Made by a program: the position numbers and the translations under genes
NCBI GenBank assembly: GCA_009268125.1
Contig: WBOU01000007.1
Coordinates: 186,001 to 250,000 of the forward strand
Length of the DNA stretch: 64,000 bases
Origin: Chloroflexia bacterium SDU3-3
GTDB lineage: Bacteria; Chloroflexota; Chloroflexia; Chloroflexales; Roseiflexaceae
Direction: 5' to 3'
Notes under the pieces: model-generated
Database searches by the model: none
What the model saw: the letters and a program-made list of their open reading frames with translations, nothing else
What the model was told of the DNA's origin: nothing
In this document: positions 1-64,000 of the stretch, one piece after another
How the letters are laid out: each line of letters begins with the position of its first letter
Numbering within the stretch: the first letter of the stretch is position 1

Positions 1-2
1 CC

Positions 3-374
3 GAGGCGGTGCTGATCGCGCCCAGCAACCCGCTGGTGAGCGTGGGCACCATCCTGGCCGTGCCCGGCGTGCGCGCCGCTATCGAGCAGGCCCGCGACCG
101 CGTGGTGGCTGTCAGCCCGATCGTGGGCGGGGCGGCGATCAAGGGGCCTGCCGCGCCGCTCATGCGCGCGCAGGGCTACGAGGTCTCGGCGCTGGGCGTG
201 GCCCAGTGCTACCGTGGCCTGGTGGGCACCATGGTGATCGACCAGGTGGATGCCGCGCTGGCTGATCCCATCCGCGCCCTGGGCATGGATGTGGTGGTGG
301 CCGACACGATCATGCGCGACGCTGCGGCCAAGCGCCAGCTGGCCCTGGCCGCGCTTGGCGCGGTGGCGGCCTAG
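3..374 (+). CDS. cofD: 2-phospho-L-lactate transferase, C-terminal part (cut by window start)
   Basis: Only about the last 123 codons are present: the frame is already open at base 3 and no start lies inside the window. The family (CofD/FbiA) transfers the phospholactyl or phosphoenolpyruvyl group onto the deazaflavin Fo, making dehydro-F420-0 or F420-0 in the cytoplasm. Visible features are IAPSNPLVSVGTIL, then SPIVGGAAIKGPA followed by a Tyr-rich stretch (ALGVAQCYRGL), all typical of the C-terminal half of the family. The stop (372-374) lies seven bases before the cofC start, so the two genes are surely co-transcribed. The identification rests on these motifs together with the cofC neighbour. 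Confidence 0.85.
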   Translation, partial: EAVLIAPSNPLVSVGTILAVPGVRAAIEQARDRVVAVSPIVGGAAIKGPAAPLMRAQGYEVSALGVAQCYRGLVGTMVIDQVDAALADPIRALGMDVVVADTIMRDAAAKRQLALAALGAVAA

Positions 375-381
375 GCGGCCC

Positions 382-1020
382 ATGCTGCACGCGCTCGTCC
401 CCGTCAAGTCGCTGGCGCTGGCCAAGGGGCGGCTGGCACCGCTGCTGGCCCCCCACGAGCGCCAGCAGCTGGTGCTGGCCATGCTGGCCGATGTGCTGGC
501 CGCCCTGCACGCCACCCCCGGCGTCGCCGCCGTGAGCGTGCTCACATCCGACCCGCGCGCCGCCGACGCGGCCCGCAGCTGCGGCGCCGCCGTGCGCCCC
601 GACTACGGCCACGGCCTCAACGGGTCGCTGGCGGCGGCGGCGGCAGATCTGGCCGCCGAGGGCTTTGGCCGTGTGCTGGTGCTCTTCGCCGACCTGCCGC
701 TGGCCCAGCCCGCCGAGCTGGCCACACTACTGGACGGTCCAGCGGCGGTGGCCCTGGCCGCCGCCGACGACGGCGGCACCAACGCGCTGGTCGCCCCGCT
801 GCCCCTGGGCTTCCCGCTGTTCTTCGGGGCGCGCAGCCTGGCCCGCCACCAGCGGGCCGCCCGCACCCATGGCCTGGGCGTGGCTACGCTGCACCTGCCC
901 GGCCTTGCCTTCGATGTCGACCGCCCGGAGGACGCGCTCCGCCTCGCGGCGCCGCACCACGCTGGTGCCGCCGCCGCGCAGATCCGCTCGATTCTTGTCG
1001 CACGAGAACCATCTAGCTAG
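382..1020 (+). CDS. cofC: 2-phospho-L-lactate (phosphoenolpyruvate) guanylyltransferase
   Basis: A 212-residue protein of the CofC/FbiD family. It activates phospholactate or phosphoenolpyruvate with GTP, giving the donor used by CofD in F420 synthesis. The N-terminus MLHALVPVKSLALAKGRL is the nucleotide-binding start of this nucleotidyltransferase fold (VPVK...KGRL). The middle VLVLFADLPLAQP holds the usual DLP motif, and GTNAL, GFPLFFG and FDVDRPEDA near the end are also family-like. An upstream in-frame ATG at 250 would overlap cofD by more than 100 bases, so the ATG at 382 directly after cofD is preferred. It forms an operon with cofD and the F420-type oxidoreductase genes downstream. Length is normal for the family. 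Confidence 0.88.
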   Translation: MLHALVPVKSLALAKGRLAPLLAPHERQQLVLAMLADVLAALHATPGVAAVSVLTSDPRAADAARSCGAAVRPDYGHGLNGSLAAAAADLAAEGFGRVLVLFADLPLAQPAELATLLDGPAAVALAAADDGGTNALVAPLPLGFPLFFGARSLARHQRAARTHGLGVATLHLPGLAFDVDRPEDALRLAAPHHAGAAAAQIRSILVAREPSS

Positions 1021-1032
1021 AGAGGCACACCC

Positions 1033-2025
1033 ATGACGATTATTGGCTACGCGGCTGCGCTTGAGCAGTTTGCCCCCAACGACCTGCTGCGCTACTCCAT
1101 CCTGGCCGAGCAGCACGGCTTCCAGGGCGTGATGGCCGCCGACCACTTCCAGCCCTGGGTGCCCGCCCAGGGCCAGGCCGCCTTCGTGTGGGCCTGGATG
1201 GCGGCGCTGGGCGCGAAGACCAGCAATGTCTCGTTTGGCCCGGGCGTCACATGCCCCTCGTTCCGCTACCACCCGGCGGTGGTGGCCCAGGCCGCCGCCA
1301 CGCTGGGCGCCATGTTCCCTGGCCGCTTCTGGCTGGGCCTGGGCAGCGGCGAGGCACTGAACGAGCACGTGGTCGGCGGGGTCTGGCCCGAGGCCCACAC
1401 CCGCCTGAAGATGATGCAGGAGGCCATCGACATCATCAAGAAGCTGTTCAGCGGCGAGGTGGCTCGCCACGACAAGGGCGAGTTCTTCACCATGGATCGC
1501 GTGAAGCTCTGGACCCTGCCCGAGCAGCCCGTGCCGATCTATGTGGCCACCGCCGGGCCGGTGACGGCCAAGTGGACCGGCCAGCACTGCGATGGCATCA
1601 TCACCCCCGGCGCAAGCCCCGACAAGCTGAAGATGCTGCTGGCCAAGTTCGCCGAGGGCGCGCGCGCCGCTGGCAAAGACCCGGCCACCATGCCCAAGCT
1701 GCTGCAGCTGCACATGTCGTGGGCCAGCACCCAGGAGGAGGCCACCACGTACGCCATGGCCGAGTGGCCGAACGGCGGCATGCCCTTCCCCAAGCAGGAC
1801 ATCCGCAACCCCGAGGATTTCGCCGAGATCGCCAAGCTGGTGCGCCCCGAGCACTTCAAGAACCGCATGCTGATCACCCCCGACTGGGATGAGCACCGCG
1901 AGTACATCCAGCAGTTCGTCGATCTGGGCTTCACCGAGATCCACATCCACAATGTCGGGCGTAATCAGGAAGAGTTTATCACCGAGTTTAGCAAAAACGT
2001 GATCGCCAAGCTTAAGCAGCCCTAG
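1033..2025 (+). CDS. F420-dependent LLM-class oxidoreductase (G6PDH-like family)
   Basis: A 330-residue protein of the luciferase-like, F420-dependent family whose best-known member is F420-dependent glucose-6-phosphate dehydrogenase. Typical stretches are IGYAAALEQFAPNDLL, AADHFQPW (the DHFQPW segment lines the F420 site in this family), SFGPGVTCPSFRYHPA, GRFWLGLGSGEALNEH and PIYVATAGP. The C-terminal IHIHNVGRNQ is also common in this group. It begins 12 bases after cofC and is followed by another F420-type enzyme, so the operon both makes and uses F420. The natural substrate cannot be told from sequence; glucose 6-phosphate is only one possibility. Confidence 0.85.
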   Translation: MTIIGYAAALEQFAPNDLLRYSILAEQHGFQGVMAADHFQPWVPAQGQAAFVWAWMAALGAKTSNVSFGPGVTCPSFRYHPAVVAQAAATLGAMFPGRFWLGLGSGEALNEHVVGGVWPEAHTRLKMMQEAIDIIKKLFSGEVARHDKGEFFTMDRVKLWTLPEQPVPIYVATAGPVTAKWTGQHCDGIITPGASPDKLKMLLAKFAEGARAAGKDPATMPKLLQLHMSWASTQEEATTYAMAEWPNGGMPFPKQDIRNPEDFAEIAKLVRPEHFKNRMLITPDWDEHREYIQQFVDLGFTEIHIHNVGRNQEEFITEFSKNVIAKLKQP

Positions 2026-2052
2026 GCGCACCTACCCAGGAAGAGGAACCCT

Positions 2053-2463
2053 ATGCCCAAGGCCGACCATCTCTCCGCCGCCGCCGTGCAGCTCCTCAAA
2101 GAGCCGCAGATCGCCCACTTCGTCACCCTGATGCAGGATGGCTCGCCGCAGAGCACCCCGGTGTGGGTGGATGTGGCCGACGACGGCAGCGCCGTGCTGG
2201 TGAACACCGCCACCACTGGCCGCCAGAAGCTGGCCAATGTCGAGCGCAACCCCGAGGTGGCGGTGAGCGTGGTGGATGCGCACAACCCCATGCGCTGGGT
2301 CTCGGTGCGCGGGCGCGTGGCCGAACTGCGCACCGAGGGCGCGGGCGCGCACATCGACGCGCTGGCCAAGAAGTACACCGGCGCCGACTCCTACGGCCCC
2401 GGCAACGATAGCCGCGTGATCCTGATCATCCGCCCGCACCACGTGGTCGAGTCGCTCGGCTAG
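2053..2463 (+). CDS. PPOX-class F420-dependent oxidoreductase (split beta-barrel)
   Basis: A 136-residue protein of the pyridoxamine-phosphate-oxidase-like split-barrel superfamily, of the small F420-binding type. Seen are HFVTLMQDGSPQSTPVWVDV (first strands), TGRQKLANVERNPEVAVSVV and VSVRGRVAELRTEG, then a C-terminal helix with DALAKKYTG. These enzymes reduce small molecules such as quinones or biliverdin-like compounds with reduced F420; the substrate here is unknown. It starts 27 bases after the preceding gene behind a clear AGGAAGAGG ribosome site, so it is the last gene of the F420 operon. A hairpin follows at 2491-2519. FMN or haem split-barrel function is a less likely alternative given the context. 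Confidence 0.82.
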   Translation: MPKADHLSAAAVQLLKEPQIAHFVTLMQDGSPQSTPVWVDVADDGSAVLVNTATTGRQKLANVERNPEVAVSVVDAHNPMRWVSVRGRVAELRTEGAGAHIDALAKKYTGADSYGPGNDSRVILIIRPHHVVESLG

Positions 2464-2490
2464 CTCCATCCCCCGCAGCTCGAACATCAG

Positions 2491-2519
2491 CGATGCCCCA
2501 GCCCATGGCTGGGGCATCG
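2491..2519 (+). terminator. Hairpin after the F420 operon
   Basis: Perfect 13-bp stem with a 3-base loop (CGATGCCCCAGCC / CAT / its complement) 27 bases after the last F420-operon stop. There is no T-run behind it, so it may be an RNA-stabilising hairpin or a weak terminator. Confidence 0.55.
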
Positions 2520-2585
2520 CCGCGTTCTACCGCCGTTGCGGCATCCGCCGCCGCCGCGCTGGCACTGTTTTTGCATGCCCTATCT

Positions 2586-2602
2586 TTGTACAACATGTAC
2601 AA
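2586..2602. promoter_or_regulatory. Palindrome TTGTACA-N3-TGTACAA upstream of a promoter
   Basis: Seven-base perfect inverted repeat with a three-base spacer, in an AT-rich island 41 bases upstream of the -35 box at 2643. A dimeric transcription factor site is plausible. A second perfect palindrome, TTGTGCACAA, sits at 2626-2635, closer to the promoter. Confidence 0.5.
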
Positions 2603-2642
2603 CTTTTAGCGCGATAGTTTAGAAATTGTGCACAAAAGAACC

Positions 2643-2671
2643 TTGAAATTAACAATAGTGCACACTACAAT
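2643..2671 (+). promoter_or_regulatory. Sigma-70-type promoter for the zinc-ribbon gene
   Basis: TTGAAA, 17-base spacer, TACAAT. It lies about 90 bases upstream of the ATG at 2761, inside the most AT-rich stretch of the surrounding region. A GTGCAC palindrome lies within the spacer (2658-2663). Confidence 0.65.
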
Positions 2672-2760
2672 AGAGCCAGATACATCGAGCGAAGCTGGGC
2701 GGTCGAGAATCATGGTGGATGCTCCCGCACGACGCTGTGCAAAGGGACAGGGGTGAGAAG

Positions 2761-3147
2761 ATGAGCTACCAACATAAATCATACGGCTGGGTGGTGGTCT
2801 GCAATGTCTGCAACGAGTTCGGCCCGATCGGCGACCGCTACCTGCGCCGGATGGAGGGCGGCACCGACGAGGATCCCATCCACCTGTGCGCCAAGTGCGC
2901 CTCTATCGCCATGTGGTGCGACGCCCACCAGACCTACCACCTGCCCGACAGCCTCCACCGCCACGCCTGCGCCGACTGCGGCGGCCTGTTCACCAGCGTG
3001 GTCAGCGAGCAGATCTACCGCTGCCCCAGCTGCCAGCGCAGCCACGCCCCCGAGGCCCCGGCCCCCCGGCCCAAGGCGGCAGCCCGCTACGCCGAGCCTT
3101 CGCTGCTGGAGATGGTGGGGCAGTGGATCAGCACGCTGCGGCCCTAG
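2761..3147 (+). CDS. Small four-CxxC zinc-ribbon protein, function unknown
   Basis: A 128-residue protein with four CxxC pairs: CNVC (near residue 14), CAKC (about 43), CADC (about 74) and CPSC (about 91). It therefore likely binds two zinc ions in two ribbon-like knuckles. There is no membrane segment. The last 40 residues are a Pro/Ala-rich linker and a short helix ending STLRP. I do not recognise a named family. The ATG at 2761 is chosen over an in-frame upstream start because GGGGTGAGAAG lies directly before it. It has its own promoter and nearby palindromes, suggesting a regulated single gene. A role in nucleic-acid or protein binding is only a guess from the zinc knuckles. Confidence 0.7.
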   Translation: MSYQHKSYGWVVVCNVCNEFGPIGDRYLRRMEGGTDEDPIHLCAKCASIAMWCDAHQTYHLPDSLHRHACADCGGLFTSVVSEQIYRCPSCQRSHAPEAPAPRPKAAARYAEPSLLEMVGQWISTLRP

Positions 3148-3157
3148 CGCGTTTTTC

Positions 3158-3166
3158 TGGTATGAT
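3158..3166 (+). promoter_or_regulatory. Extended -10 element (TGGTATGAT)
   Basis: Matches the TGGTATAAT pattern seen before several genes of this window. No long reading frame follows on the plus strand before the hairpin at 3302, only a possible 38-codon frame starting inside the element. It may drive a short untranslated RNA or be fortuitous. Confidence 0.3.
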
Positions 3167-3301
3167 AGGCGGCGAGGAAGATAGAGCGCAGGAGTGGCGG
3201 ACAGCGTTGTCTAGGGAGCAGCCTTCTCTATCGATCAGGCTGGCAGGCTCCAATATCGAGGATGATATGTGGGAGTAGCAGACACACGATGGTGAACGCA
3301 A

Positions 3302-3332
3302 GCAGGGGCGGTGGCATTGCCACCGCCCCTGC
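3302..3332. terminator. Hairpin between facing transcripts
   Basis: Perfect 14-bp stem with ATT loop (arms 3302-3315 and 3319-3332) just beyond the stop of the minus-strand gene at 3339. No T-run on either side. It probably ends or protects the minus-strand transcript. Confidence 0.6.
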
Positions 3333-3338
3333 CGTGCG

Positions 3339-3980
3339 CTAGGGGTTGATCTTCTTGAGCAGATCCTTGCGCCCGGCCAGCGCCGACCGGCCCACCCCGC
3401 GCAGCCGCTGCAGCCAGCCCTCCAGCTCGTCGAGCGCGGCGTTCTGCGCGGCGCTGTGCTGCTCGGCCTCGGATTTGCGCTTCTCCTGGGCGATGTCGGC
3501 CTGCTCTAGCTCGGCCAGCTTGGCCCGGCAGGCCTCGACCCGCTCCTTGGGGTATCCCACTTTGGCCAGCGCATCTAGGATCTTGGGGCTGCCCAGCGCG
3601 CCATCGTAGAGCAGGCGGGCGTGGGCCAGGAAGGCTGCCTGGCTGCGGTCGGCGGCCTTCTTGCGCAGCCCCAGCGTCTCAAGCGCCTCCGCATCGCTCG
3701 CGAAGATCGTGCGCGCCATCTGGGCCAGCATCTTGGCCTGATCCTCCACGAGGTCGCGCAGCGCTACCACCTCTTTGGTCGCGCTTAGCTTGGCCCCCTG
3801 GGCGGCGTTGCTCGCGATGATCAGCTGCTGGACGGTGTCGTAGAGCGTGTGCCCGTGGGCAAGCTCGGGCGCGGCGTAGCCCGCTGCTGCGAGTATGGTC
3901 CTCAGCTCCTCATCTTCGTCGATGTTGCCCAGTGTCACCCGCGCGGACTCCAGCTTGTTCTTCGTTGCGTTCTTAGGCAT
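3339..3980 (-). CDS. Hypothetical alpha-helical protein
   Basis: A 213-residue protein that I do not recognise. It is predicted to be almost wholly helical and soluble. The N-terminus is basic and Asn/Lys-rich (MPKNATKNKLE). The middle is LRDLVEDQAKMLAQMARTIF, and the C-terminal half holds KIDILDALAKVGYP-like and AELEQADIAQEKRKSEAEQ segments that look like coiled coil. The end (GRKDLLKKINP) is basic. The start sits behind AGGAGAAGCT on the minus strand. The tandem 21-bp array begins only 19 bases upstream of the start codon, so the array occupies the promoter region. It could be a repeat-associated or phage-type accessory protein, but nothing confirms that. Confidence 0.65.
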   Translation of the reverse strand: MPKNATKNKLESARVTLGNIDEDEELRTILAAAGYAAPELAHGHTLYDTVQQLIIASNAAQGAKLSATKEVVALRDLVEDQAKMLAQMARTIFASDAEALETLGLRKKAADRSQAAFLAHARLLYDGALGSPKILDALAKVGYPKERVEACRAKLAELEQADIAQEKRKSEAEQHSAAQNAALDELEGWLQRLRGVGRSALAGRKDLLKKINP

Positions 3981-3999
3981 AGCTTCTCCTTATATTTTG

Positions 4000-4293
4000 C
4001 CTACACAGAGGTTCCCCCAACCTACACAGAGGTTCCCCCAACCTACACAGAGGTTCCCCCAACCTACACAGAGGTTCCCCCAACCTACACAGAGGTTCCC
4101 CCAACCTACACAGAGGTTCCCCCAACTTACACAGAGGTTCCCCCAACCTACACAGAGGTTCCCCCAACTTACACAGAGGTTCCCCCAACTTACACAGAGG
4201 TTCCCCCAACTTACACAGAGGTTCCCCCAACTTACACAGAGGTTCCCCCAACTTACACAGAGGTTCCCCCAACTTACACAGAGGCTCCCCCAG
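4000..4293. repeat. Tandem array, 14 copies of a 21-bp unit
   Basis: Fourteen head-to-tail copies of CYTACACAGAGGTTCCCCCAA; the last is degenerate. Copies 1-6 and 8 carry CCTACAC, while copies 7 and 9-14 carry CTTACAC, so variants form a gradient along the array. Total length is exactly 294 bases. There are no spacers, so it is not a CRISPR. Because 21 is a multiple of 3, several frames stay open through it; those frames are not genes. It lies directly upstream of the minus-strand gene 3339-3980. Confidence 0.97.
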
Positions 4294-4377
4294 TTGACTG
4301 TAGGCAATATTTTGTTGTCTACAGTCCGACGTTGGTGTACTTCTTCGTTGATGGCGGTGGTGGTGATGAAGTGGGTG

Positions 4378-4549
4378 GATGCCCTGCGCGGGCAGCGCCT
4401 AGGGGCCAGCCCCTAGGAACCCCGCAAGGGGGCATCGCCCCCTTTGAACCCCCAATTTGAGGTGTTCCAATGCCGTTTCCTGGCGGCTAACGTTCGTGCA
4501 TATGGCCAGCTGGCACCAGCAGCACCTTCGCCGCATGGGCTAGGTGGGA
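4378..4549 (-). repeat. Dispersed intergenic repeat A, copy 1 (inverted)
   Basis: Read on the minus strand it has the same order of blocks as copies at 4713, 37779 and 41917: CCCATGCGGCGAAG, GGCCATATGCACGAA, a GGGGTTC block, two hairpins, then GCCCGCGCAGGGCAT. Hairpin stems lie at 4426-4444 and 4398-4417 (CCTAGGGGC / GCCCCTAGG). Bases 4492-4540 are a 49-bp perfect inverted match to 4723-4771. Confidence 0.85.
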
Positions 4550-4640
4550 AGGTTCGCTTTGATTTCGCGTGTTGTCTCTATTGTGGGTTGCTGGATTGCG
4601 CTATCTTCTTCGTTCAGCTGGCCTGCTTGAAAGAGGGCAA

Positions 4641-4703
4641 CCTACACAGGGCCTTCCCCGACTTGCACAAGGCCTTCCCCGACTTGCACAGGGCTTTCCC
4701 CAA
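4641..4703. repeat. Three diverged 21-bp units related to the main array
   Basis: Three 21-bp units (4641, 4662, 4683) of the form CYTRCACARGGCYTTCCCCRA. They share period and skeleton (CTACACAG..., run of C, AA) with the 14-copy array 350 bases away but differ at several fixed positions, which suggests an older array of the same family. Confidence 0.8.
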
Positions 4704-4712
4704 AGCGCTCCC

Positions 4713-4893
4713 TACTCACTTGGCCCATGCGGCGAAGGTGCTGCTGGTGCCAGCTGGCCATATGCACGAACATGAGCTGCCTGCGGTCAGTATAGGAAGG
4801 CCCAAAATTGGGGTTCGAAGGGGCAACGCCCCTCGCGGGGATCCAAGGGCGCGGAGCCCTTGGTGCCGCCCGCACAGGGCATGCACCACCAAA
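4713..4893 (+). repeat. Dispersed intergenic repeat A, copy 2
   Basis: Same block order as the other copies. The second hairpin has stem CCAAGGGC / GCCCTTGG (4843-4850 and 4856-4863). It faces copy 1 in inverted orientation across a gap of roughly 165 bases. Confidence 0.85.
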
Positions 4894-4944
4894 CAAACGG
4901 CCCGCCACGAAGGAAGACAAGAGACGACTGACGATCAGAAAATG

Positions 4945-5135
4945 CATACTACGAAGACGCAAAGACGCGAAGGAGCACAAAAGACGAATCCCACGAAGAG
5001 AAGCCGATTCACCACCAAGGCACCAAGGCACCAAGGAACACAAAAGACAAATCCCACGAAGGCTCGAAGTGAGGATACGAACCGATTCACCACCAAGATA
5101 CCAAGGGGTAAAAGAACGAATACCGCAAAGGGAAG
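4945..5135 (+). repeat. Iterated ACGAAG/ACCAAG repeat (family B), locus 1
   Basis: Runs such as ACGAAGACGCAAAGACGCGAAG and CACCACCAAGGCACCAAGG, in a 7-9 base rhythm. The same kind of sequence recurs at gene ends at 8526, 34812, 35022, 37669, 41819, 53028 and 53172, and never inside a gene. Confidence 0.8.
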
Positions 5136-5366
5136 AATAGCCCGCTGCGCGCCATCAGATCAGGCCGGATCAGCGGAGCCAGAGGCTTTGCACCACCCTG
5201 CAGGCAGGCACATGCTGCATTATACTACTGTCGTTAGGGGGATTTCAACCGCGCCCCCCCAAAAAAACCACCGCCCCGACGCGCCAGCCCCCGCCTTGCC
5301 AAGACATCACGAAGCTGTTATGATCGCGCCGTATACCAACCCCCTTAAATAACTGGGACAAGAGCC

Positions 5367-5684
5367 ATGCCAAAAGTTCGCAAGATCTCGCGAGAGGAGG
5401 CCGAGCGTGACGAGAGAAAGCTCGCGCTTGGCGAGCAGCCCACGCAGGCTGCCATGCCGGTAAAAACCAGCCAGATAGATGCCACCGCCTACCCACGCCT
5501 GTCCGACTGGGTTTCGTCGCGCGGCTGGGTCGAGCTGGGCCTCGATATGGAGACCCGCACGCACATCCGCATTTTGGATCAGGGTGGCCTGGTCTGGGAG
5601 AGCGTCATGCGCTACCAGACGATCGAAGATCTGCTGCGCGCTGGCGAGCAGGCCCTGGTGCGCCTAGAGAACGCTGGCAGCTAG
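5367..5684 (+). CDS. Hypothetical 105-residue protein
   Basis: A small soluble protein: charged N-terminus MPKVRKISREEAERDERK, then a domain with DWVSSRGWVELGLDMETRT, a beta-strand pair (HIRILDQGGLVWESV) and a C-terminal helix LLRAGEQALVRLENAGS. I know no function. The start is preceded by GGGACAAGAGCC, a modest ribosome site. It is followed 26 bases later by a strong 12-bp hairpin with a T-rich tail (5711-5743), so it is probably transcribed alone. It resembles short conserved hypothetical proteins of Chloroflexi, but that is a recollection rather than a comparison made here. Confidence 0.65.
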   Translation: MPKVRKISREEAERDERKLALGEQPTQAAMPVKTSQIDATAYPRLSDWVSSRGWVELGLDMETRTHIRILDQGGLVWESVMRYQTIEDLLRAGEQALVRLENAGS

Positions 5685-5710
5685 GCTGCATGCCGCATGC
5701 CCGCACATGC

Positions 5711-5750
5711 CCGCCCGCCCTGTCACAAAATCAGGGCGGGCGGTGTTGTT
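5711..5750 (+). terminator. Rho-independent terminator
   Basis: Stem of 12 bp (5711-5722 with 5732-5743), 9-base loop, followed by TGTTGTTG. It ends the transcript of the preceding small gene and lies before the sigma-factor start, supporting the GTG at 5784 over upstream starts. Confidence 0.75.
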
Positions 5751-5783
5751 GTAGCAGAAGCAGCAGAGCGAGGCAACGAGCGC

Positions 5784-6335
5784 GTGAGCGAAGGCGACCT
5801 ACAACTGATCGAGCGGGCGCGGCGGGGCGAGCAGGAAGCCTTCGAGCAGCTGTTCCTCGCCTACTACGGGCCGGTCTACCGTGTGGCCTACGGCCTGGTG
5901 GCCAGCCGCGAGGAGGCCGAGGATCTGGTGCAGGAGACTTTCCTAGCGCTCTACAGCGACCCGCCGCAGCTGCGGCCTGGCTCCTCGCTGGCGGCCTGGC
6001 TGTGCCGGGTGGCCCTGAACCGGGGCTACAACGCCCTGCGCAGCGCCCGGCGCAGCCGCGAGCGGCTGGAGCTCGTGGGTCGGCTGGATGCGGGTGTCGC
6101 CGACGGCCCCGAGGGCGAGTTCCTGCGCGCCGAGCGGCAGGGCCAGGTGCGCGCGGCGCTGGCCGCGCTGCCCGAGCGGCAGTCGCACCTGCTGCTGCTG
6201 CGCTACGCCGGGCTGGCCTACGCCGAGATTGCCGAGATCCTGCATGTGTCCCCCGGCTCGGTCGGCACGCTGCTGGCCCGCGCCGAGCGGGCCTTCGTCG
6301 CCGCGTTTGAGCCCGAGCCTGCTGGCGTCGCCTAG
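5784..6335 (+). CDS. ECF-type RNA polymerase sigma factor
   Basis: A 183-residue sigma-70 family protein with regions 2 and 4 only. Region 2 runs from about residue 5 to 80 (ERARRGEQEAFEQLFLAYY, then EEAEDLVQETFLALY, the core-binding and -10 recognition helices). Region 4 runs from about 115 to 175 (LAALPERQSHLLLLRYAGL..EIAEILHVSPGSVGTLLARA, the -35 helix-turn-helix). An earlier in-frame ATG at 5697 lies inside the upstream terminator, so the GTG at 5784 is preferred. The next gene, 20 bases on, encodes a membrane protein with an anti-sigma zinc motif, so the two form a sigma/anti-sigma pair. The target promoters are unknown. Confidence 0.85.
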   Translation: MSEGDLQLIERARRGEQEAFEQLFLAYYGPVYRVAYGLVASREEAEDLVQETFLALYSDPPQLRPGSSLAAWLCRVALNRGYNALRSARRSRERLELVGRLDAGVADGPEGEFLRAERQGQVRAALAALPERQSHLLLLRYAGLAYAEIAEILHVSPGSVGTLLARAERAFVAAFEPEPAGVA

Positions 6336-6355
6336 CCAGCCGAAAGGAAGTTGCC

Positions 6356-7486
6356 ATGCCCTGTCCCGATGAAGGCCAGCTGCGCGCCTACCTCGACTCG
6401 CCCCAGCCCAGCCTTGAGCGCGCGGCGCTGGCGGCGCACATCGCCGAGTGCGAGCGCTGCAGCCGTGCCCTGGGCCAGCTGGCCAGCGCGGCCCGCGCCG
6501 CCGAGGCCTACCTGACCCCCGCCGCCCTACCCGATGCCGATGCCGCGCTCGTGCGGTTTCGCGCCGCCCATATGCGCCCCGCCGAGGCGGCGCGCACAAG
6601 CCAAGGAGCTAGACCCATGTTCTCACGCAAGCAGTCGGGCCGCACGTGGCCCGCTATCGCCGCCGTCGTGGTCGCCTTCGCGCTGCTGCTGGCCCTGCCG
6701 CCGGTGCGGGCCGCCGCCGCCAACCTGCTGCAGATCTTCCGTGTGAAGCAGGTGGTGTTCGTGCCGATCACCGACGAGCGGGCCGAGCAGCTGAAGAGCC
6801 TGAACATCGACCCCGAGAACCTGTTCGTGTCCAAGCCCACCACCACCGGCAGCAGCACGCCGCAGACGGTGGGCGACCTGCCCGCCGCCGCTGGCGCGGT
6901 GGGCTTCACGCCCGCCCAGCCCGCCGCCCTGCCCGCGCCCGCCGCGCAGACCAGCTACAAGGTCTGGGGCCAGCAGAGCGCCAGCTTCCAGGTGAATGTC
7001 GAGACAGCCCGCAGCGTGCTGGGCGCGCTGAATATCACCAGCGTGAGCCTGCCCGACGCGCTGGGCCAGCAGCCGATCACCGTGAAGGTCGACCCGCTGG
7101 TCGAGTCTACCTTCAGCACTAGCGCCTACACCGTCACGCTCACCCAGGGCCGCAGCCCCGAGGTGGCCCTGCCCGAGGGCGTGAACCTGGCCGACCTGGG
7201 CAGCGCGGCGCTGCAGGTGCTGGGCACCCCGGCGGACAAGGCCACGGCCATGGCGCAGTCGATTGACTGGAGCAGCACGCTGCTGGTACCATTCCCCGCA
7301 GGCGTGAGCCAGATCCAGCAGGTGAGCATCGGCGAGAGCAAGGGCCTGCTGTTTGCCGCGTATGATAGCGAGACGGGCCAGCAGCACGGCGCGGTCTACT
7401 GGCAGCACGGCAGCACCTTCTACGTGCTGGCCGCCACCGGCCTGAACGACAACGAGCTGATGGCGGTGGCCTCCTCGGTGCGCTAG
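6356..7486 (+). CDS. Membrane anti-sigma factor with zinc-finger HxxxCxxC and large outer domain
   Basis: A 376-residue protein. Residues 1-40 carry HIAECERC (H28, C32, C35), the HxxxCxxC motif of zinc-binding anti-sigma domains. One membrane helix lies near residues 97-118 (WPAIAAVVVAFALLLALPPV). The remainder, about 250 residues, should face outward and has no motif I can name (strands such as ITVKVDPLVESTFS and YTVTLTQG). It presumably holds the ECF sigma factor made by the gene just upstream and releases it on an outside signal. The ABC ATPase gene follows 56 bases downstream and may be in the same transcript. Confidence 0.8.
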   Translation: MPCPDEGQLRAYLDSPQPSLERAALAAHIAECERCSRALGQLASAARAAEAYLTPAALPDADAALVRFRAAHMRPAEAARTSQGARPMFSRKQSGRTWPAIAAVVVAFALLLALPPVRAAAANLLQIFRVKQVVFVPITDERAEQLKSLNIDPENLFVSKPTTTGSSTPQTVGDLPAAAGAVGFTPAQPAALPAPAAQTSYKVWGQQSASFQVNVETARSVLGALNITSVSLPDALGQQPITVKVDPLVESTFSTSAYTVTLTQGRSPEVALPEGVNLADLGSAALQVLGTPADKATAMAQSIDWSSTLLVPFPAGVSQIQQVSIGESKGLLFAAYDSETGQQHGAVYWQHGSTFYVLAATGLNDNELMAVASSVR

Positions 7487-7542
7487 GGGAAGATCAGCGG
7501 GCGGCGTGGCCGCGTGGCCTCGCCGCCCAGCATAGGCGTGGC

Positions 7543-8499
7543 ATGACAACATACGCGATAGAGACGCGCCAGCTGCAGAAGCGCTACGGCGAGAAGCTGG
7601 CGGTGGCCGACCTCACCCTGGATGTACCACGGGGTGAGGTCTTTGGGTTCCTCGGGCCGAACGGCGCGGGGAAGAGCACCTCGGTGAAGATGCTGCTGGG
7701 CCTGGTGCGGCCCAGCGGCGGCGCGGCCCAGGTGCTGGGCGGCGGCCCGGGCGACGCCCGCGTGATGGCCAGGGTGGGCTTCCTGCCCGAGCACTTCCGC
7801 TTCCACGAGTGGCTGCACGCGGCGGAGTTCCTAGACCTGCACGGGCGGCTGTATGGCATCGCCCCCGCCGAGCGCGCCCGCCGCATCCCGCAGCTGCTGG
7901 ATGAGGTGGGCCTGGCCGAGCAGGCCAAGCGCCCGCTGGCGGGCTTCTCGAAGGGCATGCTGCAGCGCATCGGCCTGGCCCAGGCCCTGCTGAACGAGCC
8001 GGACCTGGTGTTCTTGGATGAGCCGACCTCGGCGCTCGACCCGTTCGGGCGGCTGCTGGTGCGCGGCGTCATCCAGCAGCTGAAGGCCAGGGGCGCGACG
8101 GTGTTCCTCAACTCGCACCTGCTGGGCGAGGTCGAGGCCACCTGCGACCGGGTGGCGTTCATCCGCCAGGGGCGCGTGCTGCGCACCCTCACGCTGCGCG
8201 ATTTCCACCCCGACCACCTCCAGGTGACGCTCACCACCGGCGGCCTGCCGCCCGAGCTGCTGGCCCAGCTGGCCCAGATCGAGGGCCTGGCCCGGTTCGA
8301 CCCCGCCGCCGCCACGGCGGCCAGCGCGCCGCAGGGGGCCACCACGCTGGAGCTAGTGGTGGATGGCGAGCAGCGCCTGCCGCAGATCGCCCAGGCCGTG
8401 GTGCAGAGCGGCACCCCTCTCTATGCCCTGAATCCACGGCGCACCTCGCTGGAGCAGCTGTTTCTGGAGATCGTGGGCGACGAGGACAGCGGCCAGTAG
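7543..8499 (+). CDS. ABC transporter ATP-binding protein (ABC-2 type)
   Basis: A 318-residue ATPase subunit: Walker A GPNGAGKST near residue 39, signature LAGFSKGMLQRIGLAQALL, Walker B LVFLDEPTSALDP, and an H-loop region (NSHLLGEVE). The C-terminal 100 residues resemble the extension of drug/sodium exporter ATPases. No permease gene follows; the next 490 bases are non-coding. The only ABC-2 permease in the window is on the other strand at 13778-14611. Position after the sigma/anti-sigma pair suggests regulation by that sigma factor. Confidence 0.88.
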   Translation: MTTYAIETRQLQKRYGEKLAVADLTLDVPRGEVFGFLGPNGAGKSTSVKMLLGLVRPSGGAAQVLGGGPGDARVMARVGFLPEHFRFHEWLHAAEFLDLHGRLYGIAPAERARRIPQLLDEVGLAEQAKRPLAGFSKGMLQRIGLAQALLNEPDLVFLDEPTSALDPFGRLLVRGVIQQLKARGATVFLNSHLLGEVEATCDRVAFIRQGRVLRTLTLRDFHPDHLQVTLTTGGLPPELLAQLAQIEGLARFDPAAATAASAPQGATTLELVVDGEQRLPQIAQAVVQSGTPLYALNPRRTSLEQLFLEIVGDEDSGQ

Positions 8500-8987
8500 C
8501 CCGTGGCTAGGTTTGATCCACCGGAGCATTCTTACCACGAAGACACGAAGGCGCGAAGGCTTCCATTTTTTTGAATTTTCGCGCCTTTGTGGGTCGTTTT
8601 TTCCTTTTCTTGGAGTCTTGAAGTCTTGGTGGTAAATCGGTCCTCTCGCCCCCTTCGCGTCTTCGTGGTGAATCGGCGCTCTCCTCCCCTTTGCGGTGAA
8701 TCTTGATCTTGCGCGCAACCTCGTTTATCATACGGGCAGATCCAGCGCTCCTTTTTAAGATGACATCGCTGTCGTTGGTTGGCCTTGCTCAGCATGGCGT
8801 CGCACCCCTTTGGCCCTCCGAACGCATATGCCTTGGACTGTGGCATCCCTACGCGGCTGCGCGCTGCCGTGCGCACACCCCGCCGTATTGGCATAGAACG
8901 ACATCCCCTGCGCCCGCGTGGGCACAGGCATGTGGGCGCTGGCCGCGCGATGGCGTGCGGCCAGGGAGAAGAAGAGGAGGCTCTGCG
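8500..8987. other. Non-coding gap with family-B repeats
   Basis: No gene is seen. Bases 8526-8700 carry ACGAAGACACGAAGG-type repeats in both orientations, including the inverse form TTCGCGTCTTCGTGGTGAATC. The remainder leads to the start at 8988. The frame upstream of 8988 stays open to 8703 but lacks a ribosome site. Confidence 0.7.
8526..8700. repeat. Family-B iterated repeat, locus 2 (both orientations)
   Basis: Begins as TTACCACGAAGACACGAAGG on the plus strand and turns into its complement (TCTTGGTGGTAAATCGG, TTCGCGTCTTCGTGGTGAAT) after about 50 bases, so the locus can form an imperfect large hairpin. Confidence 0.8.
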
Positions 8988-10490
8988 ATGGCTGCACACG
9001 CACCGGCGCTTCAGACCGGCCAGGTTGAGAAGAGCAAGATCTGGTCGGTGATTGGCGCATCCGCCGCTGGCACGGTTATCGAGTGGTACGACTTCTACGT
9101 CTTCGGGTCGCTGGCCGCGATCATCTCCCCGCTGTTCTACCCCAAGGGCAACGACATCCTGGCCCTGATCGCCTATCTCTCTACCTTCGCGGTGGGCTTC
9201 ATCGTGCGTCCGTTCGGGGCGCTGTTCTTCGGGCGCATCGGCGACATGGTGGGGCGCAAGTACGCCTTCCTGGTTACGCTGCTGATCATGGGCGGCGCGA
9301 CCACGCTGATCGGCCTGCTGCCGACCTACGGGTCTATCGGCATCGCCGCCCCGATCATCCTGCTGCTGATACGCGTGCTTCAGGGCCTGGCGCTGGGCGG
9401 CGAGTACGGCGGCGCGGCCACCTATGTGGCCGAGCACGTGCCCGACGGCAAGCGCGGCTTCTACACCAGCTTCATCCAGATCACGGCCACGCTGGGCCTG
9501 TTCATCTCGCTGGCCGTCATCCTGATCGTGCAGGCCATGATGCCCAAGGAAGCCTTCGCCGCGTGGGGCTGGCGCATCCCCTTCCTGCTCTCGGCGCTGC
9601 TGGTGATCATGTCGCTCTACATCCGCCTGCGCATGAAGGAGTCGCCGATCTTCCAGCACCTGAAGACCACGGGCCAGACGGCCAAAAGCCCGCTACGCGA
9701 GAGCTTCGGCAACTGGGCCAACTGGAAGCGCGTGCTGATCTCGCTGTTCGGCGCGACGGCGGGCCAGGGCGTGGTGTGGTACACCGGCCAGTTCTACGCG
9801 CTGTTCTACCTGCAGTCCATCCTGAAGATCGAGCCGAACACCGCCAACGTGATCATCGCGGTGGGCCTACTGCTGGCCATGCCGTTCTTCGTGGTGTTCG
9901 GCGCGCTCTCGGATCGGATCGGGCGCAAGTGGCTGATGATGGGCGGCTGCCTGCTGGCGCTGATCTCGTACTACCCGATCTACATGGCCATGGAGCGGGC
10001 GGCGGGCAATAATATCGTCAGCCTCACCTCGCAGACCAACCCGCTGACGGGCGCGATCACGCTCACGCCGATGACGCTGGATGCGGCGGGGCAGCTGGTG
10101 GCCGCGCCGGTCGCGCCCAGCCCGAACATGCCGCTGCTCATCCTGCTGGTGTTCATCCAGGTGCTGTTCGTCACCATGGTCTACGGCCCGATCGCGGCCT
10201 ATTTGGTCGAGGCCTTCCCGGCCAAGATCCGCTACACCTCCATGTCGCTGCCCTACCACATTGGCAACGGCGTGTTCGGCGGCCTGCTGCCGGTGATCGG
10301 CCTGGCGCTGTGCGCATCCACCGGCAACATCTACGCTGGCCTGGCCTACCCGATCGCGGTGGCCCTGATCACCGTGGTGATCGGCTCCATCCTGCTGAAG
10401 GAGACCCACGCCACCAAGATCTGGGAGGAGACCGGCGAGAACTACCCCGAGCCGATCGCCCCCGAGGACCTGGCCCCGGCGCGGCGCTAG
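8988..10490 (+). CDS. MFS transporter of the metabolite:H+ symporter (MHS) family
   Basis: A 500-residue, 12-helix carrier. Typical MHS features are GTVIEWYDFYVFGSLAAII in the first helix, the loop motif GRIGDMVGRKYAF (RxGD..GRK), QGLALGGEYGGAATYVAEH, and the second-half loop GALSDRIGRKWLM. Family members import proline, betaine, shikimate, citrate or other carboxylates with protons. A hydrophilic insert of about 45 residues (near 350-395, SLTSQTNPLTGAI...) lies between helices in the second half. Start chosen at the ATG behind GAAGAGGAGG. Acetyl-CoA synthetase follows but has its own promoter. A carboxylate substrate is an inference from that neighbour. Confidence 0.85.
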   Translation: MAAHAPALQTGQVEKSKIWSVIGASAAGTVIEWYDFYVFGSLAAIISPLFYPKGNDILALIAYLSTFAVGFIVRPFGALFFGRIGDMVGRKYAFLVTLLIMGGATTLIGLLPTYGSIGIAAPIILLLIRVLQGLALGGEYGGAATYVAEHVPDGKRGFYTSFIQITATLGLFISLAVILIVQAMMPKEAFAAWGWRIPFLLSALLVIMSLYIRLRMKESPIFQHLKTTGQTAKSPLRESFGNWANWKRVLISLFGATAGQGVVWYTGQFYALFYLQSILKIEPNTANVIIAVGLLLAMPFFVVFGALSDRIGRKWLMMGGCLLALISYYPIYMAMERAAGNNIVSLTSQTNPLTGAITLTPMTLDAAGQLVAAPVAPSPNMPLLILLVFIQVLFVTMVYGPIAAYLVEAFPAKIRYTSMSLPYHIGNGVFGGLLPVIGLALCASTGNIYAGLAYPIAVALITVVIGSILLKETHATKIWEETGENYPEPIAPEDLAPARR

Positions 10491-10504
10491 CGCGGCCTGC
10501 GCAG

Positions 10505-10546
10505 GCTGGCGGCTGGCCGCGCATCGGGCTGGCCGCCAGCTTCTTT
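10505..10546 (+). terminator. Rho-independent terminator after the MFS gene
   Basis: Nine-bp GC stem (10505-10513 with 10532-10540) followed by TTCTTT, 15 bases after the stop. Confidence 0.65.
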
Positions 10547-10588
10547 GTGAAAGCTGGCGCAGCTCTGCAACCAAACCAGGCCGATTTC

Positions 10589-10597
10589 TGGTACACT
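10589..10597 (+). promoter_or_regulatory. Extended -10 promoter of acs (TGGTACACT)
   Basis: TGG directly before TACACT, 42 bases upstream of the ATG at 10639; no good -35 box. It is one of several TGGTA-type -10 elements in the window. Confidence 0.5.
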
Positions 10598-10638
10598 AAC
10601 GCTGCCGACATCCCCTAATGAGCTGAGGAGTGCCAACA

Positions 10639-12597
10639 ATGACTGTTGATGCGACACCCACTAGCGCCGCGTCGGGCGGCGCTCAGGACGATCCGAAGTT
10701 CTACTACCCGCCCCAGGATCTGGTCGAGCACTCGAATATTCTGGCCTACGCGCGCGAGAAGGGGTTCTCGAACGTCGATGATCTGTACCAGTGGACGATC
10801 CAGGAGCCGCAGCAGTTCTGGGCCGATATGGCCGCGCGCTACCTCGACTGGTTCGCGCCCTGGGAGAAGGTGCTGGACGATTCCGCCGCGCCCTTCTACA
10901 AATGGTTCACCGGCAGCAAGACCAACATTGTCCACAACGCCGTCGAGCGCCACGCCGCCGGGCCGAACCGCGACAAGGTGGCGATCATCTTCGAGAGCGA
11001 GCAGGGCGAGACGACCACCTACACCTACGCCCAGGTGGCCGCCGAGGTCAACCGCTTCGCCAACGTGCTGCGCTCGCAGGGTGTGGCCAAGGGCGACCGC
11101 GTGACGATCTACCTCTCGCGCGTGCCGCAGCTGCTGTTCGCCATGCTGGCCGTCACCAAGATCGGCGCGATGCACTCGGTGGTCTACGGTGGCTTCTCCA
11201 CCGATGCGCTCTACTCGCGGATCATGGATGCCCGCTCCAAGGTGCTGGTCACCGGCGACGGCGGCTGGATGAACAACAAGATCGTCGAGCTGAAGAAGAT
11301 CACCGACGAGGCGGTGGACCGCGCCCACGATGTGGTCGAGCGCGTGATCGTGTTCCAGCGCACCGGCCACGACGTGCCCATGAAGCCAGGGCGCGACGTG
11401 TGGTGGCACGAGCTGGCCGCCCAGCCCGGCATGGACGAGCCGTGCCCGACCGAGCCGATGGATGCCGAAGACCCGCTGTTTATGCTCTACACCTCGGGCA
11501 CCACCGGCTCGCCCAAGGGCCTGGTGCACACCTGCGGCGGCTACCAGGTGGGCGTGGCCGCCACGCTCGCGCTGGTGTTCGACATCAAGCCGAACGACAT
11601 CTACTGGTGCGCCGCCGACCCCGGCTGGATCACCGGCCACTCCTACATCGTCTACGGCCCGCTCATCCTGGGCGCCACCGAGGTGATCTACGAGGGCGCG
11701 CCATCCTTCCCTAACCCCGACCGCTGGTGGAGCATCGTGGAAAAGTATGGTGTCACCATTCTCTACGCCGCCCCCACCGCTGTGCGTGGCCTGATGCGCT
11801 TCGGCGAGGAGTGGCCCGCCAAGCACGATCTCTCCAGCCTGCGCCTGCTTGGCTCGGTCGGCGAGCCGATCAACCCCGAGGCCTGGCGCTGGTACCACCG
11901 CGTGATCGGCCACGAGCGCTGCCCGATCATGGACACCTGGTGGCAGACCGAGACCGGCGCGTTCATGATCACGCCCAACCCCACCACCCCGCTCAAGCCC
12001 GGCTCGGGCACCAAGCCCTTCCTGGGCATCGAGGTGGATGTGCTGAACGAGGAGGGCCAGCCCGCCAGCGCCAACGACGACGGCCTGCTGGTGATCAAGA
12101 CGCCCTGGCCCGCCATGCTGCGCACGATCTACGGCGACCCGAACCGCTACGTGCAGCAGTACTGGTCGCGCCTGCCCGGCCTCTACACGGCGGGCGACGC
12201 CGCGCGCAGGGATGATGACGGCTACTTCTGGGTGATCGGTCGCATCGACGATGTGATCAAGGTCTCGGGCTACCGCCTGGGCACCGCCGAGATCGAGTCG
12301 GCGCTGGTCTCGCACCCTGCCGTGGCCGAGGCGGCGGCCATCGGCCTGCCCCACGAGGTGAAGGGTAACGCCATCCACACCTACGTCATCCTGCGCCAGG
12401 GCCAGGTGGCCAGCGACGCTCTGGCCGAGGAGCTGCGCAAGCACGTGGGCAAGGAGCTTGGCCCAATCGCCCGCCCCGAGGCGATCAACTTCGTCTCCGC
12501 GCTGCCCAAGACACGCTCGGGCAAGATCATGCGCCGCGTGCTAAAATCGCGCGCGCTCGGCCTGCCCGAGGGCGACCTGAGCACGCTGGAGCAGTAG
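10639..12597 (+). CDS. acs: Acetyl-CoA synthetase (acetate:CoA ligase, AMP-forming)
   Basis: A 652-residue protein of the acyl-adenylate family, normal length. It activates acetate with ATP to acetyl-AMP and then makes acetyl-CoA in the cytoplasm. Seen are the AMP-binding P-loop YTSGTTGSPKG (residues 284-294), the DTWWQTETG motif that packs on the adenine, the hinge region RIDDVIKVSGYRLGTAEIE, and the C-terminal TRSGKIMRR whose lysine (K629) is the catalytic and acetylation site in known enzymes. The ATG at 10639 is preferred over an upstream GTG because TGAGGAG is 8 bases away. A terminator follows. The MFS carrier upstream may supply its substrate. Confidence 0.95.
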   Translation: MTVDATPTSAASGGAQDDPKFYYPPQDLVEHSNILAYAREKGFSNVDDLYQWTIQEPQQFWADMAARYLDWFAPWEKVLDDSAAPFYKWFTGSKTNIVHNAVERHAAGPNRDKVAIIFESEQGETTTYTYAQVAAEVNRFANVLRSQGVAKGDRVTIYLSRVPQLLFAMLAVTKIGAMHSVVYGGFSTDALYSRIMDARSKVLVTGDGGWMNNKIVELKKITDEAVDRAHDVVERVIVFQRTGHDVPMKPGRDVWWHELAAQPGMDEPCPTEPMDAEDPLFMLYTSGTTGSPKGLVHTCGGYQVGVAATLALVFDIKPNDIYWCAADPGWITGHSYIVYGPLILGATEVIYEGAPSFPNPDRWWSIVEKYGVTILYAAPTAVRGLMRFGEEWPAKHDLSSLRLLGSVGEPINPEAWRWYHRVIGHERCPIMDTWWQTETGAFMITPNPTTPLKPGSGTKPFLGIEVDVLNEEGQPASANDDGLLVIKTPWPAMLRTIYGDPNRYVQQYWSRLPGLYTAGDAARRDDDGYFWVIGRIDDVIKVSGYRLGTAEIESALVSHPAVAEAAAIGLPHEVKGNAIHTYVILRQGQVASDALAEELRKHVGKELGPIARPEAINFVSALPKTRSGKIMRRVLKSRALGLPEGDLSTLEQ

Positions 12598-12613
12598 CCG
12601 AACGCATCGTTGA

Positions 12614-12647
12614 GCCGCCGGTATGGTGCAGCGTACCGGCGGCCTTT
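12614..12647 (+). terminator. Terminator after acs
   Basis: Perfect 10-bp stem (12614-12623 with 12634-12643) then CTTTC, 17 bases after the acs stop. Confidence 0.65.
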
Positions 12648-12749
12648 CTGCGCCGCTGAATCGTGCGAACGCCAGTGCGCTAGGCCTAGCGGTGGCACAC
12701 ATCTTGTTGCATCCTTGGCAGGAGACGGTATGTAGCGAAAGAGGGGCCA

Positions 12750-13730
12750 ATGAAGATTCGGAATCTCGCCCGCCCGCTGGCATCGCTGGCGGTTCTGATC
12801 GGCTTCTTGGGCATCGCGCCGGATGTGGTGGCGCAGCGCACCCAGGCCGAGCCGCCCGCCACCCCGATCGCATTCCCGGCAGCCGATGTGGTCTTCCCCG
12901 AGGGGGTGGCGGTCCACCCCGTCAACGGCCAGCTTTTTGTGGGCAGCACCGCCAACGGCGCGGTCTATCGCGGCGACGTGCGCAGGCCCGAGCGCGGGCT
13001 GTCGGTGTTTCTGCCGGGCGGCGCCGATGGCCGCACCACGGCGATCGGCATGAAGGTGGATGCCAAGGGCTACCTGTGGATCGCGGGCGGCGCGACCGGC
13101 AAGATCTGGATGTACGACTCGATCACCGGGCGGCTGCTCAGCGAGTTCTGGAACGGCCTGAGCGCCAGCACCTTCGTGAACGACATCACCGTGACGCCCG
13201 ACGGGGCGATCTACGCCACCGACTCGAACACGCCCATCCTCTATCGCGTCGCGCCGGATGCGCAGGGCGTCTACCAGTTCTCCTACTGGCTCGACTTCCG
13301 CGGCACCGCGCTGGAGTATACCCAGGGCTTCAACCTGAACGGCATCACGTCCACCGCCGATGGCAAATACCTGGTGGTGGTGCAGAGCAATACGGGCAAG
13401 CTGTTCCGCATCGCCACTGCCAGCAAGGAGGTGGCCGAGATTCCGCTGGCGGGCGGCGACCGCGTGACCAGCGGCGACGGCATCCTGCTGGATGGCAGCA
13501 CCTTGTATGTCACACGCAACAGCCTGGGCCTGATCGTGAAGCTAGAGCTGGCCGCCGATCTCTCCTCGGGCAAGCAGGTGGGCAGCTTCACCAGCTCGTC
13601 GTTCCGTTACCCCACCACTATCGCCAAGTGGGGCGACCGGCTGCTGGTGGTGAACTCGCAGTTCAACCGGCGCGGCACCCCGCCCAACCCCGAGCTGCCC
13701 TTCACCACATCGCTGGTCAGCATCCCCTAG
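12750..13730 (+). CDS. Secreted beta-propeller protein (SMP-30/gluconolactonase-like)
   Basis: A 326-residue protein with a signal peptide (MKIRNLARPLASLAVLIGFL, likely cleaved after DVVAQ). The rest has repeating four-stranded blade patterns: FPEGVAVHPVNGQLFVGS, VDAKGYLWIAGG, VTPDGAIYATDS, STADGKYLVVVQ and LDGSTLYVTRNS. The (D/N)G-x-(I/L)Y motifs are typical of SMP-30/NHL-like propellers. The enzymatic role is unknown; many such proteins are lactonases, but the metal-binding residues cannot be assigned with confidence here. The gene stands alone behind GAGGGG, between the acs terminator and a shared terminator. Confidence 0.75.
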   Translation: MKIRNLARPLASLAVLIGFLGIAPDVVAQRTQAEPPATPIAFPAADVVFPEGVAVHPVNGQLFVGSTANGAVYRGDVRRPERGLSVFLPGGADGRTTAIGMKVDAKGYLWIAGGATGKIWMYDSITGRLLSEFWNGLSASTFVNDITVTPDGAIYATDSNTPILYRVAPDAQGVYQFSYWLDFRGTALEYTQGFNLNGITSTADGKYLVVVQSNTGKLFRIATASKEVAEIPLAGGDRVTSGDGILLDGSTLYVTRNSLGLIVKLELAADLSSGKQVGSFTSSSFRYPTTIAKWGDRLLVVNSQFNRRGTPPNPELPFTTSLVSIP

Positions 13731-13748
13731 CGCCGCCTGCCGTAACGC

Positions 13749-13779
13749 AAAGCCGAGGCACATCGCCTCGGCTTTTTCT
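13749..13779. terminator. Bidirectional terminator between facing genes
   Basis: Perfect 11-bp stem AAAGCCGAGGC / GCCTCGGCTTT with a 5-base loop, followed by TTT on the plus strand and preceded by AA. It serves the plus-strand propeller gene and the minus-strand permease gene ending at 13778. Confidence 0.8.
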
Positions 13780-14611
13780 ATAGGTCGCGCTTCTCCAGCT
13801 GGCGCAGGGCCAGCACCAGCATGATCACGCCGTAGGCCACGGCGTAGATCACCATGGCCGGGCTGGGTATCGAGGCGCTGGAGAAGGGCGAGGGAATGCT
13901 GTTGGAAATCGCGGGCTGCATCAGGTAGGCTGCCCGCCGCCACACCGACTCGACCGGCATCAGCAGGCTGGAGATGATGCCGATGTTCACCGCCGCATCC
14001 GAATCGAACAGCGACCCGATCTGCTCGACCCACGCGCCGATAAACGCTAGGCCGTAGAGCATAAACAGCAGCACGCCGTTGGTGAGCGTGGAGAGCCGCG
14101 TGCCGCCCAGCAGCGAGCACGAGATCAGCAGCAGCGCCTCTAGCATCAGCAGGGCAATGCCCTGGAGCGCGTTTGGTGGGGTGTAGCGGGCGATAGCGTA
14201 GGCGGACAGTAGAATGCCGCCGCTGAGCAGCGCCAGGTAGCCGCACAGCATCAGCGCGTAGCCCAGCCATTTGCCCAGCAGCACCTGCCAGCGCCGCACC
14301 GGCTTGGTGATAATTGTCTGGATGGTGTGCGTGGCGATCTCGCCAGAGACCGTGTCGACCGAGCCGAAGATCGCCAGCATGATCGTGAGGAAGTGGACGA
14401 CGTAGAGTCCCGCCAGCACGAGGAAATTGTGCATCTGGGGCAAAAAGAGCGTGCTGCCAGTCATCTTCGCGCTGGCCTCGCTATGGACATAGCTGAAGCC
14501 GATGGCGTAGAGCATGATGAACACCAGCCCTAGCCCGAGGGCGGCCAGCGCCACACGCCGTCGGCGCGCCTCTTGGAATGTGAGCCATGTTATTGTCATA
14601 ATGGTGTTCAT
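13778..14611 (-). CDS. ABC-2 type transporter permease
   Basis: A 277-residue membrane protein with about six hydrophobic segments. The N-terminus MNTIMTITWLTFQEARRRR followed by a hydrophobic helix is characteristic of NosY/ABC-2 family permeases that begin with a conserved TxxEA(R/L) amphipathic stretch. Then come LAIFGSVDTVSGEIATHTIQ and TKPVRRWQVLLGKWLGY (the loop that contacts the ATPase). No ATPase gene adjoins it; the only candidate in the window is at 7543-8499 on the other strand. Ribosome site GAAAGAAAAG precedes the ATG. Confidence 0.8.
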   Translation of the reverse strand: MNTIMTITWLTFQEARRRRVALAALGLGLVFIMLYAIGFSYVHSEASAKMTGSTLFLPQMHNFLVLAGLYVVHFLTIMLAIFGSVDTVSGEIATHTIQTIITKPVRRWQVLLGKWLGYALMLCGYLALLSGGILLSAYAIARYTPPNALQGIALLMLEALLLISCSLLGGTRLSTLTNGVLLFMLYGLAFIGAWVEQIGSLFDSDAAVNIGIISSLLMPVESVWRRAAYLMQPAISNSIPSPFSSASIPSPAMVIYAVAYGVIMLVLALRQLEKRDL

Positions 14612-14742
14612 AGCTGCTTTTCTTTCAGAATAGCGCTGGGATCGTGAGATCAGCGATACTATTGTTGGAAAAGAAAGATCGTGTTAGCTGGTAGTAGCGC
14701 CGTATCTTTGACGCTTATCCCGCTCTTTTGTTGCCTATAATA

Positions 14743-14779
14743 GCAGAAGACACCCAGAATGTATCTGAGTGTCTTCTGC
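14743..14779. terminator. Terminator-like hairpin after rluB
   Basis: Sixteen-bp stem with one mismatch (GCAGAAGACAC... / ...GTGTCTTCTGC), loop ATGTA. It lies just beyond the minus-strand rluB stop at 14801 and has A/T-rich flanks. Confidence 0.6.
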
Positions 14780-14800
14780 TTTGCTTATGAGCTGCGATGC

Positions 14801-16816
14801 CTACTTGCGGCGGCGATCTGGCCCATTGAACTTGCGGCCTGGGCCGCCGCTGAACGAGCGCCCGCCTTGTGGCCTGCTGGGCCGCCCGCCGAAGCTGCGC
14901 TGGGGTCGGTCGCCGAAGTCGCGGCGGGGCTGCTCATCGCGCTGGGGGCGGTCGCCGAAGTCGCGGCGGGGCCGCTCATCGCGCTGGGGGCGGTCGCCGA
15001 AGCTGCGCTGAGGGCGGTCGCCAAAGTCGCGGCGGGGCTGCTCATCGCGCTGGGGTCGGTCACCGAAGCTGCGCTGAGGGCGGTCGCCAAAGTCGCGGCG
15101 GGGCCGGTCGTCGCGCTGGGGGCGGTCGCCGAAGCTGCGCTGGGGGCGGTCGCCAAAGTCGCGGCGGGGCCGCTCATCGCGCTGGGGGCGGTCGCCGAAG
15201 CTGCGCTGGGGGCGGTCGCCGAAGTCGCGGCGGGGCCGCTCATCGCGCTGGGGCCGGTCGCCGAAGCTGCGCTGAGGGCGGTCGCCAAAGTCGCGGCGGG
15301 GCCGGTCGTCGCGCTGGGGGCGGTCGCCGAAGCTGCGCTGAGGGCGGTCGCCGAAGTCGCGGCGGGGCCGCTCATCGCGCTGGGGGCGGTCGCCGAAGCT
15401 GCGCTGAGGGCGGTCGCCAAAGTCGCGCTGGGGGCGGTCATCGCGCTGAGGGCGGTCGCCGAAGCTGCGCTGGGGGCGGTCGCCAAAGTCGCGGCGGGGC
15501 CGGTCGTCGCGCTGGGGGCGGTCGCCGAAGCTGCGCTGGGGGCGGTCGCCAAAGTCGCGGCGGGGCCGCTCATCGCGCTGGGGCCGATCGCCGAAGCTGC
15601 GCTGAGGGCGATCCTCAAAATTGCGCTGAGGCCGGTCGTCGCGCTGGGGCCGGTCGCCGAAGCTGCGCTGGGGGCGGTCATCGCGCTGAGGGCGGTCGCC
15701 GAAGCTGCGCTGAGGGCGGTCGCCAAAGTCGCGGCGGGGCCGGTCGTCGCGCTGGGGGCGGTCGCCAAAGTCGCGCTGGGGCCGCTCATCGCGCTGGGGG
15801 CGGTCGCCGAAGCTGCGCTGAGGGCGGTCGCCAAAGTCGCGCTGGGGGCGGTCGCCGAAGCTGCGCTGGGGGCGGTCGCCAAAGTCGCGCTGGGGGCGGT
15901 CGCCAAAGTCGCGGCGGGGCCGCTCATCGCGCTGGGGGCGGTCGCCGAAGCTGCGCTGGGGGCGGTCGCCAAAGTCGCGCTGGGGGCGGTCGCCAAAGTC
16001 GCGGCGGGGCCGGTCGGAGCCACCCATGGCCACGATACTACGGCGGCGGCGGAATGGCGCGTCCGCGCCAGCGGCATCGCCATCCTCGGATGGGCGCCCG
16101 CCCACGTGCTGCCAGAGGCCCTCGACCTCGGCGTCGGTCAGCAGCCGCCACTGGCCGAGCGGCAGATCGCCGATGGTCAGCGAGCCTTCGCGCACGCGGA
16201 TGAGGCGCTTCACCTCGTAGCCCAGCAGCTTGGCGACCTCGCGGATCTGGCGCTTGCGGCCCTCGTGCAGCACGATCCGCACCCACGCGCCGTCGTCGGT
16301 CTTCTCCTGCAGGTCGACCCAGGCCGGGGCGGTCATCTCGCCCTCGATCTCCACGCCCTCGCGCCAGTCGCGCAGCGCATCGGCATCGGGTGCGCGGTCG
16401 AGCAGGGCGCGGTACTCTTTTTCCACGTGGAAGCTGGGGTGGGTCAGCCGCTGGGTTAGCGCGCCGTCGTCGGTCATCAGGATCAGGCCCTCGCTGTCCT
16501 GGTCGAGCCGACCGACGGGGAAGAGCCGCGACTCGCTCTCGACCAGCTCCACCACGGTGGGGCGGTTGTGGGTGTCCTCGGCGGTGGAGATCACGCCGGT
16601 GGGCTTGTTCAGCATGATGTAGGTGCGCGGCTGCGGCTTTTTCAGCGGTGCGCCATCAACGAGGATCTGGTCGGCCTCGGGGTCGACTCGTGCGCCCAAT
16701 GTGTGCATCACCTTACCATTCACCGTCACGCGGCCTGCGGCAATCAGCTCCTCGCAATCGCGCCGTGAGGCGATCCCAGCTGCTGCCAGTACTTTCTGTA
16801 GTCGTTCTGCGCTCAA
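14801..16816 (-). CDS. rluB: Ribosomal large-subunit pseudouridine synthase (RluB/RsuA family) with long repeat tail
   Basis: A 671-residue protein. Residues 1-60 are an S4 RNA-binding domain (RLQKVLAAAGIASRRDCEELI). Residues 65-240 are the RsuA/RluB catalytic domain with VGRLDQDSEGLIL (catalytic Asp105) and HEGRKRQIREV. It isomerises uridine in rRNA, probably 23S. From about residue 268 to 655 the chain is almost only RPQRSFGD, RPQRDE and RPRRDFGD modules, rich in Arg and Asp with regularly spaced Phe. This tail is about 400 residues, longer than the enzyme itself, and should be disordered. Similar but shorter tails are known in this family. The tail likely binds RNA or drives condensation; that is inference. 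Confidence 0.9.
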   Translation of the reverse strand: MSAERLQKVLAAAGIASRRDCEELIAAGRVTVNGKVMHTLGARVDPEADQILVDGAPLKKPQPRTYIMLNKPTGVISTAEDTHNRPTVVELVESESRLFPVGRLDQDSEGLILMTDDGALTQRLTHPSFHVEKEYRALLDRAPDADALRDWREGVEIEGEMTAPAWVDLQEKTDDGAWVRIVLHEGRKRQIREVAKLLGYEVKRLIRVREGSLTIGDLPLGQWRLLTDAEVEGLWQHVGGRPSEDGDAAGADAPFRRRRSIVAMGGSDRPRRDFGDRPQRDFGDRPQRSFGDRPQRDERPRRDFGDRPQRDFGDRPQRSFGDRPQRDFGDRPQRSFGDRPQRDERPQRDFGDRPQRDDRPRRDFGDRPQRSFGDRPQRDDRPQRSFGDRPQRDDRPQRNFEDRPQRSFGDRPQRDERPRRDFGDRPQRSFGDRPQRDDRPRRDFGDRPQRSFGDRPQRDDRPQRDFGDRPQRSFGDRPQRDERPRRDFGDRPQRSFGDRPQRDDRPRRDFGDRPQRSFGDRPQRDERPRRDFGDRPQRSFGDRPQRDERPRRDFGDRPQRSFGDRPQRDDRPRRDFGDRPQRSFGDRPQRDEQPRRDFGDRPQRSFGDRPQRDERPRRDFGDRPQRDEQPRRDFGDRPQRSFGGRPSRPQGGRSFSGGPGRKFNGPDRRRK
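14830..16015. repeat. Coding repeat array of the rluB tail
   Basis: About 1.2 kb of 18- and 24-bp modules combining into a frequent 66-bp super-unit (22 residues). The plus strand reads as CGCTGGGGGCGGTCGCCGAAG-like units. Several other frames are open right through it because of the composition; these are shadows. Confidence 0.95.
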
Positions 16817-17236
16817 CGTAGCTACCCCTTGTTCATCTGCCGCGAGCTATTGGCGCGGCTTTTAGGCGCACAGACACCCTGCCTGTGCGTAAAACACAGA
16901 AGATCCCTGCCCACACGCACGGTCGAACCGACGTGATCGGATCAAGCGCTCTTGCGCTTGTGCTTTCGATTTACATAACCATTGGGCGAGTCGTGACGTT
17001 TGCTCATTCCGGCGCGGCGATAGCGGCGCCTCATTCATATGCGGTCCTAGCGTGTGCTAGGCTTTTCTCCACGGCGCGAACAAAGCTACAGGGTAGCGCG
17101 CTCTAGACGGTGGCGATATGCTGGCAGTGGAAACCCCTGCCGTAGGCCGCAGTTCGTGCCTGATGCTGGCGCATGGGTACACGAGCGGCAGTTGAAAGAG
17201 CACCGGGACTGTAGGCTATGATGTGCGGACGAATTG

Positions 17237-17245
17237 ATTATACCA
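17237..17245 (-). promoter_or_regulatory. Extended -10 promoter toward rluB (TGGTATAAT)
   Basis: Perfect TATAAT with TGG directly upstream on the minus strand; no recognisable -35 box. Transcription would begin near 17230. Confidence 0.6.
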
Positions 17246-17313
17246 TAAGTTTGCCCGGCGTATAGCGCCTTACGCGGCGCTCTCTGCGCCCTGGGAGGTG
17301 CGGCACAATACAC

Positions 17314-17322
17314 TGGTATAAT
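17314..17322 (+). promoter_or_regulatory. Extended -10 promoter for gene 17373 (TGGTATAAT)
   Basis: Perfect TATAAT with TGG upstream, about 50 bases before the start codon at 17373; no clear -35 box. Confidence 0.65.
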
Positions 17323-17372
17323 CGTGCGGGCTGGCTACCAGCGCAGGCATGTGAGTAGGGGAGATCTGTGAT

Positions 17373-18893
17373 ATGGCCGATTCGGCTGCTTCGGCAGGGC
17401 GGCGAAGGCTCGCGCCGCCGCTCTTGGCCGCCTATCTGCTGGGGGCGGGCGGGCTGGTGTGGCTGGCCTACCCCCTGGTGGCCCGCTGGCTGCGCTGGAT
17501 CAGCAGGATGATGCTGTACCCCTACCCCGCCGACGGGCTAGAGGGCACGCTGCTCTCGCAGGCGCACCTGCTGTGGTTGGGCAAGGCGCTGTACCAGCCG
17601 TTCGAGCGCTACGCCTTTGTTTCCTCGCCCTACCCGCCGTGGCACCCGCTCATCCTGGGCTTCGCCGACCAGTTTGCCGGGCCGCATGTGTTCTGGTCGG
17701 GCCGGGTGGTCTCGCTGGCGGCGGGCGCGCTGGTGCTGCTGGCGGCGGGCGCGCTGGCCTGGTATGGCGGGCGCTCGTGGGCTGGCGGCCTGCTGGCGGT
17801 GATCTTCCTGATCAGCGCGCCGCCCTTCGCGCTGTGGGCCACCCGCATCAAGCCCGACATGTATGCCCTGCTGTGGACTGCGCTGGGGCTGCTGTGCGCC
17901 GGGCTGGCGCTGCGGCGCGGCGGGCGCGCGGCGGGCCTGGGGCTGCTGGCCGCGCTGTGCTTTGCGCTGGCCTTCTTCACCAAGCAGACCGCGCTGGCCG
18001 CGCCGCTGGCGGCTGGCGGCGCAATGCTGCTGGCCGATCTGGCGGTCTACGGGCGCGATCGCAGCGCTGGCCTCTGGCGCGCGGCCAGCCGCCGCACGCT
18101 GGCATTTGGCCTCGGCTACGTTCTGATGGTGGGCGTCGTGTGGCTGCTGCTGGATGGCTGGTCGGGCGGGCAGTTCACCTTCCACATCTGGACCCAGCAC
18201 CGCAATGCGGCGTGGTCGCTGCAGCTGATGGGGAAGTATGTCGCGCTGCTGGCACCCTACTGGCCGATGCTGCTGCTGGCGCTGGGCGTGTTCGCGCTGG
18301 CGCGGCGCGAGCCGGTGGCCCCGCTGCTGGGCTGCTATCTGCTGCTGGTGCCGTTCACGCTGCTGGGCGCGGGCAAGACTGGCGCGAACCACAACCACCT
18401 GCTGGAGAGCCTGCTGGCCCTGGCGCTGGGCGGCGGCGTGGTGTTTGGCCACGCGCTGCGCCGCCCGCCGCTGGCCGCGCTGGTCGCCGCCGCCGTGGCG
18501 CTGCAGCTGTGGCTGTGCGCCACGCCGCCCGCCTGGTACGGCGGCGAGCTGGTGCTGCGCGAGACCCCCGAGCGCTATGTGGCCTTCATCCGCAGCGTGC
18601 CTGGCGAGGTGCTGGCCGATGACCCCGGCCTGCTGTATATGGTGGGCAAGCCGCTGCGCTACGACGACCCCTCGGGCTTTGGGCCGGTGGCCTTCAGCGG
18701 CCTGTGGGATCAGAGCGGCCTGGTGGATGATATCCGCCAGCGGCGCTTTGCCGCCATCCTCATCCCGCCCGATGTCGATGAGGGCAGCGAGGATGTGAGC
18801 GGGCGATGGACGCCGCAGATGCTGGATGCCATCCGGGCGAGCTACCGCGTGCTGTTCCGCGATACGCTCACGGTCTATGTTCCCTGCGAGTAG
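17373..18893 (+). CDS. Integral membrane glycosyltransferase-like protein (GT-C/ArnT type)
   Basis: A 506-residue protein with about ten to eleven membrane helices and a C-terminal soluble part of about 100 residues. Near the N-terminus, YPYPADGLEGTLLSQAH places an acidic pair in the first outer loop, as in GT-C enzymes that use lipid-linked sugars. Helices contain ALCFALAFFTKQTALAAPLA, a K-Q/T-x-A pattern often seen in PMT/ArnT relatives. Donor and acceptor are unknown. The gene stands alone between its own promoter and a strong 16-bp terminator. A lipid carrier or polymerase of the same superfamily is possible. Confidence 0.65.
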   Translation: MADSAASAGRRRLAPPLLAAYLLGAGGLVWLAYPLVARWLRWISRMMLYPYPADGLEGTLLSQAHLLWLGKALYQPFERYAFVSSPYPPWHPLILGFADQFAGPHVFWSGRVVSLAAGALVLLAAGALAWYGGRSWAGGLLAVIFLISAPPFALWATRIKPDMYALLWTALGLLCAGLALRRGGRAAGLGLLAALCFALAFFTKQTALAAPLAAGGAMLLADLAVYGRDRSAGLWRAASRRTLAFGLGYVLMVGVVWLLLDGWSGGQFTFHIWTQHRNAAWSLQLMGKYVALLAPYWPMLLLALGVFALARREPVAPLLGCYLLLVPFTLLGAGKTGANHNHLLESLLALALGGGVVFGHALRRPPLAALVAAAVALQLWLCATPPAWYGGELVLRETPERYVAFIRSVPGEVLADDPGLLYMVGKPLRYDDPSGFGPVAFSGLWDQSGLVDDIRQRRFAAILIPPDVDEGSEDVSGRWTPQMLDAIRASYRVLFRDTLTVYVPCE

Positions 18894-18907
18894 GCAGCGC
18901 CGCAACA

Positions 18908-18950
18908 AGAAGGGCCGCAGCTCGGTTGAGCTGCGGCCCTTCTGTATCTT
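18908..18950. terminator. Strong bidirectional terminator
   Basis: Perfect 16-bp stem with GGTT loop (18908-18923 with 18928-18943), between the plus-strand membrane protein and the minus-strand SH3 gene that ends at 18963. Confidence 0.85.
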
Positions 18951-18962
18951 CCCACCTGCTGG

Positions 18963-20252
18963 CTACTGCCCGACAGGCACCTGCTCGGCAACCCCGGCAT
19001 CCACCCGCACCAGCGAGGCGCTGAACCAGCCGGTCTTACCGCGCGGGTTGGTCACCTTGTACCACGCGCCGTCGGCGCTCTTGGCCACCAGCACCACAGT
19101 CTCGCCGGCGTTGTTCTGGTCAACCACGTCGCTCTGGGTGCTGGGCGCGGTGCGCAGGTTGCCGCCGTTCCAGACATAGCCGGTCAGCTGGCTGCCCGTG
19201 CTGGCGGGTGTGGGCGGGGGGGTATTGCCGCTGGCGGTGGGCGCGGGCGTCGGCTCCATGGTCGGCTCGGGGGCGGGCGCGCTGCCCTCCACGGGAACCT
19301 TGGCCGCAACCTCGGGGGCGACGGTCAGCAGCGAGGCGCTGAACCAGCCCGTCGTGCCACGCGGGTTGGTCATTTTGTACCACACGCCGTCCTTGCTCTT
19401 CTCGATCAGCGTCACCACCTCGAAGGCGTTGTTCTGATCCAGCACCTTGCCGTTGAAGTTCGGCTGATCGCGCACGTTGCCGCCATTGCGCACTGTGCCG
19501 GTGAGCGTGGATGTGGCGGTGGGCGTGGGCGCTGTGGTGGCGGTGGCGCTCACCACGGCGGTGGCCTTGACGGTGGCGGTGGGCTTGGCAGTGGGCTTGG
19601 GCGTCGGCGTGGTGGCGCTGGCGTAGAAATCGTTGCTGTAGATCTGTGGCACGGTCAGCGTGGCCGCGTCGGCGCTCACCTGCGCGCCATCCGCCCCAGC
19701 CGCGCTGAGGGCGATGGTGTAGGCCTTATTTTTGCTGGGCGTGGGGGCGCTCGGGTTTTTGCTCAGGTTGATCTGGATCTTGCCGCCAGCGACCGTCCCG
19801 GTGGCGGTCTCGGGGGTGAACCAAGCGAAGGGCTGGCCATCCTCAAGCAGCTGCGCTGTCACCTGGGTGCCGCCGGGCATGTTGGTGTTGGCCTGCACCA
19901 GGATGCGCGTCGGGTTGCTGAGCGTGGCGCTCACCTCGGTGATGCTGGCTGGCTCGGGCGTGGGCGTCAGCGGCGGCTGCGATGTGGGCTGCAGGATGTT
20001 GACCAGCACGATGATCGTGCCGATCAGCAGCACCAGGGCCACGCCCAGCAGCACCTTGGCAGCCATGGGCGCGTTGCGGATGCGGGTGCCCAGGGTCTCT
20101 GGCTCTTTGATGTCGGGGTTGGTGTAATCTATAGGCTGGCCAAAGTCTGGCGGGGGAAGTACCTCATCCGTTTTCTTGCGCTGCCTCTGCATAATAAAGA
20201 GGACGGCGAGGACGATGCCGAGACCCCCAATAATGAAGGGAAGATATTCCAT
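18963..20252 (-). CDS. Membrane-anchored protein with two bacterial SH3 domains
   Basis: A 429-residue protein. A first hydrophobic segment lies at the N-terminus (LPFIIGGLGIVLAVLFIM) and a second near residues 68-88 (AKVLLGVALVLLIGTIIVLV). Next comes an immunoglobulin-like region of about 110 residues, then a Thr/Pro-rich linker, SH3 domain 1 (GGNVRDQPNFNGKVLDQNNA...NPRGTTGWFSASLL), a Pro-rich linker and SH3 domain 2 (GGNLRTAPSTQSDVV...NPRGKTGWFSASLV). Such SH3b pairs usually bind cell-wall or envelope polymers. The second ATG (20252) is preferred since GGAG lies 9 bases before it; an upstream ATG at 20267 is possible. Promoter TTGCAC-17-TATGAT lies upstream. Confidence 0.8.
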   Translation of the reverse strand: MEYLPFIIGGLGIVLAVLFIMQRQRKKTDEVLPPPDFGQPIDYTNPDIKEPETLGTRIRNAPMAAKVLLGVALVLLIGTIIVLVNILQPTSQPPLTPTPEPASITEVSATLSNPTRILVQANTNMPGGTQVTAQLLEDGQPFAWFTPETATGTVAGGKIQINLSKNPSAPTPSKNKAYTIALSAAGADGAQVSADAATLTVPQIYSNDFYASATTPTPKPTAKPTATVKATAVVSATATTAPTPTATSTLTGTVRNGGNVRDQPNFNGKVLDQNNAFEVVTLIEKSKDGVWYKMTNPRGTTGWFSASLLTVAPEVAAKVPVEGSAPAPEPTMEPTPAPTASGNTPPPTPASTGSQLTGYVWNGGNLRTAPSTQSDVVDQNNAGETVVLVAKSADGAWYKVTNPRGKTGWFSASLVRVDAGVAEQVPVGQ

Positions 20253-20312
20253 GTGTGCGGACTCCATTACTGCACGGGCGCTTAGATCCTGCGTGCACGC
20301 TCATCAAACCTC

Positions 20313-20341
20313 ATCATATGATAACCTGTATTATTGTGCAA
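20313..20341 (-). promoter_or_regulatory. Sigma-70-type promoter for the SH3 gene
   Basis: On the minus strand TTGCAC, 17 bases, TATGAT, about 60 bases before the start codon. The -10 box lies within the palindrome ATCATATGAT. Confidence 0.65.
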
Positions 20342-20535
20342 GCCTGAAATCGTGATTAGGTAGCAGTATGGCCTTGTATCGTGCAGATACGCTTGGGCCT
20401 TAGCTGGGTTGCTGTTAGGATTTTAACCCATTACACAACCATGGTATCAAAATCCATGGCCCCAATACCATAGCGTGTGAAGTTAGGTGACAATCCGCTC
20501 ACAGTGGCGGCGGCGCGCTTGTGGCGGATAGCACA

Positions 20536-20563
20536 TTGTACGCGAAAGCATGCGTGGTATAAT
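20536..20563 (+). promoter_or_regulatory. Promoter for accD-accA
   Basis: TTGTAC, 16 bases, TATAAT preceded by TGG. It ends 30 bases before the accD start at 20594. Confidence 0.7.
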
Positions 20564-20593
20564 GGCCACGTGTTTGCACCAGGAGCCATATCG

Positions 20594-21508
20594 ATGAAAG
20601 AATTCTTCCGGCGGAATAAAAAGAGCTTTGCGCCTTCGCAGCGCGAGGACGAGCCGCAGATCCCTGAGAATCTATGGGTGAAATGCCCATCGTGCCGCGA
20701 GCTTATCTACCAGAAGCAGCTGCTCGATAACCTGAAGGTCTGCCCCAAGTGCAGCCATCATATGCGTCTGGTGCCAGCAGAATGGCTGGGCCTGCTTGAT
20801 GCAGACTCGTTTGTCGAATACGACGCCGATCTGTGGCCCGCCGACCCGCTGGGCTTTGTGTCGCCCAAAGAGACCTACGCCGACAAGCTGCAGACGGTGC
20901 AGGCCCGCCTGGGCCAGGCCGACGCGGTGGTGAGCGGCGTGGGCACGATCGACGGCCTGCAGCTGGCGATCGCCATCTGCGACTTCTCGTTCATCGGCGC
21001 ATCTATGGGCAGCGTCTATGGCGAAAAGATGACCCGCGCCGCCGAGCGCGCCGCCGAGCTGGGCATCCCCCTGCTCACCATCAACTCCAGCGGCGGGGCG
21101 CGCATGCAAGAGGGCGTGATCTCGCTGATGCAGATGGCCAAGATCAGCATGGCGCTCACACGGCTGCACGCGGTGCGCCAGCCCCACATCTCGCTGCTGG
21201 TCGACCCGTGCTTCGGCGGCGTGCTGGCCTCCTACCCCTCGGTGGCCGACGTGATCATTGCCGAGCCTGGCGCGAACATCGGCTTTGCCGGCAGCCGCGT
21301 GGTGAGCCAGACGATCGGCGGCAAGATGCCCGCCAAGCACCAGACCGCCGAGTATATGTACGAGCACGGCATGGTCGACATGGTCACGCCGCGCGGCGAG
21401 CTGCGCCCGGTGCTCTCGCGGCTGCTGCTGCTCTACAGCCAGAAAGAGACCGCCGTGCCCGCGCTCCCCACGCTGGAGCCAGCCCTGGCCGAGCGCCAGA
21501 CGCCCTAG
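20594..21508 (+). CDS. accD: Acetyl-CoA carboxylase carboxyltransferase subunit beta
   Basis: A 304-residue protein, normal length for AccD. It joins AccA to move the carboxyl group from biotin to acetyl-CoA, giving malonyl-CoA for fatty acid synthesis. The zinc ribbon C31-x2-C34-x15-C50-x2-C53 (CPSCREL...CPKCSHH) is intact. Downstream are INSSGGARMQEGVISLMQMA and SYPSVADVIIAEPGANIGFAG, which form the crotonase-fold CoA site. The ATG at 20594 follows AGGAG at a good distance; the frame stays open further upstream but overlaps the promoter. accA follows 39 bases later in the same transcript. Confidence 0.96.
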   Translation: MKEFFRRNKKSFAPSQREDEPQIPENLWVKCPSCRELIYQKQLLDNLKVCPKCSHHMRLVPAEWLGLLDADSFVEYDADLWPADPLGFVSPKETYADKLQTVQARLGQADAVVSGVGTIDGLQLAIAICDFSFIGASMGSVYGEKMTRAAERAAELGIPLLTINSSGGARMQEGVISLMQMAKISMALTRLHAVRQPHISLLVDPCFGGVLASYPSVADVIIAEPGANIGFAGSRVVSQTIGGKMPAKHQTAEYMYEHGMVDMVTPRGELRPVLSRLLLLYSQKETAVPALPTLEPALAERQTP

Positions 21509-21547
21509 GTGCATGCGGCCCTGCAGATCGCGACAAGGATAGTTTGA

Positions 21548-22423
21548 ATGACCTCACTAGAGACCACTGAAACGCTTTCTACCTGGGATCGTGTGCAGCT
21601 TGCGCGCAATGTGCAGCGCCCGCACACCTTAGATTTTGTCCGCGGTCTGTGCGAGAACTTCGTCGAGCTGCACGGCGACCGGCGCTTCGGCGACGATGTG
21701 GCGATCGTCGGCGGGCTGGCCAGCTTCGATGGCCGCACCGTGATGGTGATCGGCCACCAGAAGGGCCGCAACACCCGCGAGAACGTGCAGCGCCACTTTG
21801 GCATGCCCAAGCCCGAGGGCTACCGCAAGGCGCTACGGCTGTTCCGCCACGCCGAGAAGTTCGGCATCCCCCTGCTCTGCTTCATCGATACCCCAGGGGC
21901 CGACCCCGAGCGCGAGTCCGAGGAGCGCGGCCAGGCCAACGCCATCGCCGAGTGCATCATGACCATGACCAACCTGCGCGTGCCGATCATCGCCACGATC
22001 ATCGGCGAGGGTGGCTCGGGCGGCGCGCTGGCCATCGGCGTGGCCGACCGCCTGCTGATGATGGAGAACGCCATCTACTCGGTGATCACCCCCGAGGGCT
22101 GCGCATCGATCCTCTGGCGCGACGCATCCAAGGCCCCCGATGCGGCCAAGGCCATGCGGATCATCGCCAGCGACGTGCACGAGCTGGGCGTGGCCGACGC
22201 CGTGGTGGCCGAGCCGGAGGGCGGCGCGCATGTCGACCACGTGGCCGCTATCGCCGCGGTTGGCGAGCACATCCGCCGCCACTTTGCCGACCTCGACAAG
22301 CTGGGCCTGGATGTGCTGCTGGGCCAGCGCTACGACAAGTACCGCCGGATCGGCGCGTTCTACGAGCAGCAGCAGGAGCTGTCGGGCCTGCGCGAGAAGA
22401 TCGGCCCGCTGCCCTTCGCCTGA
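21548..22423 (+). CDS. accA: Acetyl-CoA carboxylase carboxyltransferase subunit alpha
   Basis: A 291-residue protein, the partner of AccD. Seen are ARNVQRPHTLDFVRGLCENF, FVELHGDRRFGDD, GMPKPEGYRKALRLFRHAEK, LLCFIDTPGADP, GEGGSGGALAIGVADRLLM and VITPEGCASILWRDASKAP, which together line the carboxybiotin and CoA sites in the crotonase fold. The N-terminus is shorter than in E. coli AccA. It is followed by a classic terminator at 22439-22473. In a Chloroflexus-like host malonyl-CoA could also feed the 3-hydroxypropionate cycle, but nothing here decides that. Confidence 0.95.
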   Translation: MTSLETTETLSTWDRVQLARNVQRPHTLDFVRGLCENFVELHGDRRFGDDVAIVGGLASFDGRTVMVIGHQKGRNTRENVQRHFGMPKPEGYRKALRLFRHAEKFGIPLLCFIDTPGADPERESEERGQANAIAECIMTMTNLRVPIIATIIGEGGSGGALAIGVADRLLMMENAIYSVITPEGCASILWRDASKAPDAAKAMRIIASDVHELGVADAVVAEPEGGAHVDHVAAIAAVGEHIRRHFADLDKLGLDVLLGQRYDKYRRIGAFYEQQQELSGLREKIGPLPFA

Positions 22424-22438
22424 TCTGCGCCCCGCACG

Positions 22439-22473
22439 GCGGCCAGCGGCGCGATGCCGCTGGCCGCTTTTTT
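22439..22473 (+). terminator. Rho-independent terminator after accA
   Basis: Perfect 12-bp stem (22439-22450 with 22456-22467), GCGAT loop, then six T. Confidence 0.9.
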
Positions 22474-22550
22474 GTGCATCCGGCCCCCGCCATCCCCACG
22501 TACTATGGCACACGAACGTGAAAAGTAGTACGAATGCGCTATCCACACCC

Positions 22551-22579
22551 TTGACGCACGTTCTTCAGGTTGCTATAAT
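22551..22579 (+). promoter_or_regulatory. Strong sigma-70-type promoter for the prkA operon
   Basis: TTGACG, 17 bases, TATAAT: the best -35/-10 match in the window. It starts a leader of about 325 bases. Confidence 0.8.
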
Positions 22580-22588
22580 TCCCAGACA

Positions 22589-22602
22589 CCCGGTATACCG
22601 GG
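22589..22602. promoter_or_regulatory. Perfect palindrome at the prkA transcription start
   Basis: CCCGGTATACCGGG spans roughly +3 to +17 of the predicted transcript. It is a candidate repressor operator or a 5'-end RNA hairpin. Confidence 0.5.
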
Positions 22603-22912
22603 CCTCCCTCGATTGATCCCAAGTCTCAAGCTGTATAGCGGTTGTTTCGCACCGACGCAGAGCCGCATACTTGCACCTACCCAGCCCGCACAGAGCCCAC
22701 CTCTGTAAGAATTGTGACACCACCGAACCCTAACTTGGTTCTCGGATCAACGGTGCCACTACGGGCCAGGACGCGTCGCGAACGACGATTGGCACATTTG
22801 CAGGACTGCCAGACAGTACCCAGCCCCGCTGGGTCGGCGGTCACTTGTGATTCACTTGGCATACCTCTCGTTCGGTATGCAGGTGAGTGTGGCAGTAGTC
22901 AGGAGGCTTTCG

Positions 22913-24994
<2,082 letters not shown>

Positions 24995-25081
24995 GGTCGC
25001 GGGCGCGGGCGGGGGCTGGTGCTCGGCGCAAGGGAGCGCACGCCACTAGCCCCGGCCCTGGCCTCGGCTGAAGGCAAACGT

Positions 25082-26191
25082 ATGTCCATGCGTCGTGTTG
25101 AGCGCGATCTGGGCCGGTTTCGCCAGATCGTGCGAGGAAAAATAAAGAAAGACCTGCGCAAGTATATGTCGCAGGGCGAGATGATCGGGCGTCAGGGCAA
25201 GCGCTATGTCTCCATCCCCATGCCGCAGATCGACATCCCGCAGTTTCGCTATGGCTCGAAGCAGGGCGGCGGCGTGGGCCAGGGCGAGGGCGATGTGGGC
25301 GACCCGATCGGCCAGGGCGACGGCCAGCCCGGCCAGGGCCAGGCCGGCAGCGACCCTGGCCAGCACGTGGTCGAGGTGGACATCACCATCGAGGAGCTGG
25401 CCCAGATCATCGGCGAGGAGCTGCAGCTGCCCAACATCCAGCCCAAGGGCCGCAAGACTATTATCTCGCAGAAGGATCGCTACTCCGGCATCCGCAAGGT
25501 CGGCCCCGACTCGCTGCGCCACTTCAAGCGTACCTACCGCGAGGCGCTGCGTCGCCAGATCGCCTCGGGCGAGTACAACGCCAAAGACCCCGTGATCGTG
25601 CCCATCCGCGAGGATATGCGCTACCGCTCGTGGAAGGTGACCCAGCAGCCCGAGTCCAACGCCGTGATCATCTACATGATGGATGTCTCTGGCTCCATGG
25701 GCAGCGAGCAGAAGGAGCTGGTGCGCATCACCGCCTTCTGGATCGAGACCTGGCTGCGCTCGCAGTACAAGGAGATCGACATCCGCTATATCGTGCACGA
25801 CGCGGCGGCCAAGGAGGTCGACCAGGACACGTTCTACCACCTGCGCGAGGGCGGCGGTACCAAGATCTCCTCGGCCTACAAGCTCTGCATCAAGCTGATC
25901 GAGGAGCGCTACCCGCCGGATGAGTGGAACATCTACCCCTTCCACTTCTCCGACGGCGACAACTGGGGCGGCGGCGATACCCGCGAGTGCGTGGACCTGC
26001 TGCGCAGCTACCTGCTGCCCAAATCCAACCAGTTCTGCTATGGCCAGGTGCGCTCGCTCTACGGCTCGGGCCGATTCGCCCACGACCTAGAGGAGTACCT
26101 GGGCCGCGAGGAGAACCTGATGGTCTCGGAGATTGCCGACCGGGATGATATCTACGATGCGATCAAGGCGTTCCTTGGAAAAGGCAAGTAG
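25082..26191 (+). CDS. DUF444/YeaH-YhbH family protein with VWA-like domain
   Basis: A 369-residue protein. The N-terminus is basic ([20 protein letters not shown]). Residues 60-95 are a flexible Gly/Gln-rich stretch. The C-terminal half has a von Willebrand A-like fold with the metal-binding motif DVSGS (D201) in [15 protein letters not shown], and [12 protein letters not shown] for a later metal ligand. Family members always accompany PrkA and SpoVR and probably work in one complex with them; the biochemical role is unsettled. Start chosen at 25082; an ATG two codons later (25088) is possible. It lies 88 bases after prkA and 76 before spoVR. Confidence 0.9.
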
Positions 26192-26267
26192 TATGCTGAG
26201 GGTGTCGGGTTAGGTATGGCAGCGGGTATGCTGCGGCCCTCGCCCCGCACACTCAGCCCTCATAAAT

Positions 26268-28868
26268 ATGAAAAATACCCGCCTCCCCCCCGAACTCCAG
26301 GCCGCATGGGAAGAGATAGAAGGATACGCCAAGCACTACGGCCTTGACTTCTACCCGATCATCTTCGAGGTGCTCGACTACCGGACGCTCTACGAGACAG
26401 CAGCGCTCGGTGGCTTCCCCACGCGCTACCCCCACTGGCGGTTTGGCATGGACTTCGACCAGCTGATCAAGGGCCACGTGTGGCTGGGGTCGACGATCTA
26501 CGAGATGGTGATCAACACCAGCCCTTCCTACGCCTACCTGCTGGAGGGCAACGAGCATGTGACGCAGAAGATGGTGATGGCGCACGTCACTGGCCACGTT
26601 GATTTTTTTAAGAACAACATGTGGTTTGCCCACACCAACCGCAAGATGCTGGATGAGATGGCCAACCACGCCTCGCGCGTCCAGCGCATCATCGACCGCT
26701 ACGGCTACGATGTGGTCGAGGATTTCATCGACACTTGCCTCTCGCTGGAAAACCTGATCGACTACCACGCGCCCTACATCAAGCGCCACGAGTCGCAGTC
26801 CGAGCAGCCGATCATGGATGACGACGACCCCCAGGTGGCGCGCGGGCTGCGGGTGGATCGCGACTACATGAAGGGCTACATCAACCCGCCCGAGTTCCTA
26901 GCGGCCCAGCAGCGGCGCATGGATGAGGAGGAGGCGAAGTCGCGGCGCTTCCCCGAGAGCCCGCAGAAGGACATCCTGCTGTTCCTGATGACCTACGCGC
27001 CGCTGGAGCGCTGGCAGCACACCATCCTGGAGATCATCCGCGACGAGGCCTACTACTTCGCGCCCCAGGGCATGACCAAGATCCTGAACGAGGGCTGGGC
27101 CTGCCTCACCGCCAACGCGCGGATCTACACCCAGCGCGGCCTGCTGCCCATGCGCGAGGTGGTGGAGCAGCGCATGGACGCCACGGTGCACGACGGCGCG
27201 GCGCGCCAGCGCGTGTACGACTGGGCGCACCTGCCCGACCGCGAGACAGTGCGCATCCGCACGCGGCGCGGCTTTGTGCTGGATGGCTCGGCGACGCACC
27301 GTGTGCTGCTGGCCGATGGCGCGTGGCGGCGGCTGGATGCGCTGGCCGAGGGCGCGCGGCTGCGTGTGAGCGCTGGCCCCGACCTGTGGCCCGATGCGCC
27401 AGCCGAGCGCGGCGGGCGCTGGGCGGACCAGATCCAGCCGGTGGAGCCTGCGCCTGGTGCGCTGTGGCAGGCCGGGCCGCGCGGCGGTGTGGCGGTGTCC
27501 GCGCCTGCGACGCGCGGGGTGCGCGCTCCAGCGCATGTGGATGCGCCATTTGCCGCGCTGCTGGGAACGCTGGCCGCTGCCGGGCAGATCGATGCGGCCA
27601 GCGGTGTGGTGACGGCCTCGTTTGATACGCTGGTGCAGGCGCGGCGCTTCGCGGCCCTGGCCAGCGCCGCGCTGGGGCTGGATGCCGAGCTGGCCCAGCG
27701 CGGCGACCTGTGGCTGGCCGCCCTGGCCGGGCGCGGCCTGCTGCCGCTGCTGGCCCACCTGGGCCTTACGGCGTACACCGCCGGGCGCGGCCACATCCCC
27801 GAGGCCATCCTGCGCTCGCCAAGGGCGGTGGCGGCGGCCTTCCTGCGCGGCCTGGCCGATGGGCTGGGGCGCGTGGGCGCGGGCCTGCTGGCGCTGGAGG
27901 GCCTGGGCGAAACGGCCAGCATGCACGCCCAGCTGCTGCTGCTGAACTTCGGCATCCTTTCCACCCGCACGCAGGGCGAGGGCCAGCGGTGGCGCTGCGA
28001 GCTTGCGGGTGCGTCGGCGCGGCTTTTTGCCCAGCAGATCGGCTGCAGCGATGCGGGGCGGCAGGCCCTGCTGCTGAGCGGCGCGGCGGATGCCGAGGAC
28101 TGGACCGATGAGGTGGTGGAGATCAGCCGGGGCCGCGCCGATGTGTACGACATCTCGGTGACGCAGACGCACGCCTACGCGGCGCAGGGCCTGATCAACC
28201 ACAACAGCTTCTGGCACTCGGAGATCATGACCAAGAAGGCCCTGCGCGACGACGAGGTGATCAGCTTCGCCGACCTGCACTCGGGCGTGGTTGCCACTAG
28301 CCAGCAGCGGCTTAACCCCTACAAGCTGGGGCTAGAGCTGCTGCGCGATGTGGAGGAGCGCTGGAACAAGGGTCGCTTCGGCAAGGAGTATGAGGAGTGT
28401 GAGGATATCGCTGCCAAGAAGCAGTGGGATAAGAACCTGGGGATCGGGCGGCAGAAGCTGTTCGATATCCGGCGCTTCTACAACGACGTGACCTTCATTG
28501 ACGAGTTCCTGACCCCCGAGTTCTGCCTTGAGCACAAGCTGTTCAGCTTCCGCTATAACCGCGACACGGATGTGTACGAGATCGCGTCGCGCGAGTTTAA
28601 AGAGGTGAAGGAGAAGCTGCTCTTTCGCCTAACAAACTTCGGCCAGCCGTTTATCTATGTTGAGGATGGCAACTACAACAACCGCGGCGAGATCTACCTG
28701 CGCCACCGCCACGAGGGGGTGGATCTGAAGATGGACTATGCCCGCGAGACCATGCGCAACATCCACAAGATCTGGACCCGCCCCGTGCACCTTGAGTCGC
28801 TGATCGAGGACAAGCGCCGCCTGATATCGTTCGACGGGCGCGACTACACCGAGCGCAAGCTCGACTAG
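26268..28868 (+). CDS. spoVR: SpoVR family protein interrupted by an intein
   Basis: An 866-codon frame. Exteins total 498 residues: N-part 1-278 ([21 protein letters not shown]...[10 protein letters not shown]) and C-part 647-866 ([13 protein letters not shown]...RKLD), together a normal-length SpoVR (YcgB). Between them lies a 368-residue intein that splits the conserved NEGWA-(S/T)FWH motif. After splicing the protein should be intact, with Ser as the +1 residue. SpoVR works with PrkA and DUF444 proteins in stress or sporulation-related functions; its mechanism is unknown. No good ribosome site is seen before the ATG. The frame is uninterrupted, so it is not a pseudogene. Confidence 0.92.
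27102..28205 (+). mobile_element. Intein within SpoVR, with degenerate LAGLIDADG endonuclease
   Basis: Encodes residues 279-646. Block A begins with Cys ([20 protein letters not shown]). Block B is [19 protein letters not shown] with the needed T-x-x-H-like pair (SATHRVL). Block F is [12 protein letters not shown]. Block G ends AAQGLINHN with the terminal His-Asn and then Ser. The central part should be a two-motif homing endonuclease, but its motifs read [11 protein letters not shown] and [11 protein letters not shown], so the second acidic position expected in each motif is Ala or Leu. Splicing should work; DNA cutting should not. Confidence 0.9.
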
Positions 28869-28907
28869 GCCCAGCTGGCTGCTGGCCACACTCCATGGAG
28901 GTATGGC

Positions 28908-29408
28908 ATGACTCTGGGAAAACTGCTGCGCGATGAGCTGAAGCAGCGCTTTGATGCTGATATGCAGTATGGCAACGTCATCACAGTGGAGAACGAGCGC
29001 GGCCAGGCCACTATCCGCCTGACCGACTTCGACCGCTACAGCGCCACCATGCGCGCCCTGACGGTGGCCTGCGGCCCCGACACCGGCGAGGACGCCCGCG
29101 CCTTCCTGAGCGCCAAGGCGGCCTCGATCGCCCGCGCCCTGAGCTACCTAGAAGAGCCGCTGGCGGTGTGGGAGCTGGATGGCGGGGCACAATTGGCCCA
29201 GCTGCGCTCCTCGCCGCCGCTGCGCGAGGGAGATGACATAAGCTACTGGGAGATCGAGCTGCAGGCTGGCGCGCAGCCCAGCGCCACGCTGGCGCGCTAC
29301 CGCTGGTCGCCTGGCATGCCCGAGCGCGAGTCGCTGGTGTACCCGGCCACCTACGCCACGCTGGCGCGGATCACCGACAGCCTAGTGGAGGCGCTAACCG
29401 AGGCGTAG
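28908..29408 (+). CDS. Hypothetical protein following spoVR
   Basis: A 166-residue soluble protein that I cannot name. It opens MTLGKLLRDELKQRFDADMQ, has a domain with VENERGQATIRLTDFDRYSA, then AFLSAKAASIARALSYLEEPLAVWELD, and ends with YATLARITDSLVEALTEA. Mixed helices and strands, no Cys pairs, no membrane segment. It starts 39 bases after spoVR behind GGAGG and is followed by an 18-bp hairpin, so it is very probably the last gene of the prkA operon and may be a partner of that system. This is inference from position alone. Confidence 0.7.
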   Translation: MTLGKLLRDELKQRFDADMQYGNVITVENERGQATIRLTDFDRYSATMRALTVACGPDTGEDARAFLSAKAASIARALSYLEEPLAVWELDGGAQLAQLRSSPPLREGDDISYWEIELQAGAQPSATLARYRWSPGMPERESLVYPATYATLARITDSLVEALTEA

Positions 29409-29426
29409 CTCTTGTTGTGTTGTCTG

Positions 29427-29465
29427 GCGCGGGCGGGCAGGGCAGGGTGCCCTGCCCGCCCGCGC
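29427..29465 (+). terminator. Hairpin ending the prkA operon
   Basis: Perfect 18-bp GC-rich stem with GGG loop (29427-29444 with 29448-29465), without T-run, 18 bases after the last stop. Confidence 0.7.
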
Positions 29466-29477
29466 TGTGTGTTGCGC

Positions 29478-29483
29478 TATACT
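29478..29483 (+). promoter_or_regulatory. Possible -10 box of prmC (TATACT)
   Basis: TATACT about 56 bases before the prmC start; the -35 region falls in the preceding hairpin and is unclear. Confidence 0.35.
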
Positions 29484-29538
29484 AGGCCGATGAGCGCGGC
29501 GCGTTGGCGTGCCGCCATACCCGAGAGATGCGCAGACC

Positions 29539-30420
29539 ATGGTGAAGAGAGCGAACCCCCAGCCGCTGGCCCAGCTGCTGGCCTGGGCCGCCGCCGAGCT
29601 TGGCTCGGCCAGCCCCACCCCCCGGCTCGATGCCGAGCTGCTGATGGCCGAGGCCCTGGGCGGCTGGAGCCGCGCCCGCGTGCTGGCCGAGGCCCAGCAC
29701 ACCCCCACCCCCCAGCAGCAGGCCGCATTCGAGCGCATGGTGCAGCGGCGCGCGCAGCTGGAGCCGGTGGCCTATATCATCGGGCGGCGCGAGTTCTACG
29801 GGCTAGATTTCGAGGTGACGCCCGACACCCTGGTGCCGCGCCCCGAGACCGAGCTGCTGGTGGAGCTGGCCCTGGCGGCGGCGCGGCGCATGGTGCGCGA
29901 CGGCGCTCGCCAGGTGGATGTGGCCGATATCGGTACGGGCACGGGCTGCATCAGCGTGGCGGTGGCCGCCAACTGCACGGCGGCGCGGGTGCTGGCGGTG
30001 GATCTCTCGGCGGCGGCGCTGGCGGTGGCGGCGCGCAATGTGGCCCGCCACCGGCTGGGCGCCCAGGTGCGGCTGGCCCAGGGCGATCTGCTGGGGCCGC
30101 TGGGCCAGCCCGTGGATCTGCTGCTGAGCAACCCGCCCTACACCATCCTGGCCGATATCGACGAGAACGTGCGGCGGCACGAGCCGCACCTGGCGCTGGA
30201 TGGCGGCCCCGACGGCCTCGACCTCTACCGCAGGCTGCTGGCCGACGCGCCCGCCCGGCTGGCCCCCGGCGGCGTGGTCATCCTAGAGATCGGCGACACC
30301 CAGGGCGCGGCGGTGGCCGCGCTGGCGCGGGCCGCCTTCCCAGGCGCGGCGGTCGAGGTCTACCGCGACCTTGCTGGGCTGGATCGAGTGGTGCTGGTAG
30401 ATACGGGCGGCGGGCGGTGA
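29539..30420 (+). CDS. prmC: Peptide chain release factor N5-glutamine methyltransferase
   Basis: A 293-residue protein of the PrmC/HemK family. It methylates the GGQ glutamine of release factors RF1/RF2 with S-adenosylmethionine. The N-terminal helical domain includes PTPRLDAELLMAEALGGWSRA. Then come PVAYIIGRREFYGLDFEV, PRPETELLVE, the SAM site DIGTGTGCISVAVA and the catalytic NPPY (SNPPYTILADIDENVRR), followed by the HEPHLALDGGPDGLD signature. Length is normal. Start at the ATG at 29539 rather than an earlier in-frame start at 29509, because the PrmC N-terminus fits here. Confidence 0.93.
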   Translation: MVKRANPQPLAQLLAWAAAELGSASPTPRLDAELLMAEALGGWSRARVLAEAQHTPTPQQQAAFERMVQRRAQLEPVAYIIGRREFYGLDFEVTPDTLVPRPETELLVELALAAARRMVRDGARQVDVADIGTGTGCISVAVAANCTAARVLAVDLSAAALAVAARNVARHRLGAQVRLAQGDLLGPLGQPVDLLLSNPPYTILADIDENVRRHEPHLALDGGPDGLDLYRRLLADAPARLAPGGVVILEIGDTQGAAVAALARAAFPGAAVEVYRDLAGLDRVVLVDTGGGR

Positions 30421-30429
30421 AATTGCCTA

Positions 30430-30458
30430 TTGCACCCGATCATACCATCCGCTATAAT
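30430..30458 (+). promoter_or_regulatory. Promoter in front of a short terminator-ended segment
   Basis: TTGCAC, 17 bases, TATAAT, ten bases after the prmC stop. It points at a terminator only 40-70 bases away. Confidence 0.6.
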
Positions 30459-30464
30459 GACTAC

Positions 30465-30533
30465 CGCTTTGCGGCCTGATCCTGCGATAAACAAACAGGC
30501 CAGATCCCGAAGGACCTGGCCTGTGCTTTTTTT
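30465..30533 (+). ncRNA. Candidate small RNA of about 70 bases
   Basis: Predicted from the promoter at 30430-30458 and the terminator at 30495-30533. The transcript would start near 30465, contain one short hairpin around CCGC/GCGG, and end in the terminator stem with seven T. It lies between the facing genes prmC and rpmB. It could be a regulatory RNA or just a promoter relic; no family is recognised. Confidence 0.3.
30495..30533. terminator. Terminator between prmC and rpmB
   Basis: Stem ACAGGCCAG / CTGGCCTGT (30495-30503, 30516-30524) with inner pairs and CCGAA loop, followed on the plus strand by GC and seven T. Confidence 0.85.
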
Positions 30534-30543
30534 GTCAGCCGTA

Positions 30544-30753
30544 CTAGCGAGCCTTGGTCATCGTCTTAAGGCACTTGGTGCAGAGCTTGACTCGCACCTG
30601 AGCGCCATCGGAGAGGGTAAGGGTCGCCTTCTGGACATTCGGCTTGAAGAGGCGATTGGTTTTGGGGGCGCGGCGGAACCAACCACCACCACCCTGGTGC
30701 TGGATGCTTCGACCAAAAACCGGCTTCTTGCCGCAGATCTCACAGGTAGCCAT
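30544..30753 (-). CDS. rpmB: 50S ribosomal protein L28
   Basis: A 69-residue protein starting MATCEICGKKPVFG. It has two CxxC pairs (CEIC and CTKC), the zinc-binding form of L28. HQGGGGWFRRAPKTNRLFKP and VQKATLTL are the usual RNA-binding core. The frame runs on upstream to 30852, but the ATG at 30753 behind AGGAGG is the correct start and gives the normal length. It is divergent from the asp23-fakA operon, as in Bacillus. Confidence 0.96.
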   Translation of the reverse strand: MATCEICGKKPVFGRSIQHQGGGGWFRRAPKTNRLFKPNVQKATLTLSDGAQVRVKLCTKCLKTMTKAR

Positions 30754-30819
30754 TGTAGAATAACCTCCTCGGCGTAGGCCGAGCAATTCAATGAGTTTTG
30801 CTTTCAGCACTAGTGTGGC

Positions 30820-30828
30820 AATATACCA
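30820..30828 (-). promoter_or_regulatory. Extended -10 promoter of rpmB (TGGTATATT)
   Basis: On the minus strand TGG plus TATATT about 66 bases before the rpmB start. A plus-strand promoter for the asp23 operon (TTGCTT at 30798, -10 near 30822) overlaps the same bases. Confidence 0.5.
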
Positions 30829-30863
30829 CATGGTTCCCTGATTGGCAAACACATGGAGCAGCT

Positions 30864-31244
30864 ATGGAGCATGTGAATGTCGCTAATCAGCGGCAGCTGC
30901 CCGCAGGGAAGATCGAGGTAGCCCCGCGTGCTATCGCGACTATCGCTGCCGAGACAGTGGGTGCCGCCTATGGTGTGGTGGGCATGGCCCCGCGCAACCT
31001 GGCCGAGGGTGTGGCCCACGTGCTGCGCAGGCAGGATGCGCACAAGGGCGTCGATGTCCACGTGCGCGGCGACGCCATTATCATTGATCTGTATATTATT
31101 GTCGCCTATGGCACCCGTATCGCCGAGGTGGCGCGCAACGTGCGCGACACCGTGCACTACGCGGTCGAGCACGCCCTAGGTATGCCCGTGGCCGAGGTGA
31201 ATGTTCGGATCCAGGGCCTTCAGATGCAGGATGACGCTACATGA
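30864..31244 (+). CDS. Asp23/Gls24 family protein (YloU-like)
   Basis: A 126-residue protein of the Asp23 (DUF322) family: GKIEVAPRAIATIAAETVGAAYGVVGM at the start, then VDVHVRGDAIIIDLYIIVAYG and a helix IAEVARNVRDTVHYAVEHALG, ending VAEVNVRIQGLQ. Members are small cytoplasmic or membrane-associated proteins linked to envelope stress. The stop overlaps the fakA start (ATGA), so the two are translationally coupled. In Firmicutes the same pair (yloU-yloV) stands beside rpmB. The ATG at 30864 is preferred to an earlier start that would overlap the rpmB promoter. Confidence 0.9.
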   Translation: MEHVNVANQRQLPAGKIEVAPRAIATIAAETVGAAYGVVGMAPRNLAEGVAHVLRRQDAHKGVDVHVRGDAIIIDLYIIVAYGTRIAEVARNVRDTVHYAVEHALGMPVAEVNVRIQGLQMQDDAT

Positions 31245-32926
31245 GCAATTTAGTCGGGGGGCGGGGCCTGGCTGCCGACCACGCCGCGGCGTGGACTGGC
31301 GAGCAGCTGCTGGCGGCGTTTCGCGCCGGGGCGCGCTGGCTCGAACAGCACGCCGATATGATCAACGCGCTGAATGTGTTTCCGGTGCCAGATGGCGATA
31401 CCGGCACCAACATGGCCCTGACCATGAATGGCGCGGTGCAGGATGTCGCGGCGGATGCGTCGTGCGCGGCGGTGGCCGATAGGGTGCGCTACTGGGCGAT
31501 CATGCGCGGGCGCGGCAACTCGGGGATCATCCTCTCGCAGGTGCTGCGCGGCATGGCGCTGGGCCTGGCCGGCCACGAGACGATGGACGGCCAGGCCCTG
31601 GCCGACGCCCTGGCCCAGGCCAGCGCCACGGCCTACAAGGCGGTGATGAAGCCGATCGAGGGCACCATGCTCACCGTCATCCGCGAGGCCAGCGAGGCCG
31701 CGCGCGCCGCCGCCGCAGCAGCAGGCGCGACGGTGGCCGAGGTGCTGGCCGCCACCGTGCGCGGTGCCGAGGAGTCGGTGGAGCGCACGCCCACGCTGCT
31801 GAAGACCCTGCGCGACGCGGGCGTGGTCGACTCGGGCGGCAAGGGGCTGGCCATCCTGTTCGAGGGCATGCGCCGCTATGCCTACGGCGAGGCGCTGGAC
31901 GCGGGGCACACCGCCGTGGCCGCCTCGGCTATGTCGTTCGAGGACATCCACGGCCCCGATGACTTTGGCTACTGCACCAACTTTATCGTGCGCGGCCAGG
32001 GCATCCCCTTCGACGAGTTCCGCGCCACCCTGGCCGCCATGGGCGAGTCGGCGGTGATCGTGGGCGACGAGGAGCTGGTGAAGGTCCACATCCACATGCT
32101 GCGCCCCGGCGAGGCCCTGAACTACGCCATCGGCTTCGGGGCGCTCACCGGCATCGAGATCACCAACATGGACATGCAGCGCGAGCAGCTGCACGCCGCC
32201 GCCCACACCGCCCCTGCCGCCGACAGCACGCCGCAGGGCAATGCCTCGCCCGAGGATGAGGCGCTGGGCCAGGTGGGCGTGGTGGCCGTGGTGCAGGGCG
32301 ATGGCTTCGCCAAGATCTTCCGCAGCCTGCACGTGGGCCGCGTGATCTCGGAGCTGCAGCTGATGAACCCCAGCGCCGAGGATCTGCTGGCCGCGATCGA
32401 CCAGCTGCCCCAGCAGCAGGTGGTCATCCTGCCCAACAACAGCAACGTGATCATGACCGCCCGCCAGGCCGCCGAGCTGAGCGCCAAGCAGGTGCATGTG
32501 GTGCCCACTCGCACCATCCCGCAGGGCATCGCCGCCATGTTCGGCTACAACTTCCAGGCCGACCTGGGCGAGAACGCCGAGGCCATGACCTCGGCCAGTA
32601 CCGCTGTGATCACCGCCGAGGTGACGGTGGCCGTGCGCGACGCCACGGTGGAGGATATCGCCGTGCGCACCGGCCAGACCATCGGGCTGGTGGATGGCGA
32701 CCTGGTGGTGGCCAGCGACACCGCCGAGCAGGCCATGGCCGAGCTGGCCCGCGCGCTCGACCTCGGCAACCGCGAGCTGGTGACGATATACTATGGCAAA
32801 GAGACGCCGCGCGATGCGGCGGAGGCGCTGTCACAATCGCTTCAGGAACAGTTCCCCGATCTGGCCTCGGTGGAGGTGCAGGAGGGCGGGCAGTCGCTGT
32901 ATAACTACATTATCGCCGCCGAGTAG
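31241..32926 (+). CDS. fakA: Fatty acid kinase catalytic subunit (DAK2/DhaL domain)
   Basis: A 561-residue YloV/FakA-type protein. The N-terminal DhaL domain (about 15-210) has the Mg/ATP motif NVFPVPDGDTGTNM (residues 45-58) and GRGNSGIILSQVLRG. The C-terminal half (FGYCTNFIVRG..., QVHVVPTRTIPQGIAAM, TIYYGKETP) is the FakA middle/C-terminal region that contacts FakB. FakA phosphorylates fatty acids carried by DegV/FakB proteins, feeding them into phospholipid synthesis. Two degV genes follow directly, which supports this role. The start overlaps asp23 by four bases. Confidence 0.92.
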   Translation: MSNLVGGRGLAADHAAAWTGEQLLAAFRAGARWLEQHADMINALNVFPVPDGDTGTNMALTMNGAVQDVAADASCAAVADRVRYWAIMRGRGNSGIILSQVLRGMALGLAGHETMDGQALADALAQASATAYKAVMKPIEGTMLTVIREASEAARAAAAAAGATVAEVLAATVRGAEESVERTPTLLKTLRDAGVVDSGGKGLAILFEGMRRYAYGEALDAGHTAVAASAMSFEDIHGPDDFGYCTNFIVRGQGIPFDEFRATLAAMGESAVIVGDEELVKVHIHMLRPGEALNYAIGFGALTGIEITNMDMQREQLHAAAHTAPAADSTPQGNASPEDEALGQVGVVAVVQGDGFAKIFRSLHVGRVISELQLMNPSAEDLLAAIDQLPQQQVVILPNNSNVIMTARQAAELSAKQVHVVPTRTIPQGIAAMFGYNFQADLGENAEAMTSASTAVITAEVTVAVRDATVEDIAVRTGQTIGLVDGDLVVASDTAEQAMAELARALDLGNRELVTIYYGKETPRDAAEALSQSLQEQFPDLASVEVQEGGQSLYNYIIAAE

Positions 32927-33064
32927 ATCGGGCAACCCTGGCGAAACATAGCTCGGTGTCGCCGCGCAGATCGCACCGCCGCTGGCAGTGGCCAGCCGCC
33001 CCGCGATCCAGCTGGCCGCTGCCAGCACCTGGCGCGGCGACCGCGCGAATAGAAGGAGCCTACC

Positions 33065-33937
33065 ATGGCAAAGATTAAAATTGTCACCGACAGCGCCTCG
33101 GATATACCGCTTGGCCTCGCGCACGAGCTCGGGATCGAGATCGTGCCGATCTATATCCACGTGGGCGATCAGACCTACCGCTCGGGCCTGGATATCACCA
33201 ACGAGCCGTTCTACCAGCTGTTCCAGGACAGCAAGCAGCGCGTCTCCACATCCGCCCCGCCGCCGGTGGTGTTCGAGCAGATCTACCGCCGCCTGGCCGG
33301 CGACTACGACTACGTGTTCTCCATCCACACCTCGGCCCGCCTGAGCGGCACGCTGCACGCGGCCCAGCAGGCCAAGTCGCGGCTGCCCGCCTCGGCCACG
33401 CGCCTGGAGGTGCTGGATAGCAAGCTGGCATCCATGGCGCTGGGCCTGGTGGCCATCCACGCGGCCCGCGCCGTGCGCGACGGCATCGAGCCTGCGGCCT
33501 GCGCCCAGCTGATCAACCAGCTGATCCAGCACTGCCATATGGTGTTCTTCGTAGATACGATCGAGCACCTGGAGCACGGCGGTCGGCTGGCCATGGCCCA
33601 GTCGGTGCTCGGCTCGATGCAGCGCATCAAGCCGCTGATGCTGCTGGATGAGGGCGAGATCGTGCCCTACGAGCGCACCCGCACCCGCGCCAAGGCGATT
33701 GAGGGCCTCTACACCTTCGTCGAGGATTTCCCTAGGGTGGAGGAGGTGATCGCGATGTACGCCACCACGCCCGAGGACGTGGAGAAGTTCATGGAGAAGG
33801 TCGACCCGATCTTCCCGCGCGACCGCGTGCAGACCATGCAGTTCAGCCCCAGCATCGGGGCGCACCTTGGGCCGGGCGCGATGGGCGTGGCGGTGTTCGA
33901 GGGCATCGAGGGGATGATGGTCAAGCGCGAGTTCTAG
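33065..33937 (+). CDS. DegV family fatty-acid-binding protein 1 (FakB-like)
   Basis: A 290-residue DegV protein: KIKIVTDSASDIPLGLAHEL, then VPIYIHVGDQTYRSG, the SxS-type loop RVSTSAPPP, SIHTSARLSGTLHAAQQA, EHLEHGGRLAMAQSVLG and the closing HLGPGAMGV. These line the fatty-acid pocket and head-group site in FakB structures. It presumably presents a fatty acid to FakA made by the gene 138 bases upstream. Good ribosome site (AAGGAGCCTACC). The next gene is a second DegV. Confidence 0.88.
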   Translation: MAKIKIVTDSASDIPLGLAHELGIEIVPIYIHVGDQTYRSGLDITNEPFYQLFQDSKQRVSTSAPPPVVFEQIYRRLAGDYDYVFSIHTSARLSGTLHAAQQAKSRLPASATRLEVLDSKLASMALGLVAIHAARAVRDGIEPAACAQLINQLIQHCHMVFFVDTIEHLEHGGRLAMAQSVLGSMQRIKPLMLLDEGEIVPYERTRTRAKAIEGLYTFVEDFPRVEEVIAMYATTPEDVEKFMEKVDPIFPRDRVQTMQFSPSIGAHLGPGAMGVAVFEGIEGMMVKREF

Positions 33938-33964
33938 CGCCGCGAGCGGCACGAGGGGGGAAGG

Positions 33965-34801
33965 GTGATCCACATCGTTGTTGATAGCGGGGCAGATCTG
34001 CCCGCCGATGTCGCCGCCGAGGCTGGCATCACGGTCATTCCGCTGCTGGTGAGCGTGGGCGGCGAGACGGTGCGCGACACCGACCTGCCGCGCCACCAGT
34101 TCTACGAGCGGCTGGTGTCCTCGTCGGCCATCCCGCAGACATCGTCGCCGCCGATCGGGCTGTTCGCCGACGCCTTCCGCAGCCTGACGGCCAACGGCGA
34201 CGCGGTGCTATCGATCAGCCTCTCGGGGCGGCTCTCCTCCACCTACAGCGCGGCGCGCCAGGCCGCCCAGCTGGTGGATGGCGCGCAGATCGTATGCGTG
34301 GACAGCGGCACGGTGATCGCGCCGCTGGCCGAGCTGGCGCTGCTGGCGGCCCGCGCGGCCAGCCAGGGGGCCACTATGGATGATCTGGTGGCGCTGGTGC
34401 ACCAGCGCCGCGCCCGCTCGGTGCTGCTGATCGGGCTGGACACACTGCGCTACCTGGAGAAAGGTGGGCGCATCGGGCCGCTGCGGGCCTTCCTGGGCAC
34501 CATGCTCAGCGTGAAGCCCATTCTGGAGGTGCGCGAGGGCGAGGTGCTGCCGGTGGAGCAGGTGCGCACATCCAAGCGCATGCCGCCGCGCCTGATCGAG
34601 CTGGCCCGCGCGCGCGGCAGCTACGCCGCGCTAAGCGTGGTCTACACCACCGACCACGCCGCCGCCGCCGCCCTGGCCGATGCCTGCGCCGCCGCCGGGA
34701 TGCTGCCCCGCGAGCAGATCGGCCTCATCCAGGCTGGCCCGGCGCTGGGCACCCACGTCGGCCCCGGCACGCTGGGCATCGGCGGCCTGCTGGTGGAGTA
34801 G
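33965..34801 (+). CDS. DegV family fatty-acid-binding protein 2 (FakB-like)
   Basis: A 278-residue DegV protein with a GTG start behind GGGGGGAAGG, 27 bases after the first DegV gene. Seen are IHIVVDSGADLPADVAAEAG, IPLLVSVGGETVRD, SSAIPQTSSPPIG, SISLSGRLSSTYSAARQAA, RYLEKGGRIGPLRAFLGTM and THVGPGTLGIGG. It is a diverged paralogue of its neighbour, not a recent copy. In bacteria with two FakB proteins the two prefer different fatty acids (saturated against unsaturated); that is the likely reason for the pair here. Confidence 0.87.
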   Translation: MIHIVVDSGADLPADVAAEAGITVIPLLVSVGGETVRDTDLPRHQFYERLVSSSAIPQTSSPPIGLFADAFRSLTANGDAVLSISLSGRLSSTYSAARQAAQLVDGAQIVCVDSGTVIAPLAELALLAARAASQGATMDDLVALVHQRRARSVLLIGLDTLRYLEKGGRIGPLRAFLGTMLSVKPILEVREGEVLPVEQVRTSKRMPPRLIELARARGSYAALSVVYTTDHAAAAALADACAAAGMLPREQIGLIQAGPALGTHVGPGTLGIGGLLVE

Positions 34802-34811
34802 GGGAACCGAT

Positions 34812-34850
34812 TAACCACGACGGCGCGAAGGCACGAAGGGGAACAGAGAA
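34812..34850 (+). repeat. Family-B iterated repeat, locus 3
   Basis: TTAACCACGACGGCGCGAAGG and following CACGAAGGGG, directly after the second degV gene. Confidence 0.75.
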
Positions 34851-35021
34851 GAGAAGGCGCGAGGGCGGGTGCTCTCGCGCTTGTTGTTGGCGCGTTTCTA
34901 CGATAAATGACTGCGTTTCCCCAGACTATAATTTTCTAACGAAGGCGTAAACGGGAGCTGCTGGCCATAATTCCCACCGGAGCGAGCCAGCCACAATAAT
35001 GGAATTGCCCCATTTTCCAAT

Positions 35022-35075
35022 ACTTGGAGCCTTGGTGGTAAAGAATCTTCGTGCCTTCGTGTCTTCGTGGTAAAA
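35022..35075 (-). repeat. Family-B iterated repeat, locus 4 (reverse)
   Basis: CTTGGTGGTAAAGAATCTTC and GTGCCTTCGTGTCTTCGTGG: the complement of the ACCACGAAGACACGAAGG form, ending 25 bases before the recG -10 element. Confidence 0.8.
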
Positions 35076-35100
35076 AGTGCTCTTCGAGGCGGCCAAGATT

Positions 35101-35109
35101 TGGTATGAT
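35101..35109 (+). promoter_or_regulatory. Extended -10 promoter of recG (TGGTATGAT)
   Basis: TGG plus TATGAT 42 bases before the ATG at 35152; no clear -35 box. Confidence 0.5.
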
Positions 35110-35151
35110 AGAGCGAGACGCGCATATGTTCGGATTCTGTGGGTAGGACAC

Positions 35152-37656
35152 ATGGACGGGAAAGACGAGATCATCGCGCTGGGCAAGGCGCTGCGGCAGG
35201 AGCAGCTGGGCGGCTACGCCGACACCGCGCTAGGAGACGGCCTCGATCGCTACCTGGCGCAGTGGGGCGCGGGTGCCGAGGCCGCGCTGGCCAACGAGCC
35301 GGTGCAGCATGTGCTGGAGCTGCTGGGCGGCTACGCCGACTTCGACGTGGCCACACGGCGGGCCAGGGTGGATGTGGCGATCGACACGCTGCTGGGCATG
35401 TTCCGCCCGGCCCCCGCCGCGCCCGCCGCCCCCCGCCGCCCGGTGGCCGCCGTCAAGGCCGCGCCCGCGCGCAAGGCCCCGCTCACGCTCACCTCGCTGC
35501 TGGAGGAGGTGCCGGGCGTGGGCAAGCAGAACGCCGCCGCCTTCCGCAAGCTGGGCGTGCGCACCATCGAGGATCTGCTCTACCACTTCCCCAACCGCTA
35601 CGACGACTTCTCCTCGCAGAAGCAGATCGCCGACCTAGAGATCGGCGCGACCGAGACGATCGTGGCCGAGGTGAGCGAGGTGCGCAGCTTCGGCACGCGC
35701 ACCGGGCGCGGCGGGGTGGAGCTGCGGGTGGGCGACGATTCGGGCGACCTGAAGGTGACCTTCTTCGGCCAGCCCTGGCTGACCAAGCAGATCCACGAGG
35801 GCGACTGGCTGGTGCTGAGCGGCAAGGTGGACAGCTACATGGGCATGCGCCAGATGAACGCGCCCAAGTGGGAGCCGTACAGCGAGGACGAGCGCGTTCA
35901 CACCGGGCGGCTGGTGCCGGTGCACCCGCTGACCAAGGGCCTGATCGAGCGCAACGCCCGCCGGATCATCAAGCAGGTGGTGGATGCCGCCGTGCCCCAG
36001 GTGCAGGAGCACCTGCCCGCCAGCGTGTGCGCCAGCGCCGGGCTGGTGCCCATCCAGCAGGCCCTGCAGCAGATGCACTTCCCCGACAGCAAGGAGCAGC
36101 TGGAGCAGGCGCGCACCCGGCTGGGCTTCGACGAGTTCCTCTACATCCAGCTGGGCGTGCTGCAGCGCAAGGTGCTGTGGCAGGGCGAGCGCGGCTACGC
36201 CATGCCGTTCAACCAGGATGTCCACGAGGATCTGCTGGCCAAGCTGCCCTTCGCCATGACGGGCGCGCAGGTGCGGGCGCTGGAGGCGATCTTCGCCGAC
36301 ATGGCCCGGCCTGTGCCGATGTCGCGGCTGCTGCAGGGCGATGTCGGCTCGGGCAAGACGGTGGTGGCGGCGGCGGCGGCGCTGCAGGCGGTGGCGGGCG
36401 GCTTCCAGGCCGCGATCATGGCCCCGACCGAGATCCTGGCCGAGCAGCACTACAAGGGCCTGCGCAAGATGCTGGCCGGGGTGCGCATCCCGCGCCAGAA
36501 AGAGGCGCTGGCCGAAGCCGCCACCCCAGCCGCCGTCGAGGGCGAGCTGTCGCTGGATGAGATGAAGCGCATCCTGGGCATCATGCCCGAGGACGATATG
36601 GGCGGCGAGGGCGTGCGGGTGGCGCTGCTGACGGGCAGCCTAGGTGCGAAGGATCGGCGCAAGGTGCTGGCGGCGATCGAGCACGGCGATGTGGACCTGA
36701 TCATCGGCACGCACGCGCTGATCACCGAGAGCGTGCGCTACCACGCGCTGGGCCTGGCGATCGTGGATGAGCAGCACCGCTTCGGCGTGGAGCAGCGCCA
36801 GCGCCTGAAGGACAAGGGCTTCAACCCGCACCTGCTGGTGATGACGGCCACGCCCATCCCGCGCACGCTGACGCTCACCATCTTCGGCGACCTCGACACG
36901 GCGGTGCTGGATGAGCTGCCGCCGGGCCGCCAGGAGATCCGCACGCGCTGGGTGACGAGCGTGGAGCGCGACAAGGCCTACCGCCACATGCGCAAGGAGA
37001 TCGCGGCGGGTCGCCAGGCCTATGTGGTCTGCCCGCTGGTGGAGGAGAGCGAGAAGGTCGACCTGCCATCCGCCGAGGAGATGTACGAGAAGCTGGCCAG
37101 CGAGATCTTCCCCGACCTGCGTGTCTGCCTCATCCACGGCAAGATGCTGCCCAGGGAGAAGGATCAGGTGATGATTGCCTTCCGCAACCACGAGTACGAC
37201 ATCATGGTGGCCACCGCCGTGATCGAGGTGGGCATCGATGTGCCGAACGCCACCACCATGCTGATCGAGGGGGCCGACCGCTTCGGGCTGGCCCAGCTGC
37301 ACCAGTTTCGCGGGCGGGTGGGGCGCGGCGTGCACCAGAGCTTCTGCATCCTGGTGAGCGACCGCGAGAACGAGCAGACCAAGCAGCGCCTAGAGGCCAT
37401 GGAGCAGACCACCGACGGCTTCAAGCTGGCCGAGATCGACCTGCAGCTGCGCGGCCCCGGCGAGTTCTTCGGCACGCGCCAGAGCGGCACGCCCGACCTG
37501 AAGGTGGCCCGCCTGGGCGACACGCGCCTGCTGGTGGCGGCCAACCGCGAGGCCCAGCGGCTGCTGGCCCTCGACCCCAAGCTGGAGCGTGAGGAGCACG
37601 CGCTGCTGAAGAAGAAGGTCGACCTGTTCTGGGCCGAGACTCTGAAGGCGGGCTAG
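35152..37656 (+). CDS. recG: ATP-dependent DNA helicase RecG
   Basis: An 834-residue superfamily-2 helicase that remodels stalled forks and Holliday junctions. The first 100 residues are a helical extension and an Ala/Pro-rich linker. Then come the wedge/OB part (LLEEVPGVGKQNAAAFRKLG, LLYHFPNRYDDF, VTFFGQPWLTKQI), Walker A GDVGSGKTV, the DEQHRFGVEQRQRL box, TATPIPRTLTLTIFGDLD, and motifs V-VI with EVGIDVPNATTM and HQFRGRVGRG. The insert after motif Ia (EAATPAAVEGELSLDEMKRI) is common in Chloroflexi-like RecG. The ATG at 35152 fits best. The rpmB-asp23-fakA-recG order resembles Firmicutes. Confidence 0.94.
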   Translation: MDGKDEIIALGKALRQEQLGGYADTALGDGLDRYLAQWGAGAEAALANEPVQHVLELLGGYADFDVATRRARVDVAIDTLLGMFRPAPAAPAAPRRPVAAVKAAPARKAPLTLTSLLEEVPGVGKQNAAAFRKLGVRTIEDLLYHFPNRYDDFSSQKQIADLEIGATETIVAEVSEVRSFGTRTGRGGVELRVGDDSGDLKVTFFGQPWLTKQIHEGDWLVLSGKVDSYMGMRQMNAPKWEPYSEDERVHTGRLVPVHPLTKGLIERNARRIIKQVVDAAVPQVQEHLPASVCASAGLVPIQQALQQMHFPDSKEQLEQARTRLGFDEFLYIQLGVLQRKVLWQGERGYAMPFNQDVHEDLLAKLPFAMTGAQVRALEAIFADMARPVPMSRLLQGDVGSGKTVVAAAAALQAVAGGFQAAIMAPTEILAEQHYKGLRKMLAGVRIPRQKEALAEAATPAAVEGELSLDEMKRILGIMPEDDMGGEGVRVALLTGSLGAKDRRKVLAAIEHGDVDLIIGTHALITESVRYHALGLAIVDEQHRFGVEQRQRLKDKGFNPHLLVMTATPIPRTLTLTIFGDLDTAVLDELPPGRQEIRTRWVTSVERDKAYRHMRKEIAAGRQAYVVCPLVEESEKVDLPSAEEMYEKLASEIFPDLRVCLIHGKMLPREKDQVMIAFRNHEYDIMVATAVIEVGIDVPNATTMLIEGADRFGLAQLHQFRGRVGRGVHQSFCILVSDRENEQTKQRLEAMEQTTDGFKLAEIDLQLRGPGEFFGTRQSGTPDLKVARLGDTRLLVAANREAQRLLALDPKLEREEHALLKKKVDLFWAETLKAG

Positions 37657-37668
37657 GCCGCTCGGGAT

Positions 37669-37742
37669 TCTTTACCACCAAGACTCCAAGACACCAAGGT
37701 CCAAAAGGGGGCGAATACCTCGAAGACGCGAAGGCACGAAGA
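37669..37742 (+). repeat. Family-B iterated repeat, locus 5
   Basis: TTTACCACCAAGACTCCAAG and the later TCGAAGACGCGAAGGCACG stretch: both the ACCAAG and ACGAAG variants, 37 bases upstream of repeat-A copy 3. Confidence 0.8.
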
Positions 37743-37778
37743 GGATAACGTCCTCTCATGGGGTTGCTGCACCACCCT

Positions 37779-37959
37779 CCCCACCTGGCCCATGCGGCGA
37801 AGGTGCCGCTGGTGTTTTGATGGCCATATGCGCGAACACCAGCCGCCAGGAGACAGCATAGGAATACCCAAGATTGGCCTCCAGGGCCACTCCCCTGGCG
37901 GGGTTCCAAGGGCGCGTAGCCCTTGGCGCCGCCCGCATAGGGCATTCACCCACCAACCA
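37779..37959 (+). repeat. Dispersed intergenic repeat A, copy 3
   Basis: Same blocks as copies 1, 2 and 4: CACCTGGCCCATGCGGCGAA, GGCCATATGCGCGAACACCAG, GGGGTTCCAAGGG, GCCGCCCGCATAGGGCAT. Hairpin CCAAGGGC / GCCCTTGG at 37906-37913 and 37919-37926. Confidence 0.85.
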
Positions 37960-38144
37960 AGACCCCGGTGTATCGCTGTTGAGAAACCTTTGAGAAACAA
38001 GCGTCAGGCCGACCAGATAATGCTGCACGCATTGCCTAGGGTCGGCCTGACGCGGAAACGCCGCCAAAAGTGATACCTGCTAAGATGTATAGCCCCTGCC
38101 CTGCCGTGGGCTGTATGCCTGCGGCAGCAAGGAACATTCTTTTT

Positions 38145-38185
38145 AACAGTGCGCCTCCTGAGCTATGCTCAAGAGGCGCACTGTT
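38145..38185. terminator. Long near-perfect hairpin
   Basis: Stem of 13 bp plus an inner 5 bp with one mismatch (AACAGTGCGCCTC... / ...GAGGCGCACTGTT), loop TAT. It lies about 90 bases beyond the minus-strand substrate-binding gene and may end that operon. No T-run follows on either strand. Confidence 0.45.
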
Positions 38186-38277
38186 TAGGGATAATATGTG
38201 AGCTGTGCCGTTGAGCGGGCTTTCAGCCGTCTATGTTGGCAGGGATCTGGTATGGTGCTAAGAAAGCGTCCTTCGCG

Positions 38278-39693
38278 CTACTTCTTCAGCGCCGCCAGGT
38301 CGGCCAGCACCGGCTCCGCGCCCTTCTGCAGGTCGGCGGTCACGTCCTTCCAGACAGTGGCGGGATCCTCGTTGCCGGTGGTGATGCGCTCCAGGCCCTT
38401 GCCGATGATCTGGTCGCCGCCGGGGATGAACACGCGCGCGGCATCCTGGGCGTGGGTCTTGGGCAGCTGGTCGACCGCCACCTTGAAGTTGGGGCGCTTG
38501 GCGAAGAAATCCTGCATCGACTGGCTCTCCACGGCGCTCTTGCGCACCGGCATGTAGCCCGTGCTCTGCGACCAGGTGGTGGTGCCCTCGGTGCCGGTGG
38601 CGAAGGCCACGTACTTCATGGCCGCCTGCTGCTTCTCGCTGGGCGAGGAGGCAAGCACCGCGAAGCCCGAGCCGCCGGTGGGACAGCCGAAGGCCGACTC
38701 CTGGGGCAGGAATGCCGTGCCGACCTTGAAGCTGGCGTTCTTCTCGTAGCCCGCTAGGCCGCCGGTGGAGCCGATGGTGGCCGCCGACACACCGCCTAGG
38801 AAGTCCTTATCCTGATCCTTGGAGGTGATCGCCCAGGCGTTCGGGCCGTTCACCGAGTCGCGGTAGAGCTGGGCGGCGCGGATGCCGTTCGGCTCCTCCA
38901 GGGTGATGGTGAAGTCGGGCTTGGAGTAGGCCCCGCCGTGCTGCCAGATCACGCCCTGGAAGATCCAGGCCACGTAGCTGGCCGAGCCGGGGTGGTTGAA
39001 GGCGGCGCGAGTGATCGTGCTGCCGTCCTTCTTCACGATCTTGGGCGCCCACTCGATCAGCTCGGCCCAGGTGGCCGGGCCGCGGTCGGGCAGGCCAGCC
39101 TCGGCCCAGATGTCTTTGTTGTAGTAGAACAGCGGGGTGGAGCGGGCGAAGGGCACCCAGTAGTGCGCGCCCTCGCGCAGGCCCTCGTCCAGCAGCACCG
39201 GCTGGTAGTCGCTGAAGTCGATGCCCGCTCCCTTGGCTAGGTCGTCCAGCGGGGCGATGGCCTGGGCCAGGTAGAACTTGAACCACCACACGTCGGAGAG
39301 CAGCGTGAGGTCGGGCGTGGCCTTGGCCTGCAGGGCGGCGGTCAGCTTCTGGGCGGTCTCCTCGTAGGAGCCCTGGAACTGGTAGTTGACCTTCACGTCC
39401 TTCTGCGAGTCGTTGAACGCCTTGACCATGGCCTGCTCGGCCTCGCCCAGGTTGCCGCTGAACGAGCCCCAGTAGGTGATCTCCACCGTCGAGCCGGTCT
39501 GGCTCACTGCGGCGGGGGCTGTGGTGGCGGCGGCAGACCCGGCTGCGGGCTGGGCGGCGTCGGGGGCTGCGGTCGCGCCGGCGGCGGTGTTCGAACTGGT
39601 GGAGGCGGCGGTGCCGCAGGCGGCCAGCGCCATCGCGCCAGCGCCGCCCAGCATGCCACGGAGAAATACACGGCGGTTCATCTGCTTCGCCAC
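38278..39693 (-). CDS. Sugar ABC transporter substrate-binding lipoprotein (UgpB-like)
   Basis: A 471-residue family-1 solute-binding protein. The N-terminus has a twin-arginine stretch (NRRVFLRG) and a lipobox LAAC with the lipid-bearing Cys26, then an Ala/Thr-rich linker to about residue 65. The body starts STVEITYWGSFSGNLGEAEQ and holds FYYNKDIWAEAGL and WAITSKDQDKDFLGG, as in binding proteins for glycerol 3-phosphate or sugars. Substrate is not certain. It is the last gene of a three-gene minus-strand operon with two permeases; no ATPase is present, so a shared MsmK-type ATPase is likely. Confidence 0.88.
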   Translation of the reverse strand: MAKQMNRRVFLRGMLGGAGAMALAACGTAASTSSNTAAGATAAPDAAQPAAGSAAATTAPAAVSQTGSTVEITYWGSFSGNLGEAEQAMVKAFNDSQKDVKVNYQFQGSYEETAQKLTAALQAKATPDLTLLSDVWWFKFYLAQAIAPLDDLAKGAGIDFSDYQPVLLDEGLREGAHYWVPFARSTPLFYYNKDIWAEAGLPDRGPATWAELIEWAPKIVKKDGSTITRAAFNHPGSASYVAWIFQGVIWQHGGAYSKPDFTITLEEPNGIRAAQLYRDSVNGPNAWAITSKDQDKDFLGGVSAATIGSTGGLAGYEKNASFKVGTAFLPQESAFGCPTGGSGFAVLASSPSEKQQAAMKYVAFATGTEGTTTWSQSTGYMPVRKSAVESQSMQDFFAKRPNFKVAVDQLPKTHAQDAARVFIPGGDQIIGKGLERITTGNEDPATVWKDVTADLQKGAEPVLADLAALKK

Positions 39694-39828
39694 AAGAGTC
39701 TCCTCGCTGTACTATTGCATCTGTATGGTCAGCCGCAGGGCGCGCGCAGGCTAGCCCGGGGTGTGGCCCCGGCCCTGGCCCGCGCACACGGCGGCGAGAT
39801 CCCGTTGAGAAAGAGGGTCGGTTGAAAT

Positions 39829-40713
39829 CTAGCCCTTCACCGCGCCTGCGGCGATGCCATCCACCACGAATCGCTGCGCCCACAGGAAGATCAGCAGCAT
39901 GGGCACCAGCACGAACAGCGTGCCCGCCATCACCACGCCCCAGTTGGTCACGCCCTCCTGGTCGAGCAGCCAGGCCACGCCGATCGGCAGCGTGCGCATC
40001 TCCTGGGTGCTGGTCACGATCAGCGGCCAGAGGAACTCGTTCCACTTGGCCACCACCGAGAGCAGCGCCATGGTGGCCACGGCGGGCAGCGCCAGCGGCG
40101 CCACAATGCCGAACAGCGTGCGCATGTGGCCCGCGCCATCCACCTTCGCGGCGTCCATCACCTCCTGCGGCAGGGTGAGGAAGTACTGGCGCAGCAGGAA
40201 GGTGCCGAAGGCGATCGACGCGCCCGGCACGATGATGCCGGGGTAGGTGTTGATCCACTGCAGATTGGCCACCGTCAGGTAGTTGGGGATGATCGTGATC
40301 TCCTCGGGCACCATCAGGGCGGCCAGCAGCACCAGGAACACTAGATCCTTGCGCGGGAAGCGCAGGAACACCAGCGCGTAGGCCGAGGCCAGCGCGAACC
40401 AGATCTCCAGCCCGCTGCCGATCAGCGTGGTGATGATGCTGTTGAGGTAGTAGCGCGCGAACGGCGCCGACTGCCAGGCCTCGCTGAAGTTCTCGAATGT
40501 GGGATTCAGGGGGAACCAGGTGGGCACCGGCGAGTAGATCTCGCGCGTGGTCTTGAAGGCCCCGATCACTGTCCAGTACACCGGCAGGCCGATGACCAGC
40601 ACGGCCAGCAGGCAGGCCAGGTAGCCAGCGGCCCGCTGCGCGCGCAGCCGGTGGTGGCGGTTCTCCGCCGTGGATGTGTGGGTGATCGGGAAGTTCTGTT
40701 CCATCTCTATCAT
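39829..40713 (-). CDS. Sugar ABC transporter permease (MalG/UgpE type)
   Basis: A 294-residue protein with six membrane helices. The EAA loop that contacts the ATPase reads EVMDAAKVDGAGHMRTLFGI. The start is a Gln/Asn-rich cytoplasmic tail then LACLLAVLVIGLPVYWTVIG; the end is LWAQRFVVDGIAAGAVKG, the usual MalG-type end. It is the second gene of the operon, 18 bases after the first permease. Confidence 0.9.
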   Translation of the reverse strand: MIEMEQNFPITHTSTAENRHHRLRAQRAAGYLACLLAVLVIGLPVYWTVIGAFKTTREIYSPVPTWFPLNPTFENFSEAWQSAPFARYYLNSIITTLIGSGLEIWFALASAYALVFLRFPRKDLVFLVLLAALMVPEEITIIPNYLTVANLQWINTYPGIIVPGASIAFGTFLLRQYFLTLPQEVMDAAKVDGAGHMRTLFGIVAPLALPAVATMALLSVVAKWNEFLWPLIVTSTQEMRTLPIGVAWLLDQEGVTNWGVVMAGTLFVLVPMLLIFLWAQRFVVDGIAAGAVKG

Positions 40714-40731
40714 TGCGTTATGCCCCGCGCG

Positions 40732-41637
40732 CTAGGAGTAGTGCACCCGCTGCTCGACCATCCTCACCTGGAAGATCGTGAGCACGAGCATGATCAGGAA
40801 GAGCACCAGCGACACCACCCCGGCCTCGCCCGCGTTGAAGCTGACAAAGCCCAGCTCGTAGAGGTGGAAGACCAGCGTGTTGGTGGCGTTGATCGGCCCG
40901 CCGCCGGTCATCACGCGGATGAGGTCGAAGGCCTGGAAGCAGCTGAGGATGCTGGTGACGCTCAGGAAGAACGACACCGGCGAGAGCCCCGGCAGCGTGA
41001 TGTGCCAGAAGCGGTCGCCCGCGCCCGCGCCATCCACCGTGGCGGCCTCGTATAGCGAGCGGTCGATAGACTGCAGCCCGGCCAGGTAGATCACCACGGC
41101 GTAGCCCAGGTTCTTCCACACATACACGATGATCAGCGCGGGCATGGCCCAGTGCGGGTCGCTCAGCCAGCTGGGCGAGTGCGCCCCCACCAGCCGGAAG
41201 AACTCGTTCAGCAGGCCGTAGCGCGGGTCAAAGATATAGGTCCACACGATTGCCACCGCCGCGCCCGAGAGGATGGTGGGCGCGAACAGCACCGCGCGGG
41301 CGGTGTTGCGGTAGCGCAGCGGCTGGTTGAGCAGCAGCGCTAGGCCCAGCCCCAGCAGCATGGTCATCATCACGCTGGCCGCCGTGAACACGATGGTGTT
41401 GGCCAGGATCGTCTGGAACTGATCGTCGCCCAGCACGCTGGCGTAGTTAGCCAGCCCCACCCAGCGCTTGCTCGGGCGCACGAAGTCCCAGCTCACAAAG
41501 CTCAGGTAGGCGTTGTACACTAGCGGCCAGTAGGTGAAGATGCCGAACAGCAGCAGGTTGGGGCCGATCAGCAGCCAGAAGAGTAGCCACTCGCGGGCGA
41601 GCGTTTTCGAGACACGCAGTCGTGGCGCGCTTGCCAT
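40732..41637 (-). CDS. Sugar ABC transporter permease (MalF/UgpA type)
   Basis: A 301-residue protein with six helices. It opens with a basic tail and WLLFWLLIGPNLLLFGIFTY. The EAA loop is SLYEAATVDGAGAGDRFWHI, and GGPINATNTLVFHLYELGF is typical of MalF-type partners. First gene of the minus-strand operon. The 880-base region upstream contains no gene but carries repeats. Confidence 0.9.
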   Translation of the reverse strand: MASAPRLRVSKTLAREWLLFWLLIGPNLLLFGIFTYWPLVYNAYLSFVSWDFVRPSKRWVGLANYASVLGDDQFQTILANTIVFTAASVMMTMLLGLGLALLLNQPLRYRNTARAVLFAPTILSGAAVAIVWTYIFDPRYGLLNEFFRLVGAHSPSWLSDPHWAMPALIIVYVWKNLGYAVVIYLAGLQSIDRSLYEAATVDGAGAGDRFWHITLPGLSPVSFFLSVTSILSCFQAFDLIRVMTGGGPINATNTLVFHLYELGFVSFNAGEAGVVSLVLFLIMLVLTIFQVRMVEQRVHYS

Positions 41638-41818
41638 GATGTTCCCTTGCCTTACCCCGAAGGCGTAACGTGAGATCTGGTTCTTGTGCGAGGTCTATTA
41701 GACCGGATGTGTGTTAAACGATGGCAAGCAGTTTGTAAGGGGGAGGATAAGGGGATATTAAGGGCCAGTTATGGCCGTGCCATGGGCCAGGGCCTCGGCG
41801 CGCTCAATCTGTGGGGGG

Positions 41819-41883
41819 CTTTACCACGAAGACGCGAAGGCGCGAAGCCTTTTCACCACCAAGGCTCCAAGACATTAAGGAAA
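41819..41883 (+). repeat. Family-B iterated repeat, locus 6
   Basis: CTTTACCACGAAGACGCGAAG and the later TTCACCACCAAGGCTCCAAG, 34 bases upstream of repeat-A copy 4. Confidence 0.8.
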
Positions 41884-41916
41884 GAGCTGGTCTACGAAAG
41901 ATCGTAGTGCCAACCC

Positions 41917-42098
41917 CACCCACCTGGCCCATGCGGCGAAGCTGCCGCTCGTGCACACTGGCCATATGCACGAATACCAGCGGCCAGCGAGCGGCATAGG
42001 AACGCCTCAAATTGGGGGTTCCAAGGGGGCAATGCTCCCTGGCGGGGTTCCTAGGGGCTGGCCCCTAGGCGTTGCCCGCGCAGGGCACATACCAAACA
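41917..42098 (+). repeat. Dispersed intergenic repeat A, copy 4
   Basis: Same block order as copies 1-3. Hairpin CCTAGGGGC / GCCCCTAGG at 42050-42058 and 42061-42069, as in copy 1. First hairpin around 42022-42041. Confidence 0.85.
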
Positions 42099-42210
42099 GT
42101 CAAGAGGAAAATCCTGATCGAGGCCGCACCCGGTTCGGTCGACCGGGCAACGCTCCAAGCATTGCCGACGGTCGACCGGACGTGGAACCACCCCCAAACG
42201 TGACACCGTG

Positions 42211-42260
42211 TGCGGGGCTGCCCCCTGTGCGCCGCCCGTGCAGGGCAGCCACCACCAGCG
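42211..42260 (+). repeat. Partial copy of dispersed repeat A
   Basis: Only the 3' part: GGGGCTGCCCCC-type hairpin then GCCGCCCGTGCAGGGCAGCC and ACCACCA. The 5' blocks are absent. Confidence 0.6.
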
Positions 42261-42519
42261 AAGAGAAACCGCCTTGGGCGTGGCAGTACGATTGGCCCGC
42301 CGCCACCAAGCGCGCCTCCCCGCTGCTGCGCTGCTCCCGATTTCCCGCCGCTTTTTCCGCATAAAGCGTGCCGCACGCTCGTTTAATCCTATGCCACCCC
42401 TCGGCATAGTTCTTGCGTTTATGAAAGAGTCCCAAGCTCTTGCCGTGGCCTGGGGAAGCGTGATCGTATGCTGCGCTGGTGCAGCGGAGTGACGAGATGA
42501 GACGTTAGGGCAGGTAGCG

Positions 42520-42963
42520 ATGATCGATAATTCCCAACCGCAGAACAGCACGACGGCGTCGTGGAAAGTACCAAACTTCTATCAACAAGGGCGTGTCGCG
42601 CAGCAGGCCTACGATGTGGTGGTTGTCGACGACGAGGCCCCTATCGCCCAGGTGATCGCCGATCTTCTGATCGAAGAGGGCTATCGTGTCGGCGTCTTTC
42701 ACGATGGTGCGAGCGCCCTGCTGGCGATCCTCGAGCACCCGCCCCGGCTGGTGCTGCTCGACATCGCCATGCCGGTGCTGACGGGCGACGAGGTGCTGAT
42801 CGAGCTGCGCCGCCGTGGCTACGACCACCTGCCGATCATCCTGATGAGCGCTGGGTCGCGCCTGAGAGACTTCCTGCCGCTGGGGGCGACGGCGGTCATC
42901 CCGAAGCCCTTCGACCTCGACCAGATCCTATCGTGCGTGAGCCGATACGCCGGCGATTCCTAG
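42520..42963 (+). CDS. Stand-alone response-regulator receiver protein
   Basis: A 147-residue protein: a 30-residue variable lead, then a CheY-like receiver domain (YDVVVVDDEAPIAQVIADLL). The acidic pocket is D37-D38, the phosphorylation site D81 in LLDIAMPVLTG, the switch Ser110 and the conserved Lys129 in VIPKPFDL. There is no output domain, so it acts by protein contact, as in phosphorelays. The partner kinase is not in sight; the CHASE3/PAS protein at 62120 is 19 kb away. It lies 87 bases before a thioredoxin-reductase-like gene on the same strand. Confidence 0.88.
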   Translation: MIDNSQPQNSTTASWKVPNFYQQGRVAQQAYDVVVVDDEAPIAQVIADLLIEEGYRVGVFHDGASALLAILEHPPRLVLLDIAMPVLTGDEVLIELRRRGYDHLPIILMSAGSRLRDFLPLGATAVIPKPFDLDQILSCVSRYAGDS

Positions 42964-43050
42964 CACGTTTCTTGGTGAATATGCAATAGCTGAACGCAGT
43001 GTGGCGCGGGGCGATGGCCTCGCGCCCTCTTTTATAGCCAAGGATACACC

Positions 43051-43974
43051 ATGACCGACGTGCAGACCTTCGATGTGCTCGTGGTGGGCGGCGGCCCCGC
43101 CGGGCTGTCGGCGGCGCTCTACCTGGCGCGCTACCGCCGCCACACCGCGCTGTTCGACACGGGCCGGGGCCGCTCGACATGGCACCAGGTGAACCACAAC
43201 TACCTGGGCTTCCCCGGCGGCCTGCCCGCCCGACAGCTGCGCGAGCTGGGCCGCGCCCAGCTGTCCGAGTACCCGCACGTGGCCCTGATGGACCACACCA
43301 TCGACACGCTGTGGCGCGACGGCCCGTGGTTCTTCGCCCAGGGCCAGGCCGGGCTATGGCGCGCCCAGGCCGTCATCCTGGCCACCGGGGTGCTCGACCA
43401 CTACCCGCACTTTGCGGGCTGGCAGGACTACGTGGGGCGCAGCATGTTCTGGTGCATCACCTGCGACGGCTATGCCTGCCGCGACGCCCAGGTGGTGGTG
43501 GCTGGTGCCGACGACGAGGCGGCGGCGGTGGCACTCCAGATGCGGCGCTTCGCCTCGTCGGTGGTGCTGCTGACCGACAGCTACGAGCCGTGCTTTTCGC
43601 CCAAGTTCCACACCCGCCTAGATCGCGCCGAGATCCCGGTGGTGGTGGACAAGATCGCCGATGTGGTGGGCCAGGATGGCATGCTTGAGGCGCTGCTCAC
43701 CAAGCGCGGCAGGCGCATTGAGGCCGAGCGGCTGTTCAGCTTCCAGGGGGCCACGCCGCAGACCGACCTTGCCCGCCAGCTGGGCGTGGCGCTCAGCGAG
43801 CAGGGCTATATTCTGGTGGACACCGAGCAGAAGACCAGCGTGCCCGGCGTGTACGCGGCGGGCGATGTGACCCGCCTGCACTCGCATCAGATCACCACCG
43901 CCGTGCACGAGGGCGGCCAGGCGGCCTCGGCGGCCAACTACTTCCTCTACCCGCCCGACATGCGCGACGACTAG
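43051..43974 (+). CDS. Thioredoxin-reductase-like FAD/NAD(P)-binding oxidoreductase
   Basis: A 307-residue flavoprotein. FAD motif GGGPAGLSAALYLAR (from residue 13); disulfide pair CITC (C135 and C138) in FWCITCDGYAC; NAD(P) site around VVVAGADDEAAAVAL (residue 149 on), a GxGxxA form that departs from the usual GGGDSA; FAD ribityl site VYAAGDV. The overall size and order match low-molecular-weight thioredoxin reductases, but the departures and lack of a thioredoxin gene nearby leave the partner open. A related ferredoxin- or alkyl-halide-type reductase is possible. Confidence 0.82.
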   Translation: MTDVQTFDVLVVGGGPAGLSAALYLARYRRHTALFDTGRGRSTWHQVNHNYLGFPGGLPARQLRELGRAQLSEYPHVALMDHTIDTLWRDGPWFFAQGQAGLWRAQAVILATGVLDHYPHFAGWQDYVGRSMFWCITCDGYACRDAQVVVAGADDEAAAVALQMRRFASSVVLLTDSYEPCFSPKFHTRLDRAEIPVVVDKIADVVGQDGMLEALLTKRGRRIEAERLFSFQGATPQTDLARQLGVALSEQGYILVDTEQKTSVPGVYAAGDVTRLHSHQITTAVHEGGQAASAANYFLYPPDMRDD

Positions 43975-44337
43975 CCGATTGGCGGTGTGGGTGGGCGTTT
44001 TGCGCAGGCGTAGCTTGTGATTTGGGCACATTGCCCGGCTATCGCCGAAATTCAAGGCGAAACAACGACGTAGGGACGGGTTGTATGCCCGCACGCATCG
44101 CGATCATCGAAATCAGCGGTGGCGATGGGCGTGATGGCGTGCGATGCGGGGCATCAATGCGCCACGCCGCACCGATTGCCCCCGACCCCTCATCCCTATT
44201 CCCCTGGCGGTAAAACGGCACTTTGGTTCCCTTCGCCCCTTGGTGGCGGCCCCGGCTCGATCAGTTGCGCCCTGCGCCAGGGCTGTGCTATGCTCTGGCG
44301 CGGCCTGCAGCCTATGGCCTGGAGAAGAGGACGCCCC
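43975..44337. other. Gap before the TPR gene
   Basis: No gene is seen in 363 bases. A possible -10 (TATGCT near 44289) precedes the TPR start at 44338. The frame of the TPR gene stays open upstream to 44119 but without a ribosome site. Confidence 0.55.
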
Positions 44338-45825
44338 ATGAACCCACCGCCCCCGCCCGCCCCGCTGGACCCCGGCACGCCGGAGGATGCGCTCGCGCTG
44401 CGCGTGCTGGCGCTGGCCGAGTATCTGCTGCCCGGCGCGCCGGTGCCCGCAAGCCTGCTGCTGGCGGCGCTGGCTGCCGCGCCCGAGGCGCTGGAAGCCG
44501 CGCTAGGGCGGCTCTACGCCCTGGGCCAGGCCTCCCCCGCCGAGGGCGGCGCGGTGGCGCTGGCCCCGCAGGCGCTGGCCGCGCCGGGCGACGAGGAGCG
44601 CGCGCAGGCCGAGGGCGCGCTGGCCGAGGCGCTGGGTCGCTGCATCAGCGAGGCGCTGCCGCGCGAGGAGCAGGGCGATCTGGCCGCGCTGCTGCCCCAC
44701 GCCGCCGCCCTGGCCGAGCGCATGGCCCAGCGCGGCGACGCGCGCGCCAGCGGGCTGCTGCGGGCGCTGGGCATGGCCGCCGAGGCCCAGGGCGACCTAG
44801 CTGCCGCGCTGGAGCACCACACCCGCGCGCTGGCCATCGACGAGGCCGCGCACGGCCCAGCCCACCCCCAGGTCATCACCTCGCTGCTGGGCGTGGGGCG
44901 CGTGCTGATGTGGCGCGGGGACTTGGCGGCGGCGCAGGCCCGCTTCGCGCAGGCGGTGCAGATCGCCGAGGCCGCGCCCAGCCCGGCCCACGCCGACATC
45001 TCGGTGGCGCTGAACAACCTAGCTCGTCTGGCCGAGCTGCGCGGCGACCTCGCGGCAGCGCGGCGCTACGGCGAGCGGGCGCTGCAGATCGACGAGGCCC
45101 ACTATGGCCCCGACCACCCCGAGGTGGCGGTGGACCTGCACAACCTGGGCGGCCTGGCCATCCAGCGCGGCGATATGAGCGCCGCGCTGGCCCTGTTCGC
45201 GCGGGCGGCGGAGATTGCCCGGGCCGCCTATGGCCCCAACCACCCTCTCCTCGCCGAGCGGCTGGGCATGCTGGGGCGGGTGCTGCTACGCACGGGCGAC
45301 CACCGGCGGGCCGCCGCGCTGTTCGACGAGGTGCTGGAGATCGATACGGCCCACTACGGCCCCGGCCACCCCAAGCTAGCCGACGACATGGACGATCTGG
45401 GCGAGGCCGCCGAGGCCGCAGGCGACATGGGCATCGCGCGGGGCTACTACGAGCGGGCGCTGCAGCTCGACGAGGCCCACTATGGCCCCGACCACCCCGC
45501 GCTCGCGCCCCGGCTCACCAGCCTGGGGCTGGCCCGCCACGCCCTGGGTGAGTCGGCGGCGGCGCGGGCTTTGTTTGCCCGGGCGCTGAAGATCGACGAG
45601 GCCGCCCACGGCCCCGAGCACCCTCAGGTGGCGGTGGACCTGGCCAACCTGGGGCTGGCCGCCCGCGCCCTGGGCGACGTGGATGCGGCGCGCGGCTACT
45701 ACACCCGCGCTGTCGCCATGTTCGAGCGCTTCCTGCCGCCCGACCACCCGCACCTGCGCACCGTGCGGCGCGGCCTGGCCGCGCTGGACCAGCGGCCCTG
45801 GTGGCGGCGGCTGCTGGGGCGCTAA
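44338..45825 (+). CDS. TPR protein without NB-ARC domain (paralogue of the STAND proteins downstream)
   Basis: A 495-residue protein. Residues about 20-90 resemble the winged-helix part that follows NB-ARC in the two large proteins downstream (LALAEYLLPGAPVPASLLLA against LLHMAAHVAPGEPIPAALLL). Then come about eight 42-residue TPRs of the kinesin-light-chain type with repeated ALQIDEAHYGPDHPEVA. It ends RPWWRRLLGR, and the gene at 46894 ends SWWRR. No P-loop is present. Start at the ATG behind GGAGAAGAGG. It looks like a STAND protein that lost (or never had) its NTPase domain. Confidence 0.8.
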   Translation: MNPPPPPAPLDPGTPEDALALRVLALAEYLLPGAPVPASLLLAALAAAPEALEAALGRLYALGQASPAEGGAVALAPQALAAPGDEERAQAEGALAEALGRCISEALPREEQGDLAALLPHAAALAERMAQRGDARASGLLRALGMAAEAQGDLAAALEHHTRALAIDEAAHGPAHPQVITSLLGVGRVLMWRGDLAAAQARFAQAVQIAEAAPSPAHADISVALNNLARLAELRGDLAAARRYGERALQIDEAHYGPDHPEVAVDLHNLGGLAIQRGDMSAALALFARAAEIARAAYGPNHPLLAERLGMLGRVLLRTGDHRRAAALFDEVLEIDTAHYGPGHPKLADDMDDLGEAAEAAGDMGIARGYYERALQLDEAHYGPDHPALAPRLTSLGLARHALGESAAARALFARALKIDEAAHGPEHPQVAVDLANLGLAARALGDVDAARGYYTRAVAMFERFLPPDHPHLRTVRRGLAALDQRPWWRRLLGR

Positions 45826-45900
45826 GCGTGGGGCGAGGTGCAACATTTGGTGGATGGCCTCGTCGAATGGAGCGTCTGCAATCTTAGCCTGAGGATTTCT

Positions 45901-46602
45901 ATGAACAACGAGCGGCGCGACCCGATGCTGCCTGCTTTCTTCCAGCCACTTTTGGAAGGCCAGTCGTATCGCAATATGCTCTACCTGCTGATCAGCTTTC
46001 CGCTTGGGCTTGCCTACTTTATCGTGCTGGTGGTCGGGCTGTCGCTGGGGCTGGCGCTCTCGCTGATCGGCGTGGGCATCCCGCTTCTGCTGGGTATGCT
46101 GGCCCTCACCTGGGGCCTGATGGCCTTCGACCGCCAGATCACCGCAGCGCTGCTCGGGGTCGATCTGCCCCGCCCGCCCGCGCTGCCCAGGCCCCAGCGC
46201 AGCCTGTGGCGCTGGGTGGGCAGCTACGCCCAGCACCCCCACACGCGGGCCAGCCTGGGCCACCTGCTGCTGCGGCTGCCGCTGGGCGTCTTCTCGTTCG
46301 CGGTGGCGGTGTGCCTGCTGGCGCTGAGCGGCGGGCTGCTGGCCTCGCCGGTGCTGTACCGCTGGGCACCGCTGAACATTGGGCCGCTGTTTGTGGTGGA
46401 CAGCGCGATCAAGGCGATTGTGGCCATGCTGGTGGGCCTGCTGGTGTTCGTGGCCTCGGCGGTGGTGATGAATCGGCTGGCCGAGGCCTACGGGCGCATG
46501 GCCGCCGACGCAACCGAGCGGGCCGCGCGCGAGTCGGCGCTGCTGGCATCCGAGGAGCAGCTGGCCAGCGTCGCCGCGCCGCAGGCCAGCTTCCGGCGGT
46601 AG
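45901..46602 (+). CDS. Sensor-domain membrane protein without kinase
   Basis: A 233-residue protein with two pairs of membrane helices: ISFPLGLAYFIVLVVGLSLG, IGVGIPLLLGMLALTW, later LGVFSFAVAVCLLALSGGLL and AIVAMLVGLLVFVASAVVM. The pattern, with GVGIPLLL and an SYRNMLYLLISFPLG-like start, matches the Sensor domain that usually precedes a histidine kinase. Here it ends with a short charged tail and no kinase. It follows the TPR gene by 75 bases and ends in a very strong terminator, so the two may be one transcript. Confidence 0.75.
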   Translation: MNNERRDPMLPAFFQPLLEGQSYRNMLYLLISFPLGLAYFIVLVVGLSLGLALSLIGVGIPLLLGMLALTWGLMAFDRQITAALLGVDLPRPPALPRPQRSLWRWVGSYAQHPHTRASLGHLLLRLPLGVFSFAVAVCLLALSGGLLASPVLYRWAPLNIGPLFVVDSAIKAIVAMLVGLLVFVASAVVMNRLAEAYGRMAADATERAARESALLASEEQLASVAAPQASFRR

Positions 46603-46609
46603 CCCAGGG

Positions 46610-46664
46610 GGCGCAAAAAAGCGCGGGTGTGAAGCCTGGCTTCGCACCCGCGCTTTTTTGCGCC
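46610..46664 (+). terminator. Very strong terminator after the sensor gene
   Basis: Stem of 27 bp with one G-T pair (46610-46636 with 46638-46664), containing six A paired with six T, eight bases after the stop. The ung remnant begins nine bases later. Confidence 0.85.
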
Positions 46665-46672
46665 GTATGTTT

Positions 46673-46727
46673 CTAAAGCTCCGGGATCTGCCAGTCGATC
46701 GGGGTGTGGCCCTGGGCGGCCAGGGGT
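46673..46727 (-). pseudogene. Remnant of the 3' end of ung
   Basis: On the minus strand it reads AAQGHTPIDWQIPEL and a TAG stop, the exact end of the intact ung at 52327-53004 (which ends IPDL). Bases 46683-46723 match 52337-52377 in 40 of 41 positions; the last four codons differ more but keep length and stop. Upstream (toward 46730) similarity ends abruptly. The two NB-ARC/TPR genes lie between this remnant and the real ung. Confidence 0.85.
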
Positions 46728-46816
46728 GATTGTACCCTTGTTTTCGAGGCCGGAGACATAGATGCTACTTGAAGTCTAAAATACCCGCTTTTTTGTGAAC
46801 ATTTATTAAGCATCTC

Positions 46817-46846
46817 TTGTTTACGCGCCCGCTCTCATGATATGCT
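46817..46846 (+). promoter_or_regulatory. Possible promoter of the first NB-ARC gene
   Basis: TTGTTT, 18 bases, TATGCT, in an AT-rich pocket about 50 bases before the start at 46894. Confidence 0.4.
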
Positions 46847-46893
46847 TGCACTACCACGATAGTGTGTCGTAGACCATAAAGGTGAAGCGGGCC

Positions 46894-49800
46894 ATGAGTG
46901 AGAAGTTCTCCTTTGATCAGCCTAGCTGGCATCCCAACCATGTCTTCAATGCAGGCAATCTCACCGTCAACATGCCCACCTTCTCTGCCGCACCTTCGCG
47001 AGTTACCTTTATCCCCTATCAGCGGAACAAAGATTTTGTCGGGCGGGAGAAGGAGCTGGCCTGGCTGAATGAGCACCTCGCCCTTCCCAACGCGGTGGTC
47101 GGCATCACTGCCGAGGGTGGCCAGGGCAAGACCCAGCTAGCCACCGAGTTTGCCCACCTGTGCGCCGCCAATCCGGCGGCCTGGCCTGGGGGCGTGCAGT
47201 GGGTGAGCATGGGCGATCCCTCGTCGGTGCCATCGGTGGTGGCGGCGCTGGGGGTGCGCTTCGGCATTATCGGCTACGCCATGATGTCGCTTGAGGAGCA
47301 GGTGGCGGCTGCTAGGCGTGTGTTTGAAGGGCCAGAGCCTCGGCTGCTGATCTTTGATAACTGCGAAGACCCTGCCCTGCTGCGCTCGTGGCGGCCTGCG
47401 GGCGGCGGTGCGCGGATCCTGCTCACCTCGCGCTTTTCCAACTGGAAGCCGAACCAGCTTGTGCGGATGCCGCTTCCCAGCCTTCCTCGCTCGGCGGCCC
47501 TGCGGCTGCTGCTGGCGGGGCGCGCGAATGTGCTGGACACCTCGGTTGAGGCGCTGTGTGGCGACCCCGCCGCCGATGCCGTGTGTATGGTATTGGGCGA
47601 CCACGCGCTGGCACTGTACTTGGCTGGCTCTTATTTGGCCGAAAAGCCGCGCTACTCGCTGAAGTCGTTCTCATCCGAGCTGGCTGCTCGCATGCTTGAT
47701 GCCCCTGCCCTAAAGGTGATCGATCCTGACTCGCCCACCAGCTATCCCCGCCATGTGGCCGAGACCATTGCGCTCTCGGTCGACCTGCTTAACCCCATGT
47801 ATGAGGATAACGAGCATGCGCGCAGCCTGCTGCATATGGCGGCCCATGTGGCCCCCGGTGAGCCGATCCCGGCGGCGCTGCTGCTTCAGGCGCTCAGGAT
47901 CGACGACGCACTGCTCGATGCGGCGATGCGGCGGCTCTGCGCGGTGGGGCTGGCCCATAACACGCGTGATGGAGGGGTGCAGGTGCATCGCCTCGTGGTT
48001 GCCTACGCCTACGCGCAGCAGCACGGCTGGCGGGCGCATTCCCACGCGGAATGTATGGCGGCGGCGCTCTGCGATCTGGCCCGCACCGCCAACGCCGCGG
48101 CAGATCTGGCCGCCATGCAGCCGCTGCTGCCGCACATCCACTATGCGGCAGAGACCGCCGAGCAGCGCAAATCGTCGCACGCGGGTACCCTGTTCAATCA
48201 CCTGGGGTTCTACGCTCAGAAAATTGCCGAGTACGCCACCGCCAAGGCGCTGTACCAGCGGGCGCTGGAGAACGACGAGCTATACTATGGCGCGGATCAC
48301 CCCAAGGTGGCCCGCAACCTGAATAACCTGGGCTGCGTGCTGCACGATCTGGGCGATCTGGCTGGGGCCCGCGCTGCGCTTGAGCATGCGCTAGCGGTGG
48401 ATGAGGCCCACTTTGGTCGCAATGACCCCGAGCTTTCCTACGAGCTGAACAATCTGGGGATTCTGCTGCATGATCTGGGCGACCTTGCTGGCGCGCAGAG
48501 TTATCTTGAGCGTGCCCTGCAGATCGACGAGGTGGCGTATGGACCGAATCACCCCAAGGTTGCCTATGAGACCAATAATCTGGGCATTCTGGCGCAGATC
48601 CAGGGCGATCTGGATCGGGCGCTCGATCTGCACCAGCGGGCCGATGCCATTGACCGCCTGCACTATGGCACCGAGCACCCCAGGGTGGCGCGCGATCTGA
48701 GCAGTATCGCAAGCGTGCTGCGCGCTAAAGGTCGCCTCGTCGAGGCGCAGGAGCGATACCTGCAGGCGCTGAAGATCAACCAGAACTACTATGGCCCCGA
48801 TCACCCCGAGGTGGCGACCACGGTCAACAGCCTGGGCCATGTGGCAAAAGACCTGGGCGACCCGAGCCAAGCTCACGAGCACTACCAGCGGGCGCTGGCG
48901 ATCGACAAGCGCTGCTACGGCGCGAGCCACCCCAAGGTGGCTCGCGATCTGCTGAGCCTGGGCATTCTGGCGCGCGGCACGGGCAACCTGCACATGGCGC
49001 ACATGTACTACGAACAGGCGCTGACGATCGACCAAGCCTGCTATGGCGCAAACCACCCCAATGTCTCGCGTACGCTCTGCCATATGGGCAGTCTCTGCGA
49101 GATGCGGGGCGAGCTGGCGGGGGCGCAGGCCTACTACGAGCAGGCGCTGGCCATCGACCAGCGCCACTATGGCCCGCGCCACCCCACTGTCGCTATGCTG
49201 CTGGGCAACCTGGGTGGCGTGCTGCACGCGCGTGGCGTATTCGCCAGGGCGCATACCTGCTACGAACAGGCGCTGGAGATTGATGAGGCCAGCTATGGCT
49301 TCTACGACGCGCGTGTGGCGAATGACTGCTACAACCTGGGCGTGCTGCTGACTGATATGCAGGATCGCTACCCGGCGCGGGCCTACCTTGAGCGGGCGCG
49401 AGATATCGACATGCGCTACTATGGCCCAAACCACCCTACGCTGGCCCGCGATCTGAGTGCGCTGGGTCGCGTGGTGACTGGCCTGTATGATCTGCGTCTA
49501 GCCCGCGAGTATCTCGCGCAGGCACTGGAGATCGATGAGCAGTTCTACGGCCCCCGCCACCCCCATGTGGCCGCCGACCTAAACAATCTGGGCCTGGTAG
49601 TTGAGGCGCTTGGCCATCTCACAACAGCGCATGATCACTATCAGCGTGCGCTGGAGATCGATGTGCTTCACTATGGCGATCACCACCCCGAGGTGGCCTA
49701 CGATCTGAATAACCTGGGCAGCGTGGCCAAGGAGCTGGGGAACTTGACCCAGGCCCGCGCCTACCTTGAGCGTTCGCTGGCGATCTTCGAGTCGTGTCTG

Positions 49801-49905
49801 CCGACCGACCACCCCAAGGTGTGTAAAGTGCGCGATAATCTAGCCATGGTGGAAACCGCATCCCGCGCCGCAGCGCCGCCCAAGCGCTCGTGGTGGCGGC
49901 GCTAG
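46894..49905 (+). CDS. NB-ARC/TPR STAND NTPase 1
   Basis: A 1003-residue protein. Residues 1-30 hold a short motif FDQPSWHPNHVFNAGN shared with the gene at 50010. The NB-ARC NTPase follows (about 45-340): P-loop EGGQGKTQL (K79), Walker B LLIFDNCED (151-159), LLTSR (176-180), LALYLAGSYLAE. Then a winged-helix part (PGEPIPAALLLQALRIDD) and 13 kinesin-light-chain-type TPRs with IDEAHYGxxHPxVA, ending SWWRR. Such STAND proteins act as switches, many in defence or signalling. There is no effector domain, so a partner is expected. ATG at 46894 preferred to the GTG at 46882. Confidence 0.88.
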   Translation: MSEKFSFDQPSWHPNHVFNAGNLTVNMPTFSAAPSRVTFIPYQRNKDFVGREKELAWLNEHLALPNAVVGITAEGGQGKTQLATEFAHLCAANPAAWPGGVQWVSMGDPSSVPSVVAALGVRFGIIGYAMMSLEEQVAAARRVFEGPEPRLLIFDNCEDPALLRSWRPAGGGARILLTSRFSNWKPNQLVRMPLPSLPRSAALRLLLAGRANVLDTSVEALCGDPAADAVCMVLGDHALALYLAGSYLAEKPRYSLKSFSSELAARMLDAPALKVIDPDSPTSYPRHVAETIALSVDLLNPMYEDNEHARSLLHMAAHVAPGEPIPAALLLQALRIDDALLDAAMRRLCAVGLAHNTRDGGVQVHRLVVAYAYAQQHGWRAHSHAECMAAALCDLARTANAAADLAAMQPLLPHIHYAAETAEQRKSSHAGTLFNHLGFYAQKIAEYATAKALYQRALENDELYYGADHPKVARNLNNLGCVLHDLGDLAGARAALEHALAVDEAHFGRNDPELSYELNNLGILLHDLGDLAGAQSYLERALQIDEVAYGPNHPKVAYETNNLGILAQIQGDLDRALDLHQRADAIDRLHYGTEHPRVARDLSSIASVLRAKGRLVEAQERYLQALKINQNYYGPDHPEVATTVNSLGHVAKDLGDPSQAHEHYQRALAIDKRCYGASHPKVARDLLSLGILARGTGNLHMAHMYYEQALTIDQACYGANHPNVSRTLCHMGSLCEMRGELAGAQAYYEQALAIDQRHYGPRHPTVAMLLGNLGGVLHARGVFARAHTCYEQALEIDEASYGFYDARVANDCYNLGVLLTDMQDRYPARAYLERARDIDMRYYGPNHPTLARDLSALGRVVTGLYDLRLAREYLAQALEIDEQFYGPRHPHVAADLNNLGLVVEALGHLTTAHDHYQRALEIDVLHYGDHHPEVAYDLNNLGSVAKELGNLTQARAYLERSLAIFESCLPTDHPKVCKVRDNLAMVETASRAAAPPKRSWWRR

Positions 49906-50009
49906 TCGGGCGTGCTGGCCGATGCTGGCACAAGGGTAGCCTTCCTCGCTCTTAGCTGAAGTCGTGAATATAGAACGCTCTCTTCATCGAATATGGTATG
50001 GATGTGGCC

Positions 50010-52274
50010 ATGAGCGATATCTCCCGATTTAACCAGCCTAACTGGAATGCTCAGGATGTCTACAATGTCGGCAATGATCAGCATATCCATATGCATAGTA
50101 CGGCATCACTCTCGACGCCATCGTCCTATCGGCCAGTGATCATCCCCTATCGGCGTAACCTTGCGTTTATCGGGCGCGATCGGGATATCATGCTGCTTGA
50201 CCGTTATTTTGCCATGCCCAGCGCGGTGGTGGCGATCACTGGCCATGGCGGGATCGGAAAAACCCAGCTGGCGGTCGCATTCGCCCACCAGTGCGCCCAA
50301 GATCGCGAACGCTGGCCGGGTGGGGTGCTGTGGCTGAGCATGTCCGATCCTGCTGCCATCCCTACGGCGATGGTGGTGCTGGGCGCAAAGCTGGAGATCA
50401 CGGGGTATGCGCGTATGTCGTCCGAGGAGCAGCTGGCGGCAGTGCGGCGCAGCTTGGAAGGTCAGGAGCCACGCCTGCTGGTATTCGATAATTGCGAGGA
50501 CCCATCGCTGCTGCGCCTGTGGTGGCCCGCCAGCGGTGCAGCCAAGGTGCTGATCACATCGCGCTCGGAGAACTGGAATTACACCCAAGTGGTACTGCAC
50601 CGCCTGTCCAGCCTCCCCCGCGCGGCCTCGTGCGAGCTGCTGATGACGCCGCGCGCCCGCTGGCTTCAGCAGGATGTGCGCCTGCTGGCCGATTCGCCGC
50701 TGGTCAACCAGATCTGCGAGGAGCTGGGCGACCACGCGCTGGCTCTGCACTTGGCTGGCTCATATTTGGCCGAGAATCCGCGCACTACGCTCGATATGTT
50801 TCTCGCCGAATTTGGTCGCCATCACCTGAATCTGCCGTCGCTCACCAAAATTGACCCACAGTCGCCTACCGAATACCCGCGCGCACTCGCCGATACGATC
50901 GCGCTCTCGTTCCAACTGCTGAAGCCGGGCGATTCAGTTGATAGACAGGCGATCGCTGTGCTCGATGTTACGGCACATCTGGCACTGGATAAGCCCATCC
51001 CGACCACGCTGTTTTGCCGTGTGTCGGGGATGTCGCTCGATGAGCTGGATGCAGCTATGCAGCGGCTCTGTGTGGTTGGGCTAGCCAGCAATGGGAGAGA
51101 TAACACTATTTTAGTCCATCGTCTGGTGGCGATCTATGCACGCCTGAATCAGGCAGATATACAGAAGAAGCAGATCGTGAAGAAGATCGCAGGCGTGATC
51201 GTGGATATGGGCCAGCGTCTGATTGATGAAGGGCACCCAAAGGCGATTGCAGCGCTGCTGTCGCATATCACCCATGTGGTGAAGACCAGCGCGCTGTTTG
51301 AACTGCCCCACACTGGTGCGCTCTCGGGCATCCTCGGCGTATACTACGAGCATATCGCCGACTATGCCAAGGCACGTGAGTCGTATGAGCAGGCGATCCA
51401 TGCCGATGAGCGCTACTATGGGGTGGATGATGTGCATGTATCGGGACATCTGAAGGCGATGGGGCATCTGCTGGCCCAGATGAACCGGCTGGAAGATGCG
51501 CAGATCTACTACCAGCGTGCGGCAGAGATCAGCCTGCAGGCGCTGCAGGTGGGCGAGATGCAGGGCGACTCGCGCCCCAGCACAGCACGGCGAGTGCGCG
51601 AGTTGGGGGCGGCCTACTGCGCTCTGGGCAACTTCATCCAGGCGCATCTGCTCTATGCGCGGGCGCTGGTGATTGATGAGGAGATCTTTGGGCCGATGAA
51701 TCTGGTGGTGGCCGACGACTGCCATGATCTCGGCAAGCTGCTGAAGCAGCTAGGCGATCTCCCCATGGCGCGCACCTATCTGGCACGGGCGCTGGCGATC
51801 TATGAAGCGTACTATGGCAGCGAGCATGTCATGGTGGTGTCGGTGCTGATCAGTCTAGGGCGGGTGGTGAAGGCCTCTAAGGATATGGATGCTGCCGCGC
51901 AGCTATATGAGCGCGCCCTTCAGATGGCCAAGCGGATCTGCGATCGCGACGACCCGATGATCGCCACGATCCTAACAAATCTTGGCAGCGTGGCCCAGAG
52001 CCAGGGCCAGGCCGCCAAAGCCGAGATATTCTATCAAGAAGCACTGCGGATTAATGAGGCGCACTATGGCCCTTCCCACCCCTATGTGGCAAAGAATGCC
52101 TACAACTTGGGTAGCATTGCCTTTGATTCGAGGGATCGGCGCAAGGCGCAGGTATATTTTCAGCAGGCGCGCGATATCTACATGACGCGCTTCCCACTCT
52201 CACACCCGCAGGTGGCGAATGTGTGTGCGATCTTGTTCCAGTTGGAGAGCGAGCTGTGGGAGGTGGAAGCCTAA
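50010..52274 (+). CDS. NB-ARC/TPR STAND NTPase 2
   Basis: A 754-residue protein built like its neighbour. N-terminal motif FNQPNWNAQDVYNVGN, then GNDQHIHMHS; NB-ARC with P-loop GHGGIGKTQLA (K84), Walker B LLVFDNCEDPS and LITSRSENW; winged helix (DKPIPTTLFCRVSGM); and about eight more degenerate TPRs. It lacks the WWRR end. Between the two proteins the NTPase half is clearly related, the TPR half much more diverged, suggesting changing partner recognition. The ATG at 50010 aligns with the start of the first protein; an ATG at 49998 is possible. A terminator follows at 52288. Confidence 0.87.
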   Translation: MSDISRFNQPNWNAQDVYNVGNDQHIHMHSTASLSTPSSYRPVIIPYRRNLAFIGRDRDIMLLDRYFAMPSAVVAITGHGGIGKTQLAVAFAHQCAQDRERWPGGVLWLSMSDPAAIPTAMVVLGAKLEITGYARMSSEEQLAAVRRSLEGQEPRLLVFDNCEDPSLLRLWWPASGAAKVLITSRSENWNYTQVVLHRLSSLPRAASCELLMTPRARWLQQDVRLLADSPLVNQICEELGDHALALHLAGSYLAENPRTTLDMFLAEFGRHHLNLPSLTKIDPQSPTEYPRALADTIALSFQLLKPGDSVDRQAIAVLDVTAHLALDKPIPTTLFCRVSGMSLDELDAAMQRLCVVGLASNGRDNTILVHRLVAIYARLNQADIQKKQIVKKIAGVIVDMGQRLIDEGHPKAIAALLSHITHVVKTSALFELPHTGALSGILGVYYEHIADYAKARESYEQAIHADERYYGVDDVHVSGHLKAMGHLLAQMNRLEDAQIYYQRAAEISLQALQVGEMQGDSRPSTARRVRELGAAYCALGNFIQAHLLYARALVIDEEIFGPMNLVVADDCHDLGKLLKQLGDLPMARTYLARALAIYEAYYGSEHVMVVSVLISLGRVVKASKDMDAAAQLYERALQMAKRICDRDDPMIATILTNLGSVAQSQGQAAKAEIFYQEALRINEAHYGPSHPYVAKNAYNLGSIAFDSRDRRKAQVYFQQARDIYMTRFPLSHPQVANVCAILFQLESELWEVEA

Positions 52275-52287
52275 CTTTGAACGTGGT

Positions 52288-52323
52288 CAGGGCCGAGGCG
52301 TCGATGCCTCGGCCCTGGTTTTC
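52288..52323 (+). terminator. Terminator after the second NB-ARC gene
   Basis: Perfect 12-bp stem (52288-52299 with 52306-52317), GTCGAT loop, then GTTTT. It abuts the 3' end of ung on the other strand. Confidence 0.85.
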
Positions 52324-52326
52324 TGC

Positions 52327-53004
52327 CTACAGATCTGGGATCTGCCAGTCGATCGGGGTGTGGCCTTGGGCGGCCAGCGCGGCGTTGATCTTGGAGAAGG
52401 GCCGCGAGCCGAAGAAGCCGCTGCGGGCCGAGAGCGGCGAGGGGTGGGCCGACTGGATGACCACGTGGCGCTCGGCGTCGATCAGCTTGAGCTTCTTCTG
52501 GGCGTTGCCGCCCCACAGCACGAACACGGCTGGCTCGGGCCGCCGGCTCAGGGCCGCGATCACGGCGTCGGTGAACTTCTCCCAGCCCTTGCTCTTGTGC
52601 GAGTTCGGCTCGTGGGCGCGCACGGTCAGCGCGGTGTTCAGCAGCAGCACGCCCTGCCTGGCCCAGGGCACCAGGTAGCCGTTGTTGGGCACCTTGCAGC
52701 CTAGGTCGGCCTTCAGCTCCTTGTAGATGTTCACCAGCGAGGGCGGCACGGTCACGCCGGGGCGCACCGAGAAGGCCAGCCCGTGGGCCTGCCCGTCGTC
52801 GTGGTAGGGGTCCTGTCCCACCACCAGCACCCTGGCGCTCTCGTAGGGCGTCAGCTCCAGGGCCGAGAACACCTCGCCCTCGGGCGGGAACACGGTGTGG
52901 GCGGCGCGCTCGGCCTCTAGGAAGGCCATCAGCTGCGTGTAGTAGGGCTTTTTGGTCTCGGCCTCCAGCACGGGCTGCCAAGACTCGGGTATCGCTGCGC
53001 TCAT
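52327..53004 (-). CDS. ung: Uracil-DNA glycosylase (family 1)
   Basis: A 225-residue family-1 enzyme that removes uracil from DNA. The catalytic-water motif GQDPYH has Asp65; LLLNTALTV and HPSPLSA form the uracil pocket and the DNA-intercalating loop. Length is normal. The ATG at 53004 starts MSAAIPESW; an upstream extension is repeat-derived. The stop faces the NB-ARC operon terminator. A remnant of its last codons lies at 46673-46727. Confidence 0.95.
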   Translation of the reverse strand: MSAAIPESWQPVLEAETKKPYYTQLMAFLEAERAAHTVFPPEGEVFSALELTPYESARVLVVGQDPYHDDGQAHGLAFSVRPGVTVPPSLVNIYKELKADLGCKVPNNGYLVPWARQGVLLLNTALTVRAHEPNSHKSKGWEKFTDAVIAALSRRPEPAVFVLWGGNAQKKLKLIDAERHVVIQSAHPSPLSARSGFFGSRPFSKINAALAAQGHTPIDWQIPDL

Positions 53005-53027
53005 CGGTTGTTTCTTTCTTTTTTTGG

Positions 53028-53095
53028 AACTACAAAGGCTCAAAGACACGAGATTTTTTTGAACCACGAAGACTCAAAGACACGAAGCTTTTTGA
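53028..53095 (+). repeat. Family-B iterated repeat, locus 7
   Basis: CAAAGGCTCAAAGACACGAG then AACCACGAAGACTCAAAGAC: two short runs between ung and the VWA gene. Confidence 0.75.
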
Positions 53096-53171
53096 GCAAT
53101 TATAGTGACTATGATGCGATAACGTCGGTTTCTACGAGTTGACCGCTATATTTTTAGATATGCGCTAATTT

Positions 53172-53206
53172 TGTATCCCTTCGAGTCTTCGCGTCTTCGT
53201 GGTTAA
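53172..53206 (-). repeat. Family-B iterated repeat, locus 8 (reverse)
   Basis: TTCGAGTCTTCGCGTCTTCG then TGGTTAA, ending exactly at the stop codon of the VWA gene. It faces locus 7 and could pair with it. Confidence 0.75.
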
Positions 53207-54385
53207 CTACCTCTGCTCGCTGCGGCTGGCCACGATGCCGTTGGCGGCGGCCCACTGGCCGAGGTCGCGGCGCTCGATGGCGGCGGCCATCAGGTTGGGG
53301 AACTGGTCGGGCGTGCAGGCGAAGGCGGGCGCGCCCAGCGCGGCGAAGGCCTCGGCGGCGCGGTGGTCGTAGAAGGGCGCGCCCTCGTCGCTCAGGGCCA
53401 GCAGCGCCACGCACTGTGTGCCCGAGGCCACGATCGCCCCGGCCCGCTTGAGCATCTGCTCGTAGCTGCCGCCCTCGTACAGGTCGCTGATCAGCACCAG
53501 GATGGTCTCGCTGGGGCGGCTGATGATGCCCTGGCAGTACTCGAGCGCGCGGTTGATGTCGGTGCCGCCGCCCAGGTTGATGCCGAACAGCAGCTCGACG
53601 GGGTCGTGCAGGTCGGCGGTGAGGTCGACCACCGAGGTGTCGAACACCACCACCTGGGTGCGCACGGCGGGCAGCGAGGCCAGCACCGCGCCGAAGATCC
53701 CGGCGTACACGGCGGATGTGGCCATCGAGCCGGACTGGTCGATGCACAGCACGATGTCGCGCAGGCTGCTGCGCTTGCGCCCGTAGCCGATCCGCCGCTC
53801 GGGCACGATGGTGCGGTACTCGGGCTGATAGTGCCTGAGGTTGGCGCGGATGGTGCGGTGCCAGTCGATCTCGCTGTGACGCGGGCGGTTGTTGCGGGTG
53901 GCGCGATTGAGGCTACCCATCACGGCGCGGCGGGTGGGGCTGGCCAGCTTCTTCATCAGCTCATCCACCACGCGCCGCACCACCTGCCGCGCGGTGTCTA
54001 GGGTCTTGGTGGGCATCACGCCGCGCATGGCGATCAGGTCGGCCACCAGGTGCACATCCGGCTCGACGGTGTTGAGCAGCTCTGGCTCCATCAGCATCTG
54101 GCGCAGGTCGAGCCGCTCAAGGGCGTCGCGCTGCAGCACCTGCACCACCGAGCTGGGGAAGTACTCGCGGATGTCGCCCAGCCAGCGGGCGATGTTGGGC
54201 TGCGAGCTGCCCAGGCCGCCGCGCCTATCGGAGTCGTAGAGGGCCTGGAGCGCGCCGTCCATGCGGGCGTCGGGTGCGCCCAGGGCCAGGCCGGTGCCGT
54301 CGGCCTCGCCGCCGCCCAGGATGAGCCGCCAGCGGCGTAGCGCCTCGTCGTTGGTCTCGTGGGGGTGTTGGGTGGGTGTGGTCAC
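53207..54385 (-). CDS. VWA domain protein, last gene of the SWIM-MoxR operon
   Basis: A 392-residue protein with a helical N-terminal half (DALERLDLRQMLMEPELLN, VRRVVDELMKKLASPTRRA) and a C-terminal von Willebrand A domain. The metal-ion site is DQSGS (D216) in IVLCIDQSGSMATSA; GGGTDINRAL and LISDLYEGG give the other ligands. Such VWA proteins work with a MoxR AAA ATPase, here three genes upstream. The GTG start overlaps the App1 stop (GTGA), so translation is coupled. It probably assembles or regulates a target complex; the target is unknown. Confidence 0.85.
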   Translation of the reverse strand: MTTPTQHPHETNDEALRRWRLILGGGEADGTGLALGAPDARMDGALQALYDSDRRGGLGSSQPNIARWLGDIREYFPSSVVQVLQRDALERLDLRQMLMEPELLNTVEPDVHLVADLIAMRGVMPTKTLDTARQVVRRVVDELMKKLASPTRRAVMGSLNRATRNNRPRHSEIDWHRTIRANLRHYQPEYRTIVPERRIGYGRKRSSLRDIVLCIDQSGSMATSAVYAGIFGAVLASLPAVRTQVVVFDTSVVDLTADLHDPVELLFGINLGGGTDINRALEYCQGIISRPSETILVLISDLYEGGSYEQMLKRAGAIVASGTQCVALLALSDEGAPFYDHRAAEAFAALGAPAFACTPDQFPNLMAAAIERRDLGQWAAANGIVASRSEQR

Positions 54386-55656
54386 TGCGGGTCTCCGTCG
54401 GTAACAATGATGTCGGGCGCCGGCTCGCCCGCCTGCTGGGCCTCGGCCAGGCGCTCGCCCACGATCTGCCCGGCCTGGGCCGGGGCTGGCGTCTGCACCA
54501 CGGTGGTGGTGTGGCCCTGGGCGGCCTCGGCAGGCGAGGCGGCGCTGGTGTCGTGGGCCATATCGGCGGCCACATCCCTCAGCGCCTCGGGGCTGATCCA
54601 TCCCTGCGCGGCGGCGTGGCGGGCCATGGCCAGGGTGTCCTCGGCCAGGATGAGCGTGCCGCCTGCGGCCACCACCTGCTCGGTGAGCGCGGCCACGGCG
54701 GCGATGCGCTGCGGGCTGGGGTCGACGCTGCGGATGTAGATGGCGCGGATGCGCGACGGGTAGAGGCGCATCACCTCGGCGTAGATCTCGGGGTCTTCCT
54801 GGCCGCTGTCACCCACCAGCACGAAGGGTAGCGCGGGGTAGAAGTCGAGCAGCTCGCGGATGGCGGCCAGCTTGTGGTCGCGGTGGCCCAGCGGCAGCCG
54901 ATCGGGCGAGAGCCCCCAGTCGCGCAGGAACATGCCGCCCTTGGGCAGCCCGCGCAGCGCGAAGAAATCGGTCAGCATGTCGTAGATGTTCCACGGGCTG
55001 CTGGAGACGTAGAAGATCGGGTTGACGAACGGCCCGGGCGCTCCGGCGTGCAGGGCGCGGTAGAGCGCGGCCACGCCGGGGAAGGGCAGGCGGGTGCGCG
55101 CGCTGCTCAGGAAGACATTGCGGGCCATGTTCAGCAGGTTGATCGCGTCGGTCTTCACCACCGTGTCGTCGATGTCGCTGATGATGCCGAACTGGGCGTC
55201 GGGCTGCGGGATGAACACCTGGCCGGTGGCGCTAGCCCGCTGGCCGCTGGGCGCGGCGGCATCCAGCGCCACGTCGTGCCAGGGCTGCCCGGCGGGCGGG
55301 CTGGCGGCCAGGGTGAGCCGCAGCTCGAAGAAGCCCTCGGGGTCGCTGGTGGCAGCCTGCTCGGCCCCTAGGATGCGGCCCACCACCTGCGCGCCCGGCA
55401 CCTCGTCGGTCTCGAAGCGGCGGTAGGTATCTAGCAGATTCTGCCAGAGCGTGTCGTGGTCGCGGGCGGCGGGTGCGCCCTGGGCGTCCAGCACGCGCCC
55501 GCGCAGCACTGCCCGCGTGGCGTCGCCGTAGCCCAGGTAGGGCACGATCACCACCGGCTCGCGGCCCAGGCGGTCGTCGAGGGCGCGGGCCATGCGGGCG
55601 AAGGTGTTCTCGGCCTCGTCGCCCAGGTGGGCCAGGATGTCTCGCCAGTGCTCCAT
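54382..55656 (-). CDS. App1/DUF2183-type phosphatase domain protein
   Basis: A 424-residue protein. An N-terminal beta-rich domain (about 30-150: VVIVPYLGYGDATRAVLRGR) precedes a haloacid-dehalogenase-like domain with DIDDTVVKTD (D161, D163), the motif of Lipin/Smp2 and yeast App1 phosphatidate phosphatases; YVSSSPWNIYD and KLAAIRELLDFYPALPFVLV are also family-typical. It may act on phosphatidate or another phosphate ester. The last 100 residues include an Ala-rich tail. Ribosome site AGGAGGAACC. It lies 8 bases after the DUF5682 gene, an unusual addition to this operon. Confidence 0.85.
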   Translation of the reverse strand: MEHWRDILAHLGDEAENTFARMARALDDRLGREPVVIVPYLGYGDATRAVLRGRVLDAQGAPAARDHDTLWQNLLDTYRRFETDEVPGAQVVGRILGAEQAATSDPEGFFELRLTLAASPPAGQPWHDVALDAAAPSGQRASATGQVFIPQPDAQFGIISDIDDTVVKTDAINLLNMARNVFLSSARTRLPFPGVAALYRALHAGAPGPFVNPIFYVSSSPWNIYDMLTDFFALRGLPKGGMFLRDWGLSPDRLPLGHRDHKLAAIRELLDFYPALPFVLVGDSGQEDPEIYAEVMRLYPSRIRAIYIRSVDPSPQRIAAVAALTEQVVAAGGTLILAEDTLAMARHAAAQGWISPEALRDVAADMAHDTSAASPAEAAQGHTTTVVQTPAPAQAGQIVGERLAEAQQAGEPAPDIIVTDGDPQ

Positions 55657-55664
55657 GGTTCCTC

Positions 55665-57926
55665 CTAGTGCGCGGCGGGCGCGAGCCCCAGCAGCTGGGC
55701 CACCAGCGGCAGCGCGGCCTCGGCGCGGGCGGTGTCGAGCGGCAGGGCCTCGCCGCCTCCTGCGGCGGCGCTGGCGGTGCCGTCTTTGGCACGCTCGCCC
55801 ATCTGGCGGCGCTCGGGCTTGGTGAAAGTGGCGAAGGTTCGGCGCAGCAGCGGCAGCACCTGCTGGAACAGCTCGGGCGTCAGACCGCGCACCCAGCCGT
55901 CGATGATCTGCCAGAGCGACTCGTGATGGATGAGCAGCATGCCGCTGCCCTTGAGCGTGCCCTCGACCCAGGCGGCGGCCTGGGCGGGCGTGGCCGCAGG
56001 CGAGAGCGCGAAGCTCAGGCGCTGGCCCAGCTCGTCGGTGCCGATGGCCTCGGCGTCGAGCAGCAGGCGGCAGCAGCGCCCGGCCACCAGCCCGTGCGCC
56101 CCGGCCATGTCGGCCACCTGCCGCAGCGCGTCGCACCAGGCCTGCTGGTGCTGCCTATCGGCCAGCATGCCCAGGGCCTGCGCGGTGTCGCTGATGCGCT
56201 TGAACATGGCCGCCGCCGCGTCGTCGTTCAGCGAGGCGCACGCGCCCGGCAGGCCGATGCAGATGCGCGCCACCAGCCCGCTCACCACGTGCTCCAGCGC
56301 CGCCGAGTCGGTGCGGCGCACGTTGCCGTAGCGCAGCGCGTTGGCCAGCGGCGGCAGCGCCTCCATCAGGTGCGGCACATCGCTGGAGAGCGCGGCGGCT
56401 TCCTCAAGCTGGCGCATGGCCTGGGCCACGGCCTTGGGCAGGTCGGCCAGCAGCGCCTGCTCCACCAGCGCCGTCAGCTCGGGCAGGGCGGTGGCACGCC
56501 GCGCCGTGTCGCAGGCGTAGGCGGTGGCGGCCTCGGCCACGGTCGCGCCCCACATGCTGGCCTCGATCAGCGTGATGGTGAACTCGGGCTGCCACTCGAC
56601 CCGCCAGTTCTCGTGGAAGGTGCCCTTGCCGCCCGCGTGCTGGATGTGGCCCCATGGGATCTTGAGCAGGTTGAGGCGGTGCAGCAGCTGGCTGCGCTCT
56701 AGGTCGATCGGCTTGCGCAGATCGAGCGCGTAGTCGCGCCAGGTGGCCTCCACGGCCATGCGCAGCCGCTTCTGCTCGCGTGTCAGATCGGACTGGAGCG
56801 GCGTGGTGGGCGCGCTGCCGGGCACGCTGCCCAGCCGCTCGGCCACGATCAGCTTCTCGGCGATCAGCTGCATAGGCAGGTCGCTGCCGAAGCAGAACAC
56901 GGCGCGGGCGGCCTCGTTCAGCTCATCTAGGCCGGGCAGCGGGCGGTCGCGGATGGCGGCCAGCGCCTCGGCCAGGCGCACCGCCTCCACCACGTGGGCG
57001 GCGGATGCGTCCAGATCCTGCTCGCGCATGAGCCGGGCCACCAGGGCCATCCAGCGGTTGGTCACCTCGTTGGGGGCCTGCCACAGGTGCTCGTAGTAGC
57101 CGGGCGATGCGATGCCCGCGCCGTAGCCGCTGCTGCTGGCCAGCCGCTTGTAGGTCCAGGGCGAGAAGGTGGCCTGCACCTTGGCTTTGGGCATGCCCTT
57201 GAGCAGGGCGGCGTCGGCCTTGGCGCTGCTGGCGCTGCCCACCAGGGCGGGGCCGTGCCACGCGCCGCACACTACCGCGATCCGCCCATAGCCCTGCTTC
57301 TCGGCTGCGCGGATGGTCTGGCGCATCCAGGCCTCGCGGCGCTGCTCGTTGAGGTCCAGTTCGCCCGTGGCCTGCTCGCGCAGCGCGGCCATGGCCTCCA
57401 GAATGGCCTCGAACACGCCGGTGCTGTCCTGGCGCTGCTCGACCATCTGCTCCCACCAGCGCTCACCGTCGCTGTAGCCTGCGGCGCGGGCCAGATGGCC
57501 CAGCGGGTCGCCCGCGATCGGGTCTTGCTCGGCCAGGGCGGCCTCGGCGGGCTGCTGGGCCTCGGGCGCGGGGGCCTCGGGCAGCTCGGGCGGCGGCTCG
57601 GGCGGTGCCGCGCCCAGCTGGTGGGCCTGCGGCAGATCCATGAAGCGCACCGGCACGCCATTTTGCAGCGCGTAGCGGATGGCCTGGAACTCGGGCGAGA
57701 ACACCGCGAACGGGTAGTAGGCGGCCTCGTTGGGCTGGCTGGCCACGTAGATCAGTAGGGCCACGGGCGGCTGCAGGCTCTCCTCCGCGAACAGCGGCAG
57801 CAGCTCGTCGGCGTCGGGTGGGCCTTCGATCAGCACGCAGTCGGGCTGCAGCTGCTCAAGCGCCAGCAGCAGGCTGCGTGCCGATCCCGGGCCATGGTGT
57901 CGAATGCCAAAGATGTGAACGGTCAT
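55665..57926 (-). CDS. DUF5682 family protein
   Basis: A 753-residue protein of unknown activity. The start MTVHIFGIRHHGPGSARSLL and CVLIEGPPDADELL are the signature of this family, which resembles the TraB/ChaN-like fold in its first 150 residues (IRHHGPGS). Further blocks are RIAVVCGAWHGPAL and FSPWTYKRLASSSGYGAGI. No membrane segment or signal. In many actinobacteria and Chloroflexi this gene stands with MoxR, VWA, DUF5691 and SWIM genes, as here. It starts 13 bases after the MoxR stop. Confidence 0.85.
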   Translation of the reverse strand: MTVHIFGIRHHGPGSARSLLLALEQLQPDCVLIEGPPDADELLPLFAEESLQPPVALLIYVASQPNEAAYYPFAVFSPEFQAIRYALQNGVPVRFMDLPQAHQLGAAPPEPPPELPEAPAPEAQQPAEAALAEQDPIAGDPLGHLARAAGYSDGERWWEQMVEQRQDSTGVFEAILEAMAALREQATGELDLNEQRREAWMRQTIRAAEKQGYGRIAVVCGAWHGPALVGSASSAKADAALLKGMPKAKVQATFSPWTYKRLASSSGYGAGIASPGYYEHLWQAPNEVTNRWMALVARLMREQDLDASAAHVVEAVRLAEALAAIRDRPLPGLDELNEAARAVFCFGSDLPMQLIAEKLIVAERLGSVPGSAPTTPLQSDLTREQKRLRMAVEATWRDYALDLRKPIDLERSQLLHRLNLLKIPWGHIQHAGGKGTFHENWRVEWQPEFTITLIEASMWGATVAEAATAYACDTARRATALPELTALVEQALLADLPKAVAQAMRQLEEAAALSSDVPHLMEALPPLANALRYGNVRRTDSAALEHVVSGLVARICIGLPGACASLNDDAAAAMFKRISDTAQALGMLADRQHQQAWCDALRQVADMAGAHGLVAGRCCRLLLDAEAIGTDELGQRLSFALSPAATPAQAAAWVEGTLKGSGMLLIHHESLWQIIDGWVRGLTPELFQQVLPLLRRTFATFTKPERRQMGERAKDGTASAAAGGGEALPLDTARAEAALPLVAQLLGLAPAAH

Positions 57927-57938
57927 GGTGCCACCCGT

Positions 57939-59018
57939 CTAAGAGATCTCGCGGCAGGCGCGGTAGAGGTCTTTCCAGCCGTCGCGCTCTTTCACCACCG
58001 TCTCCAGGTACTCCAGCCAGGCCACCCGATCCTGCACAGGGTCTTTCACCACCGCGCCCAGCAGGCCCGAGGCCACGTCGCCAGCGCGCATCTGGCCGTC
58101 GCCGAAGTGGGCGGCCAGCGCTAGCCCCTGGTTCACCACCGAGATAGCCTCGGCGGTGGAGAGCGTGCCGCTGGTAGATTTGAGCTTGCTCTTGCTGTCG
58201 GATGTCACGCCGCTGCGCAGCTCGCGGAAGATCGTGACGATCCGGCGGATCTCCTCCACCGCTGGCGGCTCGGCGGGCAGCTCTAGGGCGCGGCCCAGGC
58301 TGGCCACGCGCTGCCGCACGATCTCCACCTCCTCGTCGATCGTTGCGGGCAGGGGCAGCACCACGGTGTTGAAGCGGCGCTTGAGCGCGCTGGAGAGGTC
58401 GTTCACGCCACGGTCGCGGTCGTTGGCGGTGGCGATGATGTTGAAGCCGCGCACGGCCTGTACCTCGGTGTTCAGCTCGGGCACGGGCAGGGTCTTCTCG
58501 GAAAGGATGGTGATCAGGGTGTCCTGCACATCGGATGGGATGCGGGTCAGCTCCTCCAGGCGGGCGATCTTGCCATCCTGCATGGCGCGCATCAGCGGGC
58601 TGGCCACCATGGCCTCGGTGGATGGCCCCTCGGCCAGCAGCCGCGCGTAGTTCCAGCCGTAGCGGATGCTCTCCTCGCTGGTGCCCGCCGTGCCCTGGAT
58701 GAGCATGGTCGAGTCACCCGAGATCGCGGCGGAGAGGTGCTCGGAGACCCAGCTCTTGGCGGTGCCGGGCACGCCCAGCAGCAGCAGGCCACGGTCGGTG
58801 GCCAGCGTGGCCACGGCGATCTCGATCACGCGGCGGCTGCCGATGTACTTGGGCGTGATCTCCGCGCCGTTCTCCAGCTTGCCGCCCAGCAGGTAGGTGG
58901 AGACCGCCCACGGCGAGAGCTTCCAGCTCGGCGGGCGTGGGCGGGTGTCGATCTGGGCGAGGATCGCTAGCTCCTCGGCATATTGCTGCTCGGCGTGAGC
59001 GCGTAGAACTTGGCTCAT
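57939..59018 (-). CDS. MoxR-family AAA+ ATPase
   Basis: A 359-residue ATPase. Walker A is GVPGTAKSW (residues 82-90, the usual MoxR form with Ala before Lys), Walker B and following: KIARLEELTRIPSDVQDTL; sensor region GFNIIATANDRDRGVNDLS; arginine finger in SSALKRRFN. MoxR enzymes fold or mature complexes with a VWA partner, here the gene at 53207. The 60-base gap before it has no terminator, so it belongs with the DUF5691 and SWIM genes upstream. Confidence 0.92.
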   Translation of the reverse strand: MSQVLRAHAEQQYAEELAILAQIDTRPRPPSWKLSPWAVSTYLLGGKLENGAEITPKYIGSRRVIEIAVATLATDRGLLLLGVPGTAKSWVSEHLSAAISGDSTMLIQGTAGTSEESIRYGWNYARLLAEGPSTEAMVASPLMRAMQDGKIARLEELTRIPSDVQDTLITILSEKTLPVPELNTEVQAVRGFNIIATANDRDRGVNDLSSALKRRFNTVVLPLPATIDEEVEIVRQRVASLGRALELPAEPPAVEEIRRIVTIFRELRSGVTSDSKSKLKSTSGTLSTAEAISVVNQGLALAAHFGDGQMRAGDVASGLLGAVVKDPVQDRVAWLEYLETVVKERDGWKDLYRACREIS

Positions 59019-59088
59019 GGTCTTCCTCTCGCTCTATACTGGCATGTGTATGCTATTGAAAAAGGTGATCGTTTGGTTTTAGACCGTG

Positions 59089-60600
59089 CTACAGCCCGTT
59101 GGCCAGCGCATCGAGCATCTCGGCGCGGAAGTGCAGCACGATCAGGAATCGGTCGACCGCGCCCTGCCAGCGGTCCCAGTCGCGCATCTGCGTGTTCCAG
59201 CCGGTGTTGGCCTGGGCGGCCAGCGCGGGCGGGAAGAAGCGCGCGCTGTTTTTGAGCACATCAAGCGTGTGCCAGTCGATCTTGCCCTTGCCTAGCAGGC
59301 GCTGCATGTGGGCCAGCACCTCGCGGGCGAACGGCTCGCTCCAGGGGTGGGCGCAGCTCTGGATGAACTGCGAGACGCCCTCGGTGTCGCTGCGCAGCAG
59401 CGGCGCGACCACGCGCTCGCGCTGGGCGGGCGGCATGATCGCGATCATGGCAGCCAGCTCGCGCATGTCCTTGTCCTGGCGGGCGGCGACCAGCGCCTCG
59501 GCCCACTCTAGGTTCTGGAACCTGCTGGCGGCCTCGCGCCAGCTGCTGATCAGCAGCTCGCGCCACTCGCTCTGCTGAGCTGCGGCGATGATCTCGGCGG
59601 GCGACGCGCCCCATGTGGCGCTCCAGTGCCCTGGGTCGATGGCCAGCAGGATCTGGTGGAACCACCAGGCTTTCTCGCCGTAGCTGCTGTACTGCGGCTT
59701 CTGGTCGATGCTGTCGCGGGCCATGTCTGGCTCGAAGCGCTCGATCAGGCGCAGCTCGATCAGGGGCTGGCGCAGCAGGCGGCGCTTCAGCTCGATGTGG
59801 GCCTGGGCGCGCTGGCGCATGCGCTGGGCCAGGCGCGACTCGGGCAGGCGGGCCAGCAGCCCGGCGGCCACGCGGCGCACCTCCTTGCTGCGGTCGTCGA
59901 GCAGGCCCTCCAGCCACGGCTCGTCGTCCATGGTGGCGCTCTGGCCGATAGCGGCGGCGAAGGTGGCGCGGGCGTCAGCCTTCTCCTTCGTCCATGTGGT
60001 GGCCAGCAACTCGCGGGCGGCGGCGGGGTCGCGGCGGTGCAGCTCCTCCAGCACGGCGGCGCGGGCGTTCTCGCTGCCGGTCTCCCACACATCCTGGGGG
60101 TTGGGCACATCGCCCTGCACCACCAGCTTGCGCCAGGATGGGTGCTGCTGGGCCAGCCACAGGCCGCGCTGGCCCAGGGCGGCCAGCAGGCTCGCCCGAT
60201 CGATCTGCTGCCCGTGGGCCTTCTCAAGCAGGGCGGGCAGCTGGGCGGGCGGCACGCGCACCCCCGCCGCGCTGGCGGCGGCCAGCCACTCGCCCAGCAG
60301 ATCGCGGTGCTGGTCGCCCAAGATCTGGCGCAGGTGCAGGGTGGCGCGCGGGCCGCATAGGGGCGCGCTCTCGGCGGGGCTGGGGGCGGGCGGCGCGGCG
60401 CTGGCCTGAGGCGCGGTCGCCCCGGCGCGGCGGTACTGCGCCAGCGCGGCGGCGGTGTCGAGCAGGGCGCGCTCGGGCGGGGCGGCGGCCAGCAGCTGGC
60501 CCAGCGCCCCCGGCGCGTCGGGGGCCGCGAAGGGCCGTCGGTCGGTGCCCAGCAGCGCGGCCGTCACGGCCTGCTGCCAGATCTGATCGGGTGTGCTCAT
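59089..60600 (-). CDS. DUF5691 family protein
   Basis: A 503-residue, mainly helical protein. It starts MSTPDQIWQQAVTAALLGTDRR, the DUF5691 signature. Further on are HPSWRKLVVQGDVPNPQDVW and stretches such as AVLEELHRRDPAAARELL that look like HEAT-type helical repeats. It probably serves as a scaffold. The start overlaps the SWIM stop (ATGA), so the two are translationally coupled. Function is unknown. Confidence 0.85.
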   Translation of the reverse strand: MSTPDQIWQQAVTAALLGTDRRPFAAPDAPGALGQLLAAAPPERALLDTAAALAQYRRAGATAPQASAAPPAPSPAESAPLCGPRATLHLRQILGDQHRDLLGEWLAAASAAGVRVPPAQLPALLEKAHGQQIDRASLLAALGQRGLWLAQQHPSWRKLVVQGDVPNPQDVWETGSENARAAVLEELHRRDPAAARELLATTWTKEKADARATFAAAIGQSATMDDEPWLEGLLDDRSKEVRRVAAGLLARLPESRLAQRMRQRAQAHIELKRRLLRQPLIELRLIERFEPDMARDSIDQKPQYSSYGEKAWWFHQILLAIDPGHWSATWGASPAEIIAAAQQSEWRELLISSWREAASRFQNLEWAEALVAARQDKDMRELAAMIAIMPPAQRERVVAPLLRSDTEGVSQFIQSCAHPWSEPFAREVLAHMQRLLGKGKIDWHTLDVLKNSARFFPPALAAQANTGWNTQMRDWDRWQGAVDRFLIVLHFRAEMLDALANGL

Positions 60601-61928
60601 CGCTCCTCCACAAGGCTGACCCAGCCATCATCCGCCCACGCCCCCAGCGGCAGCAGCCGCTCGCCATCCCACTCGCCGAACACCGTGATCGGCTGCCCGC
60701 CGCTGATTGCCAGGGCCTGCCAGCCGCGCTCGAACTGGCGGGCCAGCGGCAGCGTCTGGCCGTTGGCGTCAATCAGCTGCCACACCTCGCCCGCCAGCGC
60801 GGGGGTGACATCGGCCAGCAGCGCGGGGAAGGTCTCCTGCCAGGGGCTGGCGCTCAGGATGGCGGCGGCGGCGGCCAGCGCCTGGTCGGATGTGCCGCCA
60901 GCGGGCCGCGGCGCGCGCGGCGTGGTCTCGTGCAGCTGCTTGACGATGGCGCGCATGGGGGCGGCGCTGGGGTAGAAGACCAGGTCGGCCTCGATGGCCG
61001 TGCCGGGCACCAGGCTGCGGTCGAGCGGCTGCCCCGGCGCGGCGAACTCCAGCACCAGGGCCGGCTGGCCGCCGCGCTCGCCGCGCAGCCAGGTGCGCAG
61101 GGTGCGCAGGCCCTCGTCCTCGCTCAGCGAGCGCCCGAGGATGGCCCAGCGATCGCGGGTGCCCTCCTGGGCCAGCAGCTCCTCGCGCGGGTAGGTCCAG
61201 CCCAGCGCGGTGCGGATGTCGGCCTGGGCGGCGGGCGGGAAGGCCTCGATGCGGGTGGAGGCCTGGAGCAGCAGGTGCAGGCGGCCCATCCGCGCCACCA
61301 GCCGATCTTGCCAGCCCTGGCCGGATGTGGCGGCCTCGCCCAGGCCGCGCACTAGGCGGGCCAGCCCAGGGGCCTGCGAGTCGACCATGCGGGCGGCCAT
61401 GCTGGCCCAGTAGCTGTGCGGCTGCTGCTGGGCCACCACCAGGCCTTGGCGCAGCATGTCGTCGAGCCAGCGGCACAGATCTTGCACACCGGCAGCGACC
61501 CTCGCCTCACGCGTGCTGGTGCGCTTGGCCGTGGCCTCGGTAGAGCGCTCGGTCTTCTCGGCGGGCTTTTCTTCTTTGGCGGCCTGCTTTTTCGTGCGGC
61601 TCTCGATCCACTCGGCCATCCAGGGCGGCTGCGGCTGCTCGTCGATCTGCTGGGGGGCGCTGGCGTAGAGCAGCAGCAGCCCAAGGGCGTGCTTGCAGGG
61701 GAACTTGCGGCTGGGGCACGAGCAGCGGGTGGCGGGCGTGCCCGCCGCCAGATCTATCTGGGTGCGGTACGGCGTGGCCGAGCTGCCCTTGCACTCGCCC
61801 CACAGCGCCTGCTCGCTGCGGCCCAGCGAGACCCAGGTGCGGGCGTTGGCCAGCTTCTGGCCCGCCTTCAGGCTGGCGGTGTCGGGGGCAAGCGCAGAAA
61901 CGTGTTCGGTCGTTAGCTCTGTTGGCAT
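60597..61928 (-). CDS. SWIM zinc-finger protein, first gene of the operon
   Basis: A 443-residue protein. The SWIM motif C69-x-C71-x6-C78-x-H80 (CSCPSRKFPCKH) is intact, in the context RTWVSLGRSEQALWGECKGS that is typical for this operon type. Then comes a Lys/Glu-rich linker and a helical C-terminal domain with GEVWQLIDANGQTLPLA. SWIM fingers bind DNA or proteins. The ATG at 61928 is preferred to the upstream ATG at 61970, which overlaps the promoter. It leads the six-gene operon from a promoter region with a perfect palindrome. Confidence 0.88.
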   Translation of the reverse strand: MPTELTTEHVSALAPDTASLKAGQKLANARTWVSLGRSEQALWGECKGSSATPYRTQIDLAAGTPATRCSCPSRKFPCKHALGLLLLYASAPQQIDEQPQPPWMAEWIESRTKKQAAKEEKPAEKTERSTEATAKRTSTREARVAAGVQDLCRWLDDMLRQGLVVAQQQPHSYWASMAARMVDSQAPGLARLVRGLGEAATSGQGWQDRLVARMGRLHLLLQASTRIEAFPPAAQADIRTALGWTYPREELLAQEGTRDRWAILGRSLSEDEGLRTLRTWLRGERGGQPALVLEFAAPGQPLDRSLVPGTAIEADLVFYPSAAPMRAIVKQLHETTPRAPRPAGGTSDQALAAAAAILSASPWQETFPALLADVTPALAGEVWQLIDANGQTLPLARQFERGWQALAISGGQPITVFGEWDGERLLPLGAWADDGWVSLVEER

Positions 61929-61960
61929 AGGCTCTATAGGTACGTTGGTGAATTGGCGGC

Positions 61961-61969
61961 AGTGTAGCA
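61961..61969 (-). promoter_or_regulatory. Extended -10 promoter of the SWIM operon
   Basis: On the minus strand TGC plus TACACT, 33 bases before the ATG. The -35 region falls inside the palindrome at 61975-61995. Confidence 0.5.
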
Positions 61970-61974
61970 TCGTG

Positions 61975-61995
61975 CTGTGACACCAAATGTCACAG
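61975..61995. promoter_or_regulatory. Palindromic operator CTGTGACA-N5-TGTCACAG
   Basis: Perfect 8-bp arms with a CCAAA spacer, between the diverging SWIM operon and sensor gene, overlapping the -35 region of the former. The half-site spacing (TGTGA-N9-TCACA) does not fit the CRP rule of N6. The factor is unknown. Confidence 0.6.
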
Positions 61996-62011
61996 CTGAT
62001 GGGTCACTGTA

Positions 62012-62020
62012 TGGTATCAT
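62012..62020 (+). promoter_or_regulatory. Extended -10 promoter of the sensor gene (TGGTATCAT)
   Basis: TGG plus TATCAT about 100 bases before the ATG at 62120; the palindrome lies about 20-40 bases upstream. Confidence 0.5.
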
Positions 62021-62119
62021 TCGTGTCAACTTCCCGTTTTGTGTAAAGCGTTTCGCCGTGAAGATGCGAGAATCTGCCGATGGCGCGGGCTGCGCCGCTG
62101 GCCAGAAGGAGCTCTATCC

Positions 62120-64000
62120 ATGACCCCCATGCTGCGGCGTGAGGCCAATGAGGCATTTCAGCGCACCCTCACGCGCGCTATCCTGCTGCCGCTTGGCCTG
62201 CTGGTGGTGCTCGCGATTATCTTCTTCCTGCTGATCCAGAACCTGCTGGGCGCGGTCGACTGGGTGGAGCACACCGACCATGTGCTGGCCAGCGCCAACG
62301 AGCTAGAGAGCTCCATCCTCGATCAGGAGACCGGCATGCGCGGCTTCCTGCTCACCGGCCAAGATTCTTTTCTCACCCCCTATAGCGAGGCGCTGTCTTC
62401 CGTGGATGGCCAGCTCGATGATCTGACGAGGCTGGTGGCCGACAACCCGCCGCAGCTGGAGCGGGTCGATGCCATCCGCCGTCTGAACGAAGAGTGGCAG
62501 CAGTACGCGGTACTGGCCCTGGAGGCGCGGCGCAACGGCGGCGACTATATGTCGCTGGTCTCCAGCGGCGTGGGTAGAGAGCGCATGGACGCCATCCGCG
62601 ATCAGTTCGACGCCGTGATCGCCGCCGAGGAGCAGCTGCGCACCACCCGCACCGCCGCCGCCCGCACCACCACCGGCGCGGCGGTGGTGGTGAGCGTGCT
62701 GGCCACGCTGCTGCTGGGCGGCGCGCTGGCCCTGCTCTCGCGGCGCACGCTGCTGCGCCTGTCGCACACCTACAACACCGCGCTGCGCAGCGCCGAGGCC
62801 AACGAGCAGGAGCTGTACACCCAGCGCGAGTGGCTCCAGAGCACCCTGGCCAGCATCGGCGACGCCGTGATCGCCACCGACGCCCGCGGCAACATCAGCT
62901 TTATCAACCCGGTGGCCGAGGCGCTGACCGGCTGGACTGGCGACGCCGCCCTGGGCAAACCGCTGCGCGATGTCTTCACGATCGTGAACGAGCAGACCCG
63001 CGCCGAGGTTGAGATCCCGGTCGACCGCGTGCTGCGCGAGGGCGTGGTGGTGGGGCTGGCCAACCACACCGCGCTGGTGCGGCGCGACGGCACCAGCATA
63101 CCGATCGACGACAGCGCCGCACCAGTGCGCAATGCGACAGGGGCCATGGTGGGGGCCGTGCTGGTGTTCCGCGATATCTCGGGTCGCTACCGCGCCGAGC
63201 AGGCCCTGCGCGAGAGCGAGCGGCGCTACCGCGACCTGGCCGAGGCCATGCCCATGCTGGTGTGGACGGCCACGCCCCAGAGCCAGATCGACTACTTCAG
63301 CAGCTACTGGCACCGCTTCACTGGTCTGGAAGCGCCGGATGCGCAGCGCTTCTCGGCGGCGCTCCACCCCGACGACCTAGAGGGGATGCGCGAGACCTGG
63401 TTTCAGGCGGTGGAGCGCGGCCAGCCCTTCAATGTCGAGGTGCGCCTGCGCCGCGAGGATGGCGTCTACCGCTGGCATATTGTGCGGGCGGCGCTGCGCG
63501 GCGGCGAGGATGGCCGCCCCGACAAGTGGTACGGCACTGCGCTCGATATCGACGACCAGAAGCGCGCCGAGCAGGCCCTGCGCGAGAGCGAGGCCGAGTT
63601 CCGCCAGATCACCGAGACCATGCCGCAGATGGTGTGGACCACGCGGCCCGATGGCTACCACATCTACTTCAACCAGCGCTGGTACGACTACACCGGCACC
63701 ACCCTAGATCAGGTGCGCGGCGAGGGCTGGGCCAGCATCCTGCACCCCGACGATGTGACGCTGACCATGGAGACCTGGAAGCGCTCGCTTGAGACTGGCG
63801 AGCTCTACCAGATGGAGTACCGATTTCGCGAGGCGGCCACCGGGAAGTACAAGTGGTTCCTGGGCCGGGCCGCCGCCATCCGCGATGCCAGCGGGCAGAT
63901 CACCGAGTGGTTCGGCACCTGCACCGATATCGACGAGCAGAAGCGCGCCGAGGAGTCGCTGCGCCAGCACACCGAGCAGCTGGCCCTGGCCACCGCCGCG
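62120..64000 (+). CDS. CHASE3/PAS sensor protein, probably a histidine kinase (cut by window end)
   Basis: The frame is open for 627 codons to the last base. A membrane helix near residues 25-45 (ILLPLGLLVVLAIIFFLLI) is followed by an outside CHASE3 domain with DQETGMRGFLLTGQ, a second helix near 193-213 (VVVSVLATLLLGGALALL), and then three PAS domains. PAS 1 begins LQSTLASIGDAVIATDARGN; PAS 2 and 3 share AMPMLVWTATP / TMPQMVWTTRP and each ends in a PAC motif with DIDDQKRAEQAL or DIDEQKRAEESL. A kinase domain should follow beyond the window. Ribosome site AAGGAG. Confidence 0.85.
   Translation, partial: MTPMLRREANEAFQRTLTRAILLPLGLLVVLAIIFFLLIQNLLGAVDWVEHTDHVLASANELESSILDQETGMRGFLLTGQDSFLTPYSEALSSVDGQLDDLTRLVADNPPQLERVDAIRRLNEEWQQYAVLALEARRNGGDYMSLVSSGVGRERMDAIRDQFDAVIAAEEQLRTTRTAAARTTTGAAVVVSVLATLLLGGALALLSRRTLLRLSHTYNTALRSAEANEQELYTQREWLQSTLASIGDAVIATDARGNISFINPVAEALTGWTGDAALGKPLRDVFTIVNEQTRAEVEIPVDRVLREGVVVGLANHTALVRRDGTSIPIDDSAAPVRNATGAMVGAVLVFRDISGRYRAEQALRESERRYRDLAEAMPMLVWTATPQSQIDYFSSYWHRFTGLEAPDAQRFSAALHPDDLEGMRETWFQAVERGQPFNVEVRLRREDGVYRWHIVRAALRGGEDGRPDKWYGTALDIDDQKRAEQALRESEAEFRQITETMPQMVWTTRPDGYHIYFNQRWYDYTGTTLDQVRGEGWASILHPDDVTLTMETWKRSLETGELYQMEYRFREAATGKYKWFLGRAAAIRDASGQITEWFGTCTDIDEQKRAEESLRQHTEQLALATAA

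Follow-up and report, generated by a model that had tools for sequence, protein, structure and literature searches.

A five-gene MoxR, VWA, SWIM, DUF5691 and DUF5682 cassette in a Chloroflexia bacterium and its counterpart in Escherichia coli

The closest described relatives of the locus reported here are the maturation chaperones CoxD-CoxE, NorQ-NorD and RavA-ViaA, in which a MoxR AAA+ protein works with a VWA partner, and the MoxR-vWA ternary systems (VMAP, iSTAND) of Kaur et al. 2020, whose text mentions neither SWIM nor DUF56xx (PMC7159879). NorQD is reported to drive metal insertion through a twisting mechanism (PMC13036017). Our cassette resembles the chaperones in its MoxR protein and CoxE-type VWA partner but showed no recurrent linked metalloenzyme in neighbour clustering and carries three extra conserved subunits. 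It shares with the ternary systems the combination of MoxR, vWA and a further component; here, however, that component is a predicted TraB-fold protein with SWIM/DUF5691, not STAND. Literature searches found no published work on the task of DUF5682, DUF5691 or the cassette, and nothing useful on the yeh genes of E. coli or on any connection between MoxR and phage shock.

The five-gene core and its E. coli counterpart

The window, a 64,000-nucleotide stretch of the genome of Chloroflexia bacterium SDU3-3, carries six co-directional genes on the minus strand at 53207-61928, as established from ORFs, reading frames and Pfam domains. In reading order they encode a SWIM protein of 443 aa (60597..61928; Pfam SWIM 2.6e-7), a DUF5691 protein of 503 aa (59089..60600; PF18944 4.8e-141), a MoxR-type AAA+ ATPase of 359 aa (57939..59018; AAA_5 1.7e-39), a DUF5682 protein of 753 aa (55665..57926; PF18934 1.5e-284), an App1-type HAD phosphatase of 424 aa (54382..55656; APP1_cat 1e-48) and a VWA_CoxE protein of 392 aa with a GTG start (53207..54385; VWA_CoxE 1.1e-51). 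The successive junctions from SWIM to VWA are an ATGA overlap, gaps of 70, 12 and 8 bases, and a GTGA overlap. All of this agrees with the first-pass annotation, which had described six minus-strand genes with such overlaps and gaps. Its further statement that no terminator separates them fits a simple scan of 52900-62150, which found no terminator-like sites, although this is weak evidence, as shuffled sequences averaged 2.7.

Of 60 fully covered loci, drawn from about ten phyla, 52 hold the complete SWIM-DUF5691-MoxR-DUF5682-VWA cassette, and 51 of the 52 keep the gene order of the window, with median gaps of -1 to 17 bases. Because this order recurs across phyla, the six-gene observation goes beyond chance. 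Three genomes of Planctomycetota and Actinomycetota (L095, L116 and L151) encode SWIM and DUF5691 as a single fused protein. Among 251 Chloroflexota genomes the distribution of DUF5682 is patchy; DUF5691 occurs in 24, of which 23 also have DUF5682 (p ~1e-23). Where DUF5682 stands alone or the cassette is incomplete (ten loci), DUF5691 is found in the same genome in nine cases. Flanking genes, clustered over 100 loci, are common to related species, as vertical inheritance predicts. The earlier proposal of a multi-part NTP-driven system with no settled task is thus upheld by five genes that travel together and are not found separately in most relatives; this does not extend to App1.

The unit consists of these five core genes plus App1 as an accessory passenger, so that the six-gene system first proposed stands without its phosphatase. 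App1 occurs in five of the 251 genomes, the window copy being the sole one inside a DUF5682 operon; the remaining App1 genes all lie in genomes without DUF5682, which rules it out as a core member, and no App1 relatives were found at the other DUF5682 loci examined. It is a local insertion, a locally recruited extra enzyme. A STAND gene adjoins the operon in the window, a context that had been thought meaningful, but STAND relatives lie beside the cassette at only 1-2 of 100 loci; STAND genes are ruled out as partners, and their presence is incidental.

E. coli yehLMPQ is a MoxR-DUF5682-VWA-SWIM version of the cassette. Its four components, homologous or of the same family, lie in one operon, and the DUF5682 motifs are all retained. 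In contrast to the window, the E. coli control genome has no DUF5691, the SWIM gene comes last and is weakly similar to that of the window, and DUF4132/WGR genes adjoin the operon (molR region). The operon is chromosomal, and 5162 of 5426 complete genomes (~95%) carry it at a coverage of at least 80%. The first-pass annotation mentioned neither this counterpart nor the TraB-type DUF5682 domain and shared operator described below.

Predicted domains of the encoded proteins

Judged by predicted fold, profile comparison and motifs, DUF5682 is a TraB/PrgY (TIKI-superfamily) domain, placed at residues ~1-260 and joined to a helical solenoid, a relationship newly recognised here. The top VIA match of the structure model (pLDDT 90.4), best among 959 aligned chains, was 7w5z_E, a "TraB family protein"; the match is of moderate strength and covers residues 1-237 (Z 9.1, rmsd 5.0, 190 aligned). 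In hhalign, the DUF5682 profile matched a PrgY set with a probability of 86.8% and an E value of 4.2e-6, with negative controls at or below 2.6% and positive controls included. A first profile comparison with four TraB sequences only was not significant, and the GumN-type TraB set gave no significant score. TraB was missing from the first 50 Foldseek matches of the full model, which were dominated by helical repeats; a PDB sequence search with the profile returned nothing relevant, and PF01963 was not found in 61 Chloroflexota. Across 111 DUF5682 sequences, H10, H11, E34, E79, D97, R197, E198, M201, G221 and H224 are near-invariant. H10 (or H11), E34 and H224 align with the His/Glu pattern of TraB/PrgY, with E79 and E198 as further acids. 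The likeness to the TraB/PrgY/TIKI superfamily thus comprises the predicted fold and the motif order GxxH, E at +24, D, R(E/D)xxM and GxxH; unlike that superfamily, DUF5682 carries a helical solenoid and is associated with an AAA+ motor through conserved gene order.

Conserved motifs are likewise evident in the other subunits. The MoxR protein keeps its Walker A sequence, G.PGTxK(S/T), among 98 relatives, and its Walker B position is Glu-Glu in 98 of 98, not the usual DE, a difference from CoxD-CoxE, NorQ-NorD and RavA-ViaA. The MIDAS of the VWA protein is intact (DxSGS, GGGT, D) and conserved in 97 sequences, and the SWIM zinc ligands CxC...CxH are invariant in 51. In the SWIM protein model (pLDDT 94.6) the zinc finger is followed by a helical middle and what may be C-terminal OB-like beta domains. 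Its residues 3-118 resemble ZSWIM8 (VIA, Z 9.4), while residues 244-433 give VIA matches to HIN-200/RPA-type OB folds at Z 5-6.6, a range in which chance arrangements are possible. The DUF5691 protein is probably a HEAT-repeat helical scaffold, its HEAT_2 match (9e-5) falling under the Pfam cut-off.

A candidate ATP-driven hydrolase and other readings

We propose, at somewhat short of an even chance, that the five core genes encode a single ATP-driven protein-remodelling or processing machine, whose MoxR/VWA motor presents substrate to a TraB-type hydrolase. The AAA+ ring would be built of MoxR, with the VWA protein as its metal-dependent adaptor gripping a peptide of the substrate. DUF5682 would contribute a TraB/TIKI-type catalytic domain, held on a helical arm, that hydrolyses the substrate so presented. 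SWIM and DUF5691, a single polypeptide in some lineages, would supply a target-recognition and scaffold arm working through the zinc finger, OB-like domains and HEAT-like repeats. We infer complex formation, catalysis, a substrate and a role in stress, perhaps of the envelope. Against a hydrolase stand the existence of non-enzymes among TIKI-fold proteins, the action of MoxR-VWA pairs elsewhere as maturation chaperones without proteolysis, and the TraB comparison itself, moderate in structure (Z 9.1, rmsd 5) and not significant for GumN-type proteins. The proposed five-part machine recurs in distant phyla and has a counterpart in ~95% of complete E. coli genomes; the TraB fold predicted for DUF5682 offers a concrete active site to mutate and a biochemical question to put to a laboratory strain. 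Were the hydrolase reading true, it would add a catalytic family to AAA+-driven processing and tie a motor to the TraB/TIKI proteins, which are themselves poorly understood.

An unlikely but serious competitor is a chaperone that acts in maturation, as do CoxD-CoxE, NorQ-NorD and RavA-ViaA, with MoxR and VWA remodelling a client for metal cofactor insertion and the TraB-fold protein aiding client binding without cutting. The CoxE family membership of the window VWA and the metal insertion by NorQD fit it, as do the DUF4132 genes that accompany DUF5682 in E. coli, Chitinophagaceae and the SDU3-3 paralogue L033, DUF4132/WGR proteins being linked to molR of E. coli (PMC8533742). However, that study reports unchanged molybdate genes where its own DUF4132 gene was induced (PMC8533742), no metalloenzyme family is prominent beside the cassette in neighbour clustering of 100 loci (although a client may be encoded at a distance), and the near-invariant His/Glu site of DUF5682 would be left unexplained. 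That same site, near-invariant in 111 sequences, is unusual for a mere scaffold, and we give low probability to a catalytically inactive TraB domain, peptide-binding or regulatory, on a ring that only disassembles complexes, even though some TIKI-fold proteins lack both the 2His/2Glu motif and activity (PMC6254334).

Equally improbable in our estimate is a biological-conflict system, anti-phage or acting by altruistic death, related to the ternary systems of Kaur et al. 2020. The shared MoxR-vWA core idea (PMC7159879), a weak bpMoxR match, the adjoining STAND gene and the patchy presence across the phylum point that way, whereas the STAND component is not conserved, nearly all E. coli carry yehLMPQ on the chromosome, and the shared flanking genes fit vertical inheritance. 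Moreover, the six window proteins matched no known defence model in PADLOC (2023 library). The Pfam search, confined to these six proteins, gave no VMAP match.

Paralogous operons and the shared palindrome

The SDU3-3 genome holds two paralogous DUF5682 operons in addition to that of the window. The one at C4 (L033) is of the yehLMPQ type, its SWIM protein matching YehQ at 2e-27. Upstream in the L034-type operon lie two genes, encoding 167 and 447 aa, for which Pfam gave no match. All three DUF5682 operons are headed by the palindrome TGTGACA-N5-TGTCACA, a putative operator located at 61976..61994 upstream of the six-gene operon and present in six exact copies in the 6.76-Mb genome. A shared regulator acting at the palindrome therefore probably controls the window operon and its two paralogues. 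The relatives L036, L039, L098, L056, L057 and L058 carry the same palindrome at the corresponding position. It is missing from one genome with DUF5682 (G166) and present in another without it (G070), a mismatch indicating that the regulator is not tied to the DUF5682 system alone. An SOS box was rejected, since recA lacks the palindrome upstream.

In its broadest form the hydrolase proposal is more tentative still: hydrolases with a TraB/TIKI-type catalytic subunit fed by a MoxR/VWA motor would make up a widespread energy-dependent class, conserved in lineages as far apart as Chloroflexota and E. coli (yehLMPQ), and in this Chloroflexota order would belong to a palindrome-controlled stress regulon. 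Other genes under the palindrome include one for a membrane-anchored TPR protein in several genomes and, in one genome, a PspC-domain gene.

The six-gene operon and its five-gene core

In the 6.76-Mb genome, of which the window covers contig C7 positions 186001-250000, ORF calls, domain searches and a check of the gene junctions place six genes at 53207-61928, all on the minus strand, as the first-pass annotation had described them with their domains, overlaps and gaps. Its statement that no terminator separates the genes agrees with a simple scan, weak evidence in itself, which found no terminator-like sites between them.

Among 251 genomes sampled from the phylum, 33 have DUF5682 and 24 have DUF5691, counting matches over the family cut-off; 23 of these 24 also have DUF5682 (hypergeometric p about 1e-23); the sole exception is a fragmented assembly. 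SWIM-DUF5691-MoxR-DUF5682-VWA forms a single block, as mapped in the phylum loci and in 80 loci drawn from 84,980 scanned species, a non-random sample made up of those most similar to the query. A neighborhood survey of the kind proposed in the first-pass annotation finds five genes that travel together, with all five in 52 of the 60 loci having enough flank, identical order in 51 of the 52 complete cassettes, and median intergenic gaps of -1 to 17 bases. By record titles, the hosts include Cyanobacteria, Chloroflexota, Planctomycetota, Proteobacteria, Bacteroidota, Actinomycetota, Acidobacteriota, Verrucomicrobiota, Armatimonadota (Chthonomonas) and Deinococcota. SWIM and DUF5691 are fused into one polypeptide at three loci (L095, L116 and L151), and for 9 of 10 loci with a lone DUF5682 or an incomplete cassette, DUF5691 is encoded in the same genome. 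Pairwise distances of the five core proteins correlate (r 0.63 to 0.86), to which shared species history contributes.

App1 occurs in 5 of the 251 phylum genomes, and the four besides the window's genome lack DUF5682, indicating that App1 is a local insertion into the operon. The six-gene framing stands for the five core genes and fails for App1 as a member. The unit is five core genes plus one passenger, a form of MoxR-VWA system whose predicted active site lends itself to testing.

A predicted TraB-type site and its partner subunits

The AlphaFold2 model of DUF5682, built from 64 natural relatives (mean pLDDT 90.4), has an alpha/beta domain of ~260 residues followed by a helical solenoid. 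The best of 959 chains in the VIA-align comparison is 7w5z_E (residues 1-237, Z 9.1, rmsd 5.0, 190 aligned), named "TraB family protein" in the PDB, a naming with which the published account of that complex IV agrees (PMC10060162); the remaining chains in the list match the solenoid. The N-terminal domain matches a PrgY-type TraB profile with 86.8% probability (E 4.2e-6, 240 columns), with the motifs GxxH, PDxVxxE, Asp, R(E/D)xxM and VVxGxxH all in register and the Glu of PDxVxxE 24 residues past the GxxH His. The positive control, PrgY versus GumN, gave 94.2%, and eight negative controls all gave at most 2.6%; a comparison with GumN-type TraB by itself fell short of significance but kept the same register. 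Model and profile together identify DUF5682 as a predicted TraB-fold protein, a placement that may already be known to Pfam curators via clan lists. Near-invariant in 111 DUF5682 sequences are H10, H11, E34, E79, D97, R197, E198, M201, G221 and H224. An active enzyme of the TIKI superfamily depends on two His and two Glu (PMC6254334), which makes DUF5682, with its own conserved His and Glu residues, a likely, putative hydrolase.

The MoxR gene (57939-59018) encodes Glu-Glu at the Walker B position, where Asp-Glu is usual for MoxR, and all 98 of 98 relatives have Walker A and this Glu-Glu. The MIDAS of the VWA protein is intact. In the SWIM protein model (pLDDT 94.6), residues 3-118 match ZSWIM8 (Z 9.4) and residues 244-433 match mostly OB folds (HIN-200, RPA and telomere proteins) at Z about 5 to 6.6, a range where matches may arise by chance; an OB-like C-terminal part is plausible from the model, and the match by itself is no demonstration of nucleic-acid binding. 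DUF5691 gave a sub-threshold HEAT match in a Pfam search.

Related operons and a putative shared operator

E. coli K-12 has a counterpart, yehL-yehM-yehP-yehQ, whose products are MoxR, DUF5682, VWA and SWIM; of 5426 complete genomes of the species, 5162 contain at least 80% of yehLMPQ, almost always on the chromosome. A literature search found no paper mentioning DUF5682 or DUF5691 and found the four yeh genes named together only in one genome announcement. The window's genome has two further, paralogous DUF5682 operons, L033, of the E. coli type (three DUF4132 genes-MoxR-DUF5682-VWA-SWIM), and L034 (VWA-MoxR-DUF5682, with two genes of no assigned family upstream). DUF4132 proteins recur beside DUF5682 operons (L033, L061, L113, L114, L119, L120, L126, L139 and L141), in settings that include the own-genome paralogue, E. 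coli yehI and, in Chitinophagaceae, a position downstream of VWA. A DUF4132 gene goes up on depletion of a Deinococcus radiation-response repressor (PMC8533742).

Immediately ahead of the SWIM gene, at 61976-61994, lies the palindrome TGTGACA-N5-TGTCACA. It has six exact copies genome-wide, the others at C1:655573, C4:37829, C4:23919, C7:2055 and C1:230115 (contig:position), versus none for a control pattern. Three of the six head the three DUF5682 operons (about 1.5e-10 under random placement), and a few other sites in this genome head TPR, GNAT and DUF6745 genes. Among relatives, the palindrome at the matching position is exact in L039, has one mismatch in L036, L098, L056 and L058, and has two in L057; the sites of L056, L058 and L057 belong to L034-type operons. 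In family f2, an exact copy occurs in 3/3 drawn genomes with DUF5682 versus 0/9 without (p 0.0045). Palindrome and operon can also part: the exact copy and the operon lie on different contigs in G222; in G061, the exact copy is off the operon's contig and the operon itself has a one-mismatch form; G166 has the operon and no palindrome; and G070 has the palindrome and no DUF5682. In several genomes the palindrome stands ahead of an orthologous TPR gene with a membrane anchor; in G061 (L259, 540-2353) it is flanked by a membrane TPR gene and a divergent PspC-domain gene. It also adjoins an AIM24-family gene. From these neighbors we would guess at an envelope-stress regulon.

Proposed mechanism and genomic setting

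In established MoxR-VWA biology, the VWA protein takes hold of a peptide and conformational change is powered by the MoxR ring (PMC7159879). By analogy, the VWA protein would grip a substrate peptide and the MoxR ring would power a conformational change that offers the substrate to DUF5682 at its TraB-type site, and SWIM-DUF5691 would pick targets; for this machine, we infer complex formation, catalysis and substrate alike. The main competing readings are a cofactor-maturation chaperone, an inactive TraB scaffold and a biological conflict system. Against the last, the six proteins have no PADLOC match, yehLMPQ is near-universal in E. coli, the flanking genes are common to relatives, and no STAND partner is conserved. 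The TPR-rich and STAND genes next door, the latter mentioned in the first-pass annotation, are not conserved neighbors of the operon in other loci.

In the window, three consecutive TPR-rich genes occupy 44119-52274 on the plus strand, the third (49998-52274) with an NB-ARC domain (STAND). Directly downstream of VWA is a uracil-DNA glycosylase gene (52327-53003, minus strand), and the stretch between the two holds repeats at 53020-53087 and 53179-53204: 34-base units in tandem and an inverted repeat of 26 bases (88%). Uracil-DNA glycosylase relatives are also present at loci L036 and L093 and, between DUF5682 and VWA, at L038 (8229-9074).
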